Source: Methylophaga thalassica MP (GTDB lineage Bacteria; Pseudomonadota; Gammaproteobacteria; Nitrosococcales; Methylophagaceae). From it: a stretch of 64,000 bases of DNA. This document shows, piece after piece, positions 1 through 64,000 of this stretch (position 1 is the first letter of the stretch; the number at the start of each line of letters is the position of its first letter). The DNA lies in the NCBI RefSeq assembly GCF_000214595.1, contig NZ_AFIG01000001.1, positions 186,001 through 250,000 on the forward strand. The letters run 5' to 3'. The notes beneath the pieces are model-generated. The model saw only the letters and a list, made by a program, of their open reading frames with translations, was not told the origin of the DNA and did no database searches. Made by a program: the position numbers and the translations under genes.

Positions 1-572
1 ATGACAATGCAGAGGCCTTACTGGACAATATCGAAAACACCTATCCGGATATCTTATTGCTTGATATGCAAATGCCCGGTAAATCAGGTTTGGGCGTATT
101 AAAACAACTGCGTGAGCACGATAATCAATTAAAAATCATCATTATCACTGCCTGTAACGAACAGGATAAATTACTCGAAGCCTTACGTTACGGCGCCAAT
201 GGCTATCTGCAAAAAGACACCCCGCCCGATGAAATTTTGTCGCAACTGATGTCGGTATTGCATGGCAATGTGGCGATGAATGCCGGTGCAGTCACCTCAT
301 TAGCCAGCCATCTTCGTGAAAATAAAGATGATGAAAACAACCCTTCCAGCGCAATTCTGTCTCATATGACTGAACGAGAACGAGAAACCTTGTTTTATAT
401 CGCCAAAGGGCTGAATAACAAACTCATAGCTCGTGAACTGGGCATCAGTGACGGCACCGTCAAAGTCTATGTAAAAAGTCTGCTGCGTAAAGTGAATCTG
501 CACTCACGACTTGAGTTGGCTGCCTGGGCACATCGTAACCTCTCAGCCGAATTGCTGGATAAGGAAGTGTAA
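1..572 (+). CDS. NarL/LuxR-family response regulator, 5' end cut by window
   Basis: DNA-binding response regulator lacking its N-terminus because the window begins inside it; the reading frame is open from base 3. What remains is most of a receiver domain, with the phospho-acceptor Asp in the LLLDMQMPGK stretch and the conserved Lys in LQKD, followed by a C-terminal LuxR/GerE helix-turn-helix (TERERE through the recognition helix GTVKVYVKSLLRK). A PAS protein starts 2 bases after the stop, so the two are co-transcribed and the PAS protein may belong to the same signalling route. The cognate kinase is presumably to the left. Family assignment is firm; the signal is unknown. Confidence 0.93.
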   Translation, partial: DNAEALLDNIENTYPDILLLDMQMPGKSGLGVLKQLREHDNQLKIIIITACNEQDKLLEALRYGANGYLQKDTPPDEILSQLMSVLHGNVAMNAGAVTSLASHLRENKDDENNPSSAILSHMTERERETLFYIAKGLNNKLIARELGISDGTVKVYVKSLLRKVNLHSRLELAAWAHRNLSAELLDKEV

Positions 573-574
573 CC

Positions 575-1354
575 ATGACACTGTTGAAGTGGCCTCGCCG
601 TCACCCGCAGACTCACGGCGAAGAGCCACAATTACTGCAACTATTTAATAGCCTCAATGATGTTGTGTTATTACTCGATAAACAGCATCAGGTGCAATTT
701 ATTAATCAATACTGGCAAACCATTACGGGTATTCCGGTAGAAGAAACTGTTGGTCGGTTGTTTTCCGATTTTCTGCACCCGGAAGAAATCCCCAGCTGGT
801 CACAACTGTTAAATAAGATTATTCCCTCACAGCATGAAACCGTCTGGTTTCGTCTGATCAGTGCCAGTGGTGAGCTGCGTTGGTGTGAAATGCGCATTCA
901 GTCTGTGAATAAAGACCAACTCTATCCCCTCTCCGCGACCTTGTGTGATATCACGCCACAAGTGCGTAACGAAGAAGTCCGCCACGCCAGTCATCGCAGC
1001 TTACAAAGCCTGGTTGATCGTTTGCCTGCCATGTTGTATCGCTCCAGAAATAATGCCAGTTGGAGCATGGAATATGTCAGTGAAGGCTGCGAGCTCATCA
1101 CCGGTTACAGCGCAGAGAGCATGTTAAATCAGTCGCAAGTGTCGCTCGGTTCCATCATTCATCCGGATGATGCCACTCATGTCTGGGAAGAAGTGCAGCA
1201 ATCACTGGAAACATTTTCACCGTTTGATATCCATTATCGTTTAACCAGGGCAGATGGCACTGAAGTCAGCGTCCAGGATAAAGGCCGGGGGCTGTACTCG
1301 AAAAGCGGTATGGTACTTGGTGTTGAAGGCATTTTGTTACTCACTAACAAGTGA
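575..1354 (+). CDS. Two-PAS-domain protein without an output domain
   Basis: Cytosolic 259-residue protein with two PAS/PAC units, about residues 20-130 and 145-257. The first holds the typical VGRLFSDFLHPEEI and RWCEMRIQSV strings, the second SIIHPDDATHVWEEV and GVEGILLLT. No kinase, GGDEF, EAL or HTH domain follows: the frame stops right after the second PAC. It sits 2 bases after the response regulator and is surely translated from the same mRNA. It may be a ligand-sensing accessory to the two-component system, or a sensor that lost its output domain. The domain call is confident, the role is inferred. Confidence 0.8.
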   Translation: MTLLKWPRRHPQTHGEEPQLLQLFNSLNDVVLLLDKQHQVQFINQYWQTITGIPVEETVGRLFSDFLHPEEIPSWSQLLNKIIPSQHETVWFRLISASGELRWCEMRIQSVNKDQLYPLSATLCDITPQVRNEEVRHASHRSLQSLVDRLPAMLYRSRNNASWSMEYVSEGCELITGYSAESMLNQSQVSLGSIIHPDDATHVWEEVQQSLETFSPFDIHYRLTRADGTEVSVQDKGRGLYSKSGMVLGVEGILLLTNK

Positions 1355-1526
1355 TAACAACCTGATTAGATTTATTTTTTTCAGGCTAATCTACCCCCTT
1401 TTTTACCCTTTTGGGATACCCACACAAGAGGATTTCTCCCACAAAAAAAGCGAGCTATTTTGGTTATTAAGCGCTGTCGATTTTCGCAGCATGATTGACT
1501 AAATAACACTGTATGGAGAGACCCCT

Positions 1527-2897
1527 ATGGCAACTCGTATTGCGATACTTGGTGCAGGCCCAAGTGGTATGGCACAACTCAGAGCATTCCAATCCGCCCA
1601 GGAAAAAGGTGCTGAGATCCCTGAACTCGTTTGTTTTGAAAAACAAGCTGATTGGGGCGGCCAGTGGAATTACACATGGCGCACTGGTTTAGATGAAAAT
1701 GGCGAACCTGTTCATAGCAGTATGTATCGCTATCTGTGGTCAAACGGCCCGAAAGAATGTCTTGAATTTGCTGATTACACGTTTGACGAACACTTTGGTA
1801 AGCCCATCGCCTCTTATCCACCCCGTGAAGTCTTATGGGACTATATTAAAGGCCGTGTTGAAAAAGCCGGCGTCAGAAAATATATCCGTTTTAATACCGC
1901 TGTTCGTCATGTTGAATTCAACGAAGACAGCCAAACTTTTACCGTTACCGTGCAGGACCATACTACTGACACAATTTACTCTGAAGAGTTTGACTATGTT
2001 GTCTGTTGTACCGGTCACTTCTCAACACCTTACGTGCCTGAATTTGAAGGCTTTGAAAAATTTGGTGGCCGCATTCTGCATGCCCATGACTTCCGTGACG
2101 CATTAGAATTTAAAGACAAAACTGTATTACTGGTCGGCAGCAGTTACTCAGCTGAAGATATCGGCTCACAATGTTATAAATACGGCGCGAAAAAACTGAT
2201 CAGCTGCTACCGTACCGCACCGATGGGTTATAAATGGCCTGAAAACTGGGATGAAAGACCCAACCTGGTTCGTGTTGATACTGAAAACGCTTATTTTGCC
2301 GATGGTTCATCAGAAAAAGTCGATGCGATTATTCTGTGTACCGGTTATATCCATCACTTCCCCTTCCTCAATGACGATCTGCGTCTGGTCACCAATAACC
2401 GTTTATGGCCGCTCAACCTTTATAAAGGCGTGGTGTGGGAAGATAATCCAAAATTCTTCTACATTGGCATGCAGGATCAATGGTACAGCTTCAATATGTT
2501 TGATGCCCAAGCCTGGTATGCCCGTGATGTGATTATGGGTCGACTGCCATTGCCATCAAAAGAAGAGATGAAAGCCGACAGCATGGCCTGGCGTGAAAAA
2601 GAACTGACGCTGGTTACGGCTGAAGAAATGTACACCTACCAGGGTGACTACATTCAGAATCTGATTGATATGACTGACTATCCGTCATTTGATATTCCGG
2701 CAACCAACAAAACTTTCCTGGAATGGAAACATCACAAAAAAGAAAACATCATGACTTTCCGTGACCACTCATACCGTTCACTGATGACTGGCACGATGGC
2801 ACCGAAACATCACACACCATGGATAGATGCACTGGATGATTCTCTGGAAGCCTATCTCTCTGATAAGAGCGAAATTCCTGTGGCTAAAGAAGCTTAA
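1527..2897 (+). CDS. tmm: Trimethylamine monooxygenase (bacterial FMO)
   Basis: NADPH- and FAD-dependent monooxygenase that oxidises trimethylamine to its N-oxide, the first step of one route for using methylated amines; related enzymes also make indigo from indole. The FAD-binding GAGPSG motif is at residues 9-14, the NADPH-binding glycine motif GSSYSAED lies near residue 205, and the FMO signature [10 protein letters not shown] precedes it. Length (456) and sequence agree with the crystallised Methylophaga enzyme as I remember it. A Shine-Dalgarno GGAGAG lies 8 bases before the ATG. A cupin gene follows after 27 bases and the pair ends at a hairpin terminator near 3301, so this is a two-gene operon. 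Confidence 0.96.
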
Positions 2898-2924
2898 AAC
2901 AACATATTCAAACTGGAGAATATC

Positions 2925-3272
2925 ATGACGAGCGTCACCAAGATTATTGATAAAACCGTCGAACCGATTGAATCGGATTTGGATGGCTGGGTAAAACAGG
3001 TGGGTAACCCCACTATGAAAACCTGGATCGAATATAAAAGTGAAGATGGCAGCATTTTATCAGGACGCTGGGAAGCGACTGAAGGCACCTATCATGCAAC
3101 ATATGGTGGCTGGGAATTTGTGCACATTATGGCGGGTAAAGCCATTGTGACCGCTGAAGGTGGTGAGCCTCTCAGCCTGAGTGCAGGCGAATCCATGGTC
3201 TTCGAAAAAACCTTTGTCGGTACCTGGGAAATTATTGAACCCGTTACCAAACATTTTGTGCTGAAACTCTAG
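2925..3272 (+). CDS. Cupin-domain protein (DUF861 type) in the tmm operon
   Basis: Single-domain 115-residue cupin. The second half carries the cupin barrel strands HIMAGKAIVTAEGG and LSLSAGESMVFEKTFVGTWEI, as in the DUF861/EutQ-like cupin_3 family. It lies 27 bases after tmm with its own ribosome site (GGAG), ahead of the shared terminator. Small cupins often bind a metal or a small ligand; a role in methylated-amine handling or indole/TMAO turnover is only inferred from the operon. No signal peptide. Confidence 0.85.
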   Translation: MTSVTKIIDKTVEPIESDLDGWVKQVGNPTMKTWIEYKSEDGSILSGRWEATEGTYHATYGGWEFVHIMAGKAIVTAEGGEPLSLSAGESMVFEKTFVGTWEIIEPVTKHFVLKL

Positions 3273-3300
3273 TTGAAGGCATTTAAACGATCTGTTCCTT

Positions 3301-3334
3301 GGAGTGAATGTCTTTGGCGTTCACTCCTTTTTTT
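3301..3334 (+). terminator. Rho-independent terminator of tmm-cupin
   Basis: An 8-bp perfect stem (GGAGTGAA at 3301-3308, TTCACTCC at 3320-3327) with an 11-base loop is followed by seven T. It begins 28 bases after the cupin stop. An ATG inside it (3308) is in frame with the MOSC gene downstream but cannot be the main start of that gene. Confidence 0.9.
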
Positions 3335-3349
3335 ATGCAGGAGCTTACC

Positions 3350-3802
3350 TTGATTCATACGATTTTTATTGCTGAGAACAGTCTTGGAGAGCAGGTTCAG
3401 GTCAAGAAAATTGATCTGATCACAGCTAAAGGTATCGTCGGTGACCGTAACTTTGATCGTGCTCAATGGCCAGGTCAGAACATTACTTTTATTGAAATAG
3501 AAGAAATCGAAGCCTTTAACAATAATTATCAGCAACGCATCCAACTCGCTGATACCCGGCGGAATGTTATCACCCAGGGTATTCGCCTCAATGATCTGGT
3601 TGGTAAGGAGTTCTTGATAGGTGATGTACGTTTCAAAGGTGTCGAGCTATGTGAGCCTTGTGCGACACTCGGTAAATTACTAAGTAATGAGACTTTAGCC
3701 AAAAAAGAGGTCGTGAAAGCCTTTGTGCATAAAAGTGGCTTACGTGCCGATGTGCTTTCAGATGGTGATATCCACGCCGGCATGACGTTTGACGTTATAT
3801 AA
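3350..3802 (+). CDS. MOSC-domain protein
   Basis: 150-residue MOSC (molybdenum cofactor sulfurase C-terminal) domain protein. Visible are the GDRNFDR start of the domain, the FIEIEEIEAFN segment, the TRRNVITQGI strand and the conserved Cys in ELCEPC near residue 105. MOSC proteins handle sulfur transfer to, or binding of, molybdenum cofactor; the substrate here is unknown. I choose the TTG at 3350 because AGGAG sits 6-7 bases before it and the family usually opens with a strand like IHTIFIAE. The in-frame ATG at 3308 lies inside the terminator; ATG 3335 is the other possibility. Confidence 0.85.
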   Translation: MIHTIFIAENSLGEQVQVKKIDLITAKGIVGDRNFDRAQWPGQNITFIEIEEIEAFNNNYQQRIQLADTRRNVITQGIRLNDLVGKEFLIGDVRFKGVELCEPCATLGKLLSNETLAKKEVVKAFVHKSGLRADVLSDGDIHAGMTFDVI

Positions 3803-3839
3803 ACGGTGTAGCGACCTAAGCCGTCGCTACACCCTTGAT

Positions 3840-4514
3840 TTAATCATTCATCTGATGCAGTAACGCAAAAATCGCTTCACGGCTTTGTTGCAGGTAAGGC
3901 GTGTCATCAAATAACTCGGCTTCACTCTGTACATATTCCCCATCAGGTAATGACTTTTCAACAGCATAAAACGCATCAACCGTCCCATGCTCAGCTTCTA
4001 AGTGAAACTGTAATGCCCAGACGTATTTGCCCAAATGAAAGCCCTGATAGGGGGTAATCAAACTACTGGCAAAAGGAATCGCATTGACTGGCAATTCAAA
4101 ACACTCACCATGCCAGCTTAATGGCTCAAACGAATCCGGCATCCAGGTAGCGGTATCATCCGTCTTAGTCACCGTATGCCAGCCAATTTCCTGCTGCTCA
4201 TTCTGGTAAACCTTAGCCCCCATTGCACAGGCAATCAGTTGTCCACCCAAGCAAATGCCCAGTACTTTTTTACCGGCTTCAATCGCGTCTTTAATCAGCT
4301 TTTTCTCAGCAGGTAACCACGGATAAGTGTCTTCATCATTCACACTCATCGGGCCCCCCATAATCAATAACCAGTCAAAGGTATCAATCGTCGGTAATGC
4401 TTCATTAAAATCAAGACGATAGGTCTGTAACTCAAATTCTTTATCCGCAAACCAACCCTGCATTGAGCCAATCCATTCACCCTCTGCATGCTGCAAAATG
4501 GCTACTTTCTGCAC
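3840..4514 (-). CDS. Class I glutamine amidotransferase, GuaA-like
   Basis: 224-residue stand-alone GATase1 domain. The nucleophile is Cys88 in GICLGG and the His-Glu pair is His171/Glu173 in QFHLEAE, so the triad is complete. The oxyanion segment LLIMGGPMSVND is at 49-60. It resembles the GMP-synthase-like amidotransferases found beside varied metabolic genes; the acceptor is not evident. A second, clearly related copy lies at 6839-7543, with the same GGPxSVND segment. It is separated from the aminotransferase upstream by 196 bases and may have its own promoter. Confidence 0.9.
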   Translation of the reverse strand: MQKVAILQHAEGEWIGSMQGWFADKEFELQTYRLDFNEALPTIDTFDWLLIMGGPMSVNDEDTYPWLPAEKKLIKDAIEAGKKVLGICLGGQLIACAMGAKVYQNEQQEIGWHTVTKTDDTATWMPDSFEPLSWHGECFELPVNAIPFASSLITPYQGFHLGKYVWALQFHLEAEHGTVDAFYAVEKSLPDGEYVQSEAELFDDTPYLQQSREAIFALLHQMND

Positions 4515-4710
4515 TGTAAATACTCCGTAAACTTTTTCTTTCAGAGACGCTGATTCAGTTAATACCTGTCAGCCATCCCATGGATTAATGATCGTATCGA
4601 TCACGCTAAATAACTGTTATGGCTAGAATAGTTCAAGACAGAACCGAAAGAAACAGTGCATTATGATCTTTGCCGAAATCCGATATGTTTAGCTGATATA
4701 TTCCCTATCG

Positions 4711-5889
4711 TTAACGGTTGAGCACCTGTTGCAACATAATATCTTCCATCAGCCCAATTTCATCTTCGCTGATCAGTAATGATGGCATAAATCGTATAAC
4801 ATCCGCCTGCGTCGCATTAATCAATAAACCCGCCTGAAACGCTCGTTTCATCAGCTCTTTGGCTACCGGACGATGAAAACAAATCGCTTGTAATAAGCCC
4901 TGACCTCTGACTGACTTGATAAGCCCATACCGGTCATGCTGCTGAAGTGTTTTTAAACTACGACTGAGCTGCTGACTTTTTTCATTCACCGCGTCCATAA
5001 AACCGGGACGTATTAACTCAGTTAATACCGCCAGCCCAGCAGCTGTGGCTAAGGGGTTACCATTAAAGGTACCGCCCTGATCACCAAAGTCAAAACAGGC
5101 CACCTGATCGGTGACTAAAAGTGCAGAGAGGGGAAAGCCCCCGCCCAGACCTTTACCCAGGGTCATCATATCGGGTTGTATATCTGCATGTTGATGGGCG
5201 AATAACTGTCCTGTCCGCCCCATGCCTGTTTGCACCTCATCGACGATCAGTAACAAGTCCTGCTTTTTGGTCACTTCCCGTAGCTGTCTGAGAAAAAGCG
5301 GATCAGCAGCGATGACCCCGGCTTCACCCTGCACCGGTTCCAACATCACCGCCACCGTGTTCTTATTAATGGCTGCTAAAACGGCATTGATATCGTTCAA
5401 TGGCACATGCTTAAAACCCGCTAATTTTGGAGTAAATAACTCGGCCCACTCGGGCTTGCCTGAGGCAGACATGGTCGCCAGAGTTCGACCATGAAACGCA
5501 CGCTCAAAACAAATAATTTCATAAGCGCCGTTTTTGTATTTGCTCCCCCATTTTCTTGCCAGTTTGATCGCCCCTTCATTTGCTTCCGCACCACTATTGG
5601 CAAAAAAGACCTGATCAAAGCCGCTGTGTTTGACTAATAACTGACTCAAGGCAATCATCGGTTCGTTATAAAACGCCGGACTGGGATTTATGAGTTTGCC
5701 AGCTTGCTCTGAGATTGCCTCAACAATCGCCGGATGGCTGTGCCCTAAACAATTCACTGCCCAGCCCTGAAGGAAATCCAAATAACGCTTCCCCTGATTA
5801 TCGGTCAACCAGGAACCCTCTCCGGCCACCATCACAATATCTGGCCGTTCGGCAATGTTCATGACTGCGTCCACGTTCCACTGTGTCAT
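4711..5889 (-). CDS. Class III aminotransferase, acetylornithine-aminotransferase-like
   Basis: PLP-dependent fold-type I enzyme of 392 residues, the usual length for the ArgD/GabT group. Seen are the [15 protein letters not shown] segment at 98-113, the PLP-binding Asp217 in IVDEVQTG, and the Schiff-base Lys246 in TLGKGLGGG. It could be acetylornithine or succinylornithine aminotransferase, but the neighbours are amidotransferases and a MOSC protein rather than arginine genes, so I do not assign argD. The start lies 3 bases after the stop of the preceding small ORF, whose end contains the AGAGGGA ribosome site, so translation is coupled. Confidence 0.9.
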
Positions 5890-5892
5890 GTG

Positions 5893-6132
5893 TTATTCCC
5901 TCTCTACCGCCGTCATTTCGTATTCTACGGCCAGGGTTTTCAAGCCACTGTGGCTGGTTTCGAGAATGCGGCGAGACTCATAAGCCTGATATATTTCAAT
6001 AGAAAACCCTTCCGTTTTCGGATAGCGAACCACCAGATCCGCCAGCACATCTTCTGCCCATGTGCTGTCAATATTCATCTGACACCAAAGTTTGTGCTGT
6101 TTTTGGATGTTGATATGGTAACGCGACTTCAT
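5893..6132 (-). CDS. Small conserved-looking protein, unknown function
   Basis: 79-residue soluble protein with no motif I recognise: an N-terminal basic strand, WAEDVLADLV, and an acidic C-terminus. It is held in the operon by an ATGA overlap with the upstream MOSC gene and a 3-base gap to the aminotransferase, which argues that it is a real gene. It contains no Cys pair, membrane segment or signal peptide. Confidence 0.7.
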   Translation of the reverse strand: MKSRYHINIQKQHKLWCQMNIDSTWAEDVLADLVVRYPKTEGFSIEIYQAYESRRILETSHSGLKTLAVEYEMTAVERE

Positions 6133-6842
6133 GATTGTTTATCCGGAGTTGTTAAACGATGCTGCCATGATTCAACCTGTCCGGAATCAATACGCTTTTG
6201 AGCCATATCACGCCATGTTTGCGCCAGATAAGGAATATCGACCATGGCTTTTAACGCCGTCAGGTTCAAAGTATCTTCAAACAAATAGCTTAATAATCTG
6301 GCAATAGACCAATCGGGGTAAGGCCGTTGCAGTAGCACCAATGAATCGCCGGCCTGAAGGTAACCAGGGGTAATAACACGATAATACCAACCGATCGTTT
6401 TCAGGCTTTGTACCTGTTTTGCCATCTCTGGATAGTCGTAACGTGCATTGAGTTTCCAACATGGCTGCCGGCCTTGTGACACCTGAATAATGGCTTCACC
6501 CAACTGGAAAATATCACCAATACAGACATCCGACTCGATTAAGCCTGTGGTACTGATATTCTCACCAAATCGACCCACACTAAACGCGCCATCGGTATAC
6601 TTTTTCAGGTGCTTTTGCAGTGTGGAATAATGCTCCGCGGGAAAATGATGCAGCGCTTTCTCCACGCCGCCGTGATGACGCCTGTCAGCTTGTTCATCTC
6701 CCAACAAACCTTCCGTTCCCAAATACACACGGTCCTGAATAAGGTCTTTGTTCATCGCACTCGGCTCACCATTAGGGCCTAATGGTGCTGATTTGCCTAT
6801 CAGGACGGCATCCACCGTGACTATCGGTAATAACAATTTCAT
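6129..6842 (-). CDS. YiiM-like MOSC protein with 3-alpha domain
   Basis: 237 residues, close to E. coli YiiM in length and architecture. The MOSC core has LGTEGLLGDEQADRRHHGG near residues 42-60, the substrate Cys in SQGRQPCWKLNARY, and the C-terminal 3-alpha domain with WSIARLLSYLF. YiiM-type proteins bind a molybdenum cofactor form and reduce N-hydroxylated substrates together with ferredoxin/flavodoxin partners; that activity here is an inference from family. Both ends overlap neighbours by 4 bases (ATGA), giving a tightly coupled four-gene unit from 7543 to 4711. Confidence 0.9.
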   Translation of the reverse strand: MKLLLPIVTVDAVLIGKSAPLGPNGEPSAMNKDLIQDRVYLGTEGLLGDEQADRRHHGGVEKALHHFPAEHYSTLQKHLKKYTDGAFSVGRFGENISTTGLIESDVCIGDIFQLGEAIIQVSQGRQPCWKLNARYDYPEMAKQVQSLKTIGWYYRVITPGYLQAGDSLVLLQRPYPDWSIARLLSYLFEDTLNLTALKAMVDIPYLAQTWRDMAQKRIDSGQVESWQHRLTTPDKQS

Positions 6843-7543
6843 AATCCAATGCTCTCGAGCCAGTCTGTAAAGAATAAGCGGGTTTGTTGTTCCAACTTTG
6901 GTCCGTATTGTGTGCTCGCCTCCCGTAATGCCATAACAGAGATGCCTGACTTGGAAAGCTCACAGATATGCCCCACAAACCAATGCTCTAATGAGGCAGT
7001 GAAAACTTCAGGGTGACATTGCACTGCCATCACCTTTTCTCCCCATGAAAATATCTGGTTTTCATATCTGTCAGATGAGGCAAGTAAGGTCGCCCCAGCA
7101 GGCAAATCAAAGGTTTCGCCATGCCAATGAAACATCGTGGTCATCGCCGATGAAAGATGCTTAACGGGAGAGTGCTGTGCAGATGAGCTAAGACGTAAGG
7201 GATACCAGCCAATTTCAGCTTGCTTGCCAGGGTATATGTTTGCTCCCAAGGCTTTTGCGATCAGCTGTGCGCCTAAACATAGGCCGAGTGTGGGCAGACC
7301 CAGCTCAAGACGCTGTTGTACCAACGCCAGCTCTGAGGCAATAAATGGAAACAGGGCCCCATCATTAACGCTGATCGGTCCACCCAATATCAGCAGTAAA
7401 TCGATCTTCGCATTGTCGAGCTGACTGAGATCGGCTGTTGCGACATCAACATAAAACAATGTTATGCCTCGCTCCATAAGCACACTGCCCAATATCCCGG
7501 CATCCTCAAAAGCAAGATGTCTGAGTGCAATCGCTGTTTTCAT
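6839..7543 (-). CDS. Class I glutamine amidotransferase, second paralogue
   Basis: 234-residue GATase1 protein with Cys89 in GLCLGAQ and the His177/Glu179 pair in QCHPEV, so it should be catalytically complete. The LLILGGPISVND segment at 50-61 matches the copy at 3840-4514, and both share the IGWxxx block and a WHGExFxLP strand, so they are paralogues. It is the first gene of the coupled amidotransferase-MOSC-small protein-aminotransferase unit and lies 8 bases downstream of the response regulator gene, so it may share that promoter too. Confidence 0.9.
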   Translation of the reverse strand: MKTAIALRHLAFEDAGILGSVLMERGITLFYVDVATADLSQLDNAKIDLLLILGGPISVNDGALFPFIASELALVQQRLELGLPTLGLCLGAQLIAKALGANIYPGKQAEIGWYPLRLSSSAQHSPVKHLSSAMTTMFHWHGETFDLPAGATLLASSDRYENQIFSWGEKVMAVQCHPEVFTASLEHWFVGHICELSKSGISVMALREASTQYGPKLEQQTRLFFTDWLESIGL

Positions 7544-7551
7544 CTCTGCTC

Positions 7552-8172
7552 CTAGTCAATAAGTTCATGTTCAATAGCTAACTTCACTAAGTCTGCTGTG
7601 CTCTTCAATTCCAGCTTGCGTTTCAACTGAGTCTGGTAGGTCGCCACTGTTTTTTTACTGATACTTAATATGTCGGCGATATCACCGACTCCCTTGCCAT
7701 TGGCCAACAGACATAACACTTCAAATTCACGGGTACTGAGCTTATCTATCGGGCTGTCACCCATGACATTGCACATCGCCATTTTCTGAGCCACCTCATG
7801 ACTCAAATAGCTGCGTCCTTGAGCCACCTGTTTAATCGCATGAAATAAATCATCAATCGCCGTCGACTTCAGTACAAAAGATAATGCACCAGCCATTAAA
7901 GCCTGCTTGGCATACATCACGGCTGAATGCATGGAATAAATGATGATGCGCGCATCAGTATCACGTGCTTTAATTCGTCTCGCAGTCTCAATGCCGCCCA
8001 TACCTGGCATGGATAAATCCAATACCACCACATCGGCTTTTTGCTGACAGTAATGCTCATACGCCAACTCACCGCTACTTACACAGGCAGACACCTGCCA
8101 GTTCATGTCTTTAAGCATCGCTTCCAGTCCGCTTCTGATGGCGGGATGATCATCGGCTATCAAGATGTTCAT
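7552..8172 (-). CDS. NarL/FixJ-type response regulator
   Basis: 206 residues: receiver domain at 1-120 with the acidic pair Asp7/Asp8, phospho-acceptor Asp52 (VVVLDLSMPG) and Lys near 105 (VLKSTA), then a LuxR/GerE HTH at about 140-206 (LSTREFEVLCLLANG, ISKKTVATYQTQLKRKL). It is paired with the histidine kinase directly upstream (5 bases). The downstream amidotransferase starts 8 bases after the stop. The stimulus is unknown; xoxF and its LysR neighbour are nearby but on separate units. Confidence 0.93.
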   Translation of the reverse strand: MNILIADDHPAIRSGLEAMLKDMNWQVSACVSSGELAYEHYCQQKADVVVLDLSMPGMGGIETARRIKARDTDARIIIYSMHSAVMYAKQALMAGALSFVLKSTAIDDLFHAIKQVAQGRSYLSHEVAQKMAMCNVMGDSPIDKLSTREFEVLCLLANGKGVGDIADILSISKKTVATYQTQLKRKLELKSTADLVKLAIEHELID

Positions 8173-8177
8173 CTGTG

Positions 8178-8825
8178 TCAGTTCACTAATGGAAAAAGTG
8201 CATTGATATGTGTTCCGGCATGCTGGTTTATTTCAAATTGACCGCCCAGCGCCAGCACCCGATCACGCATACCCGTCAGCCCTAATCCAATACGTTGCCC
8301 CGAGGCTGATGACATACCCCGACCATTATCAGAAAGTGCGAACTGAATAAGGTCAGGGGCATAACACACCGTAATGGTGACAGCTGTAGCCTGAGCATGA
8401 CGAGCCACATTGGTGAGTCCTTCCTGTAGCAGTCGATAAATGCTGTGGGCGTGGTCACGAGGCATGGCATCCACATCGCCTTCGAGCCTGAATGACACCT
8501 CTAGCTGACTTGATGCTTGCCACTGTGCCACCAATTCATTCACTTGTTGTCTGAAGTCGACATCCTCCGGAACGGGTGATTTTATATTTTGTAATAATCC
8601 CCTCACCTGCTGATGCGTTTTATCCAGCGTGCAAAGTATCTGCTGAGCGTATTCCTGTGCTGCACCCAGTTGAGATGATCGTAAGATCCGTTCAGAAAAT
8701 AATTTGATTAAAATTAACTCTTGCCCAAGCTCATCATGCAGCTCTCTCGCCAGAGACTGGTGAAATGAACTCAACTCGTCATTAACAGCCACCATTGGCT
8801 GTTGTTCTAGTCTCGCATTCATCAT
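8178..8825 (-). CDS. Short NarX-type histidine kinase without a sensor domain
   Basis: 215-residue soluble kinase. HisKA_3 dimerisation helix with phospho-acceptor His30 in ARELHDELGQ, N-box in EGLTNVARHAQA, G1 in SDNGRGM and G2 in GLGLTGMRDRV. Only about 20 residues precede the H-box, so there is no membrane segment, PAS or HAMP domain: any signal must arrive through a partner protein. It is co-transcribed with the response regulator downstream. Confidence 0.92.
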   Translation of the reverse strand: MMNARLEQQPMVAVNDELSSFHQSLARELHDELGQELILIKLFSERILRSSQLGAAQEYAQQILCTLDKTHQQVRGLLQNIKSPVPEDVDFRQQVNELVAQWQASSQLEVSFRLEGDVDAMPRDHAHSIYRLLQEGLTNVARHAQATAVTITVCYAPDLIQFALSDNGRGMSSASGQRIGLGLTGMRDRVLALGGQFEINQHAGTHINALFPLVN

Positions 8826-8967
8826 TTTTACCCTTTTTACACCAAAACTGTCTGAGTGATTTCAGAATAATTCCCTGATGTGTGAGCAATTCTCTCAGAA
8901 CAAAAGTTGCATGTATAAGTTTAAATATTTATGTTATTGATAACTTTTATGAATCAATTGATACGAT

Positions 8968-9873
8968 ATGGAACTCAGACATTTACGCTACTTTAAGGTC
9001 GTTGCTGAACTACAGCACTTTCATCAGGCTGCTGAAAAACTGCATATCACCCAACCGGCTTTATCTAATCAAATGAAACAACTGGAAGAGGAACTCAACA
9101 CTGCTTTATTTCATCGGGTTGGTCGTCACGTCAAACTCTCGGAATCCGGTGCAAAAGTGTTGGACGTGGCCAATAAAATTCTGAATGAGGTCGACTTACT
9201 GAAAGAAGCAGTGAGTGATATTGAATCAGGTCAGACAGGCAGTTTACGTATAGGCGTTTTACAATCGATTAATGCTTTGTATTGTCGGGAAATTGTCTTA
9301 GAGTTTGACCGGCTGCATCCGGGTATCGCTCTGCACATAGAAGAGCTATCTAATCGGCAAATTGAGCAGCGTTTATTGACTGGCGATATTGATGTTGGCA
9401 TCGGTTTTATTCTTGATAAAAAATACCACCATGATCTGCTTTTTGAGTCTTTATTTTCTGAGGCATGGAAACTGATCATCAATCATGAGTCGGCCCACTT
9501 CGCCCCCGCCATCATGCAAGGCCAGCCACATCCACTTAAAGCCGTGTTGTTACCAGAAGGATTTGAAACCCGAAGCGTGGTTGATCAGTTTTTCGAAGAT
9601 CACCAGATATTTACCAGCAAAATAACGGAAGTAAATACCATTTCCTTTATCCTGGATCTGGTTGAAAACGGCATGGCATTCAGTATTTTACCGGAGGCTT
9701 TTTCGCGGCTGAATACCTCTGCTAAACGTCGTGTATACGACTTAAGCCCCGCCCCCAAAGAGCGACAAATTGGTCTGTTTACCGTCAAAGATCGACTGCG
9801 TAAAAAAAGTGTCGAACATTTCTGCACATTAATCAGAAATCAACTGAAACAAGAATATAAAAACCCGGCATGA
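8968..9873 (+). CDS. LysR-family transcriptional regulator (CynR/BenM-like)
   Basis: 301 residues with the canonical N-terminal winged HTH (MELRHLRYFKVVAEL, HQAAEKLHITQPALSNQMKQLE) and a periplasmic-binding-like effector domain from about residue 90. It is divergent from the two-component genes and convergent with xoxF. Its stop codon lies inside the hairpin that terminates xoxF on the other strand. Target and effector are unknown. No strong ribosome site is visible before the ATG, but this start gives the family's standard N-terminus. Confidence 0.93.
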   Translation: MELRHLRYFKVVAELQHFHQAAEKLHITQPALSNQMKQLEEELNTALFHRVGRHVKLSESGAKVLDVANKILNEVDLLKEAVSDIESGQTGSLRIGVLQSINALYCREIVLEFDRLHPGIALHIEELSNRQIEQRLLTGDIDVGIGFILDKKYHHDLLFESLFSEAWKLIINHESAHFAPAIMQGQPHPLKAVLLPEGFETRSVVDQFFEDHQIFTSKITEVNTISFILDLVENGMAFSILPEAFSRLNTSAKRRVYDLSPAPKERQIGLFTVKDRLRKKSVEHFCTLIRNQLKQEYKNPA

Positions 9874-9886
9874 AAACCATGCCGGG
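9859..9886 (-). terminator. Terminator of xoxF (minus strand), also at the LysR 3' end
   Basis: Perfect 8-bp stem CCCGGCAT (9864-9871) with ATGCCGGG (9879-9886) and a 7-base loop. Read on the minus strand it is followed by five T and an AT-rich run, as expected for xoxF, which ends about 30 bases earlier. On the plus strand no T run follows. Confidence 0.8.
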
Positions 9887-9917
9887 TCGAGGTCATTTAC
9901 TGTGAGAATATAAATGC

Positions 9918-11693
9918 TTATAAGCTAAACACACTCAACACACCACCCAGGTTTGTCCAGTTGGATAAAGCTCTATAAGCCCCAACGGCACCTAAACCAT
10001 CGGCATCATTTTCAAGTGATGGAATAGCCATACCGATACCAGCCCAGCCACCGACACCAGACAAAATAGAAATATATTGCTTACCATCATGTTTGTAGGT
10101 GTTCACATTACCAATAATGCCTGAGGCGGTTTTAAAGCGCCAAAGCTCGCGACCTGACTGGGCATCTACCGCTTTTAAATAGCCTTCAAGCGTGCCATAA
10201 AAAACAACATCCGTAGCCGTCGCTAAGGCACCTGACCAGACTGAAAAACGTTCAGGATTAGACCAGACGATTTTACCTTCACGGGCATCCCAGGCAATAA
10301 AGTTGCCCATATTGGTGCCACCTGGGGCCGGATACATACTTAGCGTTGCCCCGACATAAGGCTGACCAGCAACGTATTCCACCTCAAATGGCTCATAATC
10401 CATACAAATATGATTTGTCGGCACGTAGAAAAGTCCCGTCCGTGGTGAATAAGCCGCAGGTTGCATATCTTTTGAACCCTGCGCTGCAGGGCAAATACCG
10501 CTGGTGGTGACATCCGGCCCATTCTTCGCGGTTGAATATTTCGCCACCCGATCATGCAGACCTGTTTTTAAATTGACCCCGTTTGACCAGTTCACTGTAG
10601 GGTCATATTTTTCTGCCACTAACAATTCACCATTTGCCCGGTCCATCGTGTAGGCAAAACCATTACGGTCAAAATGCACTAGCGTTTTTCTTTGTTTGCC
10701 TTTGACTTTTTGATCCACCAAAATATTTTCATTGATACCGTCATAATCCCATTCATCAAACGGTGTCATCTGATAAACCCATTTTGCCATGCCCGTATCA
10801 AGATCACGGCCGAAAATTGACATGGTCCATTTGTTATCACCTGGACGTTGAACCGGGTTCCAGGTAGATGGATTCGCCGTCACGTAGTAGAAGGTATCCA
10901 GGTCGGGATCGTAAGAATACCAACCCCAAGTCGTTCCACCACCAATTTTCCACTGATCACCCTGCCAGCTATTTAACGATGAATTTTTTCCTACTGGTTT
11001 TAACATTGACGTGGTTTTATCAGGATCAATCAGCATATCTTCATCCGGTCCAGTGCTATAAGCCTTGTATTTCACATTGCCATCCAGATCATAGGCCTGA
11101 ACATAACCTCGCACCCCAAACTCACCACCGGAAATACCGACAATCACTTTATCTTTAAAAACATGAGCCGCTGCAGTACTGGTGGCACCTTTTCTTGGGT
11201 CATCACGCTTATCTGACCACACCACTTTTCCGTCTTCAGCATTCAACGCGACTAACGTGGTATCTGCCTGATTAAGAAAAATTTTGCCATCAGCATAAGA
11301 CAAGCCACGATTGACTGTGTCGCAACACATGACGGGTACAGTTTCATCGTAATTTTGCTTGGGTTCATATTTCCATTTAATGGCGCCATCATTATTTAGA
11401 TCCAGCGCATAAACAATGTTTGGAAATGGCGTATGTAGGTACATCGTGCCATCAATAACTAAGGCATTTCCTTCGTGTCCACGTAAAACACCGGTCGAAA
11501 ATGACCAGGCCATGCCTAAATCTTTCACATTATCTTTATTAATCTGTGTCAGCTCAGAGTAACGTTGATTATTGTAATGACCCGCAGGCATAACCCAGTT
11601 ATTAGGGTTTTCCTGCATTTGTTGAAGTTCGTCAGCAGCCACCAATGCTGGCGTGGCTGATAGCAAAGCAATAGAAAGTATTTTCAGCTTCAT
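9918..11693 (-). CDS. xoxF: Lanthanide-dependent PQQ methanol dehydrogenase XoxF
   Basis: Periplasmic quinoprotein oxidising methanol to formaldehyde or formate. A signal peptide is cleaved after about residue 20 (ALVAA|DE). Conserved residues: the adjacent-cysteine disulfide Cys123-Cys124, metal ligands Glu191 (GGEFG) and Asn274 (TANPSTWNP), catalytic Asp316, and Asp318 in WDYDG. Asp318 is the extra aspartate that distinguishes lanthanide XoxF from calcium MxaF, which has Ala there. Eight-blade propeller repeats end in the usual C-terminus at 591 residues. No cytochrome xoxG or xoxJ gene is adjacent, so its electron acceptor must be encoded elsewhere. A good AGGA ribosome site precedes the ATG. 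Confidence 0.96.
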
Positions 11694-11719
11694 TTCTTTG
11701 TCCTTTTATCGTTGTTTTT

Positions 11720-11736
11720 GGCATGTTCGACATGCC
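11720..11736. repeat. Inverted repeat in the xoxF leader
   Basis: Perfect 7-bp arms GGCATGT/ACATGCC around TCG, about 27 bases upstream of the xoxF ATG. It could be an operator or a small leader hairpin; the sequence alone does not decide. Confidence 0.5.
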
Positions 11737-11874
11737 ATACAACTGTATAAAAGACCGTGAGACGGGTCATTTGGACAAAGGCTTGTTTAAGACTCAGAGA
11801 AACGCTGATCTGTTCTTATCTACTTTTCATTATCAAAAATGTGAATCATGAGTACATCAGCTCAATATACCTAG

Positions 11875-12480
11875 TTAGTGGTTGAGCGTTAGCACATCGA
11901 TAATCACTGGCATCACAGAAATAGCCAATAACATTCCCATACTCAGATTAATCAGTCGCATCGCTTTATTCGAATGAATAAAAGAACGTGAAGCATGGCC
12001 AAGATATAACCACAACGAAAGACAAATCGCTGTAACCACTAAAAACATAACGGCCATCAACACAATATTTCCCCATCCTGAATCCAGCGAGGAATAAGTC
12101 GTCACGGCACCAATGGCAATAATCCAGGCTTTGGGGTTTAACCATTGGAAAATCATTCCCCCCAACACAGACATCGGTTTTTGTTGAATACCGGTGGTCG
12201 AAGACGGTTTTTGGGTGGCGATCAACCAGGCCAGATAGAGTAAATAGACAATGCCAACAACTTTTAAAATCAGATGCAACACCGGGTATTGCTTAAACAG
12301 CGTGTTCAAGCCCATACCGATGGCCAGCAACATCAATGGAAAGCCAAAACACACCCCCAAATAAAACGGCAGGGTACGTTTAACCCCGTAGTGCAGCACC
12401 GAGTTTAGAATCATGATGTTATTCGGACCCGGCGTGATGGTGGACGCAATCGCAAACAGTAAAAACGCGGTTAAATTCAT
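11875..12480 (-). CDS. LysE/RhtB-family amino-acid exporter
   Basis: 201-residue inner-membrane protein with about six hydrophobic segments and the LysE signature near the N-terminus (FAIASTITPGPNNIMIL). The family exports amino acids or derivatives; the substrate is not visible. It overlaps the DinB gene upstream by 4 bases (ATGA), so the two are translationally coupled. A second LysE family member lies at 32906-33562. Confidence 0.92.
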   Translation of the reverse strand: MNLTAFLLFAIASTITPGPNNIMILNSVLHYGVKRTLPFYLGVCFGFPLMLLAIGMGLNTLFKQYPVLHLILKVVGIVYLLYLAWLIATQKPSSTTGIQQKPMSVLGGMIFQWLNPKAWIIAIGAVTTYSSLDSGWGNIVLMAVMFLVVTAICLSLWLYLGHASRSFIHSNKAMRLINLSMGMLLAISVMPVIIDVLTLNH

Positions 12481-12992
12481 ACGCTGAGCTCGGGCATAAA
12501 TAATAAATCTGTCACCCCGACATCGACACCAGTCTGGTTCAGTGCTGTGGTGATTTGTCCCCGATGATGGGTTTGATGGTTAAAAAAATGAATAATCGCT
12601 TGAGTGAAATCGACATTCTTTTCGGCAGCAGCTGCCAGACTGGTATAGACCAAGCGTTCTGGCAGAACTGTCTCATCGAGTGAAGCTGCCCAATCAAGTA
12701 TCTCCAGATCTAATTCATCACGCGCTTTTTTTAGCTCCGTGAACTCACTGTAAAGTTCCTGATCCAATGCCTTCAGATCAGCTGAAGGAATCTGACCTTT
12801 AAATCGGTCTAGCCACATCCGATCGCACAACAATAGATGGTTTAAGGTGCCATGAATGGATTTGAAAAACAGTCCACAGTCTGCCTTGCGATCCTCATCG
12901 TTTAATTGACTGGCTGCCAGATAAACAGACTGGTTAATCCATTGGTTATAACGTGCCATTAACTCCGCATAAGTCGCGATATCCAGCTTCAT
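12477..12992 (-). CDS. DinB/YfiT-like four-helix protein
   Basis: 171-residue DinB-superfamily protein. Visible are ELMARYNQWIN at the start, the metal-site His in HGTLNHLLLCDRMWLDRF, and the third-helix HHRGQITTALNQ motif. Members are putative metal-dependent thiol transferases. I start at the ATG at 12992 because AAGGAG lies 6 bases before it; a longer in-frame start at 13055 would add 21 residues not found in the family. Confidence 0.9.
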   Translation of the reverse strand: MKLDIATYAELMARYNQWINQSVYLAASQLNDEDRKADCGLFFKSIHGTLNHLLLCDRMWLDRFKGQIPSADLKALDQELYSEFTELKKARDELDLEILDWAASLDETVLPERLVYTSLAAAAEKNVDFTQAIIHFFNHQTHHRGQITTALNQTGVDVGVTDLLFMPELSV

Positions 12993-13298
12993 CACAGGCT
13001 CCTTCATTGAGAGCAAAGAAGAAAATTCTAAATCATTCCATCTTATTTTTTTCAATCAAAATCAGTGGCTAAGGCAAGTTTATGATGTCTTTTTTTGAAG
13101 GTTTTAGTAATAAAAGTGAAAATCATCCACCGGCAACTCATTGATTATGCAAGTACTTAACGATAGAACAAAAACGCGATTAAGACTGCATAGCAATAGC
13201 ATAGTCAGAGTTTGTCTTATAGAAAAATGAGCCAAACACTCAGACTTTTGAAAGCCGATCCTATTTGATCCATAGCAGTTGTCAGCGAAGTAGCTACC
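12993..13298. other. Intergenic region, nothing recognised
   Basis: AT-rich spacer between the DinB and rlmJ genes, both on the minus strand. It must hold the promoter of the DinB-LysE pair. I see no RNA gene, clear hairpin-plus-T terminator or repeat. Confidence 0.5.
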
Positions 13299-14135
13299 TT
13301 ACTGCGCCACCAACGTATCAGCCCGATAAAATGCACCTGCATTTTCACCCAAGACTTTCACTAGTTTGGGCAGTAATGCCGTCATGGTCTCCATCAATTG
13401 CCAGGGTGGATTGATGACATACATGCCCGATGACGTCATACCACGTGTGGAAGCATCCGCATCCAACCCTAGTTCATAGCGTTGTATATGAGTAATGCCA
13501 CTATTAATCAACTGTTTATCCAGTCGATTAATACGTGCCCTGTCGACCACCGGATACCAGATTGCATACGTGCCCGTAGCAAACTTTTTGTGGGCTTTCT
13601 CGACGGAATGAAATACCTCATCGTAATCCGATTTGATCTCATAAGACGGGTCAATCAACACCAGTGCCCGACGTGAGTCCGGCGGTAATAAACTCAGCAA
13701 ACCTTTCAAGCCATCTTCTCGCCGAACACGAGCCTGCTTATATTGGCGCAGATTATTGGTCAGGAACACACTGTCTTCCGAATGCAACTCAAAGCACCAT
13801 GCCTGATCCTGTGCACGTAAATATTGCATCGCCAACATGGGTGAGCCAGGGTAAAACGTCAGGTCATTGCCATCATTCACCGTCTTGACTGCCGTCTGAT
13901 ACGCCGCCAACTCTGGCCAGTCCAGATGAAACACCTTAGCAATACCTTTCTGATATTCCTGAAGTTTTTCTGCATGGTCTGAACGCAGGTGATATAGCCC
14001 CGCCCCTGAATGGGTATCGATATAACTAAAGGCTTTCTCTTTTTTCACCATGTGCTGAAGCAACTCAATCAGCACGATATGTTTTAACACATCCGCGAAA
14101 TTACCCGCATGATATGAATGACGATAACTTAACAA
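13299..14135 (-). CDS. rlmJ: 23S rRNA (adenine2030-N6)-methyltransferase
   Basis: 278 residues, matching E. coli RlmJ (YhiR) in length and in the N-terminal signature LSYRHSYHAGNFADVLKH. The SAM site is at IDTHSGAG and the catalytic motif is DPSYE near residue 165, typical of N6-adenine methylases. It modifies A2030 of 23S rRNA before 50S assembly. Monocistronic here. Confidence 0.96.
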   Translation of the reverse strand: MLSYRHSYHAGNFADVLKHIVLIELLQHMVKKEKAFSYIDTHSGAGLYHLRSDHAEKLQEYQKGIAKVFHLDWPELAAYQTAVKTVNDGNDLTFYPGSPMLAMQYLRAQDQAWCFELHSEDSVFLTNNLRQYKQARVRREDGLKGLLSLLPPDSRRALVLIDPSYEIKSDYDEVFHSVEKAHKKFATGTYAIWYPVVDRARINRLDKQLINSGITHIQRYELGLDADASTRGMTSSGMYVINPPWQLMETMTALLPKLVKVLGENAGAFYRADTLVAQ

Positions 14136-14295
14136 AGCAGAATCCTATAGAGATCAATGACATTATTCTGCAAATTATGCCTGTTAGTTACCGGTTTGAG
14201 TGGAAATTGTTGTAAGACTTAAATAATCCATGACAAAAAGTCTGCCAATTGATTCTATCCGGCGGAATCTAACCTCATTCGCTCATCAAAACGAC

Positions 14296-15792
14296 TTATT
14301 TATACTCATTTTGAAACAGCCTGACCCTGTTTCGGCCATGTCTTTTCGCATCGTACATAGCAAAATCAGCACAATTTAACAGCCCATCCTCTTCCGTGCT
14401 GTGCAGTGGATAAAGTGCAACACCAATGCTGGCACCGACACTGACGGTTAACTCCTCAAATGTCATAGGGCCTTGCAACGCTTCCAGTACTTTCTCGCCG
14501 ACTTGCAAGGCGGCCTGCTCATCAGTGACTTTATGCAGCAAAACGACAAACTCATCACCGCCAAGTCTGGCGACTGAATCAGGCTTACGCAGACATGAAC
14601 GGATTCGTTCGGCGCACTCAATCAAAACCGCATCACCGACATCGTGTCCGTAGCTATCGTTGATAGGTTTGAACTCATCCAAATCGATAAACATTAACGC
14701 TAAAGCGTATTTATCGCGTTCAGCCATCGTCATCGCCAAGTGCAGTCGTTCTCTAAACAAGATTCGATTTGGTAATCCAGTCAAAGCATCATGATGAGCG
14801 AGATGCTGCGCATGTTCTTCCATGACTTTTCTATCAGTAATATCGTAAAACCAGCCCAAGATCATTTGCTTGCTGTGATATTCAATTTGAAGATAGGAAG
14901 CGAGAACCCATTTTGTAGTTTGTTGACTCTCAGTGACATTGAGCTCAACTAACTGATTGTTAATCTGCTGCCCACGCTCAATTAACTTCACCGTCTCATC
15001 ATATTCGACTTTATTCGCGTAATAACGTCGAAGCTTGAGACCTAAAGCTTCCTGATGTTTCTTGTCAATTAAAGCGGCATAACTTTTATTGGCAAACACC
15101 ACTTCTTGAGTTCGGATATCGATTATAGATGCGGCAATCGGGCTGAAGTCCAACATCATTCTCAAGCGTGATTCGCTCTCTAATGCTTTGATGCGTAACC
15201 TGGCATTTTCCAGAAACGTTTCGCCTGACTTTCTTGCCACCAGAAAGACAAAAAACAAAAACAATAACAGCATGGCGCTCATGCCATATGTGATGGGTTC
15301 ACCTTCCTGAATAAGCAGCAAAATATGAGGGATCATCGTCGGAAGAACAAAAGCCACCACCGACCTTCGATCAACTGAGAGTGAAGCCATACCGCCCGAA
15401 GACAATCCGCCAATGGTGAATGATAAGAATGTCTGATAAGCCATGCTATCCAGCGGCATTAGGATCACGCCACCTACACCCCAAATGCTGCCGGTGACTA
15501 AAATACTGAAACGAAAATACTGTATCCAGCGAGCCTGATTACGCTCTGTTTTGTCCTCATCTCTCTGCCAGTAAACCAACAAAACGCATCGTGAGATCAG
15601 AACCATCAGCAATACCGCATACCAACTTAATGAGGTTGAAACGGGAATCACAGGAAGTTGAACAATAATCAGTATCAAGCCAACCGTGGCATTGATAGTG
15701 ATAGAGAAAATGCTGCCAGAAAAAAGCATTTTGACTTTCTGTTCTAAAACGCTTTCAACGTAAACTGGCTGGTCAGATCTGCTCTGGCACAT
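14296..15792 (-). CDS. Membrane PAS-GGDEF diguanylate cyclase
   Basis: 498 residues. About six hydrophobic segments lie between residues 22 and 190, then a PAS domain at about 210-325 (LDFSPIAASIIDIRTQEVVFANKSYAAL) and a GGDEF domain to the end. The active site GGDEF is intact (RLGGDEFVVLL) and the inhibitory site RxxD (RKPD) lies five residues before it, so it should make cyclic-di-GMP under product control. No linked target gene is evident. Confidence 0.94.
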   Translation of the reverse strand: MCQSRSDQPVYVESVLEQKVKMLFSGSIFSITINATVGLILIIVQLPVIPVSTSLSWYAVLLMVLISRCVLLVYWQRDEDKTERNQARWIQYFRFSILVTGSIWGVGGVILMPLDSMAYQTFLSFTIGGLSSGGMASLSVDRRSVVAFVLPTMIPHILLLIQEGEPITYGMSAMLLLFLFFVFLVARKSGETFLENARLRIKALESESRLRMMLDFSPIAASIIDIRTQEVVFANKSYAALIDKKHQEALGLKLRRYYANKVEYDETVKLIERGQQINNQLVELNVTESQQTTKWVLASYLQIEYHSKQMILGWFYDITDRKVMEEHAQHLAHHDALTGLPNRILFRERLHLAMTMAERDKYALALMFIDLDEFKPINDSYGHDVGDAVLIECAERIRSCLRKPDSVARLGGDEFVVLLHKVTDEQAALQVGEKVLEALQGPMTFEELTVSVGASIGVALYPLHSTEEDGLLNCADFAMYDAKRHGRNRVRLFQNEYK

Positions 15793-16184
15793 CTGAAGGC
15801 CTAAACGGATTTTCTATTAGGAACGCTATTTTTACTCTTCACGTTTCACTCCCCCAGCATTTTTTGATTGGGTGAGTTCATCTTATACCCCTAGCTATCC
15901 AGAATGAAGAGTAATAGATAGCAAAACGTGATTTAAAACATTCTCAGCATATTTAGTTAACAAATACTTTTTATTCGACATGCTAGCTTCTGGAGGAGCT
16001 TGCTTTACAGAGCAGGTTTAGTGGTTTAGTTCAGAACAAATCAAGAGAGCAGCCAGCCTGACTAATAACGTGTAAGAATCAATTATCAAGTTAGTAGCCC
16101 ACTTGCTTTTCCTGCTCTACCTAGTCCTCCAAACACCGGAACCGCTATGTCACATCCGGATGCTTTGACTTATTAACGACGAGG
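15793..16184. other. Intergenic region, nothing recognised
   Basis: About 390 bases upstream of the diguanylate cyclase and downstream of the HIU hydrolase. I found no convincing ORF, attC-like end or RNA. A small GAGGC/GCCTC hairpin at 16180-16194 overlaps the hydrolase stop and may act as its terminator. Confidence 0.4.
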
Positions 16185-16589
16185 CTAATTGCCTCTATAG
16201 GTCGAGTAGCCAAACGGACTTAGCAATAAAGGTATGTGATAGTGCGAAAGCGTCCCATCAACTTTGAAGATAACGGGAATTTCAGGGAAAAAGGTTTTTA
16301 CGTTCTGGCCATTCATCCAGTCACCAGTCTTAAAGGTTACCTTATAAACACCTTCTTTAATTGTTCCTTCTGAAGGATATAGAGCGGTAATTCGTCCCTG
16401 TTGATTAGTGGTTCCAGCGTTTAATGAAACCCAGTTTCCATTGTCGTAATACTCTAGGTTGACCTCAATGCCTACCCCAGGTAGTCCGTTTTGCATGTTC
16501 AGAACGTGTACGCTCAATGGATTATCTGCCGCGAATGATGTCACTGATTGGGCAAGTAAGAAAAGGATAGCTATTATTTTCTTAAACAT
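16185..16589 (-). CDS. uraH: Secreted 5-hydroxyisourate hydrolase (transthyretin-like)
   Basis: 134 residues with a cleavable signal peptide (SVTSFAA|DN), then the HIUase fold: the N-terminal LSVHVLN, where the His is catalytic, the PGVGIEVNLE strand, and the C-terminal YSTYRGN, equivalent to the family YRGS tetrapeptide. It hydrolyses 5-hydroxyisourate in urate breakdown. No other purine-catabolic gene is in the window, so its substrate may be external. It lies just beyond the attC-flanked genes, but no attC of its own was found. Confidence 0.93.
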   Translation of the reverse strand: MFKKIIAILFLLAQSVTSFAADNPLSVHVLNMQNGLPGVGIEVNLEYYDNGNWVSLNAGTTNQQGRITALYPSEGTIKEGVYKVTFKTGDWMNGQNVKTFFPEIPVIFKVDGTLSHYHIPLLLSPFGYSTYRGN

Positions 16590-16825
16590 ACAATTTCCTA
16601 ATTAAGTTCGAAATGTATCTAGCACTTTTTCATAGTTCTCTCCAATCATGACCTAAAGGTTTGGCTATGCTGGAGCGGATAGTCTCTATGATAGTGCTTT
16701 AACGTCGTGCTTGGGGGCTGTAATGCAGTTAAGCGCTGAAACGATGGTCCAAGTAAGATCATGGGAGCAACGGTTCAAGTTGGCTGCCCCCTTGATCCCT
16801 GTCTTTTTCAGTTGATATTTCTTTA

Positions 16826-16876
16826 TTCATAACGCCCAAAGCAGCGGTTTATCCGCTGCCTTTGTTTGTTATGCAC
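16826..16876 (-). repeat. attC recombination site of cassette 2
   Basis: On the minus strand it opens with GTGCATAAC and ends with GTTATGAA, the inverse-core arrangement of integron attC sites. The opening bases are complementary to the start of the cassette it closes (TTATGCACC at 17543), the rule for attC 1R/2R pairing. Inside is a 7-bp perfect stem, GCAGCGG/CCGCTGC. At about 50 bases it is at the short end for attC. The cassette gene's TAA stop lies within the first core. Confidence 0.8.
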
Positions 16877-17522
16877 TTTCAGAGGCAAAGTTACCTTGTG
16901 CCTGCGAAAGTGCATATGTTGGTGTTTCGTCCTCGCCACCTAAAGTGAAAAGTAAGGCGGTAGATTCGTTGTTATCCCAATGATTCACTAAAACCACATG
17001 ATCTTGGAGAGTATTGCAAAGCTTCCTAATGATGGAAGGTAACTCATTGTGGAACTGCTCAACTTTACTCGATTGTTTCCACGGGTTCTCAACATGGAGA
17101 ATGCCGCCGCAGCGACTATGAAGTTTTGCTAACCGTTTCAGTGTATAACAGTCTTTTTCTGGCTTGAGTTGAATCTGCTTCGTTCCATCATTCTGTAAAT
17201 TAAAACCTTTTTCAGATGCCTTAAAGAACATGTCAGGATTTAGAGACATTATATTTGTAATGATATCTCTACCATTCCAGTCGTTCTTAAAATCTTTCCC
17301 AGCTTTCTCTCTGTATTCCTTGTATTTAACCCGATGGATTGCAACCAGAGAGAAAGCAATTAATTCTATAAGTTTCCTAATTTGGAGTGCATGAGATTCA
17401 ATAACAAATCTATCGCGCTCTTCATTTGAATATGCTGCAACAAATGACAGGCGAGCTTTCACCTCCTCAAGCTGCTCAAGATAAACCTTCAAGTTTTTAC
17501 TATTGCGAATATCTTCGATCAT
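16869..17522 (-). CDS. Cassette-borne protein of unknown function (217 aa)
   Basis: Not recognised. The protein is soluble, mostly helical and charged, with an N-terminal coiled-coil-like stretch (residues 5-40), a hydrophobic helix IRKLIELIAFSLVAIHRV around 48-65, and a CGGILHVENPW segment near 140 that could be a binding loop. No signal peptide or membrane span. The start is 21 bases inside the cassette boundary and the stop overlaps the attC core, the normal compact layout of a cassette gene. Cassette genes often have adaptive or phage-defence roles, but nothing here proves that. Confidence 0.8.
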   Translation of the reverse strand: MIEDIRNSKNLKVYLEQLEEVKARLSFVAAYSNEERDRFVIESHALQIRKLIELIAFSLVAIHRVKYKEYREKAGKDFKNDWNGRDIITNIMSLNPDMFFKASEKGFNLQNDGTKQIQLKPEKDCYTLKRLAKLHSRCGGILHVENPWKQSSKVEQFHNELPSIIRKLCNTLQDHVVLVNHWDNNESTALLFTLGGEDETPTYALSQAQGNFASESA

Positions 17523-17537
17523 ATTGTTCCAGTTGGT

Positions 17538-17630
17538 GCATAACGCCTTGCTTTGGGGCGCCGGAGCGACAGCGAAGGCGTCCCAGCAACGCGCCTTTAG
17601 CGCTGCGACAACAGCAACTTGTTATAAGCC
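17538..17630 (-). repeat. attC recombination site of cassette 1 (93 bp)
   Basis: On the minus strand it runs from GGCTTATAAC (17630-17621) to GTTATGC (17544-17538). The interior is largely self-complementary, with matching blocks such as CAGCGCTAAAGGCGCG and the GGGACGCC/GGCGCCCC pair, as in long attC hairpins. The opening complements the start of cassette 1 (GTTATAAGCC at 17906-17897). Confidence 0.88.
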
Positions 17631-17642
17631 ATATTCGCCTGC

Positions 17643-17873
17643 CTATGACAGCACTTTTTGAAGTACCGGATTATAGATTGCCATACATCCCGCCAAATCT
17701 TTATCTGTGGAAACCCCGTGGCTCGTGGGCACTAGATAACCTACAGTAAATTTATCCTGGGCACCTTCTATTGGCTTGATAGAAAAATACATCCAGTCCT
17801 CGTAACCACTTTGCGCCTTCAGTTCCGAGTTCAAACGCGATTCTATTTCCATATAGTTTTCAGTTGTAATCAT
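17643..17873 (-). CDS. Cassette-borne small protein of unknown function (76 aa)
   Basis: Not recognised. Small soluble protein with an acidic N-terminal helix (MEIESRLNSELKAQ) followed by likely strands (WMYFSIKPI, FTVGYLVPTS). It starts 33 bases inside the cassette boundary and stops 13 bases before the attC, so it is the only gene of cassette 1. The single-domain alpha-beta pattern would fit a nucleic-acid- or ligand-binding fold, but I cannot name it. Confidence 0.75.
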   Translation of the reverse strand: MITTENYMEIESRLNSELKAQSGYEDWMYFSIKPIEGAQDKFTVGYLVPTSHGVSTDKDLAGCMAIYNPVLQKVLS

Positions 17874-17914
17874 TGGTTGATTCCTATTTCTGATTTGGCT
17901 TATAACAGTCTGTT

Positions 17915-17937
17915 TTATGAGGCCACTGGCCTCATAA
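17915..17937. repeat. 23-bp perfect palindrome next to the cassette boundary
   Basis: Arms TTATGAGGCCA and TGGCCTCATAA around a single C, 9 bases beyond the outer boundary of cassette 1. The same TTATGAGGCC decamer recurs at 18024-18033. It may be part of a degenerate attC or attI, a terminator, or an unrelated repeat. Confidence 0.6.
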
Positions 17938-18118
17938 TAAATATTAAAGAGGCGGCCTTATAATTGATTTCAGAAAAGTGTAACACGTTGATTATTAATG
18001 GAAGTCATTTTTTATTTAGAGAATTATGAGGCCTACTGTTTTAGTTTATGGTGAAAATTAGTGCCGGCATATTGTCATCTTCGGATTCAGTTTTAATATC
18101 AAACTGTAGCGTTCTACC

Positions 18119-18553
18119 CTAATCTCCAGCTAAACGCACTTTTGAACTTTTCAAATGTTGATTGAGTGCATCTAGCCGTTGCTTGATATCTGTCGAGTGT
18201 TCGCCCAGTGTGGTGGTGTTCACAATGTTGACGAGTAGCTCGTCCTTTTCAAGGCATTTATTTTCAATGGCGCGTTTAGGATTATCAGCAAAAAGTTGGG
18301 TTAATTTTCCGCCTATTTCTTCGATCCATTCTCTATCGGCATCCGGTGTCGATGGCATGTCACCCAGTTCTTTAATGATGTGTTGAAATGACTCGATAAA
18401 CGTCTCACGCTCATCGGCAATAGTAAACAGCGAGTGTTGGATATTTTCTGCTGATAATTGCTCACCCATCGCACGGTAGAAGTCAGCTGTTTGTATGATT
18501 AATTTGAGAATTTCCAGGGCATCAGCCTGAGCATCTGTTCGTATTATCGACAT
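18119..18553 (-). CDS. DUF2383-like four-helix protein
   Basis: 144-residue, fully helical, acidic protein resembling the PA2169/DUF2383 ferritin-like helical bundle family: ALEILKLIIQTADFYRAMGEQL, then HSLFTIADERETFIESFQHIIKEL, with Glu and His positions typical of such bundles. Function unknown. I take the ATG at 18553, one base after the stop of the lipid kinase; the longer frame to 18592 would overlap that gene. Last gene of the PAP2-DUF1206-kinase operon. Confidence 0.72.
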   Translation of the reverse strand: MSIIRTDAQADALEILKLIIQTADFYRAMGEQLSAENIQHSLFTIADERETFIESFQHIIKELGDMPSTPDADREWIEEIGGKLTQLFADNPKRAIENKCLEKDELLVNIVNTTTLGEHSTDIKQRLDALNQHLKSSKVRLAGD

Positions 18554-18554
18554 A

Positions 18555-19451
18555 TTAATCGGCTCCAGAATCGGTAGGTATGTCCCCGACAAGTGCGTCT
18601 ATCGCATCAGGGATGATTTCAAATTTGGCAGGGGTTGAGGTTTTAGACTCACCATCGGCTTCCAGCTCTTTGGGTTTCGAGGTGTGAATGCTGAATTTTT
18701 GGGCAGATTGACGCACGATATTGCGCTCATTATCCTCCGCCCCAAGACGTAAATTCGGCCCTAATAATAACAACCGCCACCAGGGTCTCGGCTTGATAAA
18801 AAACAGGTGAAGTTGACCGTTTAATAAGGTCGAACGCTGATCAACAATATTACCCCCACCGTAATATCGACCATTGCCCACGGCAAGATGAATTACCCGT
18901 GTTGAGCATTGCCAATCATCTGTTTTGATATCCACTTTAAAGCTTTTGTTTTGTTTGATTGCTTTGAAAAAAGCACCTAAATAAGCAAACACACCAAACC
19001 ATTTCTTGCTATCGGAGGTGAGTTCACGCGTCACATCCACACCCAGCCCGATATGAGCGACATTCACAAAGAAGTGATTATTCACCTTGCCCAGACTGAT
19101 ACGCTCGCGTTTTCCGTCGATAATGACTTGTGCGGCTGCGGATAAATCTTCTGGCACCCCCAGCGATCGCGCCAAGTCATTGGCTGTTCCCATCGGGAGA
19201 ATTGCCATAGTACGTTGATACTTGTAGATTGCTTCGAGTGCCGTACTAATCGTGCCATCACCACCAGCAAGCACTACCACGCCATCGTCACGTTCATAAT
19301 TTTCAACGAGCTTCACCAAGTGAGACTCGCTTTCGGTTTCCTTAGCAGAGACTTCAATACCAGCAGACTCCAGGCGTTGTATGGCTTTTTCCAAACCCTC
19401 TTCACTGCCATTTCGGCTATGGGGATTAATCAGGATCAAGGCATGCTGCAT
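18555..19451 (-). CDS. YegS/DagK-type lipid kinase
   Basis: 298-residue diacylglycerol-kinase-family protein. The nucleotide loop GGDGTISTALEAI and the ILPMGTANDLARSLG motif are intact, and the N-terminal LILINPHSRNGS strand is typical. It would phosphorylate a membrane lipid such as diacylglycerol or phosphatidylglycerol. The PAP2 phosphatase two genes upstream would do the opposite reaction, so the operon looks like a lipid phosphorylation/dephosphorylation pair. Confidence 0.9.
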   Translation of the reverse strand: MQHALILINPHSRNGSEEGLEKAIQRLESAGIEVSAKETESESHLVKLVENYERDDGVVVLAGGDGTISTALEAIYKYQRTMAILPMGTANDLARSLGVPEDLSAAAQVIIDGKRERISLGKVNNHFFVNVAHIGLGVDVTRELTSDSKKWFGVFAYLGAFFKAIKQNKSFKVDIKTDDWQCSTRVIHLAVGNGRYYGGGNIVDQRSTLLNGQLHLFFIKPRPWWRLLLLGPNLRLGAEDNERNIVRQSAQKFSIHTSKPKELEADGESKTSTPAKFEIIPDAIDALVGDIPTDSGAD

Positions 19452-19477
19452 AACGTTATTCCCTGTATTTAAGTCGC

Positions 19478-20263
19478 TTAATTCTCGATTCGACGATATA
19501 TGGCTTCAAGCAAACTATAAAGACCAAAGGCAAATAAACCGATAGCGATTATCATGGTGAGTGAGCTACCAAATAGCGTTGTGCGTAGCCAGTCAAGCGC
19601 ATCACCAATGCCTTTATTTTCACTGGTGCCAGAAATAAATGCTGAACGCAGAATAATCCAGCCAATAATGCACCAAACCACCCCTCTTGAAATTAAGCCA
19701 AACTGGCAGACTTTTGTCATCCAGCCATAGTGTGTGTCTGGCATGGCCATGTATTTCTCAAACCGAGCTGTAAAACCTTTAATTAAGTGGGCAATTCCTA
19801 CACCGACCAAAATCGCACCAACAACACCAAATACCCATGCAGTGATCTCTGATCCCAAATATTCGGTTAGATTGGTTGATGCAGACTGTCCTGAGGAATC
19901 ATCTTTATCTGTAAGCAGTAAGGTGACCGTCCAATAGCAAAGAATGCTGTGAGTGATTGCACTGACGATCAACCCTGTTCGTATCATCATGCCCTTCCAC
20001 GAATGGCCGTGTTCATCCGTATCTTTGATGCCTTGAGTAAAACGCCAAATAACATAGCCCAGCAATCCGACAACAAGCATCACTAATAATGCCTTACCAA
20101 ATGGCTGATGCTTTAAATTAAGAATAGCGCCTTTGCTGCTGGCTTCTTCATCCCCCAAACCAAGCACGGATAGAAATGCCAATGCTCCAATAGTGAGATA
20201 AATAATGCCTCTTGCTGCATAGCCCATTCGTGCCAGCAACTGGTAGCCAGTTGAGTTAATCAA
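19478..20263 (-). CDS. DUF1206 membrane protein
   Basis: 261-residue inner-membrane protein with about six hydrophobic segments arranged as three repeats of two, each opening with an ARMGYAARGIIYLTIGALA or GLISRGVVWCIIGWI type motif, the signature of DUF1206. Function unknown. The start is TTG, inside the last codons of the PAP2 gene, so expression is coupled. It lies between a lipid phosphatase and a lipid kinase. Confidence 0.88.
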   Translation of the reverse strand: MINSTGYQLLARMGYAARGIIYLTIGALAFLSVLGLGDEEASSKGAILNLKHQPFGKALLVMLVVGLLGYVIWRFTQGIKDTDEHGHSWKGMMIRTGLIVSAITHSILCYWTVTLLLTDKDDSSGQSASTNLTEYLGSEITAWVFGVVGAILVGVGIAHLIKGFTARFEKYMAMPDTHYGWMTKVCQFGLISRGVVWCIIGWIILRSAFISGTSENKGIGDALDWLRTTLFGSSLTMIIAIGLFAFGLYSLLEAIYRRIEN

Positions 20264-20969
20264 TCTGATGACTCACTGGTTCACTGTCGATTTTTTCATG
20301 AACAAACTGACGTGACAGATACCAACACATCAATGCCCACGCAGAGCCAACCGTCCAGCCGGCCACCACATCAGTCGGCCAATGCACACCTAAATAGACT
20401 CGGCTGATGCCCACCAGCAAGGTCAGTAACACGGAGGTACATATGATCAGCAACTTCACTCGCCAACTTGTTTGGAACTGTGCAAGCAAAGCCCCGAGAG
20501 TGAGGTAAGTACTGGCCGACAACATAGAGTGTCCGCTGGGAAAGCTTGATGTATATACCAATGTCGCATGCGTGACCAGATCAGGTCGGGCACGATCAAA
20601 ACCACTTTTCAGCATAAAACTGGCAAGTAATGCACCACCGGTAGCCAGCAGCACCACAAGGGCCAGTTTACGTTTATGAATCAGTAATAAAAAAATCATC
20701 ACCCAGACACTGAGCAAGGTGAGAACGGTGTTTCCACCCAATGCCGTGATGTCCTTACCGACTTGCTCCAGCCAAGGAGGCCCAAGCAGATCTTCAGGAT
20801 TATCGGGGTTACGCAATGACAGCAGAATCTTTTCATCCATGGCGAGCGTCTCGCCCTCTGTCACCTCATCAGCGACTTCCATAAACAACCACATTGAGCC
20901 AGATATCATCAACAACACGATCCAAAAAGCGATTTCTCGTCGTCCTAACCATGTCAGTATCTTTTGCAT
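20256..20969 (-). CDS. PAP2-family membrane phosphatase
   Basis: 237 residues, five or six membrane spans. The three phosphatase motifs are present: KSGFDRARP, PSGHS (SSFPSGHSMLSAS) and SRVYLGVHWPTDV. Likely acts on phosphatidic acid, phosphatidylglycerophosphate or undecaprenyl pyrophosphate at the outer face of the inner membrane. I use the ATG at 20969, preceded by AAGGA; a GTG 15 bases upstream is in frame. First gene of a four-gene operon. Confidence 0.92.
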   Translation of the reverse strand: MQKILTWLGRREIAFWIVLLMISGSMWLFMEVADEVTEGETLAMDEKILLSLRNPDNPEDLLGPPWLEQVGKDITALGGNTVLTLLSVWVMIFLLLIHKRKLALVVLLATGGALLASFMLKSGFDRARPDLVTHATLVYTSSFPSGHSMLSASTYLTLGALLAQFQTSWRVKLLIICTSVLLTLLVGISRVYLGVHWPTDVVAGWTVGSAWALMCWYLSRQFVHEKIDSEPVSHQID

Positions 20970-21160
20970 ACGCGTCCTTATCACTGCGAAAGTTCAGAAT
21001 GGATACCCTATATGCAAATATCAACTTCGTCACTAACCTGGATAAAACTTAGACGTTATCGATATTAACAAGGTGATGACAGCGTTTGCGAAAATCGGAT
21101 AGTCGATCTGCTCTCAAGTGCGTAACGTGAACCGATTTGTTCTCTCACAGGTAATCTGCC

Positions 21161-24100
21161 ATGGATCGACACTATCGGTTTATCAATCAATCAGCTTCCA
21201 TTAGCTCTATTTGTGTATCTGAAGTTCTTTCATTATCAAACAAAAGGGTCAGCGGCTTACATAAAACCGCGATCACATTGGTCGCAACATTGATGGGGAC
21301 GACTGCTGTTTTAGGCACGGCCGAGGCCATTGATTTTAACTGGATCGCAGGCACTGGTGACTGGGAAAATGCCAGCAACTGGTCTAATAGCTTCGGTTCA
21401 ATGGTTCCAGATGAGGATGCGTCTGCGTATGTTGATAATAGCGGTACCGCACAGGTACAGACAACCGACTCAGTAGCGGGTTATGTCTACATAGGCAACG
21501 TAAATAGTGGAGCACTGGATATTTTTGGCGGCGGCCAATTGGAGAGCTTTTATGGTAATGAAATAGGCCGCAACGCTGGCAGCGATGGAGCAGTGACTGT
21601 GGATGGAATTGGCTCAAGCTGGCAGCTCGCTGGCCCAAGTGCCAGTTTAGACGTGGGCGCCTCTGGTGAAGGCAGTCTTACTATTACCAATGGCGGTGAA
21701 GTGCTCAATGCTGACTCTTATTTGAGCACTTCGATAGGTGACAATGCTGGCAGCAGCGGTACGGTTACAGTGAATGGCACTGGATCGAAATTGACGAACA
21801 TTAACGCCAGCATAAACGTAGGCAACTCGGGAAACGGCACGCTTAATATTCTTAATGGTGGTTCAGTCAGCAACACATTTGGCTCTGTCGGTCGTCAAGC
21901 TGGCGGCATAGGAACAGTAACCGTGAATGGCACTGGATCCAGCTGGAATAATACCAGCGCAATATTATATCTTGGCGAGTCAGGCAGCGGCACAATTAAT
22001 ATCATTAATGAGGGGATGGTCAATGTCGACAGTGGCACGCGGACGGTTTTATTAGGACGATTTAAGGGTGGCAGCGGCATACTGAATATTGGTAATGGTG
22101 GTGCGGCAGGTATTCTCAATGCGGCGGCAGTCAATGGTGGAGCAGGCATAGCCACACTCAACTTCAACCATAATGAGAGTAATTATTTTTTTACCAACGA
22201 TAGTACTTCAGGTGGCGATACCATCAGAATAACTGGAACCACCGATGTCAATTTTGTTGGTAGCGGCACGACGTATATAAGTGGTAATAACACTTACACC
22301 GGCAGCACTAATATTAGTAGCGGAAAGCTGGTCGTTTATAACGGAGGAAAACTGGGAAACAACAGTGCGGTGACCGTTGGTACTGGTGCCATGCTTGAAG
22401 CATTATCTGATCTGACAATTGGCTCGTTAGCAGGTAATGGTACTGTTGATGTGGATACCGGGTCGGGTGGATTTACACTGACCGTTGGTGGCGATAATAC
22501 GTCCACTGTTTTTAGCGGCACAATTATTGATTTTAGTTATTTAACTAAAACAGGCACCGGAAAGCTTACCCTGTCTGGCAATAACACATACTCCGGCGCC
22601 ACCATCATCAATGATGGACTGCTTGTGGTGAATGGATCCATTGCCAACTCCGGTACAACGGTCAATGCAGGTGGTGCGCTGGGCGGTAGTGGCACACTTG
22701 GCAGTATTACAATCAATGGCGGCTCCCTCGCTCCTGGCAACTCGATCGGCACAATGAACGTGTCCGGTAGTGTTGATTTCTCTGGTGGCGGTGTTTATGA
22801 GGTGGAAGTGGACGCCGCAGGCAATGCCGACTTGATTAATGCCACCGCCATGGCCACCCTCACTAACGGCACGGTGTTAGTGCGACCTGAAAGCGGAAAT
22901 TATAATCTCAGTACCGATTACACCATTCTCACTGCAGCAGGTGGATTAGGAGGCACAACGTTTGATAGTGTCAGCTCAAATTTTGCCTTTCTGACGCCAG
23001 CACTGACTTACGATACCAACAACGTTTTTCTCAACCTGAGCCGTAATTCTTCTGATTATGCATCTGTTGCAAATACACCAAATCAAACGGTTATCGGCAC
23101 TACAATTGATACTCTCGTTAGTAATGGCAGCAGCGGTGTGAGTAACATTATCAATAACCTCAACACGCTAACAAGCGAAGGTGCCCGACAAGCTTTTGAC
23201 TCACTTAGCGGTGTGCAGCACACCCACAGTAATCTGATTGCCTTGCAGTCAATGAATCAGTTCCAAGGAGTGTTACTCAGCCGCTTACACAACGCCCCAC
23301 CCGCTCTGACCAGTAATGGTCAAATACAGTTAGCCTACAATGACACCGGTGTAATGACCGATGCAGGAACTACGCTATTCGGAGACCCAAAGCAGAATCA
23401 CGGCTGGTGGTTACGTGGCACGGGTAATTATGCTGATATTGATGAGACCAGCAATGCCAGTGGTGCACATTACACATCGGCGGGTATCGCGGCAGGACGT
23501 GATATCTATGTAGAAGAAACCATAACGATTGGACTGGCTCTTGGTTATAACCGCACCGATGCCAGTGTCTTCCAGGGAAGCCTTGATGTAGACAGTTATC
23601 AGGCCGCTTTATATGGTCGATGGTTATTAAACGATAATTATTACGCCAGCGGTATCGCCGGTCTTGGCTATCATGATATTGAAAGTAAACGACGTATTAG
23701 CGTTGGTACATCGACTATGACCGCTCAAGCAGATTACCAGGCCTGGGCCAGCAACCTCGCCATTGAAGCAGGTCGAATGATTAACATCACCGACAATACT
23801 CGTCTCACCCCGCTCACCGGACTGGAATATGCCTATGTCAGTCGAAACAGTTTTGATGAGAAAAATGCCGATGCAGCCAATCTCAACGTTAGTCGTGAGC
23901 AACAACAATCATTACGCTCTGTAATGGGTGCCCGTATCAGTCATCATTTAACAACCCAACACGGCTACTATCTAGAACCCATGGCAGAACTCATGTGGCT
24001 GCATGAGTTTATGGATAAGGAATCACAGATGCGAGCTGACTTTGCCGGTACTTCACTGGCACACTTTCAAGTGGATGGTCCCGCGCTTGAGCGTAACCGT

Positions 24101-24229
24101 GCCAGATTAGGACTCGGCTTGAATATGCAAATGAATGAACTGACATCAATCCAACTGGGTTATCAAGGGGAATGGGCCAGCTCAGACCAACGCCATGATC
24201 TATCAGCTACGCTGAGAATGCAGTGGTGA
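21161..24229 (+). CDS. Type Va autotransporter with extended signal peptide
   Basis: 1022 residues. The N-terminus MDRHYRFINQSASIS with a following VSE fits an extended signal peptide region, then a hydrophobic core and cleavage near residue 57 (GTAEA|ID). The passenger has about four or five copies of a 45-50 residue unit (SSGTVTVNGTGS, then GTLNILNGGSV) at residues 130-330, then two autotransporter-associated beta repeats (NNTYTGSTNISSGKLVV, NNTYSGATIINDGLLVV). The C-terminal 280 residues are a beta-barrel ending in an aromatic (RMQW). Surface-exposed beta-helix; adhesion or aggregation is likely but unproven. Single-gene unit. Confidence 0.93.
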   Translation: MDRHYRFINQSASISSICVSEVLSLSNKRVSGLHKTAITLVATLMGTTAVLGTAEAIDFNWIAGTGDWENASNWSNSFGSMVPDEDASAYVDNSGTAQVQTTDSVAGYVYIGNVNSGALDIFGGGQLESFYGNEIGRNAGSDGAVTVDGIGSSWQLAGPSASLDVGASGEGSLTITNGGEVLNADSYLSTSIGDNAGSSGTVTVNGTGSKLTNINASINVGNSGNGTLNILNGGSVSNTFGSVGRQAGGIGTVTVNGTGSSWNNTSAILYLGESGSGTINIINEGMVNVDSGTRTVLLGRFKGGSGILNIGNGGAAGILNAAAVNGGAGIATLNFNHNESNYFFTNDSTSGGDTIRITGTTDVNFVGSGTTYISGNNTYTGSTNISSGKLVVYNGGKLGNNSAVTVGTGAMLEALSDLTIGSLAGNGTVDVDTGSGGFTLTVGGDNTSTVFSGTIIDFSYLTKTGTGKLTLSGNNTYSGATIINDGLLVVNGSIANSGTTVNAGGALGGSGTLGSITINGGSLAPGNSIGTMNVSGSVDFSGGGVYEVEVDAAGNADLINATAMATLTNGTVLVRPESGNYNLSTDYTILTAAGGLGGTTFDSVSSNFAFLTPALTYDTNNVFLNLSRNSSDYASVANTPNQTVIGTTIDTLVSNGSSGVSNIINNLNTLTSEGARQAFDSLSGVQHTHSNLIALQSMNQFQGVLLSRLHNAPPALTSNGQIQLAYNDTGVMTDAGTTLFGDPKQNHGWWLRGTGNYADIDETSNASGAHYTSAGIAAGRDIYVEETITIGLALGYNRTDASVFQGSLDVDSYQAALYGRWLLNDNYYASGIAGLGYHDIESKRRISVGTSTMTAQADYQAWASNLAIEAGRMINITDNTRLTPLTGLEYAYVSRNSFDEKNADAANLNVSREQQQSLRSVMGARISHHLTTQHGYYLEPMAELMWLHEFMDKESQMRADFAGTSLAHFQVDGPALERNRARLGLGLNMQMNELTSIQLGYQGEWASSDQRHDLSATLRMQW

Positions 24230-24373
24230 CAAACCTGTCTAGTCAGTACTGAACCTTTAGGAAACGCTGGTTCTTTCTGACGAACTATTAAGAAATTTAT
24301 ACAACGTAAAAGAGCAAACGTTATCCTTTTCCCACTATCACTCCAATTAGCAGACTGAAAATCATGTTCAGCC

Positions 24374-25465
24374 TCAGTAATCAGTGGGTAATCTCGGCTC
24401 TGGTTTCAGAAATGGGGCAGGATCAACAGGGCCACAAGCGTAAATCCCAAAGTGAAGATGAGGCGGTGTGGTTCTGGCATTACCCGTGTTACCCACATAG
24501 CCGATAACCTCACCTTTTTTAACTTTATCACCTGATTCGACAGCAAACTCATCCAGATGAGCGTAGTAATACCGGGCACTGCCTAAACCAAACATCCCAC
24601 CTGATAACCAGATATGTTTACCTCCCAACCCACCCGTGTCAGTTCGAGCAACCCCATCAATGACAGCCGTAATCGGTGTGCCCTTTTTGGCAAAGATATC
24701 AACGCCGTGATGTTTCCTGGCACCACCATCACGCGGATCACCAAAGATGCTGCCAATATCACGCTGCTTTGCCCCATCTACCGGGAAAAGTAATGAACCG
24801 CCAGTAGCCATGGCTAAGGAATAGTCGACTTTGGCGAATAACTCGGGTTGCAGCACAATGCGATAATCCCCTGCTATTGAAATAACACGACTCTTGGTGT
24901 CGCCATTAGCATCAAGATCGGTGACAGTAGTCCATTCTTTGTCCTTTTTTTTGCGTCGTTCCAGGCTGGCATATAAACGACTATCAGCCGTATCCAGTCG
25001 TGCAAGTTGCCACACCAGCTTTTCTCCTCGCTCTAGCGTCACCTGATAGATATGCGCTTCAACTTTATCTTCTTCAAAAGTGTCATTGGTGTGATATTGG
25101 TTTCCTGCTTGTATTGGCCTATCACTGGCATGATCAACAGCATGTATCCAGCGTTGGCCTAGTGGGCTATCTAATAATCCTGCCACCCGTAAACGCCAAA
25201 TGAATAAATCTCGGGGCGACCAACCGAACAGTTCGAATGCGATGTAATTAATCGTATTTTCACCACTTTCAATGGCATTTTGTCGTAAGTCGTCACGAAC
25301 AGTTAGCAGAACAAGCAACACTATTAACAGAGCAAAAAGTAACCAGCCACGTAGAAGCCGTTTGGATGACCTGTTTACAGGCTGTTCATCAGCAACCTGA
25401 TTTATCTGACTCTGATCTGACTTAAACGATTGCTCGTTGTCAGATGCTTCGCTCGGATCATTCAT
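24374..25465 (-). CDS. M23-family (LytM) zinc metallopeptidase, membrane anchored
   Basis: 363 residues: a cytosolic N-terminus, one transmembrane helix at about 38-60 (GWLLFALLIVLLVLLTV), a periplasmic linker and a C-terminal LytM domain at 225-350. Zinc ligands are seen in HHGVDIFA and the HLHFGIY motif, so it should be an active peptidoglycan endopeptidase rather than a degenerate EnvC-type activator. It is convergent with the autotransporter and stands alone. Confidence 0.92.
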   Translation of the reverse strand: MNDPSEASDNEQSFKSDQSQINQVADEQPVNRSSKRLLRGWLLFALLIVLLVLLTVRDDLRQNAIESGENTINYIAFELFGWSPRDLFIWRLRVAGLLDSPLGQRWIHAVDHASDRPIQAGNQYHTNDTFEEDKVEAHIYQVTLERGEKLVWQLARLDTADSRLYASLERRKKKDKEWTTVTDLDANGDTKSRVISIAGDYRIVLQPELFAKVDYSLAMATGGSLLFPVDGAKQRDIGSIFGDPRDGGARKHHGVDIFAKKGTPITAVIDGVARTDTGGLGGKHIWLSGGMFGLGSARYYYAHLDEFAVESGDKVKKGEVIGYVGNTGNARTTPPHLHFGIYACGPVDPAPFLKPEPRLPTDY

Positions 25466-25643
25466 ACCGATATTTCACCTACTGTCTTGTGAACGCACTG
25501 TTAAGACAACTGTAAGGTGAAATGCTCGCAGATGTATTGATGAAGGTTAAAGTGTCGAATTAAACCACTGACTCAAAAAGTTTGGCTCATTGCTTACATT
25601 GAGCATCGATAACGGATACGTTCAAATCAACCCGAGGAAAAGC

Positions 25644-26366
25644 TCACTGGTATTGATTGACCACCCCCGTCATATCTCTGAAACCTTTTGGTGGCTGATA
25701 CTCTCTGAGCGTCTTGGTTTTTGTTTCAGACCACCTTGCACCATTACTATTGACATAATAAATCGTATCGCCCTCACGTTTTATCGCGTAATGACGGTAG
25801 GCATCAGACAAGTTAGGGTTCGTAAAAACAAAGCCATTGACGATGTTTAACGGTACATCCTTATCGACACCGTGTTGATAACTGGCATAGCCGGTATTGA
25901 CCTTCCACCAATAGAAATCATAGCGACTCGCCTGATTTTTGTACTGCATTGCCCGTATTTCCAGCGTATTCCCTTTTTTGGTTTCTTCAGCCCAATAACC
26001 ATCCAGCTCAGCGGCTTTGATTTCTGGTGCAGGAATAAATCTATAGCGATTATTATTGAAACTCAGCACTGGCTCGTTCCAGTCAATAGTGGCGGTCATT
26101 GCTTTATTAAATGTGCTGCTGTTTTTGCTCCGCAACAATGTGAATTCATTGCCGTTAAGCTCGACCTGATATCGATCATCTGCCTTCAAATCACCCGTTG
26201 TAGAAAAAGTCGCCATATCGCCATCAATCGCTAATACCCCTCTACCTGATGTTTCCACCCAAAACCCATTCAGGTTTCTCTCTTTCTGCGATTCGGCAAA
26301 CACATTATGACTCACAGCTATCAATGTCATACATGCCAGTACCAGCACTGTCAGTCTTTCTCTCAT
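25644..26366 (-). CDS. Secreted protein of unknown function (240 aa)
   Basis: Signal peptide RERLTVLVLACMTLIAVSHNVFA, then a beta-rich domain with two similar halves, each opening LNGFWVE or LDGYWAE, suggesting two lipocalin-like or VCBS-like repeats around residues 25-105 and 110-225. I recognise no family. The ATG at 26366 has AGGAG five bases before it and gives a clean signal peptide; the frame extends 15 codons upstream without one. Confidence 0.75.
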   Translation of the reverse strand: MRERLTVLVLACMTLIAVSHNVFAESQKERNLNGFWVETSGRGVLAIDGDMATFSTTGDLKADDRYQVELNGNEFTLLRSKNSSTFNKAMTATIDWNEPVLSFNNNRYRFIPAPEIKAAELDGYWAEETKKGNTLEIRAMQYKNQASRYDFYWWKVNTGYASYQHGVDKDVPLNIVNGFVFTNPNLSDAYRHYAIKREGDTIYYVNSNGARWSETKTKTLREYQPPKGFRDMTGVVNQYQ

Positions 26367-26597
26367 ACCTACTCCTGATGATGTTAAATCTAGTATTGTT
26401 TTCTTGATCACTCTCGCTTAACACCAACATATTTATTTTCTGTTTTAATCCAAGCCGCCTTCAGCTTGGCTGATGCCGAGATTGTTAAGTGATCATGACT
26501 TTTTCTATATTATTTCTACCGGATTGATACGCCAGGGTCACTGGTATTTCTTCCATAATAAATAGACACTGATCACCTGTTCAGACTAGGAGAAAGT

Positions 26598-27230
26598 ATG
26601 CAAACGGTTGTTATCTTCGGTGCCGCCAGTGGTTTAGGCGCTGCCATGGTGGAGTATTTTCATGATCAAGGTCTTCAAGTAATAGCTGTAGCCAGAGATC
26701 CGTCTAAAAATCCACGATTAGTTGAACTGAAATTACAGTCGCTAAGTTGTGATGCCACGATTCAATCGCAGGTAGAACAAACGGTTTCCAACCTGCCAAA
26801 AGAGGCTTGGGTCGTCTCAACGATGAGCAGTTACCGAGCCGATGTACCGGTGGATTATATCGGTCATCGCTACTTGATTAATGCATTGGAAACCCACGGT
26901 ATTAAACGCTTTCTATTGGTGACATCACTGGGTTGTGGCGACTCATGGCAGTATTTGTCCGAACGTTCTAAACAAGGCTTTGGGGCAGCCGCAAGAGAGA
27001 AATCACTGGCGGAGTCCTGGCTACAAACCAGTACGCTTGATTACACCATTCTGCGTCCTGGCGGTCTGAAAGACGGTGATATCACTCACACCAGCCAGCT
27101 CTCACAACATCAAGAAGTCCATGGTTTAATTCACCGAAAAGAAGTGGCGAGACTGGCCCATGAGCTACTCGATACTAAACAGAGTTTGGGCCAGATCTAT
27201 CAATGTATCGATCCGAAGCTAAGCTGGTAA
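26598..27230 (+). CDS. Atypical SDR / NAD(P)-binding protein
   Basis: 210 residues with a Rossmann start (VVIFGAASGLGAAMVEYF), the VTSLGCGDSW strand and YTILRPGGLKDG, the pattern of NAD(P)H-binding atypical short-chain dehydrogenases (NmrA/SDR_a5-like). The catalytic YxxxK is not obvious, so it may be a redox sensor or an oxidoreductase of unknown substrate. A good ribosome site (AGGAGAAAG) precedes the ATG. It is convergent with the GGDEF/EAL gene. Confidence 0.85.
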   Translation: MQTVVIFGAASGLGAAMVEYFHDQGLQVIAVARDPSKNPRLVELKLQSLSCDATIQSQVEQTVSNLPKEAWVVSTMSSYRADVPVDYIGHRYLINALETHGIKRFLLVTSLGCGDSWQYLSERSKQGFGAAAREKSLAESWLQTSTLDYTILRPGGLKDGDITHTSQLSQHQEVHGLIHRKEVARLAHELLDTKQSLGQIYQCIDPKLSW

Positions 27231-27260
27231 ATCAAACAGTACTCATTCGTCTAAACAACC

Positions 27261-29534
27261 TTACCACTGTGGTTTCCAACCCGCTATCCATTCGGGTACC
27301 AGCTCTGCTGGCATCGGTTTGGCAATACCAAAGCCCTGGGCTAACTCACAGCCCAGCTCTAATAACGCTTTTCCATGTTCGGCAGACTCAACACCTTCTG
27401 CTATTACACCGCGCTGGAAGGCATTTGCCAGGCCGATAACGCCTTTCACAATAGCCAGATCATCTTCGTCAATCAGCATGTCACGTACAAAGCTTTGATC
27501 TATTTTGATGATTTCCGCTGGTAAATGCTTGAGGTATGTCAGTGATGAATAGCCTGTCCCAAAATCATCAATTGCGAATTTCACACCAAGCTGGGCGCAG
27601 GCATTCATTGTATTTGATACATTCTGGATGTCTTCTAAGGCACTGGTTTCTAAAATTTCCAGTTCAATTTTATGCGGGTCTACTTCAGGATAAGCTTTCA
27701 GCAGAGAGGCTAATCTATCAGCAAAATTAGTCTGCTCAATCTGTAGAGCTGAAATATTAATACTGATCATATCTGGCATAGTGGCCTGCTCAGCTTGCCA
27801 CAAGCTGATTTGTTTCAGGACTGCATGGATAACCCATTCACCCAAATTAACACTGATAGGATTGTTTTCTATGTAGGGTAAAAACGCACCTGGTGGCAAC
27901 AAGCCTTCCTCAGGTGACTGCCAGCGAAGTAGAGCCTCTAAACCAATCACCGAGCCCGTTCTCATATTGACGATGGGTTGGAAGTGCATGACAAATTCAT
28001 CGTTTTCCAAAGCTCGTTCGATATGCAACAACTGTTTTCTATGTGATCTGATGGCATCATCCTGATTCACATCAAATAGGTGATAGCGATTTTTACCCAA
28101 CTGCTTAGCTGTATACATAGCATGATCAGCGTGACGCATGAGAATGTCGGCATCCACACTGTCTTCTGGAAATAACGTCACCCCGATACTGGCAGACACT
28201 GAAAAGGTTTTATCATCAATAGAAATCGGCTCAGAAGATGCCGTTAACAGACGCTCAATCACTGATTCACAGTCTTCAAACACATTCAGCTCGGTGAGTA
28301 CGGCGATAAATTCATCCCCACCAATCCTAGCAAGGGTATCGCCCTCTCGTAACGCCGCTTTCATACGATTAGAAATAGTGACCAGAAGTTTATCGCCGAC
28401 TTCATGGCCATAAGTGTCATTGACCTGCTTAAAGCCATCTAAATCAATAAAGGCCACCGCCAATAACTGTTGATGACGTTGGCAATGTGCCATGGATTGC
28501 TTGAGACGATCAGCCAGTAAGATACGGTTGGGCAGTGAGGTTAATGGGTCATAACTTGCCAGTCGCTCAAGTGCTATCTGTTGTGCACGAATATGTGTGA
28601 TGTCTGAAAACAAGGCCACATAGTTAACGGCGTTACCATCTGCATCACGGATTTCACTGATCGTCAGCATTTCTATAAATGGCTGTCCATTTTTGTGTCT
28701 GTTTGATACTTCACCAGACCAATAGCCTTCCGTCTTAATTGAATGCCACATCTCTTCATAGAACGTTGGAGAATGCTTACCTGACTGAAGGAGTTTAGGG
28801 CTCTTGCCGATAACATCTTCTCTGCTGTAGCCCGTGATTCTAGTGAAAGCGTCATTGACTTCGATAATCTTATTATCAGTATCAGTGACTAAAATCCCTT
28901 CATAAGCATGGGTAAATACCGTATTGGCTAGCTTGAGTTTTTCATCTGCTTCTTTACGGGTGGTTATGTCAGCGTGTGTGCCGACAAGGCGTATAGGTTT
29001 CCCATGTTCATCACGAGTTATCACCAGTCCACTATCACGAATCCACTTGTAATGCCCATTTTTACAGCGTATGCGGTGCTCGTTGATATAACAATCTGTT
29101 TTACCATCAAGGTAACGCTGTAAATCTTCCATCACCAATGCCAGATCATCCGGATGAACACGACTCGACCATTCATCAAGGCTGTTACTGAATTCCCCAT
29201 CGGCATAGCCAAGCATTGTTTGCAGCTGCTTGGAGTACCACACCTTGCTTGAAGGCACATCCCAGTCCCAAACGCCATCACCAGAAGCATTCAGCGCATA
29301 GCGTAAACGCTCTTCAGCCTCATTCATATTCTTCAACTGGTGATAAACAAGCCAGAAAAGAATAAAACCCGTTGCGATGATGAAAAACCAACCCTTAAAG
29401 GTTTGCAACTCAATAATGCTTTGTTTATCAACAAAAAAATATGAAAGAGCCTTGTCAGACGTAATTATCCATATCACTCCAATAATCACGTATATGATGG
29501 ATACTCTTAATGCCGACATCCATACAGTATTCAT
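27261..29534 (-). CDS. PAS-PAS-GGDEF-EAL cyclic-di-GMP enzyme
   Basis: 757 residues: two N-terminal transmembrane helices (about 5-30 and 45-65), a PAS/PAC at 80-195 (NASGDGVWDWDVPSSKVWYS), a second PAS at 200-320, GGDEF at 325-490 with intact GGDEF and an upstream RxxD (REGD), and EAL at 500-757 with intact EALLRW, NIS and DDFGTGYSS. Both catalytic halves look complete, so the net activity cannot be predicted from sequence. The ATG at 29534 is preferred over a TTG three codons upstream. Confidence 0.94.
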   Translation of the reverse strand: MNTVWMSALRVSIIYVIIGVIWIITSDKALSYFFVDKQSIIELQTFKGWFFIIATGFILFWLVYHQLKNMNEAEERLRYALNASGDGVWDWDVPSSKVWYSKQLQTMLGYADGEFSNSLDEWSSRVHPDDLALVMEDLQRYLDGKTDCYINEHRIRCKNGHYKWIRDSGLVITRDEHGKPIRLVGTHADITTRKEADEKLKLANTVFTHAYEGILVTDTDNKIIEVNDAFTRITGYSREDVIGKSPKLLQSGKHSPTFYEEMWHSIKTEGYWSGEVSNRHKNGQPFIEMLTISEIRDADGNAVNYVALFSDITHIRAQQIALERLASYDPLTSLPNRILLADRLKQSMAHCQRHQQLLAVAFIDLDGFKQVNDTYGHEVGDKLLVTISNRMKAALREGDTLARIGGDEFIAVLTELNVFEDCESVIERLLTASSEPISIDDKTFSVSASIGVTLFPEDSVDADILMRHADHAMYTAKQLGKNRYHLFDVNQDDAIRSHRKQLLHIERALENDEFVMHFQPIVNMRTGSVIGLEALLRWQSPEEGLLPPGAFLPYIENNPISVNLGEWVIHAVLKQISLWQAEQATMPDMISINISALQIEQTNFADRLASLLKAYPEVDPHKIELEILETSALEDIQNVSNTMNACAQLGVKFAIDDFGTGYSSLTYLKHLPAEIIKIDQSFVRDMLIDEDDLAIVKGVIGLANAFQRGVIAEGVESAEHGKALLELGCELAQGFGIAKPMPAELVPEWIAGWKPQW

Positions 29535-29730
29535 AAAAAACAACCACTCAATTCTTATGGAGAGCCGATAGCTTATAGATATATATATCGATGTAACAGG
29601 ACAGATAACAGAATCGGAATAATTGATAACGCAATGCTAAATCAATGTTTTAAAACGCAAGAGTGACAGGCTCTGTTATTATCAAAATCAACTATTAACT
29701 CAGTAAAAAAACTTGATGTTGAGAGCTTAA

Positions 29731-30186
29731 ATGACAACCCCAATCATCCAACGCTGGCTGCCTCTTCTATTCTTGATGAGTCTCATTTTGCAAACTTCAC
29801 TTGTGATGGCAAAAACGGGAACGGGGCTGGAAATAGATAATCCACAGCAAGTGTATGTGGTGTATACCGTTGAACCGGATGGTCTGGATCAGGGCGAGTT
29901 TGAGGCCATTATTGATAATCAGTTATCCCAAGCCAATATTCAGCAAAGTCCACGTGATGATGCTCAGTTATTTTTGCGTGTCGAAGAGCATGCGGGGGAA
30001 TATCTTTTGTATCTCGATTTCAGCCGAAAGATGTTTTATACCGTTAATGGCAAGTGTTTCAGTAAAAGTGGTTTTGTCTGGGGGCGTTATGTGAAAGATA
30101 TCTCTGACGTTGATGAATTGAATGAGGATGTCGAATTCCTTATTAATGAGTTTATTGAAGAATATAGCAAGGCCAATAAACTCTGA
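29731..30186 (+). CDS. Secreted protein of unknown function (151 aa)
   Basis: Signal peptide (LPLLFLMSLILQTSLVMA|KTG) followed by a small acidic alpha-beta domain with VYVVYTVEPDGLDQGEFEAIIDNQL and LFLRVEEHAGEYLLYLDFSRK. No family recognised. Likely periplasmic. No lipobox. Confidence 0.75.
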   Translation: MTTPIIQRWLPLLFLMSLILQTSLVMAKTGTGLEIDNPQQVYVVYTVEPDGLDQGEFEAIIDNQLSQANIQQSPRDDAQLFLRVEEHAGEYLLYLDFSRKMFYTVNGKCFSKSGFVWGRYVKDISDVDELNEDVEFLINEFIEEYSKANKL

Positions 30187-30242
30187 CGAACCACCTTAAT
30201 CGATAACCTGGAAAGTATGATTGGATAGCTTCAAGTGAGTTC

Positions 30243-30677
30243 TTACGTGAGTCCATAGCCTTGAGCCATTAACACGGCGAGTAACGGTATAAGCACCAGA
30301 AACAACAGCTCAACACGTATAAACATCACAACAGCTTTAGGAACAGCAATGACTGATGCCGATGATTTTCTGTTTTTCAGGAAAAATGCCGTTGGATAGA
30401 TGGAAAGTAATCCAATCAGCAGAAACAGCCCGACTTTTATGTGAAAAACAGGGTTTGAAGAATAAAATCCAGAAGGCTTACCGACCAGAAACCAAAGAGA
30501 TAAACCGGCGGCAAGAACCACCAAAACCGAAAGCCCGTAGATTAAATCAATAGCTAAAATCTTTTTAAGATCAGCATTCGACATTTCTGGTTTAACAAAC
30601 ACATGCTCAGTGACCAAGGTTGAAAACAAAACAAACACACCCAGCAGGTGCAGATACTTCACCAACACATATTCCAT
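30243..30677 (-). CDS. DUF2214 membrane protein
   Basis: 144 residues, four hydrophobic segments, with the DUF2214 pattern YLHLLGVFVLFSTLVTEH near the start, where the His is conserved, and PVFHIKVGLFLLIGLLS in the third span. Function unknown; histidines in membrane helices suggest a heme or metal site, which is inference. AAGGA ribosome site. A partial repeat of its 3' end lies at 30908-30985. Confidence 0.88.
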   Translation of the reverse strand: MEYVLVKYLHLLGVFVLFSTLVTEHVFVKPEMSNADLKKILAIDLIYGLSVLVVLAAGLSLWFLVGKPSGFYSSNPVFHIKVGLFLLIGLLSIYPTAFFLKNRKSSASVIAVPKAVVMFIRVELLFLVLIPLLAVLMAQGYGLT

Positions 30678-31014
30678 AAATTCATCCTTGTCTGTTTTGC
30701 ATGCTGATTTATTGAAAAAATAAACCGCTTTAGCCCAGTACAGTAAGCATTATTAAATAACATTTAATTAGATCAGAGTAAAAAATCCATTTGTACCGCT
30801 TTCTGATATCAAAATATGCCTGAATCAACAGCAACATTTCAGACATTGTGAACCAGATTTTCTTTACATTGGCTCAGGGCGGAAACAGCTTTTATCTGAC
30901 TTGTTCAATAACCTGGAAATTATGATTGCTTAGTACCTGGCAAGTTAGTATCCCAGCCCATAAGCTCGCCTAGAGCAAACATCCACTACAGAGCTATCAA
31001 ACGATATGTGTTCA
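30678..31014. other. Intergenic region with a degenerate DUF2214-end repeat
   Basis: No complete gene. Bases 30908-30985 resemble 30196-30275, which spans the downstream flank and last codons of the DUF2214 gene (both carry ATAACCTGGAAA, then TATGATTG), so a tandem duplication followed by decay is likely. The remainder holds the DUF2214 promoter. Confidence 0.5.
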
Positions 31015-31467
31015 CTAACTTTTTTTACCAAGCGTCATTGGTTGAAAGCTAATACCATCTTTGACCCCGACAGGGCCTGATTTAGTGAAGCCAAATTTTA
31101 AATAGACGGGCACAGCATAAAGCGAAGAACGCAAAGCATAAGACTGTGATTCAGGCTGCATAGACTTTGCTTGTTGCCATAATTGCTTGGCAATCCCTTT
31201 TCCATGCAACTCTTCACTAACAAACAGGTGATAAAGATGCGATGCAGCCTTGATAGCAATATAGCCTTTTATCTCATCCGCTTCTTCATACACAAGATTT
31301 AAATAGTCTGGACTCTGGAGACGCGATTCAAATGAACCAGGCTGAATCGAGGTCAAAAACCACTCCGGAAGTGGTCTATTCGGGTCCTCAAGATAGTAGT
31401 GTGAAAGTGAACCAACGAGTTCAGCCAAATCATGTGCATCTTGTTTTTTTGCTATGCGTATACTCAT
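31015..31467 (-). CDS. GNAT-family acetyltransferase
   Basis: 150 residues with the GNAT acetyl-CoA loop in VSEELHGKGIAKQLWQQAK and the terminal VPVYLKFGFTKSGP strand. The acyl acceptor is unknown. The ATG at 31467 gives the usual IRIAKKQDAHDLAEL start; a TTG four codons upstream is in frame. Confidence 0.9.
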   Translation of the reverse strand: MSIRIAKKQDAHDLAELVGSLSHYYLEDPNRPLPEWFLTSIQPGSFESRLQSPDYLNLVYEEADEIKGYIAIKAASHLYHLFVSEELHGKGIAKQLWQQAKSMQPESQSYALRSSLYAVPVYLKFGFTKSGPVGVKDGISFQPMTLGKKS

Positions 31468-31559
31468 TTTTAGGCTCAATACTAAGGTCTCAAAGGTCTG
31501 ACAGTTTATGCCAAAATGATAGGCAGCCAGACCATGTGCTATACAGATATTACTAAGTC

Positions 31560-31997
31560 CTATTTTACTGTTTCACCTTCTTCAGCACATAGACTTGGTA
31601 ATACTGCCACAGCCATATCGATCTGGAATGTGTCCTTTTGGTGTTCTTTCAGGAAAAATTGTTGAACACGGTAGGCCTCATGTTCAATGGCTATTCGGCT
31701 TTGGCAATCCATATCCTCAGGTTTTATTTCAGCATTTTTATCTTGTAGAAAATGCACCATTTCATGCAGCAAAAAACCTCGGGCACCATCGTTGGTTTTC
31801 AGATCCATACGGTTGTCATAGAAAATCGTTTCGGTTTGACTATCGTAATAAGCCACGGCAGTACAGTAATCTGAATCACACAGTTTTATGGCGAGCGTTT
31901 CATGACTGACGGCTTCTATTTTTGGCAAATAGCCAGGATCATCGTACCCAGTCAGAGTGAGTGCCCACACAAGCAGGCTTTGAAGTAGTACGTCCAT
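31560..31997 (-). CDS. Putative zinc-binding protein with HExxH motif (DUF6647-like)
   Basis: 145 residues. HEMVHFLQD at about residue 90 is an HExxH-type metal motif, and a downstream EHEAYRVQ supplies a candidate third ligand, the arrangement of small gluzincin-like domains. Cys residues (LCDSDYC) suggest an exported, disulfide-bearing protein, and the N-terminal VLLQSLLVWALTLTG could be a short signal peptide. I use the ATG at 31997 (GGGAGG six bases before). It follows the lipoprotein gene by 17 bases. Confidence 0.75.
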   Translation of the reverse strand: MDVLLQSLLVWALTLTGYDDPGYLPKIEAVSHETLAIKLCDSDYCTAVAYYDSQTETIFYDNRMDLKTNDGARGFLLHEMVHFLQDKNAEIKPEDMDCQSRIAIEHEAYRVQQFFLKEHQKDTFQIDMAVAVLPSLCAEEGETVK

Positions 31998-32014
31998 ATC
32001 ATCTCCCTCCCTGA

Positions 32015-32551
32015 TCAAATAAGCTCAAACAGCGTCTTCATCGCCTGTTCATGATCAATATTCTGTTGTCGTAGGTTGCTATAGTTTGCGATCAGCTCAC
32101 CAAACACATATTTCTCATTCACGGCCGGCAAATAATGGGCAAAATCTACCAGCAACTCGTCCTGATCTGCTTTGATGCCTTTATCTGCTAACTGCCGTGT
32201 CACTTGCACTAAGCGATTGCTGACAACCCGTTTATCCTCATGAACATGGGGCAATATTTTGTCCAGCAAAGATTGGTAATAAAACACATCACGATCGGGA
32301 TCATGCTCAGGCTTTTGTTGATATAAGGACAACAACCAGACTTCGGGTGGCGTGGGATCAGCTACCGACAGCATTTCTTTTGGTTTTTCTTCAGGCATGC
32401 CAGACTGCAAATTAGCAGGTACAGGAGCTACAGCAGTGAAGTCGCCGTCATCCTGACTAAAATCGTCTTGCGAAAACTCATCATCATTGCAAGCAGCAAG
32501 TGTCAAAACTGACATACAAACAATAACGATCTTTGTGCATTTTTTTCTCAT
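32015..32551 (-). CDS. Lipoprotein of unknown function
   Basis: 178 residues with a lipoprotein signal (CMSVLTLAAC|ND, lipobox LAAC), an Asp/Phe/Gln-rich acidic stretch repeated as DDEFSQDDFSQDDGD, then a helical domain. No family recognised. Asp follows Asn at the +2/+3 position, so the final membrane is unclear. The ATG at 32551 has AAGGAGG before it. Operon partner of the HExxH protein downstream. Confidence 0.78.
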   Translation of the reverse strand: MRKKCTKIVIVCMSVLTLAACNDDEFSQDDFSQDDGDFTAVAPVPANLQSGMPEEKPKEMLSVADPTPPEVWLLSLYQQKPEHDPDRDVFYYQSLLDKILPHVHEDKRVVSNRLVQVTRQLADKGIKADQDELLVDFAHYLPAVNEKYVFGELIANYSNLRQQNIDHEQAMKTLFELI

Positions 32552-32905
32552 AATTGGCCCTCCTTGGCTCAGATTTCGCCGGGTGGTGTGAAATTTGTGT
32601 AGATGAAAAAAGGAAGTCACCAGCCCCGATGCTGAAATACCCTGAAATGGCGCTATTTACTGGGTCAAAGCCACTCCCAACAGGACTATTTCATAATAAA
32701 ATTAATGCCTTATTCATTGGCTAAGCTAAGGACAAAAGGCCTGTTATCCGCTCAATTTATCTAAACATCACTCACCCTATTATCAAAATAAATACTCTGT
32801 AACGGTGACATGATGAAAAGCCGATGAGATAAACAGGCATAATTCATTTGTGTTTTTAAAAGTAAATTTGTACCTTTCTAAACATCAACTAGAAAGATAA
32901 TTTGC
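32552..32905. other. Divergent intergenic region
   Basis: Lies between the leftward lipoprotein operon and the rightward LysE gene and should hold both promoters. AT-rich toward the right. I see no ORF, RNA or strong repeat. Confidence 0.4.
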
Positions 32906-33562
32906 ATGGATTTTGGTTTAGTTAGTATTTTTTTCGCGGTGGCACTTGCTCATTTTCTTGCCTTATTAAGCCCAGGCCCTGACTTTGTCTTAGTGGTGAA
33001 AAGTGCCATGAAAGGTCATCGTAAAAATGCCATCGGTGTGGCATTAGGCATTGCAACAGCCAATGCGGTTTATATTGGTTTATGTCTTGTTGGTGTTGGC
33101 GCCATCCTGGCTGCGTCGGTTTCGTTGATGATTGCATTAAAAATTATCGGTGGCTTATTTCTGCTTTATTTAGCCTTTCATGCTCTCAAAGCCCCCAAGT
33201 CAGCTTATCGGGATCTGACCGTCACATCAGTTAACAACACTGAATTAGCAAAAATCAGCTTTATCAAAGAATGCATCACCGGTTTTATGTCCGGCATACT
33301 GAACCCAAAAAACTTACTGTTTTATTTAAGCTTATTCACAGTGGCGCTGACACCAGAGGTGAATCTCGGATTCAAAATCTTGCTGGGCGTGTGGATGACA
33401 CTGGTTGTGTTTCTCTGGGATGTGGCCATCATTTATCTGTTATCCAAACAAACTGTGAGAAATAAATTCACCCGACTCTCGTTTTATATAGATAAAGCCA
33501 CGGGCATCATCTTGGGAGCCATTGGTTTTAATATCGTGAAGTCTGTTTTAATAAAGCAATAA
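32906..33562 (+). CDS. LysE/RhtB-family exporter, second copy
   Basis: 218-residue inner-membrane protein with six hydrophobic segments and the family signature LLSPGPDFVLVVKSAMKGHRK near residue 20. Substrate unknown. Monocistronic. Only distantly similar to the copy at 11875-12480, so not a recent duplicate. Confidence 0.92.
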   Translation: MDFGLVSIFFAVALAHFLALLSPGPDFVLVVKSAMKGHRKNAIGVALGIATANAVYIGLCLVGVGAILAASVSLMIALKIIGGLFLLYLAFHALKAPKSAYRDLTVTSVNNTELAKISFIKECITGFMSGILNPKNLLFYLSLFTVALTPEVNLGFKILLGVWMTLVVFLWDVAIIYLLSKQTVRNKFTRLSFYIDKATGIILGAIGFNIVKSVLIKQ

Positions 33563-33737
33563 ACGACTTTTTATTGAACTCATAACGCCATATCGACTCC
33601 AACTCAACCTGCAGCTAAGGTTTTATCGCAGTTTTATCTGCTAAGATGTCTGCGTTCAAAAGCTCAGATATAACAACAAAAACACCTTAGCTACTGACAA
33701 TACATTTCAAATCAATAAAACCAATGAGAGAAAAAGA

Positions 33738-34025
33738 ATGAGTGAAAATGCATCAAGCAAAACATTTCAAGAACGTGTCGATGAGTTCGTTGCTATTGCA
33801 AATGAGCAAGCAGCGGAAAGCTCCGTAGAAGACGTTAATACAGCCGTGCTATTTTCAGCAGCCCGCTTCAATGCCTTCAGTGTTGCACGTTCAGTTGAAA
33901 ATGCTGAAAACCTGCAAGCCGAAAAACAAGCCGCCATTGAATACTTCACTCAGCGTTATGCCGAAATGCTCAACCAAAACCTCGAAGAATATATCGCTCG
34001 TTTTGATAGTTATACACAGAAATAA
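33738..34025 (+). CDS. DUF3144 family protein
   Basis: 95-residue helical acidic protein matching the DUF3144 pattern: FQERVDEFVAIANEQ, then VNTAVLFSAARFNAFSVA and a terminal EEYIARFD. Function unknown, common in marine gammaproteobacteria. AGAGAAAAAG ribosome site. Confidence 0.88.
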   Translation: MSENASSKTFQERVDEFVAIANEQAAESSVEDVNTAVLFSAARFNAFSVARSVENAENLQAEKQAAIEYFTQRYAEMLNQNLEEYIARFDSYTQK

Positions 34026-34035
34026 TGCCAACTAA

Positions 34036-34058
34036 GGGGCAGCCTCATTGGCTGCCCC
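34036..34058. terminator. Hairpin after the DUF3144 gene
   Basis: 9-bp perfect stem GGGGCAGCC/GGCTGCCCC with a TCATT loop, 10 bases after the stop. There is no T run, so termination is plausible but not assured; it sits between two convergent genes. Confidence 0.55.
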
Positions 34059-34103
34059 CCGCTTAAATTAACACCATAAATCCACATCAAATACGTAGTC
34101 ACT

Positions 34104-34586
34104 TTACAAAGTCGTATCAGACTTAGTTTTGGTTAGCTCTTTACGTTTGTTACTCAGATAGATCATGAATATCGCGCCTAACAACAGTACTATTGCCAAA
34201 TAACGTTGTGCATCTAATTCAATAACAGCATTGTTTAGCCAACCAAAGTGGTCGATCAATATACTCATCATTAGTTGCCCAGCAATAACCGACACGGTCA
34301 TTCCTGCGATGCCAATTCTCGGCACGGCAAACACCACCACAACCATATATATCACCCCAAACACGGCCCCCATCAGCTGCCACTTAGGCGCATTAAATAG
34401 TGTTTGGGCATGTGGTGGTTCAAAAAAGAAAAACAACAAAAACGTCAGAGCAAAGCCAATGACAAATGTCAGCCATGCAGAAGGTATAACCCCTACAATA
34501 TTACCTAAACGGCCATTAATCGACGATTGTACAGATAAGGCAATTCCACCTACTATCAATATGAATATAGCGAATAAAGTGCTCAC
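34104..34586 (-). CDS. YdcZ-type (DUF606) DMT transporter half, copy A
   Basis: 160-residue membrane protein with five hydrophobic segments, of the DUF606/YdcZ branch of the drug/metabolite transporter superfamily (SVQSSINGRLGNIVG; GQLMMSILIDHFGW). GTG start with AGGAG seven bases before. It follows a related copy by 10 bases; the two probably form a heterodimer. Confidence 0.88.
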   Translation of the reverse strand: MSTLFAIFILIVGGIALSVQSSINGRLGNIVGVIPSAWLTFVIGFALTFLLFFFFEPPHAQTLFNAPKWQLMGAVFGVIYMVVVVFAVPRIGIAGMTVSVIAGQLMMSILIDHFGWLNNAVIELDAQRYLAIVLLLGAIFMIYLSNKRKELTKTKSDTTL

Positions 34587-34596
34587 TGTTGTTCTC

Positions 34597-35025
34597 CTAA
34601 TTCAATAGCCAAAGGGCAATAACAATCATAATAAGCGCCAAGATTCGATAGTGATCCACTGCCATTTTTTTTGTCCCCAGCAAAGCAAAATGGTCTATCA
34701 CCAAACTCATGGCGATCTGCCCCAGCAAAACACTTGTCATAGTGATACCCAAACCAACAATAGGGGTGGCAATAGTCAGCACCACCACATAAACCGGCCC
34801 TAAAACACCACCGGTTAATAACCACTTGGGCTGTGAAAACAACAAGGTTAATTGGGGCCTAGTGAACAAAACCATTATCAAGGTAAGTAAAATACTGCCA
34901 ATCATAAAGATGGATAAAGTGGCAGCAAAGTGTCCAATATTGGCACCCAATGGTCCAAGCAGGCCAGCTTCAACCGACAGTCCCATCCCAGCAATTAACA
35001 CCAGCAGATATATAACAAGTTGCAT
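34597..35025 (-). CDS. YdcZ-type (DUF606) DMT transporter half, copy B
   Basis: 142 residues, five membrane segments, with the same landmarks as copy A (SVEAGLLGPLGANIG; LGQIAMSLVIDHFALLG), so the pair arose by duplication. Substrate unknown. The ATG at 35025 is taken; GTG 6 bases upstream is in frame. Divergent from the LysR gene, which probably controls it. Confidence 0.87.
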   Translation of the reverse strand: MQLVIYLLVLIAGMGLSVEAGLLGPLGANIGHFAATLSIFMIGSILLTLIMVLFTRPQLTLLFSQPKWLLTGGVLGPVYVVVLTIATPIVGLGITMTSVLLGQIAMSLVIDHFALLGTKKMAVDHYRILALIMIVIALWLLN

Positions 35026-35114
35026 AAACACATGATCCTGAAATTTAATTGTGCCAATGATTGATTATTGCTAGAGTGATATCAATAACTAATCTAACAA
35101 TTAATAATTGCTTT

Positions 35115-36038
35115 ATGAGCATTAATTCACTACGTGCATTCGTCGCCGTTGCCCAAACAGGTAGCTTCGTAAAAGCGGCTTCTATGATGGAGTTACCGCC
35201 CTCTTCAGTGTCACGGTATGTTTCAACTCTAGAAAAATCACTGGGCCAGAAGCTTCTTTATCGCCATACACGAGCGGTAAAGTTAACAGAGGTTGGTGCC
35301 AATTATTTTGAAGAAATTCGTGAAGCGTTAATGGCTATCGATCTTGCTACAGAGCATGCCAAAGGGACAGAAACGGCACCTCACGGCACCCTTAAAATTA
35401 ACGCGCCAGTTTCGTTTGGCAACAAACATTTGTCAGCGTTAATCAATCAGTTTCAGCAACACTATCAGCAGGTGAATGTAGAATTAGTTTTGACTGACTC
35501 CTATATTGATCCCGTTCAAGAAGGAGCAGATATTGTTATACGTATCGGTGATTTTTCTGACTCCAGCCTGAATTATCGCAAAATTTCTGATGAACAATTT
35601 GTCACTTGTGCCTCTCCCTCCTATCTACGAGAGTCACCAAAAATCAGTTCACCTGATGATCTGCTTAAACAGAATTGCTTGGTATACAAAGGTAATTTGG
35701 GCAAACGCACATGGCATTTCCGACAATCGGCGGCTCAGCCATTTGAATCCATCGAAGTGGCAGGGAATTTGTACAGTAATAATGCTGATATTCTGGTGAA
35801 TGCAGCACTATTGGGCCAAGGTATTATTTTATTTCCCAAGTGGCTTATAGCTGAGCACTTAGCAACTGGTGAATTAGTACCTGTTCTAACAGAATGGCAA
35901 TGTGCAGAAAAAGCCTCACCACAAACCATTTATGCGCTCTATCCTGCCAACCGTTTAAAATCCCCCAAGGTCAGTTGTTTTCTGGAATTCATGAGTGACT
36001 ATTTTGGCTCACCAACGCCTTATTGGGGCTCAGCATAA
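35115..36038 (+). CDS. LysR-family regulator of the YdcZ pair
   Basis: 307 residues from the ATG at 35115 (standard start INSLRAFVAVAQTGSFVKAA), winged HTH with PPSSVSRYVSTLEKSLG, then an effector domain of the CrgA/AaeR type. The frame extends upstream to 35061 but those residues are not family-like. It is divergent from the transporter pair with about 90 bases between starts, the usual layout for LysR and its target. Confidence 0.92.
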   Translation: MSINSLRAFVAVAQTGSFVKAASMMELPPSSVSRYVSTLEKSLGQKLLYRHTRAVKLTEVGANYFEEIREALMAIDLATEHAKGTETAPHGTLKINAPVSFGNKHLSALINQFQQHYQQVNVELVLTDSYIDPVQEGADIVIRIGDFSDSSLNYRKISDEQFVTCASPSYLRESPKISSPDDLLKQNCLVYKGNLGKRTWHFRQSAAQPFESIEVAGNLYSNNADILVNAALLGQGIILFPKWLIAEHLATGELVPVLTEWQCAEKASPQTIYALYPANRLKSPKVSCFLEFMSDYFGSPTPYWGSA

Positions 36039-36132
36039 CTGGAAATTTTGGCTAACATTACTCATGTCTTACAAATGACCAATTTTAAGAGCTGTGAAAA
36101 GCAGCATCAGAATTAGAACTAGGAATAAAGAC

Positions 36133-36240
36133 ATGGATAAAGCAGTCAAGATGCTAATGAAAAAGCTGTTTTTCAGAGAGCATAAGAGAGGCGAGCGTTG
36201 TTTTTACGAGGCCATAAATTCAAAATGGCGAAGCACTTAA
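36133..36240 (+). CDS. Possible small ORF (35 aa)
   Basis: ATG to TAA ORF encoding a basic peptide (KMLMKKLFFREHKR then a Trp-containing C-terminus), with AGGA 9 bases before the start. It stands in an otherwise empty 447-base gap. Could be chance; the ribosome site and lysine-rich amphipathic N-terminus are the only support. Confidence 0.3.
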   Translation: MDKAVKMLMKKLFFREHKRGERCFYEAINSKWRST

Positions 36241-36431
36241 GCTTAATTGGGTAAAGTTATCAGGATGGCACAGTACCATAGAGTTAATCACACTTGGCTC
36301 AGATTAAAATTTTTACCGTGATATCAATAAGATGTTTTGATTAAACAAGAAAAGTTAAGAGGGTTAGCCGCGAACCATTATCTTGACTGCACCCAATGCC
36401 AATGCGTTTGTCTCGAGCTGTATTCATATCC

Positions 36432-36469
36432 AAAAAAAAGGGCAAGTCCTTACGGACTTGCCCTTTTTT
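36432..36469. terminator. Bidirectional terminator downstream of the cold-shock gene
   Basis: 10-bp perfect stem GGGCAAGTCC/GGACTTGCCC with a TTAC loop, flanked by A8 on the left and T6 on the right, so it works on both strands. It ends the cold-shock transcript 16 bases after its stop. Confidence 0.92.
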
Positions 36470-36485
36470 ATGACCGAGAACGAGC

Positions 36486-36695
36486 TTAGACAGCTACGAT
36501 GTTTTCGGCTTGTGGTCCTTTGGCGCCCTGAGTCACAGTGAACTCAACTTTCTGGCCTTCTGCTAAGGTTTTGAAACCTGAACTAGCAATAGCACTGAAA
36601 TGGGCAAATACGTCTGCTCCAGACTCTTGTTCGATAAAACCGAAACCTTTCGCTTCGTTAAACCACTTTACTGTTCCATTAACTGTGTTTGACAT
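36486..36695 (-). CDS. CspA-family cold-shock protein
   Basis: 69 residues, single cold-shock domain with RNP1 (KGFGFIE) and RNP2 (VFAHFSAI) motifs. Binds single-stranded nucleic acid as an RNA chaperone. Full family length. Closed by a strong terminator. Confidence 0.96.
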
Positions 36696-37029
36696 AATAA
36701 TTACCTGAATTTTAGATATAAAAATGCCTCTAGAGGCGTGAATAGCGTGAAAACGAGCTGGAATCTAGAAACTTCAGGACGGGGAATTACGAATAAAACA
36801 ACGAGATGGAGAGTATAAATAAAAGTCTTACTTTCGAGCTAGGTACACAGTATAGGGTTTCATTGGGAATGTACAGATATTAATTGAGTTTGGTCGAAAT
36901 GATTACTATGACTCGATTTTGAACATCCGTTTATAAAGGCTTTATTGACTACAAAATCAAGCTGGCTGGCCCTATGTGCCCTTGACTGTTTGTAGAAAGC
37001 CATCAGCAGCAGTCAGCTTCATATACCCT
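36696..37029. other. Long leader of the cold-shock gene plus spacer
   Basis: Spacer between csp and marR, both on the minus strand. Cold-shock mRNAs commonly carry leaders of 100-160 bases that change fold with temperature, and this gap has room for one. I did not identify a specific element or a promoter. Confidence 0.4.
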
Positions 37030-37458
37030 TTAATTCCCACTCGTGAGATTTTTTGTCATTTTCTCCGCGACCATAACAAAAGTCTGTAAATCTTCTGAAT
37101 CAATACCTTGCGTAATTTGCTTTTGCATTTCTTCAGAAACTACCAGCAAACTTTCTTGCAAGGCCATGCCTTTGGAAGTCAACACAAGTAACTGGCTACG
37201 CTTGTCATCAGGGTTAGGCTGTTTTTTAACATAACCGTGATCAATAAGCTGCTTAACTAGGCGCGTAATTTGCGCCTTATCGCGTTTAAAAAGCGCTGCA
37301 ATATCCATAGCAGTGCAAGACTTGTTCTCATTAATAACCTTTAACACTCTAATATGCATGGGGGCAATACCCAGCTTTTTAATTTCAAGCTGATTGCTCA
37401 GTTGCTGCTTAATTGCATGCGTTAGATGAAATGTCGCTTCAAGGATATTTGCCTTCAT
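37030..37458 (-). CDS. MarR-family transcriptional regulator
   Basis: 142 residues, winged HTH with TAMDIAALFKRDKAQITRLVKQLIDHGYVKKQPNPDDKRSQLLVLT, the complete MarR core including the DxRS wing. It is divergent from a DUF2798 membrane protein, and two palindromic sites lie in the shared promoter. Probably represses itself and that gene. Confidence 0.93.
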   Translation of the reverse strand: MKANILEATFHLTHAIKQQLSNQLEIKKLGIAPMHIRVLKVINENKSCTAMDIAALFKRDKAQITRLVKQLIDHGYVKKQPNPDDKRSQLLVLTSKGMALQESLLVVSEEMQKQITQGIDSEDLQTFVMVAEKMTKNLTSGN

Positions 37459-37478
37459 ATAAACCTCTATTAATTGTA

Positions 37479-37522
37479 GTTGACATTGTCATCTATTATA
37501 AATTATAGTTGCTATTGTCAAC
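37479..37522. promoter_or_regulatory. Tandem MarR operator candidates
   Basis: Two imperfect palindromes of the form GTTGnCATTGTCAnC: GTTGACATTGTCATC at 37479-37493 and GTTGCTATTGTCAAC at 37508-37522, centres 29 bp apart, near three helical turns. They lie between the divergent marR and DUF2798 starts. Confidence 0.7.
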
Positions 37523-37559
37523 CATTATTACTGCAAGGACAAAATTGTAGGTGAAAAAC

Positions 37560-38030
37560 ATGATAAAGAATACTGAAGCAACAAAACGGCCGTCATATAT
37601 AAAAATTTTGGTGATCGCCTCCATCATGATGACTGTAGGAGGAACCTTGACAGCCATCATGACCTATAAAAATGTAGGTCTCACAGAAAACTTTATGACG
37701 CAGTGGTTATCATCGTTTGTTATCGCGACAGTGATCATGATGCCGATAGGGTGGTTATTTATGTCACTGATTGGCAAGGTCGTGCAATTTTTCATGTCTA
37801 ATAGCAAAACCACACATCAGCAATTAGTCACCGGTTTATCAATGGCATTAATTATGGAAACTGTTATGGCCATCAGTACAACAGCAAATACGCTTGGTTT
37901 TTCAAATACAACAACATTTATTTCAGCTTGGGCACAGGCATTTATTACCGCGCTTCCTTTTGGCTTGTTCATGTCAGTAATGATGTCACTGTTTTTCAAA
38001 CCGAGACTTGCTAAATTTCTGGCCAGCTAA
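37560..38030 (+). CDS. DUF2798 membrane protein (two-repeat)
   Basis: 156 residues, four hydrophobic segments formed by two DUF2798 repeats (each about 70 residues; the second opens LVTGLSMALIMETVMAIST and the ends read PFGLFMSVMMS). Function unknown, often linked to MarR-type regulators. I take the ATG at 37560, which has AGGTG just before; GTG 37551 is in frame. Confidence 0.85.
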   Translation: MIKNTEATKRPSYIKILVIASIMMTVGGTLTAIMTYKNVGLTENFMTQWLSSFVIATVIMMPIGWLFMSLIGKVVQFFMSNSKTTHQQLVTGLSMALIMETVMAISTTANTLGFSNTTTFISAWAQAFITALPFGLFMSVMMSLFFKPRLAKFLAS

Positions 38031-38046
38031 GGAAAAAGGTAGAGAC

Positions 38047-38121
38047 ATGAAAAACCGTCTAAAAACAAAATCGAGCTACAAAGAAAAACACACTTTTACA
38101 TCCGGATATTGGAAAGCTTAA
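38047..38121 (+). CDS. Possible small ORF (24 aa) after DUF2798
   Basis: ATG-TAA ORF for a lysine-rich peptide ending GYWKA, 16 bases after the DUF2798 stop, with AAGG upstream. It may be a decayed gene end or chance; no family known. Confidence 0.25.
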   Translation: MKNRLKTKSSYKEKHTFTSGYWKA

Positions 38122-38211
38122 AGCTCACTAGACTAAATGCACATGGTCTAAGAGAAAATATTTAATCACTGGACTCAGTTTGGTTGTGTCCAATATCACT
38201 ATAAAACGACG

Positions 38212-38514
38212 CTAACGAATTCTTGGATTAAACGCTTGCCGTGAGACACGGTGAGCGATAGTGATAGGTAAGGACATATGATCTTCCCCTTCTTGCAGGT
38301 AATACGCACTTCGAAAACCATAGACTGATAGGGCTTTCATTCTGTCTGCCAGTAGCTCAATATCCTGCCGTTCGTGCACATCATCGCCCTCTGCCACCAG
38401 CAGATACAGGCTTTTATCCACCATTGATACTTCACCCGCTTTGACCTGTTTTATTAGGTCTTCCTGATCTAAAAGTGATATCGCACATGATTTCTTTTTA
38501 CCCTCTGCCTTCAA
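38212..38514 (-). pseudogene. C-terminal remnant of a siderophore-esterase-like alpha/beta hydrolase
   Basis: 100 codons resembling only the end of IroE/Fes-type hydrolases: a strand plus acidic loop (LYLLVAEGDDVHE), a helix (IELLADRMKAL) and the catalytic-His region (QEGEDHMSLPITIAHRVSRQAF). The nucleophile elbow and oxyanion part are missing; the frame can begin only at a TTG without a ribosome site and no homologous residues can be read upstream. So it is a truncated relic at the edge of the iron island. Family assignment is by pattern and moderately sure. Confidence 0.6.
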
Positions 38515-38567
38515 ATTATTGCTGACATATCAAAGGATCATAAAGCTTGATCAGTAGACGCTTAAAC

Positions 38568-38586
38568 GATAATGTATCTCATTATC
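38568..38586 (+). promoter_or_regulatory. Fur box upstream of fecR and the heme cluster
   Basis: GATAATGTATCTCATTATC matches 15 of 19 bases of the GATAATGATAATCATTATC Fur consensus. The same 19 bases occur before the other fecI gene (59243-59261, opposite strand). It lies 74 bases before the fecR start. Confidence 0.88.
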
Positions 38587-38659
38587 AAGTATGAAAATAT
38601 CCGTTTTCTACTGATGTCTCAACACGATCTTGAAAACTTATATTGAGAAAAACTGCTTC

Positions 38660-39610
38660 ATGACACAAGCCCTCACTAAAACCGATCCGATCAATCAAGC
38701 CTGTATCTGGGCAGCGAGACTCTGGGCAGACGATGTGTCAGAAGGGGATAAACAAGCTTTTCACCAGTGGCTTGAAGCAGACCCCATTCATGAAAAAGCA
38801 TGGCAACAAGTGTTAAATCTGCAACAGCAATTTAATGCGGTGCCCGACAGACATGTCGGCAGCAAAGTTTTACAACATCGTAGTGGTATCAGTCGTCGTC
38901 AACTGCTAACCGTGGCTGGTGTTGGCATCGGTGTCGGAGCAATAAGCATGGATCGCTGGTTGCCTTCACAGATGAAGGTCACTTCTTATGTCACGGCCAA
39001 AGGCGAAATTCGTCATTGGCAATTAAGCGATGGCACCACATTGGCACTCAATACTGACAGCAAGGTTGATGTTCAATTTGATTCAGTCTCTCGTAAAATC
39101 ATTTTACTTCATGGTGAAATCGCGATTGATACCGGTAAAGATATCAGGCCTATGTCGATTGTCAGTCGCGATGGTGTTATGGAACCATTGGGTACACGAT
39201 TTAATGTGCAGCAATCAGCGCAGGAAACACAATTAACGGTATTTGAAGGTCGGGTGAGAATCACACCAACAGAAACACCTGACTTACACACCATAGTTCC
39301 TGCTGGTGAAGGTGTTAACTTTTCAGCAGTCCAAATGGCTCAGCCGTTCCAGGCGGATCCTGTCTCGAGCTTATGGCTGGAAGGTAAACTCGCGGTAGCA
39401 GATATGCCGTTAAATGAGTTTGTCCAACAGCTAGCCAGATACCGCACAGGTATTGTTCGCGTTAGCCCCGAACTCAAACGTTTAACGATTACCGGTATTT
39501 TTTCTGTACAAGATAGTGATCGCGTGCTGGAACAGCTCACTGAAATTTTGCCTGTCAGAGTCAGCTACTTCACTCCTTACTGGGTCAGTATCAAACCACT
39601 GACGTCCTAA
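38660..39610 (+). CDS. FecR-type anti-sigma factor of the heme cluster
   Basis: 316 residues. Cytosolic helical domain at 1-75 with the DUF4880-like INQACIWAARLWADD and FHQWLEADPIHEKAWQQV motifs, one membrane segment at about 90-110, and a periplasmic FecR domain at 120-220 (LNTDSKVDVQFD, GEIAIDTGKD). It ends with a C-terminal STN-interacting region (LPVRVSYFTPYWV). It passes a receptor signal to a sigma factor. Unusually no fecI precedes it; the only candidate lies at the far end of the cluster. Clear paralogue of 57785-58723. The ATG is preferred to a TTG ten codons upstream. Confidence 0.9.
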   Translation: MTQALTKTDPINQACIWAARLWADDVSEGDKQAFHQWLEADPIHEKAWQQVLNLQQQFNAVPDRHVGSKVLQHRSGISRRQLLTVAGVGIGVGAISMDRWLPSQMKVTSYVTAKGEIRHWQLSDGTTLALNTDSKVDVQFDSVSRKIILLHGEIAIDTGKDIRPMSIVSRDGVMEPLGTRFNVQQSAQETQLTVFEGRVRITPTETPDLHTIVPAGEGVNFSAVQMAQPFQADPVSSLWLEGKLAVADMPLNEFVQQLARYRTGIVRVSPELKRLTITGIFSVQDSDRVLEQLTEILPVRVSYFTPYWVSIKPLTS

Positions 39611-39809
39611 TTTTTCTGTGGTTAACGACTTTCTTAGCCAATCACACCCGTTAAATTTCCCCAATAAAAACAAATGGATAATTACTTCACAGGGATCAGC
39701 TCGCCTAACAATCAGTTAATGCGAATAATTATTATTACGGATTTTCAATCCACATTCGGTATTACAAGTACAAACCACATTTACTGACAAATACTGAAGG
39801 AACTGAAAC

Positions 39810-42800
39810 ATGCCGTTACGTCGTTTCTTGCGACTACCCACTTTATTCATAACGCTTAATATGTGTGCTGCCACAGGTTTGTTCGCCGGTGTCAGCCAAT
39901 ACGTTTATGCACAAGACAGCAACACGGATGTTCAGTCTTTTTCTTTATCTGCAGGCAGCCTGGATCAGGTTTTACGTCAATTTGGTCTCAATGCCGGTAT
40001 TGCCTTGTATGTTGACTCCTCTCTAGTCAATCACCAGCACAGCAATGGATTGGTGGGTGACTATAGCGCTCAACAAGGCCTGCAAACCTTGCTGGCTGGC
40101 ACTGGACTCACTGCCGTTAAACAACCTGACGGCAGCTTCCGTATCGAACCTGTACCCACACTCACCTTATCTGAAGATGAAAGCAGCGTGGATTTAGGCA
40201 AAATCGACATTGTAGGTGACACACTACTTTTTACTCAAGACACCATTGGTTACAACGATGTGTTTGATAAAAATATCTCCAGCACCTATGTCGGAAAACA
40301 AGAGTTAGAGCGATTCAAAGGTTCATCACCCGCCGATATGCTCAGTGGCATGCTCAATGTTTATAGCGCCGATGCCCGAAACAGTGGCGGGATTGATCCG
40401 AATATCCGAGGCATTCAAGGTCCTGGCCGTGTGCCACTCACAATCGATGGTACCGAGCAGGCCATTACTATCTGGCGTGGTTACAACGGTGCCAATAACC
40501 GGAGTTATATCGACCCCAACCTCATCGGCAATATCAAAGCGATCAAAGGCCCCAACCTGGAACGTAATGTCCATAGCGGCATTGGCGGTGCCATCGTAGC
40601 AAATACGCTCACGGTGGATGACATCCTAAAACCAGGTGAAGCATTTGGCGGTGAGCTCAAACTTGAAGGTAGCAATAATGCCGTGGATGCAAATGTGCCC
40701 CGGTTATCAACGGGTCAGTCTTATACCGATATTCCTGGATTCGATCCTGTCGGTGATATCTACGATCCAACGCTTTATGTCGAACCTCATTCTGGTGGGC
40801 AAGACTACTTCGCTGACTATGCCTATCGTCTGGCCGTTGGTACGCGTCAGGAAAAATTTGATCTGATGGGGGCTTACGCTTATCGCAAAAAAGGTAACCA
40901 TTTTGCCGGTAAACATCAGGATGGTTTCTACTCCCGCGGCTCAGATAATCTTCAAGACAATATGATTCCGGACTTGGCAAATATCTATAAGCCAGGAGAT
41001 GAATTACCCAACACCTCCAGTGAAATGGAATCCTGGTTAGCCAAAGCCAAACTCAAATTCAGTGATGTTGAGAGCCTTTCATTCGGATATCGGGATACCT
41101 CTACTACCTATGGTGAAATATTCCCGTCACGTATTTCATGGGAAAGAGCCGTCGATGAAGGCGTACCACAATGGCCATTAAGTGAGGTCAAAGCTAAAGC
41201 GTACAACGTCGAATACGAACTTAACCCTGAAACCAATCGCTGGGTCGACTTTTACGCGAGTGTCTGGAGAACGGATACCGTCAGTGATACCTATACTGGT
41301 GGCGGTTACCCCAATGAACCTTATGACCGAAATGCTTCTGGTGATACTCGCTTGCGGAATACGGCAATCAGAAATGCCAAAGAAGATCGTAAAGGCGTCA
41401 CCTTAAGCAATACCTTTGCTTTGATGGATAACCTTGATCTCACCGTAGGCGGTCGTTATCAACATGAAAAATTACGCTCAGATGATCAATACGGTGACCC
41501 TGAACTAGACAGTGTTTTCAGAATGTTTCCCAAAGCTGGGCGTCGTCAGGAAAAAGAGATGAACTTCAACTTTGCCTGGAAACCGACACACTTTCTTAGT
41601 GTGGATGCCGGTATGCGTTATTCCTCTTTCTGGTCGTTTGATGATTTTCGTAAAAGCCAATTGGATGCAGGTAACACCAGCCTCAATAGTTATGCGCCTA
41701 CGATAGGAAGAACCATCCACGTTGAATATGACAAAGTGATTACTCAGGCTGATGTCGATCCAGAAATACAGAATTGGGAAGATAACCGTGCCTTCTGGGA
41801 GTCAATGGGCGCTGACGTAGACGCATTCATCCAGCAGATTCAAGATACTGTAGGTACAACGGAAACGGCATCCTATGAGAGCGTCTGGAAAGTCGGTAAA
41901 GATGGAAAATATTATAGAAATAATCACCCCTGCTTAACGGCTGATGTCGATGTGACGGCATGTCATAAGGGGGCGCAGGTCATTGGTAATGTGCAAACCA
42001 TTAAAAAGGTGAAACACCTCAAAGGGGATGGCTGGGCTCCGGTTCTGTCGGTTGCGATGGATCTGAATGACGATAGTCGCATTTATGCTCGTCATAGTCA
42101 GGCTTATCGTTTCCCCAGTTTATTTGAAAATACCATTAGCTTTTCAGCCTCACTGCCCAATCCAAATTATGAGTTAAAACCAGAGCATATTTATAACTAT
42201 GAAGTGGGTTATGTGCATAACTTGGCAGGGGTTTTTGATGCGGATTATGCCGATATCAAACTCAGCTATTTTTATAACCGTACTGAAAACGTTATCGAAC
42301 GTGATCCTAATAGTCACTTCAGTAATTTGGAAAAACAAACACTGGAAGGCATTGAGTTTCAGGGACGCTATGACAATGGCGGCTTTTTCACCAACCTGAG
42401 CCTTGCTTATAACTTCGAAAATGAAGTCTGTGATGAATCATCTGCTGTTGTATTAGATTACCGCTCCACCAGTGATTGTGTTGAAGATGGCTTTGTCGGC
42501 GGTTATCTGGTGAGCATGGCTATGCCGGAATACACCGCTAACTGGACGTTAGGCGGGCGATTTTTCAATCGTAAATTAGAGCTGGGAAGCCGTGTCACCT
42601 ATTACTACAAACATCAGGACAAGTTTGAAAGTAATTATCGTGATCCTTCAGACATCACTTTCTTCGCTAATACGCCACTGTCATGGGACACCATCCTATT
42701 ATTTGATGCCTATGCCAGCTACCAGTTAAACGATGACATCAGTGTAGAGCTGACCGGCACTAATCTCAGCAATGAATATTACATCGATCCGATGAGTCGT

Positions 42801-42857
42801 TCTGCCATTCCAGCTCCAGGACGCACATTCAAACTCAGCCTCACGGCTAAATTTTAA
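39810..42857 (+). CDS. TonB-dependent heme/hemophore receptor with STN domain (HphR-like)
   Basis: 1015 residues. Signal peptide to about 34, then an STN signalling domain at 40-115 (FSLSAGSLDQVLRQFG), a plug at about 150-290 with ADMLSGMLNV and NIRGIQGP, and a 22-strand barrel ending in Phe. STN and the neighbouring fecR mark it as a transducer of surface signalling. The next genes encode a hemophilin-like protein, Slam and heme oxygenase, the neighbours of the Acinetobacter hemophilin receptor, so heme or hemophore is the likely ligand. AAGGA ribosome site. Confidence 0.9.
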   Translation: MPLRRFLRLPTLFITLNMCAATGLFAGVSQYVYAQDSNTDVQSFSLSAGSLDQVLRQFGLNAGIALYVDSSLVNHQHSNGLVGDYSAQQGLQTLLAGTGLTAVKQPDGSFRIEPVPTLTLSEDESSVDLGKIDIVGDTLLFTQDTIGYNDVFDKNISSTYVGKQELERFKGSSPADMLSGMLNVYSADARNSGGIDPNIRGIQGPGRVPLTIDGTEQAITIWRGYNGANNRSYIDPNLIGNIKAIKGPNLERNVHSGIGGAIVANTLTVDDILKPGEAFGGELKLEGSNNAVDANVPRLSTGQSYTDIPGFDPVGDIYDPTLYVEPHSGGQDYFADYAYRLAVGTRQEKFDLMGAYAYRKKGNHFAGKHQDGFYSRGSDNLQDNMIPDLANIYKPGDELPNTSSEMESWLAKAKLKFSDVESLSFGYRDTSTTYGEIFPSRISWERAVDEGVPQWPLSEVKAKAYNVEYELNPETNRWVDFYASVWRTDTVSDTYTGGGYPNEPYDRNASGDTRLRNTAIRNAKEDRKGVTLSNTFALMDNLDLTVGGRYQHEKLRSDDQYGDPELDSVFRMFPKAGRRQEKEMNFNFAWKPTHFLSVDAGMRYSSFWSFDDFRKSQLDAGNTSLNSYAPTIGRTIHVEYDKVITQADVDPEIQNWEDNRAFWESMGADVDAFIQQIQDTVGTTETASYESVWKVGKDGKYYRNNHPCLTADVDVTACHKGAQVIGNVQTIKKVKHLKGDGWAPVLSVAMDLNDDSRIYARHSQAYRFPSLFENTISFSASLPNPNYELKPEHIYNYEVGYVHNLAGVFDADYADIKLSYFYNRTENVIERDPNSHFSNLEKQTLEGIEFQGRYDNGGFFTNLSLAYNFENEVCDESSAVVLDYRSTSDCVEDGFVGGYLVSMAMPEYTANWTLGGRFFNRKLELGSRVTYYYKHQDKFESNYRDPSDITFFANTPLSWDTILLFDAYASYQLNDDISVELTGTNLSNEYYIDPMSRSAIPAPGRTFKLSLTAKF

Positions 42858-42935
42858 TCATGAGACAAGGAGGTGGTTTCTCAAAAAAAAGCAGTGTTAC
42901 CGAATAACTAACTATTTTTTAAATACGAGGACAAT

Positions 42936-43667
42936 ATGATGAAAACATTACAAAAACTATCAATTCTTGCTTTAGCTTTAGGTCTAAGTGGTATGGCTCA
43001 TGCGACAGAATCAGGTCAAAGCTATTTAGGTGATATAACTGTGGGTGGAATCACTAGTACTATTCCTTCACACCCTGGAACCATCGGGGCACCAGGTGTT
43101 GGCGTTACTGCTTTTTATGGTGGTGCAATGGTAAGTTTCTCAAACCTTACCAGCATGGTTAGTGCTGATGGCAATGGTATCTACACCATTACGCCGGCCA
43201 TGATGCCGCCTTCTCACGCATCTCTGGGTAATTTTGATTTCGCTAAAGTATCAGGACAGGAAGTCTATTTTGGTGAATGGTCACAAAATGGCACCACAAA
43301 CGATCCAACCCGTGTGGTTTATTACTCAGGTGATGACACAGGCACCACTATGCCAACTACTGGTACAGCGGCCTATACCGTTAAAGGTATCAACAATTAC
43401 AACGGCTCTAACTTACTGACCGGTACGCTGAACGCTAACTTCGGCACTGGCAACCTATCCGGCTCAATGAGCAGAAGCGGTCTAAGCATTGCTATCAATG
43501 CATCAATTAACAGCACAGATGCCAGCTTCTCAGGTGCCGCTTTAGCTAATAGCTCAACTATGGGTACCACTGAAGGCCACTTCTATGGTGCTGATGCTGC
43601 CGCTTTAGCAGGGATTGCTAAATTTGCTAACCGTAATTATGACACTGCTTTTGGTGGTGCTAAATAA
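42936..43667 (+). CDS. hphA: Hemophilin-like Slam-dependent secreted heme-binding protein
   Basis: 243 residues with a signal peptidase I leader (LGLSGMAHA|TES) and no lipobox, so it is released rather than lipid-anchored. The C-terminal half is a small eight-strand barrel closing with GHFYGADAAALAGIAKF and a final AFGGAK, the handle-barrel ending shared by TbpB, HpuA and hemophilin, which are Slam clients. His46, His94 and His215 are the only mature histidines and so the candidate heme ligands. It sits between the receptor and the Slam gene. The assignment rests on pattern and neighbours, not on a search. Confidence 0.78.
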   Translation: MMKTLQKLSILALALGLSGMAHATESGQSYLGDITVGGITSTIPSHPGTIGAPGVGVTAFYGGAMVSFSNLTSMVSADGNGIYTITPAMMPPSHASLGNFDFAKVSGQEVYFGEWSQNGTTNDPTRVVYYSGDDTGTTMPTTGTAAYTVKGINNYNGSNLLTGTLNANFGTGNLSGSMSRSGLSIAINASINSTDASFSGAALANSSTMGTTEGHFYGADAAALAGIAKFANRNYDTAFGGAK

Positions 43668-43694
43668 TCATTGTTAGTTCAAGGATGAAACATG

Positions 43695-43723
43695 GCCAGA
43701 TGCTTTCGGGCATCTGGCTTTTT
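43695..43723 (+). terminator. Intra-operon terminator between hemophilin and Slam genes
   Basis: 9-bp perfect stem GCCAGATGC/GCATCTGGC with a TTTCGG loop and five T (after one C), 28 bases after the hemophilin stop. It should lower expression of the translocon relative to its secreted client. It overlaps an upstream in-frame ATG (43692), which is therefore not the Slam start. Confidence 0.88.
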
Positions 43724-43730
43724 CCTTTTC

Positions 43731-45251
43731 ATGAGTTTCAACATGATTTTTGATGTATACCAATCTTATCGTTATCCCATATCAGTGTGGATAGCATTTT
43801 TGTGCCTGACCGTTTTATCGATCACCAGTCAGAACAGTTGGGCAGATGATAAAGACACGTCTCTCCGCTTAAACCAAGGAATCGAGTTACGCGCTGATCA
43901 ACAAGAGCAGGAAATCCTGAAAGATGAGGACTATTTGCGAGGTGAACGGCCCAGTTTAATCATTGATGGTCAGTCATACACCGTTCAGCACAACAGTAAT
44001 GATGTCGGCCGTGCCTTGTATGTGTCATTGCAGAAAAAACAGTGGTCGTCGGTGAAGTTTTTTCTGCAAGAATATGAAGAATTTGCTGATGCAGATCCTA
44101 TGCTGCTCGCCTATGCACGGGGTGCTATTGCACGAATGGAAGGTGATCTGGAACAGGCAGAAACAGAATACCGCCAGCTTATCGACTTAAAACCCGACTT
44201 TTTGCCCGGTCAGTTAGAACTCGCGCGCGTGCTGTTTGAAAATAGGAAAGATGCAGAGTCAGATCAGGTGTTTGGCAGCATTCAACAGACATTAAATCCT
44301 GCCGATGCACGTCAGCAAGGCGTTAGCACCACGGTAGATAGTTTTTTGCAGGCTTTAGATAAACGCCAGTCATGGCAAGGTTCCTTTTCCATTGGCCCAA
44401 CCTGGGTCGATAACTTAAACCAATCCTCTGAAAGCTACAGTTGCTTACTCTATTTTGGCAATGTCTGCTTTTACGAACGTGAGACACCCGAAGCGGTGAA
44501 AGCACATGGCCTGGATTACGAAGCCACACTGAATAAACGATTTGCTTTATCAGGCCATCATGGTGTGTTTTTCCGTTCATTATTATTTGGTCAAAGTTAT
44601 AAAGATCATTCTGACTTCAATGAAAGCCAAATCACCTCACAGCTAGGCTATAGCTATCACGCTCAACGTAATCAGTTTTCATTCGCCCCTTCTTTTGATT
44701 TCTCACGTTATGGTCAGCGCTCCATGTATGGTGCCTGGGGTTTACATAGTGAGTGGTTACATTATGTGTCTGATCGTATGCTGTTTAAACTCGAAGCCGA
44801 CTACAAAGATCAGCAGTATCGACAAGAAGACTATGCTGCTTATAACGGTGATATCTGGTCAGCTTACGCCACCGCCTGGTATGTATTTCCTCACCTCTGG
44901 ACTGTCTTTGGCGGTGTGGACTGGACGCAAAAACAGGCTGAAGTGGAACCCTATGCCTATCAGCAAATAGGCATCAGAGCTGGTCTGTCCAAAAAATTCA
45001 ATGAAGACATTAACGCCGTGCTTTTTGCCTCTGTGCGTCAACGCAAACATGATGAATTTAATGCCTTACTTGGTGAGCAGCGTGAAGATATTGAGCAAAA
45101 CTACACACTTATCGTGCGTTTCCCCGGACTGAGTTTTTATGGGCTGGAACCTAATCTCACCCTGAAGCATCGAAAAGTGCATAGCAATGTGAACTGGCTT
45201 TATTCCTATGAACGTAATGCTGTGAGCCTCCGACTTGAGAAACAATTTTAA
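43731..45251 (+). CDS. Slam/HsmA outer-membrane translocon (DUF560, type XI secretion)
   Basis: 506 residues: signal peptide ending NSWA|DD, a periplasmic TPR domain at about 85-190 (PMLLAYARGAIARMEGDLEQAETEYRQLI type repeats), and a DUF560 14-strand barrel from about 220 to the terminal Phe (ALSGHHGVFFRSLLFG, SLRLEKQF). Slam proteins move surface lipoproteins or hemophilins across the outer membrane; its client should be the adjacent hemophilin. The start is at 43731 or 43743, since the longer frame runs through the terminator. Confidence 0.86.
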   Translation: MSFNMIFDVYQSYRYPISVWIAFLCLTVLSITSQNSWADDKDTSLRLNQGIELRADQQEQEILKDEDYLRGERPSLIIDGQSYTVQHNSNDVGRALYVSLQKKQWSSVKFFLQEYEEFADADPMLLAYARGAIARMEGDLEQAETEYRQLIDLKPDFLPGQLELARVLFENRKDAESDQVFGSIQQTLNPADARQQGVSTTVDSFLQALDKRQSWQGSFSIGPTWVDNLNQSSESYSCLLYFGNVCFYERETPEAVKAHGLDYEATLNKRFALSGHHGVFFRSLLFGQSYKDHSDFNESQITSQLGYSYHAQRNQFSFAPSFDFSRYGQRSMYGAWGLHSEWLHYVSDRMLFKLEADYKDQQYRQEDYAAYNGDIWSAYATAWYVFPHLWTVFGGVDWTQKQAEVEPYAYQQIGIRAGLSKKFNEDINAVLFASVRQRKHDEFNALLGEQREDIEQNYTLIVRFPGLSFYGLEPNLTLKHRKVHSNVNWLYSYERNAVSLRLEKQF

Positions 45252-45263
45252 TCGGGAAGATTT

Positions 45264-46568
45264 ATGTCACGCATCCTTTTTTATCTGTTTTTATCGTTTT
45301 ATTCTCTATATGCCAGTGCTGCCGATAATAGCTGGCAAACTCTACAAACACAGGCGACTGAAGCATTTAAAGCAGAAGATTATCAAACAGCTGAAACAAC
45401 CATAAAACAAGCGATTGCCGTTACAGAAAAAGCTGATAATGGGGCGGCCTATAAAGCCAGCAGTCTTAATTTATTAGCCTTTATTCAGGAGGCACAAGGT
45501 CAACATGAACAGGCAATGACAAGCTTATCAACCGCGGTGACCTTGGCAAAACAAGCCCTAGCCTCACCAGATGAGCAAATAGCCACCTTATTATTTAATC
45601 AGGGCGTATTACTGCAAAAAAATCATCAGCTAAATAAAGCCGATAACGTGCTGGATGAGTCCATAGAACAATTCCAGCTCAGCCAGAGTGATGGTGATGG
45701 CAAGTTGTGGCAGGCCATTTTATTAAAGACGCAGATCCTGATCTCACTAGGCAATCAGCAGCAGGCATTACATCTGGTTTCAACCACTTTATCTGACTTA
45801 ATGGAAAAAGCAGGTACTCAATTACCCTTATCGGTAGAAAGCGATTTAGTGTTATCAGCCGCTAACATTCAATTAAAAGAGGGTCAGTATTATCAAGCCA
45901 TCACCTCACTTGAACAGATAAAAAAGAAACTCAATGGTGAATCAAAATTGGCCGCTGAACAGTTGCCAGAGTTGCTGAATTTACTCGCCATAGCCTATGA
46001 CAAATCTGGTCAGACAGATAAAGCAGCTTCAATCCGAGAGCAAAGTCTCAATGCACAAAATGATAGCCCCGCCTCGATGGCAACAGTGATGCAGCTCAAT
46101 GAATTAGGTTTATATCAACAGCAACAAAACCATCTTGAGCAGGCAGCACAGTATTATCAGCAAGCCTTGTCACAACTGAAGTTATTGGACAAAGAACACA
46201 GTATTGAACAAGCCACCATTTTAGGTAATCTCGGCGCGTTACAACTGGCGACACATGATACAAAAGCGGCTGAAGCGTCTTTATCGCAGAGCTTAGCGTT
46301 ATATCAAAGTATGCAGGAAAGACCTGTTGAGGCAGCAGGCATTGCCGGTTATCTCGGCACTTTGTATTACAACAAACGACAATTTGCTAAGGCCGAAACG
46401 GCTTTTCTAACCGCCGTAGAGAACTTGCAAAAGACCCAATCTACAACAAATGAAAACATGCTACTGGCTTTACAAAATATACAGTCGCTTTATATCGCTT
46501 GGGATAAGCCTAGTAAAGCCGCTCAGTACAATCAAGCCATCCAGAAGATTAAACAACTACTTCAATAA
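45264..46568 (+). CDS. Periplasmic TPR-repeat protein of the hemophilin cluster
   Basis: 434 residues: signal peptide (LFLSFYSLYASA|AD), then about eight to nine TPR motifs to the end (LNLLAFIQEAQGQHEQAMTSLS; LNELGLYQQQQNHLEQAAQYYQQAL), of Kinesin-light-chain-like spacing. It starts 12 bases after the Slam stop. A scaffold or chaperone for the hemophilin on its way to the Slam barrel is a reasonable guess. Not a known part of the minimal Slam system. Confidence 0.85.
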   Translation: MSRILFYLFLSFYSLYASAADNSWQTLQTQATEAFKAEDYQTAETTIKQAIAVTEKADNGAAYKASSLNLLAFIQEAQGQHEQAMTSLSTAVTLAKQALASPDEQIATLLFNQGVLLQKNHQLNKADNVLDESIEQFQLSQSDGDGKLWQAILLKTQILISLGNQQQALHLVSTTLSDLMEKAGTQLPLSVESDLVLSAANIQLKEGQYYQAITSLEQIKKKLNGESKLAAEQLPELLNLLAIAYDKSGQTDKAASIREQSLNAQNDSPASMATVMQLNELGLYQQQQNHLEQAAQYYQQALSQLKLLDKEHSIEQATILGNLGALQLATHDTKAAEASLSQSLALYQSMQERPVEAAGIAGYLGTLYYNKRQFAKAETAFLTAVENLQKTQSTTNENMLLALQNIQSLYIAWDKPSKAAQYNQAIQKIKQLLQ

Positions 46569-46648
46569 AAATCAGCTGCTGCATTACGGAAATCAGCGTC
46601 TGCTTCGGTATATCAAATAACACAGACTTTTATTTACAGGATAAACCG

Positions 46649-47257
46649 ATGACAGACCAACTCACTCTTTCAAACGCCTTACGCAGCGAAACACATGACT
46701 TACATGAAGTACTGGATAAACGTGTGATGCAATTAAACCCGTTTGCAGATAGCGAACATTATCGGGGCTTTCTGCGTATGCAATTACGTCTTCATACTGC
46801 AGCAGAACCGCTATATCACAACAGCAATCTCTTAAACTTACTGCCTGACCTCAGCGGTCGCAGCCGTCTTAATGCTGTTTTAGCAGACTGTGAAGATGTT
46901 GAATTAAATAAAACGCTGCTCAGCGAAGATCAGCGTATTGCGAGCTATATCAGGATCGCAGATGAACATGAAGGCATTGGCTGGTTATATGCGTTGGAGG
47001 GCTCAACACTGGGCGCGGCGATGTTACTCAAACATGTCAAAAACCAACTGAACTTATCTGAAACCTTTGGTGCCAGCCACATGGCAGCACACTCGGACGG
47101 ACGCGCCACTCACTGGAAACAGTTTAAAGCGATGCTAGACCAACTGGAGTTAACTCCGGCACAACGTGAAAAAGCAATAACAGGGGCAACACAGGCTTTT
47201 ATTTTTGTCACTGATGCCGTTAACGATGTAATGATAGATGATGCTATAGCGAGTTAA
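46649..47257 (+). CDS. hemO: Biliverdin-forming heme oxygenase
   Basis: 202 residues, all-helical heme-oxygenase family (BphO/HemO type). The proximal His is likely His19 in ETHDLHEVLDK, and the distal helix GWLYALEGSTLGAAM carries the family glycines. It cleaves imported heme to biliverdin, CO and iron in the cytosol. It sits directly after the hemophilin export genes and 3 bases before DUF454, so this is the intracellular end of the pathway. Confidence 0.92.
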   Translation: MTDQLTLSNALRSETHDLHEVLDKRVMQLNPFADSEHYRGFLRMQLRLHTAAEPLYHNSNLLNLLPDLSGRSRLNAVLADCEDVELNKTLLSEDQRIASYIRIADEHEGIGWLYALEGSTLGAAMLLKHVKNQLNLSETFGASHMAAHSDGRATHWKQFKAMLDQLELTPAQREKAITGATQAFIFVTDAVNDVMIDDAIAS

Positions 47258-47260
47258 ACC

Positions 47261-47659
47261 ATGGTTATAACGTTATTGTGGCGCTTTTTCGCACTGATTT
47301 TTCTCGGTATTGCCTTCGCAGGCGTGATATTACCGGGCTTACCCACTACCGAGTTTCTATTGATGGCGCTCTGGTGTTCGGCAAAAGGCTGGCCACAATT
47401 ACACCACTGGTTATTACATCATCCGCGGTTTGGTCACATGATTCAGCAATGGCAGCAACACCGGGCGATACCCCGACGCGCTAAAGTGATAGCTCTAGTG
47501 TCGATGACGATAAGCTGCTGTCTACTGTTTTTAAGTGGACTGCCTCTCTGGGTGAAATGTGTTAGCTCAAGCATGATGGTGGCCGTATTGTACTGGTTAA
47601 TTACCCGGCCAGAGCCATCAAATGATACAGAAGTTAGTCAGATGAAATTGAAGCAGTAA
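47261..47659 (+). CDS. DUF454 (YbaN-like) membrane protein
   Basis: 132 residues with three hydrophobic segments and the DUF454 opening FFALIFLGIAFAGVILPGLPTTEFLLMALWCSAKGWP. Family members often accompany heme-oxygenase genes; function unknown. It starts 3 bases after hemO and its 3' end overlaps the convergent sigma-factor gene by 26 bases. Confidence 0.9.
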   Translation: MVITLLWRFFALIFLGIAFAGVILPGLPTTEFLLMALWCSAKGWPQLHHWLLHHPRFGHMIQQWQQHRAIPRRAKVIALVSMTISCCLLFLSGLPLWVKCVSSSMMVAVLYWLITRPEPSNDTEVSQMKLKQ

Positions 47660-48140
47660 GACACGCCTGTAAGCCTTTGGCGATATATTTTTCAACCGAG
47701 GAGACAGACACATTGAGTCGCTCGGCAATGGCTTTGTAGCTCATGCCATCCAACTGTCTCATCAATAAGGCTTGACGCACATTGGCAGGCAGACGATGTA
47801 ATAAGCTATCAATTTCGGTCAAGGCTTCTATCATCAACGCCTGAGTTTCAACCGAATGGGCTGTGTCCTCGGGTTGTTGTTTCAGATAGTCCAGATAGGC
47901 TTCTTCCACACGCCGACGGCGAAACACATCAATAACCAGCCCTTTAGCAATATGTGTGAGATATTTACGTGCATCTTTTTGCTCAGGTAGTCGACCACTT
48001 GTGAGTATCCGTAGATAGGTATCCTGAATCAGATCAGCCGTGGTCTCTGGACAACCCATTCGCCGCTGAATAAATACCGATAACCAACCACGGTGCTCCA
48101 GATACAGATTCTCGATTGTGTCTGTGTGGGTGGCACGCAT
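47634..48140 (-). CDS. FecI-type ECF sigma factor at the end of the heme cluster
   Basis: 168 residues, sigma-70 region 2 (TADLIQDTYLRILTSG) and region 4 (LPANVRQALLMRQLDGMSYKAIAERLNVSVSSVEKYIAKGL), as in iron-responsive FecI factors. AAGGAG ribosome site and a Fur box upstream. It is convergent with DUF454 and has no fecR beside it; the unpaired fecR lies 9 kb away at the other end of the gene cluster, so the pair seems split. Confidence 0.9.
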   Translation of the reverse strand: MRATHTDTIENLYLEHRGWLSVFIQRRMGCPETTADLIQDTYLRILTSGRLPEQKDARKYLTHIAKGLVIDVFRRRRVEEAYLDYLKQQPEDTAHSVETQALMIEALTEIDSLLHRLPANVRQALLMRQLDGMSYKAIAERLNVSVSSVEKYIAKGLQACLTASISSD

Positions 48141-48174
48141 GATGTTCTCCTTAAAAATAGCTATATTTACAAAT

Positions 48175-48193
48175 CTTAACGAGAATCATTATC
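48175..48193 (-). promoter_or_regulatory. Fur box upstream of the sigma-factor gene
   Basis: Minus-strand GATAATGATTCTCGTTAAG matches 14 of 19 Fur-consensus positions, with the left nine bases perfect. It lies 35 bases before the sigma-factor start. Confidence 0.75.
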
Positions 48194-48361
48194 ATCTATA
48201 AACTGAAAAATTGCAAATGCCACTTTTAGATAATAGCTAATTGATTTTTATTGGATTTATTCCATCCTAGTCACACCTTTATTGCTAATCAGAATAGCTT
48301 AAGTATGGATAAATTCTGTTATTCGTTTTTTAACTGAGATCACACCATGTTTGCCGAATCA

Positions 48362-49471
48362 TCAGGGCAAAATGGTGGCAACCAGTTCTGAAGGAGTGAG
48401 TTTGAAGCGTTTTTTAAAGGCAGTAATAAAGTTTGACGGGTGTCCATAGCCTGCAATAAAGGCGGCTTCACCTATGGATTTCTTGTCGACCAATAATGCT
48501 TTTTTTGCCATATCCAGACGTCGTTGACGACAGTAGTTATTCACCGTCACCCCATAGGTCGTTTTAAATTTACGTTGTAAGGTACTCACACTCAGCCCTA
48601 TCGCTGAAGACATTTCTGCAATGGTCATGGATTGCATCATCATGTCATCAATTTGATGTCTTAGTTGGTTTTCCTGTGATGCAGTTGCATAGGATTGATC
48701 TGTATTTTGTGGTCTTTCTGCTCGATGAAGTAGGGTTAATACCTTCAAGTTTTCAGCGATCAGTTGAAAGATGATCGCCTCTTTCAGTAACTCATCCTGA
48801 AGAGATGTGTGTTGGGCTTTAAATAAATAATCACTGGCCAGCTTTGCAACAACATCAGAAGCTTGCCAATGGTAAAAAGCAGCATGGTCATGAAATAGCT
48901 GTTGAATATGATGCCTTTCGTCTGGTGTAGTCGCTCTTTGCTCAAGCCATTGTCGTTCGATAAATATATTCAGTTTATTCACATGCATACCGCATTCAAA
49001 ACGGCGACTAAGCACTTCAGGTTGGTTAATAATAAAAGCGGAACATTCCACACTGCCCTCACCAAGACAACCTAGCTGATAGCGTTGTGAGCCAAGCGAA
49101 AATGACACTTTTCCATCAAATAAGATAGTCATGCTGATCGCCGGAGGCAGTTCTGCAAAGCTGGTTCTATCCGACATTTCTATTAAGTTACCGGCATGCA
49201 CAGACAGACCATGTCGATCAAAATGATGATGAAAGAGGCCTTTTAGAATGACTTCATCCTGAGCCGTGTCTTGTGAAAAACTGACGTAACGTACATTCAT
49301 TCGATTCAGCTCAGACAGATAAACCATATTATCCAGTGTTGCCGTCACCTGATTGTCTTGTTTGTTTGACGAAGAGTCATTCTGTTCGACATCGGTAAAA
49401 CCTGAGTCTTCATCTGATACCCCTATTTCATCTGACTGATGATTTTTCATAACACTATGACGTTTACTCAT
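48362..49471 (-). CDS. AraC-family regulator (siderophore-receptor type)
   Basis: 369 residues from ATG 49471, with an N-terminal variable effector domain and a C-terminal double HTH (MTIAEMSSAIGLSVSTLQRKFKTTYG; SIGEAAFIAGYGHPSNFITAFKKRF). It is divergent from a siderophore-type receptor, the PchR-like arrangement. Starts at 49504, 49471 and 49450 are all possible; the frame continues to 49555 but would run through the Fur box, so it is not used. Confidence 0.88.
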   Translation of the reverse strand: MSKRHSVMKNHQSDEIGVSDEDSGFTDVEQNDSSSNKQDNQVTATLDNMVYLSELNRMNVRYVSFSQDTAQDEVILKGLFHHHFDRHGLSVHAGNLIEMSDRTSFAELPPAISMTILFDGKVSFSLGSQRYQLGCLGEGSVECSAFIINQPEVLSRRFECGMHVNKLNIFIERQWLEQRATTPDERHHIQQLFHDHAAFYHWQASDVVAKLASDYLFKAQHTSLQDELLKEAIIFQLIAENLKVLTLLHRAERPQNTDQSYATASQENQLRHQIDDMMMQSMTIAEMSSAIGLSVSTLQRKFKTTYGVTVNNYCRQRRLDMAKKALLVDKKSIGEAAFIAGYGHPSNFITAFKKRFKLTPSELVATILP

Positions 49472-49512
49472 AACTCTTTTAAGGAACTTAGCTGTTAGCC
49501 TCATTATATAAT

Positions 49513-49531
49513 GATAATGATTTTCATTTAC
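49513..49531 (+). promoter_or_regulatory. Fur box in the AraC/receptor divergent promoter
   Basis: GATAATGATTTTCATTTAC matches 15 of 19 Fur-consensus positions and overlaps further ATGATA repeats. It lies between the divergent AraC and receptor starts, so one site could control both. Confidence 0.85.
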
Positions 49532-49576
49532 AAAAATAAGAAAGAAATCGTTCAACGCTTATTGTTAAGGGGATTT

Positions 49577-51634
49577 ATGAAAAAACATATTTTAACAGTC
49601 ACGATCTACGCATGCCTCAGTACACATGTGCTGGCTGAGGACAACACAACTCATCCGATAGACAAAGCAAATAACCGCGTGCAACTCAACAATATTGTGG
49701 TTAAAGGTGAAAAAGAAACAAAAACCCTGAAGGACACCTCCTCCTCCGTCGCTGTCATCCATGAAGAGGAACTCAATAGTACTCAATATCAGTCGTTTCA
49801 GGATGTCATCGCAACCGTACCAAACGTCGTCGTTGAAACTGGAGCCGTGCCAAATGTTCGTGGCATCACAGGTAATGGTGCTGCCGGTGGCTTTCTCTCG
49901 GTCACTGGTGGAGCCAATGCTAGATTCACCACACTGATTGATGGGGTAGCACAACCCTTTGTCGCCGATCTTACGGGTAGCTCAGGATTATGGGATTTGG
50001 AACAAGTTGAAGTTTATAGAGGACCACAATCGACAAATAATGGCCGTAACAGTATCGCCGGTGCGATGTATATCAAAACGAAAGATCCCTCTTTCGATTG
50101 GGATGGAGCAGTACGCTTAGGCTATCGTAATAAAGATAAGTACTTTGATAAGGCGGTGATGCTTTCAGGTCCAATTATCGAAGATACACTAGCCTTCCGG
50201 TTTGCTGGGCAGGCTGTTGATGGAGAAACAACAACCAGTAATGAACCATTTAGCACCAATCCAACCAACCTAGATTTAAATGAACTGGATACTCAACAAG
50301 GTCGGTATAAGCTACTTTGGACACCAACTGATGACTTTAAGGCCTTGTTTACGTATTCAAAATATAAAGAAGAAGGCGATGCTGGCAGACGTTACTTCAG
50401 AAATGATGGTGTGGGTGGCTACAATAAAATTGACTCTTTAATTCGCGATATGGACACCGAAAACGAAACATTTAGCCTCGACATGTCATATCAACTCAAC
50501 GACAGCATGTCAGTCGATATGCTCGTATCTAAAATGAATTACCAACTTAGTTTTGATAGCTATGACCCTCTCCCTTCCTCAAAGCAATCTGCCAACTTTA
50601 GTGAAGATAACAAAGACGTCGATCTCAAACTCAATTTTGGCCAGGATAGTAACGTTTTCAATGGCTTAATAGGACTCTCATATTTTAAGCGTGATCAATC
50701 CATTAAAAGTCTTGGTGGCAGCGTTTATTCTGGAGATGATGACAGCAATGCCAAAGCACTCTACTCCGAACTCAATTTTGGTTTGGCAGAGAAATGGATC
50801 TTAACCACTGGGCTTCGCTATCAAAAAGAAGAGCAGGATCGTCATTTCGATTATACCTCTCGTAACATCTCTGCAGACTTGAAAGAAGATAATAAAATTT
50901 TGTTACCTTCTGTCGCGCTTAAGTATGCATTTTCAGACACCTCAACTGTCGGTATAAGTTATAGAAAGGGATATAACTCAGGCGGTGGTGCATTAGACAT
51001 TACTGCCGGTGATTATTATTACTACGATGAGGAACGTGTGGATACATACGAAATCTTTAGTCGTAATGAATTTGATGATGGCCGATATACACTGAATGCC
51101 AACCTATTCTTTAATGAATATGATGGTTATCAGGGTGTTTCCAGCCGTCGTATCATTAATATCGATACTGCCGAAACCTATGGCGCCGAGTTAGAGGGTG
51201 TTGCATGGGTAACTGATGATATTGAAGTGACAGCCTCATTAGGACTATTACACACTGAAGTTATTGATGGTGGTGATGACTACACATCTGCGACGGGCAA
51301 TCAACTGAGCACGGCACCGAAAAAAACAGCCAACCTCGGGGCAACCTACTTCCTGACCGATAATTTTAATTTCGGAGGCAATATTCAATATATCGGTGGC
51401 TATTATGGTGATATTGATAACTCGGACGATCAAAAAGTAGGCGGTTACTCCGTGATCAACCTTCGAGCAAACTATGAAATAGGTCAATTATCACTTTCTG
51501 CTTACGTCAACAATGTAACAGACAAATATGCTGAGCGTGTTGTTTACCCTATTACCGCACAATATACACAAGGCTTTAAGGATGTGATTGACCCTCGTAC
51601 AGTGGGTATAGCCGCCACATATTCGTTCTTTTAA
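49577..51634 (+). CDS. TonB-dependent siderophore receptor (no STN domain)
   Basis: 685 residues from the ATG at 49577: signal peptide (LSTHVLA|ED), plug at about 45-165 (SVAVIHEEELNSTQYQSFQDVIATVPN; LEQVEVYRGPQSTNNGRNSIAG), barrel to the terminal Phe. No STN domain, so regulation is through the AraC gene rather than sigma signalling. Ligand unknown; similar to PvuA/IrgA-type carboxylate or xenosiderophore receptors. The frame extends to 49511 through the Fur box, which is not translated. Closed by a terminator. Confidence 0.92.
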   Translation: MKKHILTVTIYACLSTHVLAEDNTTHPIDKANNRVQLNNIVVKGEKETKTLKDTSSSVAVIHEEELNSTQYQSFQDVIATVPNVVVETGAVPNVRGITGNGAAGGFLSVTGGANARFTTLIDGVAQPFVADLTGSSGLWDLEQVEVYRGPQSTNNGRNSIAGAMYIKTKDPSFDWDGAVRLGYRNKDKYFDKAVMLSGPIIEDTLAFRFAGQAVDGETTTSNEPFSTNPTNLDLNELDTQQGRYKLLWTPTDDFKALFTYSKYKEEGDAGRRYFRNDGVGGYNKIDSLIRDMDTENETFSLDMSYQLNDSMSVDMLVSKMNYQLSFDSYDPLPSSKQSANFSEDNKDVDLKLNFGQDSNVFNGLIGLSYFKRDQSIKSLGGSVYSGDDDSNAKALYSELNFGLAEKWILTTGLRYQKEEQDRHFDYTSRNISADLKEDNKILLPSVALKYAFSDTSTVGISYRKGYNSGGGALDITAGDYYYYDEERVDTYEIFSRNEFDDGRYTLNANLFFNEYDGYQGVSSRRIINIDTAETYGAELEGVAWVTDDIEVTASLGLLHTEVIDGGDDYTSATGNQLSTAPKKTANLGATYFLTDNFNFGGNIQYIGGYYGDIDNSDDQKVGGYSVINLRANYEIGQLSLSAYVNNVTDKYAERVVYPITAQYTQGFKDVIDPRTVGIAATYSFF

Positions 51635-51650
51635 GTCTTAAATCACAGCA

Positions 51651-51690
51651 AAAACCAAGCAGCCGTTATCGAAGGCTGCTTGGTTTTTTT
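51651..51690 (+). terminator. Terminator after the siderophore receptor
   Basis: 12-bp perfect stem AACCAAGCAGCC/GGCTGCTTGGTT with a 9-base loop followed by a T run, 18 bases after the stop. Partial read-through would feed the membrane-protein operon that begins 15 bases later. Confidence 0.93.
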
Positions 51691-51704
51691 CGAGAGCCTA
51701 TAGT

Positions 51705-51983
51705 ATGTCCATTTATTCCTATGTCGCATTACTACTATCGTTTGCCGGATGTGTGTGTGTTTATTTAGCATCGCGGCATCAACTTTGGTTAAAAAGCACC
51801 ATAACCTGGCCCGCGCCAAGGCTACGTCATAGCGGATTGATACTGCTCATTATAAGTCTGATGTTAGTCATCAGCTCAATGCAGGCGGTAGCGGGCGTGT
51901 TCATGCTCATGGTCTGGGTGATGCTACTGCTTGTGTTATTTCCATATGTAGGTGCCTGGAAATCACTTAGGAGAACACGCTAA
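51705..51983 (+). CDS. DUF3325 membrane protein
   Basis: 92 residues, three hydrophobic segments with the DUF3325 pattern YLASRHQLWL. Such proteins accompany DUF3649 and PepSY proteins in iron-siderophore loci. Function unknown. Its TAA overlaps the next ATG (TAATG), so they are coupled. Confidence 0.85.
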   Translation: MSIYSYVALLLSFAGCVCVYLASRHQLWLKSTITWPAPRLRHSGLILLIISLMLVISSMQAVAGVFMLMVWVMLLLVLFPYVGAWKSLRRTR

Positions 51984-52264
51984 TGGCTGACTCTTCATTT
52001 CGAACAGACTGGCTCAGTAAATCCCTAGCCGGCATCCTTTTAGGCTTTTTGGCAGCGATGGCCATCTGCGGTTTATTTTTCCTGCTGCCACTGCCCATCG
52101 GGCCAAGTGCCGAAGCCCAACTGATGATGTGGTTAGTGGGACCTGTCTGGCTTGCATTACTGAGTACCTGCTTTTTATTTCGCTCTGGCACTCGCGCCTG
52201 GTTTTGGCTGGGACTGACTAATGTCGTGCTGTATGCACTGTATTTTTTATTTAAATTATTCTGA
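51983..52264 (+). CDS. DUF3649 membrane protein
   Basis: 93 residues, three hydrophobic segments, matching the DUF3649 iron-uptake-linked family (LLPLPIGPSAEAQLMMWL). Coupled to DUF3325 upstream by TAATG and 12 bases before PepSY. Function unknown. Confidence 0.85.
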   Translation: MADSSFRTDWLSKSLAGILLGFLAAMAICGLFFLLPLPIGPSAEAQLMMWLVGPVWLALLSTCFLFRSGTRAWFWLGLTNVVLYALYFLFKLF

Positions 52265-52276
52265 GATAAATCCCAC

Positions 52277-53911
52277 ATGAAAGTAAAAGCAGACATTCTT
52301 CGCACCTATAGATCGCTGCATACGTGGGTTGGTATTGTCAGTGGCATGGCATTGTTCATCGCGTTTTATGCGGGCGCATTGACCATTTTTAAAGAACCCA
52401 TCAGCCATTGGGCAACGCCTCCCCTTCAGCATTCAGAGTCAATTAGTTTATCTGCCGTTCCTTCTGTGCTTGGCCGAGTTATAAAATCCCACCCGGAAGC
52501 CGCTCAGCGCATACAATTAAACCTAAACCCTGAAACACATCACACACAGCAAATCATGTGGACAGTCGAAGGTGAAAAAGGCGGGGATCATGATGTTTCC
52601 TCACTGCGTTATTTCAGTGCACAGTTGGATGAACACCAAGACTTAGTCACGACAGAAGTTTATCCAGCCACTGTTGCTCAATTTATTGACACCCTCCACC
52701 GGGTTGTAGGTCTACCTGTAGACAGTGATCCAAACCGCTGGATTATGGGTATTTTTGCCATTTTGTATACCCTGGCACTGGTATCAGGTTTAATTATTCT
52801 ATTACCCATTTTGGTGAAAGAACTCTTTGCTTTCCGTCTAGGCAGAAAACCAAAGCGGGTCTGGCTTGATGCCCATAATGTGGTGGGTGTGACCAGCCTG
52901 CCCTTTCACTTGATTATGGCGATAACGGCCTTTGGGTTTGCTTATCATGATCTTATTTACGATGCACAGGACAAACTCATTCACGAGGGCCAGTTGCGTC
53001 AGGCATTATTTTCCAGTGCACCCAAGCCGAATCCTGAACAAAGTACGGATCCCGCTACCATGCTATCGCCAGAAGAATTACTGGCAACCGCCAAAGAAAT
53101 CGCCCCGTCATTTGTCCCCTATCAACTGGAATATGCAGGCATCACCACGCCGCGGGCCAGCGTGATGATTTGGGGAAATGATGCTGATGCTATCACTCCC
53201 AGAGCACCAGGCGGATTTATCGCAATCAATCCATACAGTGGTGAGGTGCAATCTACCGATTATTTACCCGGTCAACAACCAGGAGAGATGATTGCTGTTA
53301 GTAGCTTCTTTGCCTTGCACTTTGCCACCTTTGGCGGCTCGCCAATACGTTGGGCTTATTTCATTCTAGGCTTAGCTGGTGCATGGCTGTTTTATACAGG
53401 CAATTTATTGTGGGTAGAAAACCGACGTCGTCACAGCAAGCCTGATGGCAGGCTGTTTAATCAACGCAAAGATGTCAAAGTCATGGCCTCACTCACGGTT
53501 GGAATTTGTCTTGGCAGTGTCTGTGGCATCTCGTTGATGCTGGCCAGCAGTAAATGGTTGGCATTAGAAGCACAGGCCACATACCTCCATTTCCAATGGG
53601 TATATTACTTGACGTTTTTTGCCACTATTGCATGGAGCTTTATTCGTGGAGCCGCAAGAAGTTTAGTTGAATTGCTCTACGCTGCTGCCACTCTTACTGT
53701 CGCCATTCCGGTTACCAGCTTACTTAGCATCATTATTCCATCAACAGGGCTGTGGATGCATACCGATTTGAATACATTGATGGTCGATATAGTGGCTTTC
53801 ATCATGGCTGTTGGCTTTGGATTATTAGGACGAGCGACATATAAACGTGTTTATCACAGTCAAATCATTGACAGCGTCTGGTCTTACCGACCTGCACTTC
53901 GCTCTTTATAA
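52277..53911 (+). CDS. PepSY-associated membrane protein (ferric-siderophore reductase type)
   Basis: 544 residues with PepSY_TM architecture: the first helix after RTYRSLHTWVGIVSGMALF, His-bearing helices (HTWVG; FIDTLHRVVGLPV; AHNVVGVTS), a large periplasmic PepSY insertion, and further spans to the end. Paired histidines suggest a heme-containing ferric reductase acting on imported siderophore. The DUF3325-DUF3649-PepSY trio behind a receptor is a recurring unit in Proteobacteria. Confidence 0.9.
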   Translation: MKVKADILRTYRSLHTWVGIVSGMALFIAFYAGALTIFKEPISHWATPPLQHSESISLSAVPSVLGRVIKSHPEAAQRIQLNLNPETHHTQQIMWTVEGEKGGDHDVSSLRYFSAQLDEHQDLVTTEVYPATVAQFIDTLHRVVGLPVDSDPNRWIMGIFAILYTLALVSGLIILLPILVKELFAFRLGRKPKRVWLDAHNVVGVTSLPFHLIMAITAFGFAYHDLIYDAQDKLIHEGQLRQALFSSAPKPNPEQSTDPATMLSPEELLATAKEIAPSFVPYQLEYAGITTPRASVMIWGNDADAITPRAPGGFIAINPYSGEVQSTDYLPGQQPGEMIAVSSFFALHFATFGGSPIRWAYFILGLAGAWLFYTGNLLWVENRRRHSKPDGRLFNQRKDVKVMASLTVGICLGSVCGISLMLASSKWLALEAQATYLHFQWVYYLTFFATIAWSFIRGAARSLVELLYAAATLTVAIPVTSLLSIIIPSTGLWMHTDLNTLMVDIVAFIMAVGFGLLGRATYKRVYHSQIIDSVWSYRPALRSL

Positions 53912-54020
53912 AATAGGTATAGAGCAGAGGTTTTAATGTTGTATTTGCCCATATCGTCACCAGATGTTTATATACAATGGAGGCTTATTAAAAACAAATA
54001 GAAACACAGAGAGAAAATGT

Positions 54021-54686
54021 ATGAGCAGACTCTATAATGATAAACACCGCGCCCTTCAAGATAGTTTCAATAGCCGTGAACTGGCTGATCGGGTGGAGGA
54101 AGTCGCCCTTGTCACAGAGATAGATGACAATGCTAAAGCCTTCCTTGAAAGTCGCGATATGTTCTTCCTGACCACGGTTGATGAGCGTGGTCGGCCAACC
54201 GTGTCTTATAAAGGTGGCGAAGCTGGACGTTTTATCAAAGTGCTGGATGAAAAAACGATTGCCTTCCCCAGTTATGACGGCAATGGCATGTATTACTCGA
54301 TGGGGAATATTCAAGGCAACCCTGAAGTGGGTTTATTATTTATTGATTTTGAGAAACCACATCGAATTCGTGTGCAAGGTAAGGCCATCGCCTCAAGTGA
54401 CGATCCACTTATGGGAGAGTGGAAAGAAGCTGAAATGATCGTTCGGGTAACAGTATCTGAACTGTGGCAAAACTGCCCGCGTTATGTTCACCGCTATCAG
54501 AAAGTCAAAAACTCCCGTTATATTCCTAAACAAGAATGCAAAACACCAGTCGCCGCCTGGAAACGCGTTGATATGATGCAAGATGTGTTACGTGAGCATG
54601 AGTTAAATCAAGTCGCCGATGAAGGTGGCACCATGCCGATTGAAGAATGGATGGGTTATATTCAGTCTGGGGATGAAAGAGCATAA
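54021..54686 (+). CDS. Pyridoxamine 5'-phosphate oxidase-family flavoprotein
   Basis: 221 residues with the PPOX split-barrel fold: FFLTTVDERGRPTVSYKGGEAGRF and YDGNGMYYSMGNI, typical of the FMN-binding PPOX family often found near iron genes. Substrate not known. The ATG at 54021 follows GAGAG; the frame upstream to 53964 is not family-like. Confidence 0.9.
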   Translation: MSRLYNDKHRALQDSFNSRELADRVEEVALVTEIDDNAKAFLESRDMFFLTTVDERGRPTVSYKGGEAGRFIKVLDEKTIAFPSYDGNGMYYSMGNIQGNPEVGLLFIDFEKPHRIRVQGKAIASSDDPLMGEWKEAEMIVRVTVSELWQNCPRYVHRYQKVKNSRYIPKQECKTPVAAWKRVDMMQDVLREHELNQVADEGGTMPIEEWMGYIQSGDERA

Positions 54687-54798
54687 CGTCTCAGCAACTT
54701 GATGCTGAAAGCAAAGTCCAAAGATGCATAGCCGTGATCATATTACACACTATGAAGATCACCATTCAGGTAAGTTGAGCAGGAAAGGTTTTAAATTA

Positions 54799-55161
54799 AT
54801 GAAAAAAGTGGCCTTGTTGATTGCGTTTCTGTTGCTCATCATCGGAGCCTTAAGCCTGATGCCATCCAATGCGACCATCACCTACAATGGCGAGCAAGTT
54901 ACTAGCCCCTTAAAACATCTCATCGAAGCCGGTGGCATCATTTTTGTGCCCATACTCTTACTTTGTATGGGTATATTATTGGCTTTTATGTTCACAGGCA
55001 TTGGGCTTATCGTACTGGGTTTCCTGGTTTTTTTCTGTCTCGCCTCTTTTTCTATGGTCTTCCCTTTTCTTCTGCCATTACTCATCCCTTTGTTCATTGT
55101 CTGGCTTGTCTTCGCACTCACACGCAAAGATAAAACCAGTGACGCCGTTAATTCAAAATAG
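54799..55161 (+). CDS. Small membrane protein of unknown function
   Basis: 120 residues with an N-terminal helix (VALLIAFLLLIIGALSL), an exposed stretch of about 30 residues (NATITYNGEQVTS), then two or three hydrophobic segments up to a basic tail. No family recognised. The ATG at 54799 follows AGGAAAGG; the upstream frame (54724) is less likely. It ends before a strong inverted repeat. Confidence 0.75.
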   Translation: MKKVALLIAFLLLIIGALSLMPSNATITYNGEQVTSPLKHLIEAGGIIFVPILLLCMGILLAFMFTGIGLIVLGFLVFFCLASFSMVFPFLLPLLIPLFIVWLVFALTRKDKTSDAVNSK

Positions 55162-55201
55162 AAAACAACGTTATCTGTCTAATTAATAAATAGGTCTATC
55201 A

Positions 55202-55234
55202 ATGACATAGCCATCAAATTGATGGCTATGTCAT
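55202..55234. terminator. 33-bp perfect inverted repeat between convergent genes
   Basis: 16-base arms starting ATGACATAGCC around a single central A. It lies between the convergent membrane-protein and FecA genes and probably terminates both, although there is only a weak T-rich tail. Confidence 0.75.
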
Positions 55235-55240
55235 CTCTTT

Positions 55241-57679
55241 CTAGAAGTCCAGCGAATAACCAATGGTTAATGTTCGGCCACGGCCTTTAAAGTTACGGGT
55301 ATCTGAGCCATAACTGGTTTGGGATGAGTAGCTGAAATAATCCTTATTGAGCAGGTTTGTTACTCCAGCATGGATCTTACCGGTAGAGAGTTTATACGCC
55401 ATAGTGGCATCAATCAGGCCATACGCTTTGAACTGTTCTTCATCATCCCCGGCTTCTTCGTCGAAGTTACGATCAAAGTTATAACTGGCTTGTACAAATG
55501 AGGACAGTTTAGGAGTCCATTCAGCCTGCCAGCTGGCAATTAATCGATTGGGTGGAATATTTTGGCCATTCAGATCACTATCGACTTTACCATCTCCGTC
55601 AGTATCATGTCGGCCACGAATATAGGAATAACCTAAGTTTAGTTTATGGTCATCATTCACTTTCCAACCTAAATTGGCTTGTGCACCATTGATTTCCTGT
55701 TTTTCACGATCAATCGTGTAATCCGTTTTATCGGCGTTAGCTGAGAGTGTAGAACCCAAGTCAGAATCAGATTCATAATAACTGACTTCTAAATTCACTG
55801 ATTCCCAATTAAAACGCAGGCCAACTTCCCTATTCGTAGTTAGAATGGGTTTCAAGTCCAGCAGGCTTTCAACACTAGCGTTAGACACTTCAACACTGCG
55901 CAGCACTCGTCCAACATCAGGCATACCAAAGCCTTCGGAGTAGTTAGCAAAGACACTCATCCAGGATAAAGGACTAACAACAATCCCACCGTTAAACAGT
56001 GTTTCACTATAATCAGGATTACCACCTTGAACCGTTACACCACCACCTTTAGCAAACACTGTTTTGTATGTATCTACATTTATTTCCGTATTTTCATAGC
56101 GAACACCAGCATTTAGTACAACCTTATCGATTGGCTTAAATTGCAATTGTAAAAAAGGAGCATAATTTTTATGAATGATTTCTGGCGCATAACGTCGTCC
56201 AGTCAGTGCCAGGTTTTGTGAGGTGTTATCTCTTAATAAGTCCAGGCCTGTCGTGACTTTTAACTTATCATCAAACAGGCCATCTTTGACTAAGGTAAAC
56301 TTTGCCCCCTTCTTCACGGACTCAGTTTCAGTCTGATCAATTCTGTCAGGCGCCAATATCGGATCATAAAAACTGCTAGATCCTAGTGCACCAAACAATG
56401 CTTCAAACTCTTGTCTGTATGCCTGGGCGGTAAATTCCATCCCAGCTAAATCGTAATTTTGATATTTCATACTGGTGGTTAACACCCGATTGTATGGCGC
56501 CTCACCGACAGGGGTTCCTCTAACTGATGTGGTCGGTTCACCTTTTTCAATATCACCATCAACGCTGACATAATCATTGCCACCTTTGACCTGATAACGG
56601 TTGAGGGAAGCTTCTATGTGCTGATCATCGTCTATCCAGTAACCCAACTTGGTGAACAAGTCATAACTTTTCGAGTTCATAATGTCACCCTGCACATTAT
56701 CTACCCCGATTTCGGTGCCATCCGCATCCAGAAACACACCTTGTCTTTCATAACTCAAGCCCAAGGTATATTCAAAGTCATTTTTGCTGCCACTCAAGTT
56801 GTAATCCGTGCGATATCCCGAGGTTTCATCACCAAACTCACCGGTAGGTGTCGTCATTTGCACATTCATGCTTTGTTTGAGTGTGTCCTGACTTGGGCGA
56901 CGAGTAATAAAGTTGATAATGCCGCCTGTCGCACCTAAACCATGAATGGCGCTGGCACCATGAATCACCTCAACGCGTTCGACCATGGACATATCAATGG
57001 TGTGGCCATCACGCTGGCCGTCACGCAGAGGATTACTTTGCGGGATTCCATCAATCAGAAATAATGGCGAACGACCACGGAAGGTTTCACCACCACTGGT
57101 GAGCTTCTGACGACTTGGCGAGAATGAAGGCAACAAGTTACTCAGAATCTGAGAGGTGTCACTACTCATCTCCATTTGCTGTTCAATCTGCTCACGATTA
57201 ATCACTGTGACCACTTGTGGCGAATCTTTTAGTTGGGTGTCAGAACGTGTTGAGGTGATCAACATATCGTCTAATTCAACACTTTGTTTTTGTTTGGGTG
57301 TGACGGCAACAGGTGCTGATTTTTTGCTAATGGAATAACTGCCATTGGCTAATAAGGTCGCCTGTAAACCAGTATCAGCTAAGAGCTGAGTGATTAACGT
57401 AGATGGCGTGGCCGACCCCTGAAATCGGCCGGCCTGAATACCGGCGACGACATCTGGGCTAAAAGAGACCGTAATCCCACTTTGTACAGCAAACTGATTG
57501 AGGGCTGATTCAAGTGATCCGGCCTGAATATTAAAACGTTGTTGTTGAGTCACATTGTCTGCATGACTGATGTTGATAATAAGATCGGTGCTCACCAAAG
57601 CAGTAGTTAGCATTCCTGCCATGACGAGTTGTCGACTTAATGGCGATAAGCTTAAGGGTAAGAAATAGGCGTGTTTCAT
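55241..57679 (-). CDS. FecA-type TonB-dependent siderophore receptor with STN domain
   Basis: 812 residues: signal peptide to about 40, STN domain at 48-120 (FNIQAGSLESALNQFAVQSG), plug at 130-260 (TVINREQIEQQMEMSSDTSQILSNLLPSFSPS; ERVEVIHGASAIHGLGATGG), barrel ending GYSLDF. It works with the FecR and FecI genes directly upstream. Ligand is probably a ferric siderophore; the plug resembles hydroxamate/catecholate receptors. AGGA ribosome site. Confidence 0.93.
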   Translation of the reverse strand: MKHAYFLPLSLSPLSRQLVMAGMLTTALVSTDLIINISHADNVTQQQRFNIQAGSLESALNQFAVQSGITVSFSPDVVAGIQAGRFQGSATPSTLITQLLADTGLQATLLANGSYSISKKSAPVAVTPKQKQSVELDDMLITSTRSDTQLKDSPQVVTVINREQIEQQMEMSSDTSQILSNLLPSFSPSRQKLTSGGETFRGRSPLFLIDGIPQSNPLRDGQRDGHTIDMSMVERVEVIHGASAIHGLGATGGIINFITRRPSQDTLKQSMNVQMTTPTGEFGDETSGYRTDYNLSGSKNDFEYTLGLSYERQGVFLDADGTEIGVDNVQGDIMNSKSYDLFTKLGYWIDDDQHIEASLNRYQVKGGNDYVSVDGDIEKGEPTTSVRGTPVGEAPYNRVLTTSMKYQNYDLAGMEFTAQAYRQEFEALFGALGSSSFYDPILAPDRIDQTETESVKKGAKFTLVKDGLFDDKLKVTTGLDLLRDNTSQNLALTGRRYAPEIIHKNYAPFLQLQFKPIDKVVLNAGVRYENTEINVDTYKTVFAKGGGVTVQGGNPDYSETLFNGGIVVSPLSWMSVFANYSEGFGMPDVGRVLRSVEVSNASVESLLDLKPILTTNREVGLRFNWESVNLEVSYYESDSDLGSTLSANADKTDYTIDREKQEINGAQANLGWKVNDDHKLNLGYSYIRGRHDTDGDGKVDSDLNGQNIPPNRLIASWQAEWTPKLSSFVQASYNFDRNFDEEAGDDEEQFKAYGLIDATMAYKLSTGKIHAGVTNLLNKDYFSYSSQTSYGSDTRNFKGRGRTLTIGYSLDF

Positions 57680-57784
57680 TCTTGGTCCTGTTAATTAATT
57701 TAGATAATACGGTTAGCGATAACGCTCTTATCTAACAGGCCGAACGAGAAACCAGAATCGTAAACCCCTTAAACAAAAAAATAG

Positions 57785-58723
57785 TCAGGCAGGTTCAACT
57801 TGCGCCCAATAGCGGGTGAAATAACGGACTTTAACAGGTAGGGTACTACTGAGATTTTCTAATACAGATGACGTATTGTTGATATTAAATGCTCCAGAAA
57901 TACGTAGAGAAGCCACTGCAGCATCACAGCGTAGCGCCCCTTTATGATAGCGAGCCAGTTCATTGATAAACTGATCCAATCGCCAGTTACTGACAATCAA
58001 CATACCCTGTGTCCAGGCATCCATATTCACTGGCATTAAATTTAACGGGCTATGTTTTAATACATCAAAACTCATGCAATGTCCTGCCTGAACTTTGACC
58101 GCTTTAGTAGCTTTTTCGGACTTCACTTCCACAGCATGTTTACTGACACCGACCCAGGTCTCTCCATCATTACATCGAACCTGAAACCGGGTGCCTAGTG
58201 CCTTCACTGCTCCTTGTGCCGTTTTTACAATAAAATCTTGCGATGGCACGCCTTTGCCAGTCTCAATAATGACTTCACCACGGTATAAGGTTAACTCCCT
58301 GACATTGTCACTGAAGTTAACGTCTAAGGCGGTACTTGTATTCAGATACACTTTGCTGCCGTCAGCCAGCTCTATGGTTTTACGCTCGCCTGTACCCGTG
58401 CGGTGTTGTGCAACCAGACTAGACAGTGCTCTCTGTTGATAAGCCACGCCTCCAGCACTTCCCACGGTTAATACCACGACCAGTGTTTTGATTAACTGGC
58501 GGCGCGAGTGACGCGCTTTTCCCAAGGTCTCATGTCTGATTTCAGTCGGGACTAATTGCAATTGTTTTTGTAAACGTTCCACCCGTTTCCAGGCATCATA
58601 ATGACGGCTATCAGCAGCGAGCCAAACCTGATGTGCTTCGTGTATGACGTCTCCAGGCTGTGCATTCCGAAGATCCACAAACCAACTGGCGGCCTGAGTC
58701 AAAATATCTTCATTCAGCTTCAT
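57785..58723 (-). CDS. FecR-type anti-sigma factor
   Basis: 312 residues: cytosolic domain (AASWFVDLRNAQPGDVIHEAHQVWLAADSRHYDAWKRVERL), one membrane segment at 75-95, periplasmic FecR domain (LNTSTALDVNFSDN; GEVIIETGKG) and a terminal region LPVKVRYFTRYWAQVEP. The last block matches that of the heme-cluster FecR. It starts 3 bases after the sigma-factor stop and lies 105 bases before the receptor. Confidence 0.93.
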   Translation of the reverse strand: MKLNEDILTQAASWFVDLRNAQPGDVIHEAHQVWLAADSRHYDAWKRVERLQKQLQLVPTEIRHETLGKARHSRRQLIKTLVVVLTVGSAGGVAYQQRALSSLVAQHRTGTGERKTIELADGSKVYLNTSTALDVNFSDNVRELTLYRGEVIIETGKGVPSQDFIVKTAQGAVKALGTRFQVRCNDGETWVGVSKHAVEVKSEKATKAVKVQAGHCMSFDVLKHSPLNLMPVNMDAWTQGMLIVSNWRLDQFINELARYHKGALRCDAAVASLRISGAFNINNTSSVLENLSSTLPVKVRYFTRYWAQVEPA

Positions 58724-58726
58724 CGT

Positions 58727-59218
58727 TTAATCTTCGATCAGTAACAGACACTGCGTCATGGCTCGAATAAAATGTTTTCGAACGGTCGTTACCGACACAT
58801 TCAATTGCCTGCCAATTTCAGCGAAGGTCAACCCGTCCAGCTGGGCCAGCAGAAATATTTGTCGCCCCCGCTCACTCATCGTATCTAGCATGTGTTCGAT
58901 CTGTAATAAGGTATCGATAATAAGGTGATGTTCTTCTGCCGAAAGAATATGCTGCTCGGGCTGAACTTCCAGTGCATCAAGATAGGCCTGTTCAACAGTG
59001 CGACGACGAAAAAAGTCGACCAGCAAACCACGTGCAATACTACTTAAATATGCTTTGGGTGAGTTGAATTCATGCTCACGCCCCTTTATCAATACCTTGA
59101 TAAAAGTCTCCTGCGTGAGATCTTGAGCTTGCTCAACATTATTTAATCGAGAACGGATCCAGCTCTGAAGCCAATGATGATGCTCTGAATAAAGTGATTC
59201 CAGTGTTTGCACAGCCAT
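58727..59218 (-). CDS. FecI-type ECF sigma factor
   Basis: 163 residues from ATG 59218. Region 2: NVEQAQDLTQETFIKVLIKG; region 4: GRQIFLLAQLDGLTFAEIGRQLNVSVTTVRKHFIRAM. It would drive the receptor gene downstream when the FecR relay signals. The frame runs upstream to 59257 but overlaps the Fur box, so the later ATG is used. Confidence 0.92.
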   Translation of the reverse strand: MAVQTLESLYSEHHHWLQSWIRSRLNNVEQAQDLTQETFIKVLIKGREHEFNSPKAYLSSIARGLLVDFFRRRTVEQAYLDALEVQPEQHILSAEEHHLIIDTLLQIEHMLDTMSERGRQIFLLAQLDGLTFAEIGRQLNVSVTTVRKHFIRAMTQCLLLIED

Positions 59219-59242
59219 TATTAATAGAACTACTTCACAAGT

Positions 59243-59261
59243 GATAATGAGATACATTATC
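59243..59261 (-). promoter_or_regulatory. Fur box upstream of fecI
   Basis: On the minus strand GATAATGTATCTCATTATC, identical in all 19 bases to the box at 38568-38586 and 15/19 to consensus. Bases beyond the box (TGAA and AT context) are also alike, suggesting a common origin for the two control regions. Confidence 0.9.
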
Positions 59262-59353
59262 GTTTTGGAAATTATTTAGCAATAGTGGTGTTATCTGTGC
59301 GTTTGATTTTTAAGGATTATTTTTAATAAAAAAATAGCAGTAGCCTTTCAGTT

Positions 59354-59815
59354 CTAACTTGGCTCGCCAACCACTTTAAGTTTAGTAGCAATAAAGTCTT
59401 TATGAGAGACATAAAGCAAACTGGAGAGCTTACGAATCACATGCTCTTCAATGTCTTGTAATTCGTGATCCGCCCAGGCAATTTGCCAGAGCATTTCAAT
59501 CAGTTCAATTTTCTCTTGTTCATTAAATTGCTGATTAATATCGGCCGTAAAGTGATAAAAGTCGGTGGCTTCACCGTGAGCTCTTTCCGCTTCAGCAATC
59601 AGTTTCTCCGCATCGCTGTCTTCAACATCAAACTGACTGGCAAGGATCTGCTGCAACATCGCCTTTTCTGTTTCATGTTGCTCATCATCCACCGCAATGA
59701 TTTCAATCATCAACGCGACGGCCGCCAATACTTTAGACTGCTGCTGATTCGCTAAATAAGCATCGGTATTATCACCTAAGGTAGATGAAAATATCTGTTT
59801 TAGTTTTTCAATCAT
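59354..59815 (-). CDS. TerB-like protein
   Basis: 153 residues, helical, acidic, matching the TerB family: VLAAVALMIEIIAVDDEQHETEKAML, and the second half-repeat MLWQIAWADHELQDIEEHVIRKLSSLL; the Asp/Glu in each repeat are the metal-binding positions. Function in proteobacteria without a full ter operon is unclear. The ATG at 59815 has AGGAG before it; the frame extends upstream to 59923 into the C39 gene. Confidence 0.88.
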   Translation of the reverse strand: MIEKLKQIFSSTLGDNTDAYLANQQQSKVLAAVALMIEIIAVDDEQHETEKAMLQQILASQFDVEDSDAEKLIAEAERAHGEATDFYHFTADINQQFNEQEKIELIEMLWQIAWADHELQDIEEHVIRKLSSLLYVSHKDFIATKLKVVGEPS

Positions 59816-59861
59816 AGTTTTCTCCTGCAAGCAAAACCGACTGCCCGCAGGTGAATAAAGT

Positions 59862-61004
59862 TCATTTTTTATTAGCCGGACTGACGATGACGGCAGCTTG
59901 ATAGCGTGGTTTGCCGTAGCCAATCATGCGGTTAAACTCTTTGTGGGTGACGGGAATGTAACCACTGTCGGTGACACTTTTATTATCATCCCAGTCCACA
60001 TCCGGATCATGAAAATACACAAAGGTATCGGAGACAGACACCACCAAAATCCAGTGAGGTGATTTACTCTGATTGAGACGATAAGAACTAATCAGAACCA
60101 ACGCTAATGAACCTTTGGAGAGGTACTCTCTTAGCAAAGCCGAATCCACTGGTGCTTTCACTTGTTTGATATCAGATCGCGCTATTTTTTCAATAAAGTC
60201 CTGATGCACACATTCAATAACGGACTTCTTTTCTTCGCTACGCACACCATTGATAAAAGGAATATCGTCTGAGTTACAAACCAAGGTAGTTTTCAAACCG
60301 CGCTCATTAGCAGCTAGTGCCAAACCTTGTGGACTGCAGCCACCATGACCGGATGTCATAAAGATAGTGGTCGCTTCACGCCATAACTGCAATTCAAGCT
60401 GACGAGTGAGGGCTAACTCCGCATCCATACTCTTCATCGCCATCATCAGGCAAGCCGGTCCACAGGTAAAGTCGGTCGATTGAGAGTAATGTGAAACTTC
60501 AGGATGAGTCACTTCTGGTACATGATGCAGCACTTTCATCATGCGGATAGCATCTGCATGATCCTCATAGAAGTCGCTGACAATATCAAACGGCTGATAC
60601 CCCAACTTCTCATATAGCTTGATAGCGCCAAAATTATCAGGACGAACTTCTAGACGCAGAAAACTTCGACCGTCATCCAGTGCCTGCGTCTCGGCTTCCT
60701 GCATTAATTTGGCAGCAATACCAGCTTTGCGATAATGAGCATCAACCGCTAATGAGTAAACACGGCCAAGCGATGTGCCTTGTGAGTAAAGTAACAACAC
60801 ATAGGCCACCAACTGGTCGTTGCTTGTGGCCACCAGCAACAAATTGTGGCCTTTTTTGATCATCCATTTGAAGCTGCGCCTTGAAATACGATCTGTTTCA
60901 AAGCACGCTTCTTCTAACTTGCTGAGCGCGTTAACGTCATCAAGCGTCGCCTCGCGGAGTAAAAACTCAGCGGGCGTTATGGTTGGCATGTTCAGTGAGT
61001 CCAT
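59862..61004 (-). CDS. GNAT acetyltransferase fused to C39-like peptidase
   Basis: 380 residues. Residues 10-155 are a RimI-like GNAT domain (VYSLAVDAHYRKAGIAAKLM; LEVRPDNFGAIKLYEKLGY). Residues 165-380 are a papain-like C39-type domain with catalytic Cys in FTCGPACLMMAM and the His-Asp pair in PHWILVV and FHDPDVD. The fusion suggests one enzyme that cuts a peptide and one that acylates an amine. It overlaps the DUF2817 gene upstream, and a RimK-like ligase is divergent; this is the set described for RLAN-type ATP-grasp neighbourhoods. The ATG at 61004 or 60989. Confidence 0.9.
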   Translation of the reverse strand: MDSLNMPTITPAEFLLREATLDDVNALSKLEEACFETDRISRRSFKWMIKKGHNLLLVATSNDQLVAYVLLLYSQGTSLGRVYSLAVDAHYRKAGIAAKLMQEAETQALDDGRSFLRLEVRPDNFGAIKLYEKLGYQPFDIVSDFYEDHADAIRMMKVLHHVPEVTHPEVSHYSQSTDFTCGPACLMMAMKSMDAELALTRQLELQLWREATTIFMTSGHGGCSPQGLALAANERGLKTTLVCNSDDIPFINGVRSEEKKSVIECVHQDFIEKIARSDIKQVKAPVDSALLREYLSKGSLALVLISSYRLNQSKSPHWILVVSVSDTFVYFHDPDVDWDDNKSVTDSGYIPVTHKEFNRMIGYGKPRYQAAVIVSPANKK

Positions 61005-62040
61005 CTAATGCCATTTCGATAACCTGGCGGCCACGGAAAAGAACCAGTTCCTGCCATTGTTTTTGATCGGGGCAGAAAAAGTCCTGCATAGCATGTTTTA
61101 CTTCCATGGTGGCATCATCAGACCAGTCAATTTTGCCTTTTTGTTGTAGTTTTTGATCATCAGATAACACCTGCAACATCTGCTGAGTACCAAATGTGCC
61201 GAACTCTAAGGTAATAAAACAGATGTTATCGCCTTGTTTATGCCAATAGTAATCATGTAAGCCAAACTTCAAACCTGAGCTGGATGTGCCCAAAGAAGGT
61301 TCTGTCACCGTAGCGCCAAATAATTCAACCGCATATTGATGTCCTTGACTACCCACATCGTGCTCACAAATAAGCTCACCAAAACCATAGGGGCCAAGAC
61401 CACTGTGAATATCGATCACAATCACTTGTTTACGCTTGGCCGGTTTAATCTGAGCTACTAATTGCTCAATCAGTTGACGAGACCAGCTTGGCTCTTTACC
61501 ACCATAGTAGGGGGCTGAAGGTTGCTCATATTGGCCTTCTGATAATAAATCAAATTTTTCTCTATCTTGGGCCACGGTGTGGATATCTGTTTTACCCTGC
61601 TCAAGCTCTTTCCAGATTTCAGCACCTTTCGATGCTGGCAGCTCGCTCTCAAAATCAACAAAGTTACGATTGAGATCAATACCTTGATCATCACCACGGC
61701 TGGCCCAGGCAAACCCCCAAGGGTTAATGGCATGAACAAGTATCACACACACATCGGGAGGAAGACGACGATAACGCGTGACAAAATCCGCTTGAATGGC
61801 AGAACCGACACCACCTTCAACCCCATGCAGACCAGAAATCAGCACGATGACATTTTCTGCTTTTGGATTGCCCGCCCAAGCGATGTCACAAAATAGCTTT
61901 TCGTTTTTAGGGCCTTTTAGTGGATGAGGATGATGCGTTAACCTTTCAATAATCGAGCTGGTTTCAACATTATTGATGAATTTATCTCTTGCGCTGGAAT
62001 AGCGCTGCGAAAATACGCTTAAAACTGCATCTGCATACAT
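60967..62040 (-). CDS. DUF2817 zinc carboxypeptidase-like protein (M14-like)
   Basis: 357 residues. Zinc motif HGVEGG (HxxE), Arg-containing DLNRNF, third ligand in IDIHSG and the catalytic Glu in LEFGTFG, so all M14-type active-site pieces are visible. It probably trims an amino acid from a peptide or hydrolyses an amide. The ATG at 62040 has AGGAGG just before. Its 3' end overlaps the GNAT/C39 gene by 38 bases. Confidence 0.9.
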   Translation of the reverse strand: MYADAVLSVFSQRYSSARDKFINNVETSSIIERLTHHPHPLKGPKNEKLFCDIAWAGNPKAENVIVLISGLHGVEGGVGSAIQADFVTRYRRLPPDVCVILVHAINPWGFAWASRGDDQGIDLNRNFVDFESELPASKGAEIWKELEQGKTDIHTVAQDREKFDLLSEGQYEQPSAPYYGGKEPSWSRQLIEQLVAQIKPAKRKQVIVIDIHSGLGPYGFGELICEHDVGSQGHQYAVELFGATVTEPSLGTSSSGLKFGLHDYYWHKQGDNICFITLEFGTFGTQQMLQVLSDDQKLQQKGKIDWSDDATMEVKHAMQDFFCPDQKQWQELVLFRGRQVIEMALDGLTEHANHNAR

Positions 62041-62205
62041 TTTAACGGGCCTCCTGTGCAAAATTTTCGCGAAGGATATGTGAGTTTTGCCATTTTGACC
62101 AGCAAATAAAAAGGGATGCAAAATTTTTTATCACATCCCCTGTCTATTCACTTTATGATTCGCTTTTAAAAAGCACCACTATGCGACCAACAGTAAGGAC
62201 AAGCC

Positions 62206-63681
62206 ATGACTAAGCACTTGATAATAGTTGAAAATATTGACGATTGGAGTCCTTACTTCCCCAGCGAGCAAGTAATTGATGTCGATACCTATCTACAATC
62301 CCTGTCGCAAAATACACACTCACCTGCGCAAATCCTTAATTTATGCCGAAGTCTGGATTATCTCAGCCGCGGCTATTATTGCTCGATGGTGGCTGAAGCA
62401 CGCGGTCATCGTGTATTACCCGGTCTACGGACGATTAACGACCTGTCCCGTAAAAGTCTTTACGCCTATGATCTGTCGGACTTATCCACACAATTGGATA
62501 AGCAGCTCAGTACCACCTCAGCCGAAAGTTTTGTATTAAAAATCTGTTTTGGACAAACGCCCGTCACCTCATTACAAAAACTAGCCCGACAAATATTTGA
62601 ACAATTCCCTTGCCCGATTCTGGAAGTCGAGTTTAGTTTTAACGCCCACTGGATTATCAGCCAGATCAAAGCCGGTGCGATTAATAAACTGACTGAAACA
62701 GAGCAAGACTTCTTTGCTGAAGCGCTGGATAGCTTTAGTCATCGCTTATGGCGAAAACCAGCCAAACGCCGTCAATTTCGTTACGACATGGCCATTTTAC
62801 ATAACCCTAAAGAAACGATGCCACCGAGCGATATGGCAGCTTTGAAGAAGTTCATTAGCAGCGGTCGCCGTATTGGTATTGATGTGGAACTGATCACGCC
62901 GAAAGATTACATCCGTCTCGCTGAATATGATGCCTTGTTTATTCGTGAAACCACGGCCACACATAATCACACCTATAAGTTTGCCCGTCGCGCAGAAAGT
63001 GAAGGCTTGGTGGTCATTGATGATCCAACCTCGATCATTCGCTGTACCAATAAAATTTATTTAAAAGAACTGCTATCCGCTAACAATCTACCAATGCCGG
63101 ATTCACACCTGCTATATCGCAATGATACGGCTGGTTTAGACAAACTCTGTGAGACAGCGACCTTCCCATTGGTAATGAAAATCCCTGACGGCGCTTTTTC
63201 AAAAGGTGTGATTAAGGTGAACAACGCGGACGAACTTCGCGAGCAAGCGCCCGCCTTCTTTCAGCAGTCGGCTATTATTCTGTTACAGGAATTTATGTAT
63301 ACCGATTATGATTGGCGTATCGGTATGTTTAATAACAAACCTATCTACGCCTGCCAGTACTTTATGAGTAAAGGACATTGGCAAATCTACAATCACAACA
63401 CCAAGAAAGGCACATCCAGTGGTAAATCTTCCGCTATCCCTATGAGCGAAGTTCCTGAAAAAGTACTGAAAATTGCGACAAAAGCCGCGAAGTTGATAGG
63501 AAATGGTCTGTATGGCCTCGATATCAAACAAAGTGGTAATCGTATTGTGATTATTGAAATCAATGACAACCCCAGTATCGATAGTGGTGTTGAAGATAAT
63601 TATCTCGGTATGGCGTTATACGATGACATTATGCGAGAGTTTTTAAGGCGGCTGGAAGAACGCCGGGCTGCCAGCCATTAA
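62206..63681 (+). CDS. RimK-like ATP-grasp ligase with RLAN N-terminal domain
   Basis: 491 residues. The N-terminal 180 residues match the RimK-like ATP-grasp N-terminal (RLAN) domain: HLIIVENIDDWSPYFP, LDYLSRGYYCSMVAEARGHRVLPGL. The ATP-grasp domain at 260-485 has FPLVMKIPDGAFSKGV, LLQEFMYTDYDWRIGM and the metal-binding IEINDNPS. Enzymes of this type join amino acids to a carboxylate through an acyl phosphate. Divergent from the DUF2817 and GNAT/C39 genes, with 165 bases between starts; they probably form one pathway. Substrate unknown. Confidence 0.93.
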   Translation: MTKHLIIVENIDDWSPYFPSEQVIDVDTYLQSLSQNTHSPAQILNLCRSLDYLSRGYYCSMVAEARGHRVLPGLRTINDLSRKSLYAYDLSDLSTQLDKQLSTTSAESFVLKICFGQTPVTSLQKLARQIFEQFPCPILEVEFSFNAHWIISQIKAGAINKLTETEQDFFAEALDSFSHRLWRKPAKRRQFRYDMAILHNPKETMPPSDMAALKKFISSGRRIGIDVELITPKDYIRLAEYDALFIRETTATHNHTYKFARRAESEGLVVIDDPTSIIRCTNKIYLKELLSANNLPMPDSHLLYRNDTAGLDKLCETATFPLVMKIPDGAFSKGVIKVNNADELREQAPAFFQQSAIILLQEFMYTDYDWRIGMFNNKPIYACQYFMSKGHWQIYNHNTKKGTSSGKSSAIPMSEVPEKVLKIATKAAKLIGNGLYGLDIKQSGNRIVIIEINDNPSIDSGVEDNYLGMALYDDIMREFLRRLEERRAASH

Positions 63682-63695
63682 CCTGCTGTTACAAA

Positions 63696-63727
63696 CAAAA
63701 AAGGCGCTGAAATTCAGCGCCTTTTTT
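63696..63727. terminator. Bidirectional terminator after the ATP-grasp gene
   Basis: A 9-bp perfect stem GGCGCTGAA/TTCAGCGCC around one A, flanked by A6 on the left and T6 on the right. It separates the convergent ligase and receptor genes and works on both strands. Confidence 0.93.
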
Positions 63728-63748
63728 GTTTAACAAGCCCTTTCTAGC

Positions 63749-64000
63749 TTAGAAGCTATAACTTGCCCCGACATGAAGGTAACGTTTTTCACCAACGAAG
63801 TAGCGATAGCCATCAGGGTTTACACCAGGAATTGGTCTGAAGTCAGCACGTTCGGCATATTCAGTATTAAATAAGTTTTGAACTCTTCCATATAGTTTTA
63901 GGTTTTCAGTTAATTGATGCGAGGCATGAAGATTAAACACATCATGTCCATCATACTTAGCAGTATTCCCATCATTAATGTAATACTCACCCATATGTTC
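63749..64000 (-). CDS. TonB-dependent receptor, C-terminal end only
   Basis: The last 83 codons of a receptor that continues past the window: FNLHASHQLTENLKLYGRVQNLFNTEYAERADF and a barrel end reading YLHVGASYSF with the terminal Phe. The vitamin B12/BtuB-like VQNLFNTEYAE element is common. No ligand can be assigned. Confidence 0.88.
   Translation of the reverse strand, partial: EHMGEYYINDGNTAKYDGHDVFNLHASHQLTENLKLYGRVQNLFNTEYAERADFRPIPGVNPDGYRYFVGEKRYLHVGASYSF

Follow-up and report, generated by a model that had tools for sequence, protein, structure and literature searches.

Gene content and organization of the hph locus

The 64-kb stretch of DNA analyzed here (the window) belongs to a genome of 3.26 Mb in three contigs, whose nearest relatives at the hph locus are other Methylophaga when judged by the client protein (92% identity to Methylophaga sp. 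SAT92, 87% to M. aminisulfidivorans HyVt-380). The locus runs from 38568 to 48193, the outer edges of two Fur-like 19-base boxes, and comprises eight open reading frames, each with a strong family match (Table 1), confirming the gene inventory of an earlier sequence-only reading. The plus strand encodes, in order, FecR, a TonB-dependent receptor, the client, a Slam translocon, a TPR protein, a heme oxygenase and a DUF454 protein. FecI is present as proposed, but its gene lies on the minus strand and converges with the others. The gaps from client to Slam, TPR gene, heme oxygenase and DUF454 are small (24, 12, 80 and 3 bases), so these genes probably form one operon.

Table 1. Features of the hph locus (window coordinates)
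Feature	Position	Strand	Evidence
Fur-like box GATAATGTATCTCATTATC ahead of fecR	38568..38586	.	15/19 to consensus
fecR, anti-sigma factor (likely start)	38663..39610	+	PF04773 2e-20, DUF4880 8.5e-13
hphR-like TonB-dependent heme/hemophore receptor with STN signalling domain	39810..42857	+	PF00593, PF07715, PF07660
hph, secreted hemophilin-type hemophore, 243 aa, without cysteine	42936..43667	+	signal peptide by eye
HphA_N heme-binding domain, residues 21-126 (exchange between species at residues 24-110)	42996..43313	+	PF22828 1.4e-23, over cut-off
His46 codon, aligned with HphA ligand H43	43071..43073	+	alignment
His94 codon, aligned with HphA ligand H106	43215..43217	+	alignment
HphA_C / TbpB-type barrel, residues 137-243	43344..43664	+	HphA_C 1.5e-25 (over cut-off), TbpB_B_D 1.2e-8, strands in model
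Slam / DUF560 type XI outer-membrane translocon (HsmA-like)	43692..45251	+	PF04575 8.6e-55, PF24575 6.3e-26
TPR superhelix protein, N-terminal signal-like stretch	45264..46568	+	TPR_12 1.5e-22
Heme oxygenase (HemO/PigA type)	46649..47257	+	PF01126 3.5e-23; PDB 1j77 HemO 1.3e-32
DUF454 (YbaN) protein	47261..47659	+	PF04304 2.5e-36
fecI, ECF sigma factor, convergent	47634..48140	-	Sigma70_r4_2 3.5e-18; ECF_sigma_FecI 9.6e-47 (below cut-off)
Fur-like box ahead of fecI	48175..48193	.	15/19 to consensus

With a 19-base Fur consensus, five sites scoring at least 15/19 were found in the whole window, against an expectation of 0.1 per 64 kb from 20 simulated sequences. The box before fecI recurs at 15-17/19 in all eight Methylophaga loci that reach it, the window included (the sequence of the ninth, L004, ends too soon), and also precedes fecI in both Acinetobacter loci scanned (L008, L010). 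A box like the one before fecR stands ahead of an upstream fecI in L062, the second genome of the species, and in L002 and L041; in L003 it scores 14/19. The fecR frame itself opens at TTG 38630, but comparison with L062 makes ATG 38663 the likely start; the codons ahead of this ATG resemble what is left of an upstream fecI that was deleted.

Compared with L062 (48-5008), window 38212-38650 lacks two pieces: one of about 3.2 kb, which in L062 holds a TonB-dependent receptor of 800 aa and the greater part of an esterase gene, and one of about 1.4 kb with another fecI-fecR pair. An open frame at 38212-38514 is the esterase remnant, and a 100-base remnant with the Fur-like box now stands directly ahead of the hph fecR. 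On the other side, 48362-51634 holds an AraC-family regulator and a second TonB-dependent receptor in divergent frames that overlap; two Fur-like boxes precede the receptor, at 49507 (16/19) and 49513 (15/19). This is a separate neighbouring iron-uptake unit, and it is retained in L062, L002 and L041. Another 16/19 box lies at 59243-59261.

The client and its predicted heme site

The client opens with a hydrophobic stretch ending in AHA and has neither cysteine nor lipobox, which by eye marks it as a soluble secreted protein. When its predicted fold was compared with known structures, the top six entries were all hemophilins, ruling out an unrelated fold, and the C-terminal part of the model forms an eight-stranded TbpB-type barrel. 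The GHFYG...AFGGAK end, previously taken for a handle, belongs to this barrel, while the heme-binding part is N-terminal. We also reject the proposal that the few histidines of the client point to a different mode of heme binding, because His46 and His94 align with both ligands of HphA. The two are kept in both allele classes (A and B) of the client described below, and the Pseudomonas client L006 has just two histidines in total, the equivalents of His46 and His94.

Slam clients vary in cargo, and the N-terminal domain of this one differs strongly between strains. Like other clients of Slam, the protein might therefore bind something other than heme, for instance a different tetrapyrrole or a heme protein. 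The HphA_N match, the presence of both ligand histidines in both allele classes and the heme oxygenase within the operon all speak against this, and we consider it very improbable.

HphA_C occurs in 4 of 369 class genomes and in 7 of 58 relatives (its own genome counted in both), the latter all within the genus; G058, outside that set of relatives, also has it. Two Methylophaga loci depart from the common pattern. In L040 (G012, 5708-9766), the client is 31-33% identical to that of the window, yet Slam is 63% identical, and the receptor is in two frames; the client is a more distant hemophilin inside the same cassette. In L041 (G022, 9921-13767), the hemophilin gene has one in-frame stop and the receptor is split over two frames, while the TPR frame is open, reflecting either decay of the locus or sequencing errors.

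Receptor, heme degradation and energy supply

The receptor (1015 residues; PF00593 6.5e-32, STN 8.2e-8) shares 44-46% identity with its counterparts in the three Acinetobacter loci aligned. Its best NCBIfam model is the heme/hemoglobin receptor TIGR01785 (3.2e-60, 204 bits, below the cut-off of 317), and its best PDB sequence match is HasR chain 3ddr (4.2e-35). Unlike in Acinetobacter, the window locus contains no tonB, so the energy must come from elsewhere in the genome, by inference from one of the six TonB_C proteins that it encodes, all beyond the window. No inner-membrane heme importer was identified among the FecCD-type candidates of the genome: the single FecCD permease scores highest with a BtuC model and its ATPase with one of heme type, neither reaching the cut-off.

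In alignments of the heme oxygenase to HemO and pa-HO, a histidine in the N-terminal region is conserved, which we take to be the heme ligand. For the neighbouring DUF454 gene, a published study counts heme oxygenase and DUF454 with 137 and 118, respectively, of 1,111 cluster 1 type XI genes, and also links type XI genes to single-carbon metabolism (PMC12282271). Apart from this study, our literature search returned no paper pairing the two families.

Distribution of hemophilin loci

We compared 39 loci: the window, 31 found with its client, four further Methylophaga loci and three of 11 plasmid matches, a sample that leans to near relatives as it was drawn with the window client. All nine Methylophaga loci carry Slam, TPR gene, heme oxygenase and DUF454 in this order with fecI convergent. 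All 21 Acinetobacter loci carry Slam, a TonB-related gene, heme oxygenase and DUF454, and in 20 of them fecI and fecR stand in front, the remaining one (L027) being a short contig. The TonB model used here was built from 7 of the 21 and missed the TonB of L042, L004, L040, L064 and L065; the TonB_C domain itself was confirmed in four of the 21 (L008, L010, L020, L027). In L042 (3412-5805), L004 (14775-16991) and L040 (13814-16130), ExbB, ExbD and TonB lie between DUF454 and fecI, a set absent at that place in the other six Methylophaga loci.

The TPR family is absent from all nine loci outside Methylophaga and Acinetobacter. In eight of them, Slam is followed by ExbB, ExbD and TonB in Vibrio L065, by heme oxygenase in Novosphingobium L066, by a sigma factor in Pseudoalteromonas L064, where a divergent unit holds the TonB set, and by unrelated or unassigned genes in L006, L007, L009, L031 and L032. 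The second gene after Slam in Pseudomonas L006 is FimV-like with TPR_19 matches and stands beside a semialdehyde dehydrogenase gene; we read both as flanking genes outside the cassette.

Such loci had been described as known mainly from host-associated bacteria. This does not fit the record: the solved hemophilins include, by their entry titles, those of Vibrio harveyi (8gm3) and Stenotrophomonas maltophilia (8gmm) besides Haemophilus (6om5, 8glo), and loci occur in seawater Vibrio campbellii and on a Pseudoalteromonas plasmid. In the V. campbellii locus (L065, 3758-6645), two frames (441 and 470 residues) whose starts resemble those of lipoproteins lie between receptor and hemophilin. On the plasmid of Pseudoalteromonas sp. 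KG3 (L064, 1942-14432), the entire hemophilin cassette sits beside transposase genes, one of them IS200/IS605, and a replication gene, a possible route of transfer.

Slam and the TPR protein

Slam is the only PF04575 match in the genome and covers positions 1-288 of the 288 in that profile and 5-102 of the 104 in PF24575 (TPR_Slam). Its start lies 24 bases from the stop of the TbpB-barrel client. The separate TPR protein that follows has 434 residues, a signal-like N-terminus and, by eye, no lipobox; its model is an all-helical superhelix (pLDDT 88.6). By sequence, its closest PDB entry is a kinesin light chain-like protein from a bacterium (5.9e-15), with kinesin light chains next; by fold, the top 50 entries are TPR proteins of eukaryotic or designed origin. 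The gene is present in eight of 24 genus genomes, exactly the carriers of Slam, and within the genus it is confined to this locus. The same eight genomes hold strong heme oxygenase matches, a ninth having a weaker one just above cut-off. At E 1e-15, the protein was not found in 368 other genomes of the class. A search of the phylum (398 genomes, its own included, 1e-12) matched 18 others. All but one of the matching frames have 700-2030 residues, the exception having 427, and coverage does not exceed about 300 of the 439 positions; we read these as probable generic TPR cross-matches.

In four of five comparisons, the TPR protein shows the lowest conservation among the proteins compared, with 43-44% identity to L042 and L004 against 68% for Slam, and the other hemophilin loci examined manage without the family, as would be expected of a lineage-specific passenger with no part in heme uptake. 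Such a passenger is improbable, as the gene is found in all nine Methylophaga loci and in none of the 16 genus genomes (of 24) that lack Slam, and begins 12 bases after the Slam stop. Its dN/dS values of 0.19 (L062), 0.24 (L002) and 0.27 (L003) are the highest among the genes computable in these three comparisons; they indicate that the gene is kept by selection.

What the protein contributes is most likely a function in periplasmic export. Slam1 transport of TbpB is reported to be aided by the periplasmic holdase Skp (PMC9090332), which by analogy makes a dedicated helper for Slam export plausible. Our literature search on TPR proteins and type XI secretion returned no title on a separate TPR partner. 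Two observations run counter to a Slam-linked role: no column of the TPR alignment follows the client allele classes, and the exbB-exbD-tonB set right after Slam in L065 means that uptake genes use that place too. The TPR protein might thus serve the side of the receptor and TonB, in place of the Acinetobacter TonB-related gene, or act with heme oxygenase after uptake, rather than in export. It occupies the exact slot of the TonB-related gene, window-type loci have no tonB within the locus, and its distribution agrees equally well with that of Slam and with that of the strong heme oxygenase matches. However, the protein has no TonB_C match, and L004, L040 and L042 combine it with ExbB-ExbD-TonB after DUF454, so that it is no simple replacement of TonB there. 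This weakens the substitution for TonB, and we regard a role on the uptake side or after uptake as rather unlikely, preferring a role in export.

Exchange of the heme-binding domain

Between the window and L062, the genes of the locus share 93-99% DNA identity with two exceptions, the client (85%) and the TPR gene (80%). The difference in the client is concentrated in its N-terminal part: protein identity is 71.3% over residues 24-110 and 94.7% over residues 111-243. The same holds between L002 and L041 (69.3% and 98.2%, respectively). By their N-terminal domains, the clients fall into class A (window, L002, L004, L042) and class B (L062, L003, L005, L041). The N-domain tree holds class B at 99/99 and rejects a grouping of the window with L062 (AU p 2e-4) as well as one of L002 with L041 (8e-5), while class B is itself rejected by the C-domain (4e-6) and by Slam (7e-87); these p-values are somewhat generous, as the tree groups were named after the data had been seen. 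The same-species pair, window and L062, is held at 100/100 by Slam and more weakly by the C-domain (73/80) and the TPR gene (65/93). The trees exclude L040, with its distant client, and every locus from another genus. In 210 pairs of Acinetobacter loci, taken as a control, the two client domains never lie more than 8 points apart. On this phylogenetic evidence, client residues 24-110, in the heme-binding domain, have been exchanged between species.

We considered whether the two classes arose from matching between receptor and client. Columns that split perfectly by class number zero in the receptor (1040 columns), zero in Slam (530), zero in the TPR protein (455) and six in the client, in a test of seven loci that left out L041 and L040 and did not score gapped columns. 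As no receptor column splits by class, receptor matching is not supported as their reason. Client domain and TPR gene each differ between the window and L062, which prompted the idea of a joint exchange; this was dropped as the TPR gene does not track the client classes. The TPR segment may itself have been exchanged: sliding-window identity over 45600-46650 is 71-82% to the same-species genome and 91-97% to L002, L041 and L003. This stays a hint, since the tree of the complete TPR gene is compatible with the same-species pair.

The separable behaviour of the two domains, one exchanged and one kept with Slam, lends natural support to the published view of the barrel as the export signal and of the N-terminal domain as an interchangeable effector. 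We found no earlier publication on hemophilin recombination as domain exchange, although Grossman et al. 2024, on hemophilin diversification, may overlap.

Proposed working of the system

Sequence, predicted fold, gene order and distribution support the earlier proposal that the locus is complete for heme uptake by hemophilin and Slam, in the manner of Acinetobacter HphA, and has a TPR protein of its own. Very probably the locus is a hemophilin heme-acquisition system controlled by Fur and FecI/FecR. The analysis shows which genes are present and to which families they belong, the predicted fold, the conserved ligands, the order and distribution of the genes and where the boxes lie; from these we infer every biochemical step, above all the role of the TPR protein. 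At low iron, Fur would release fecR and fecI. The client would be exported by Sec and then through the Slam barrel by way of its C-terminal barrel domain, with the TPR protein most likely acting in the periplasmic step, either keeping the client unfolded or docking it at Slam. Freed as a soluble hemophore, the client would hold heme between His46 and His94 and pass it to the receptor, which would be powered by a TonB encoded elsewhere. The STN domain of the receptor would signal via FecR to FecI to raise expression, and the heme oxygenase would open the ring and free the iron.

A bolder reading is possible, and we offer it tentatively: a modified hemophilin system, in which a periplasmic TPR partner is dedicated to Slam export and the heme-binding domain is swapped between species as a cassette, while the Slam-targeting barrel remains paired with the resident Slam. 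In that case, diversifying selection would act on the exposed effector domain in a free-living bacterium, driven by the heme source or by the competition of neighbours for shared hemophores instead of host immunity. The locus places a whole hemophilin/Slam heme-uptake system in a free-living methylotroph genus, for which blood is an unlikely source of heme. For the type XI field, it adds a testable candidate component, a TPR protein that all Methylophaga loci examined carry and all 30 others lack.

Comparison with known systems

HasA/HasR with HasI/HasS combines a secreted hemophore, a TonB receptor with a signalling domain and ECF sigma control. The window locus resembles it in all three respects, and HasR is also the source of the best PDB sequence match of the receptor. 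The fold of HasA is unrelated to hemophilin, and its export is of type I. H. haemolyticus hemophilin is reported to use one histidine together with chloride/arginine; the window client differs in keeping both HphA histidines. The Xenorhabdus nematophila Hrp locus (TonB, HrpA, HrpB, HrpC) shares the soluble client, type XI translocon and heme receptor, but has TonB as a named member, and the accessible part of its description names no TPR protein, FecI/FecR or heme oxygenase (PMC8406197). The Pseudoalteromonas sp. KG3 plasmid pPsKG3_1 (L064) shares receptor, hemophilin, Slam, FecI, FecR, heme oxygenase and YbaN; it differs in its two divergent units, in having ExbB, ExbD and TonB with no TPR gene annotated, and in being plasmid-borne.

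The closest counterpart is the A. baumannii hemO cluster, described in two reports as ECF sigma factor, anti-sigma factor, hphR, hphA, hsmA, TonB-related gene, heme oxygenase and hypothetical gene (PMC8560813, PMC10483418; a table in the latter lists the same cluster). Four of its genes were reported to be enough for hemoglobin use in E. coli (PMC8560813). Gene set and order agree save for one slot, and both client ligand histidines, Slam, heme oxygenase and FecI/FecR are shared, the window client being 44-49% identical to those of the eight Acinetobacter loci aligned. The full A. baumannii-type order with a TonB-related gene after Slam is not found here: the TPR gene takes that slot and fecI stands convergent at the far end, while the remaining genes match. 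A further difference is the exchange of the heme-binding domain between species. Among the titles that our searches brought up, we found no earlier report on a hemophilin in Methylophaga or on heme uptake by this genus. The core system is known, whereas the Methylophaga system, its TPR slot and the domain exchange are new as far as our literature searches show.
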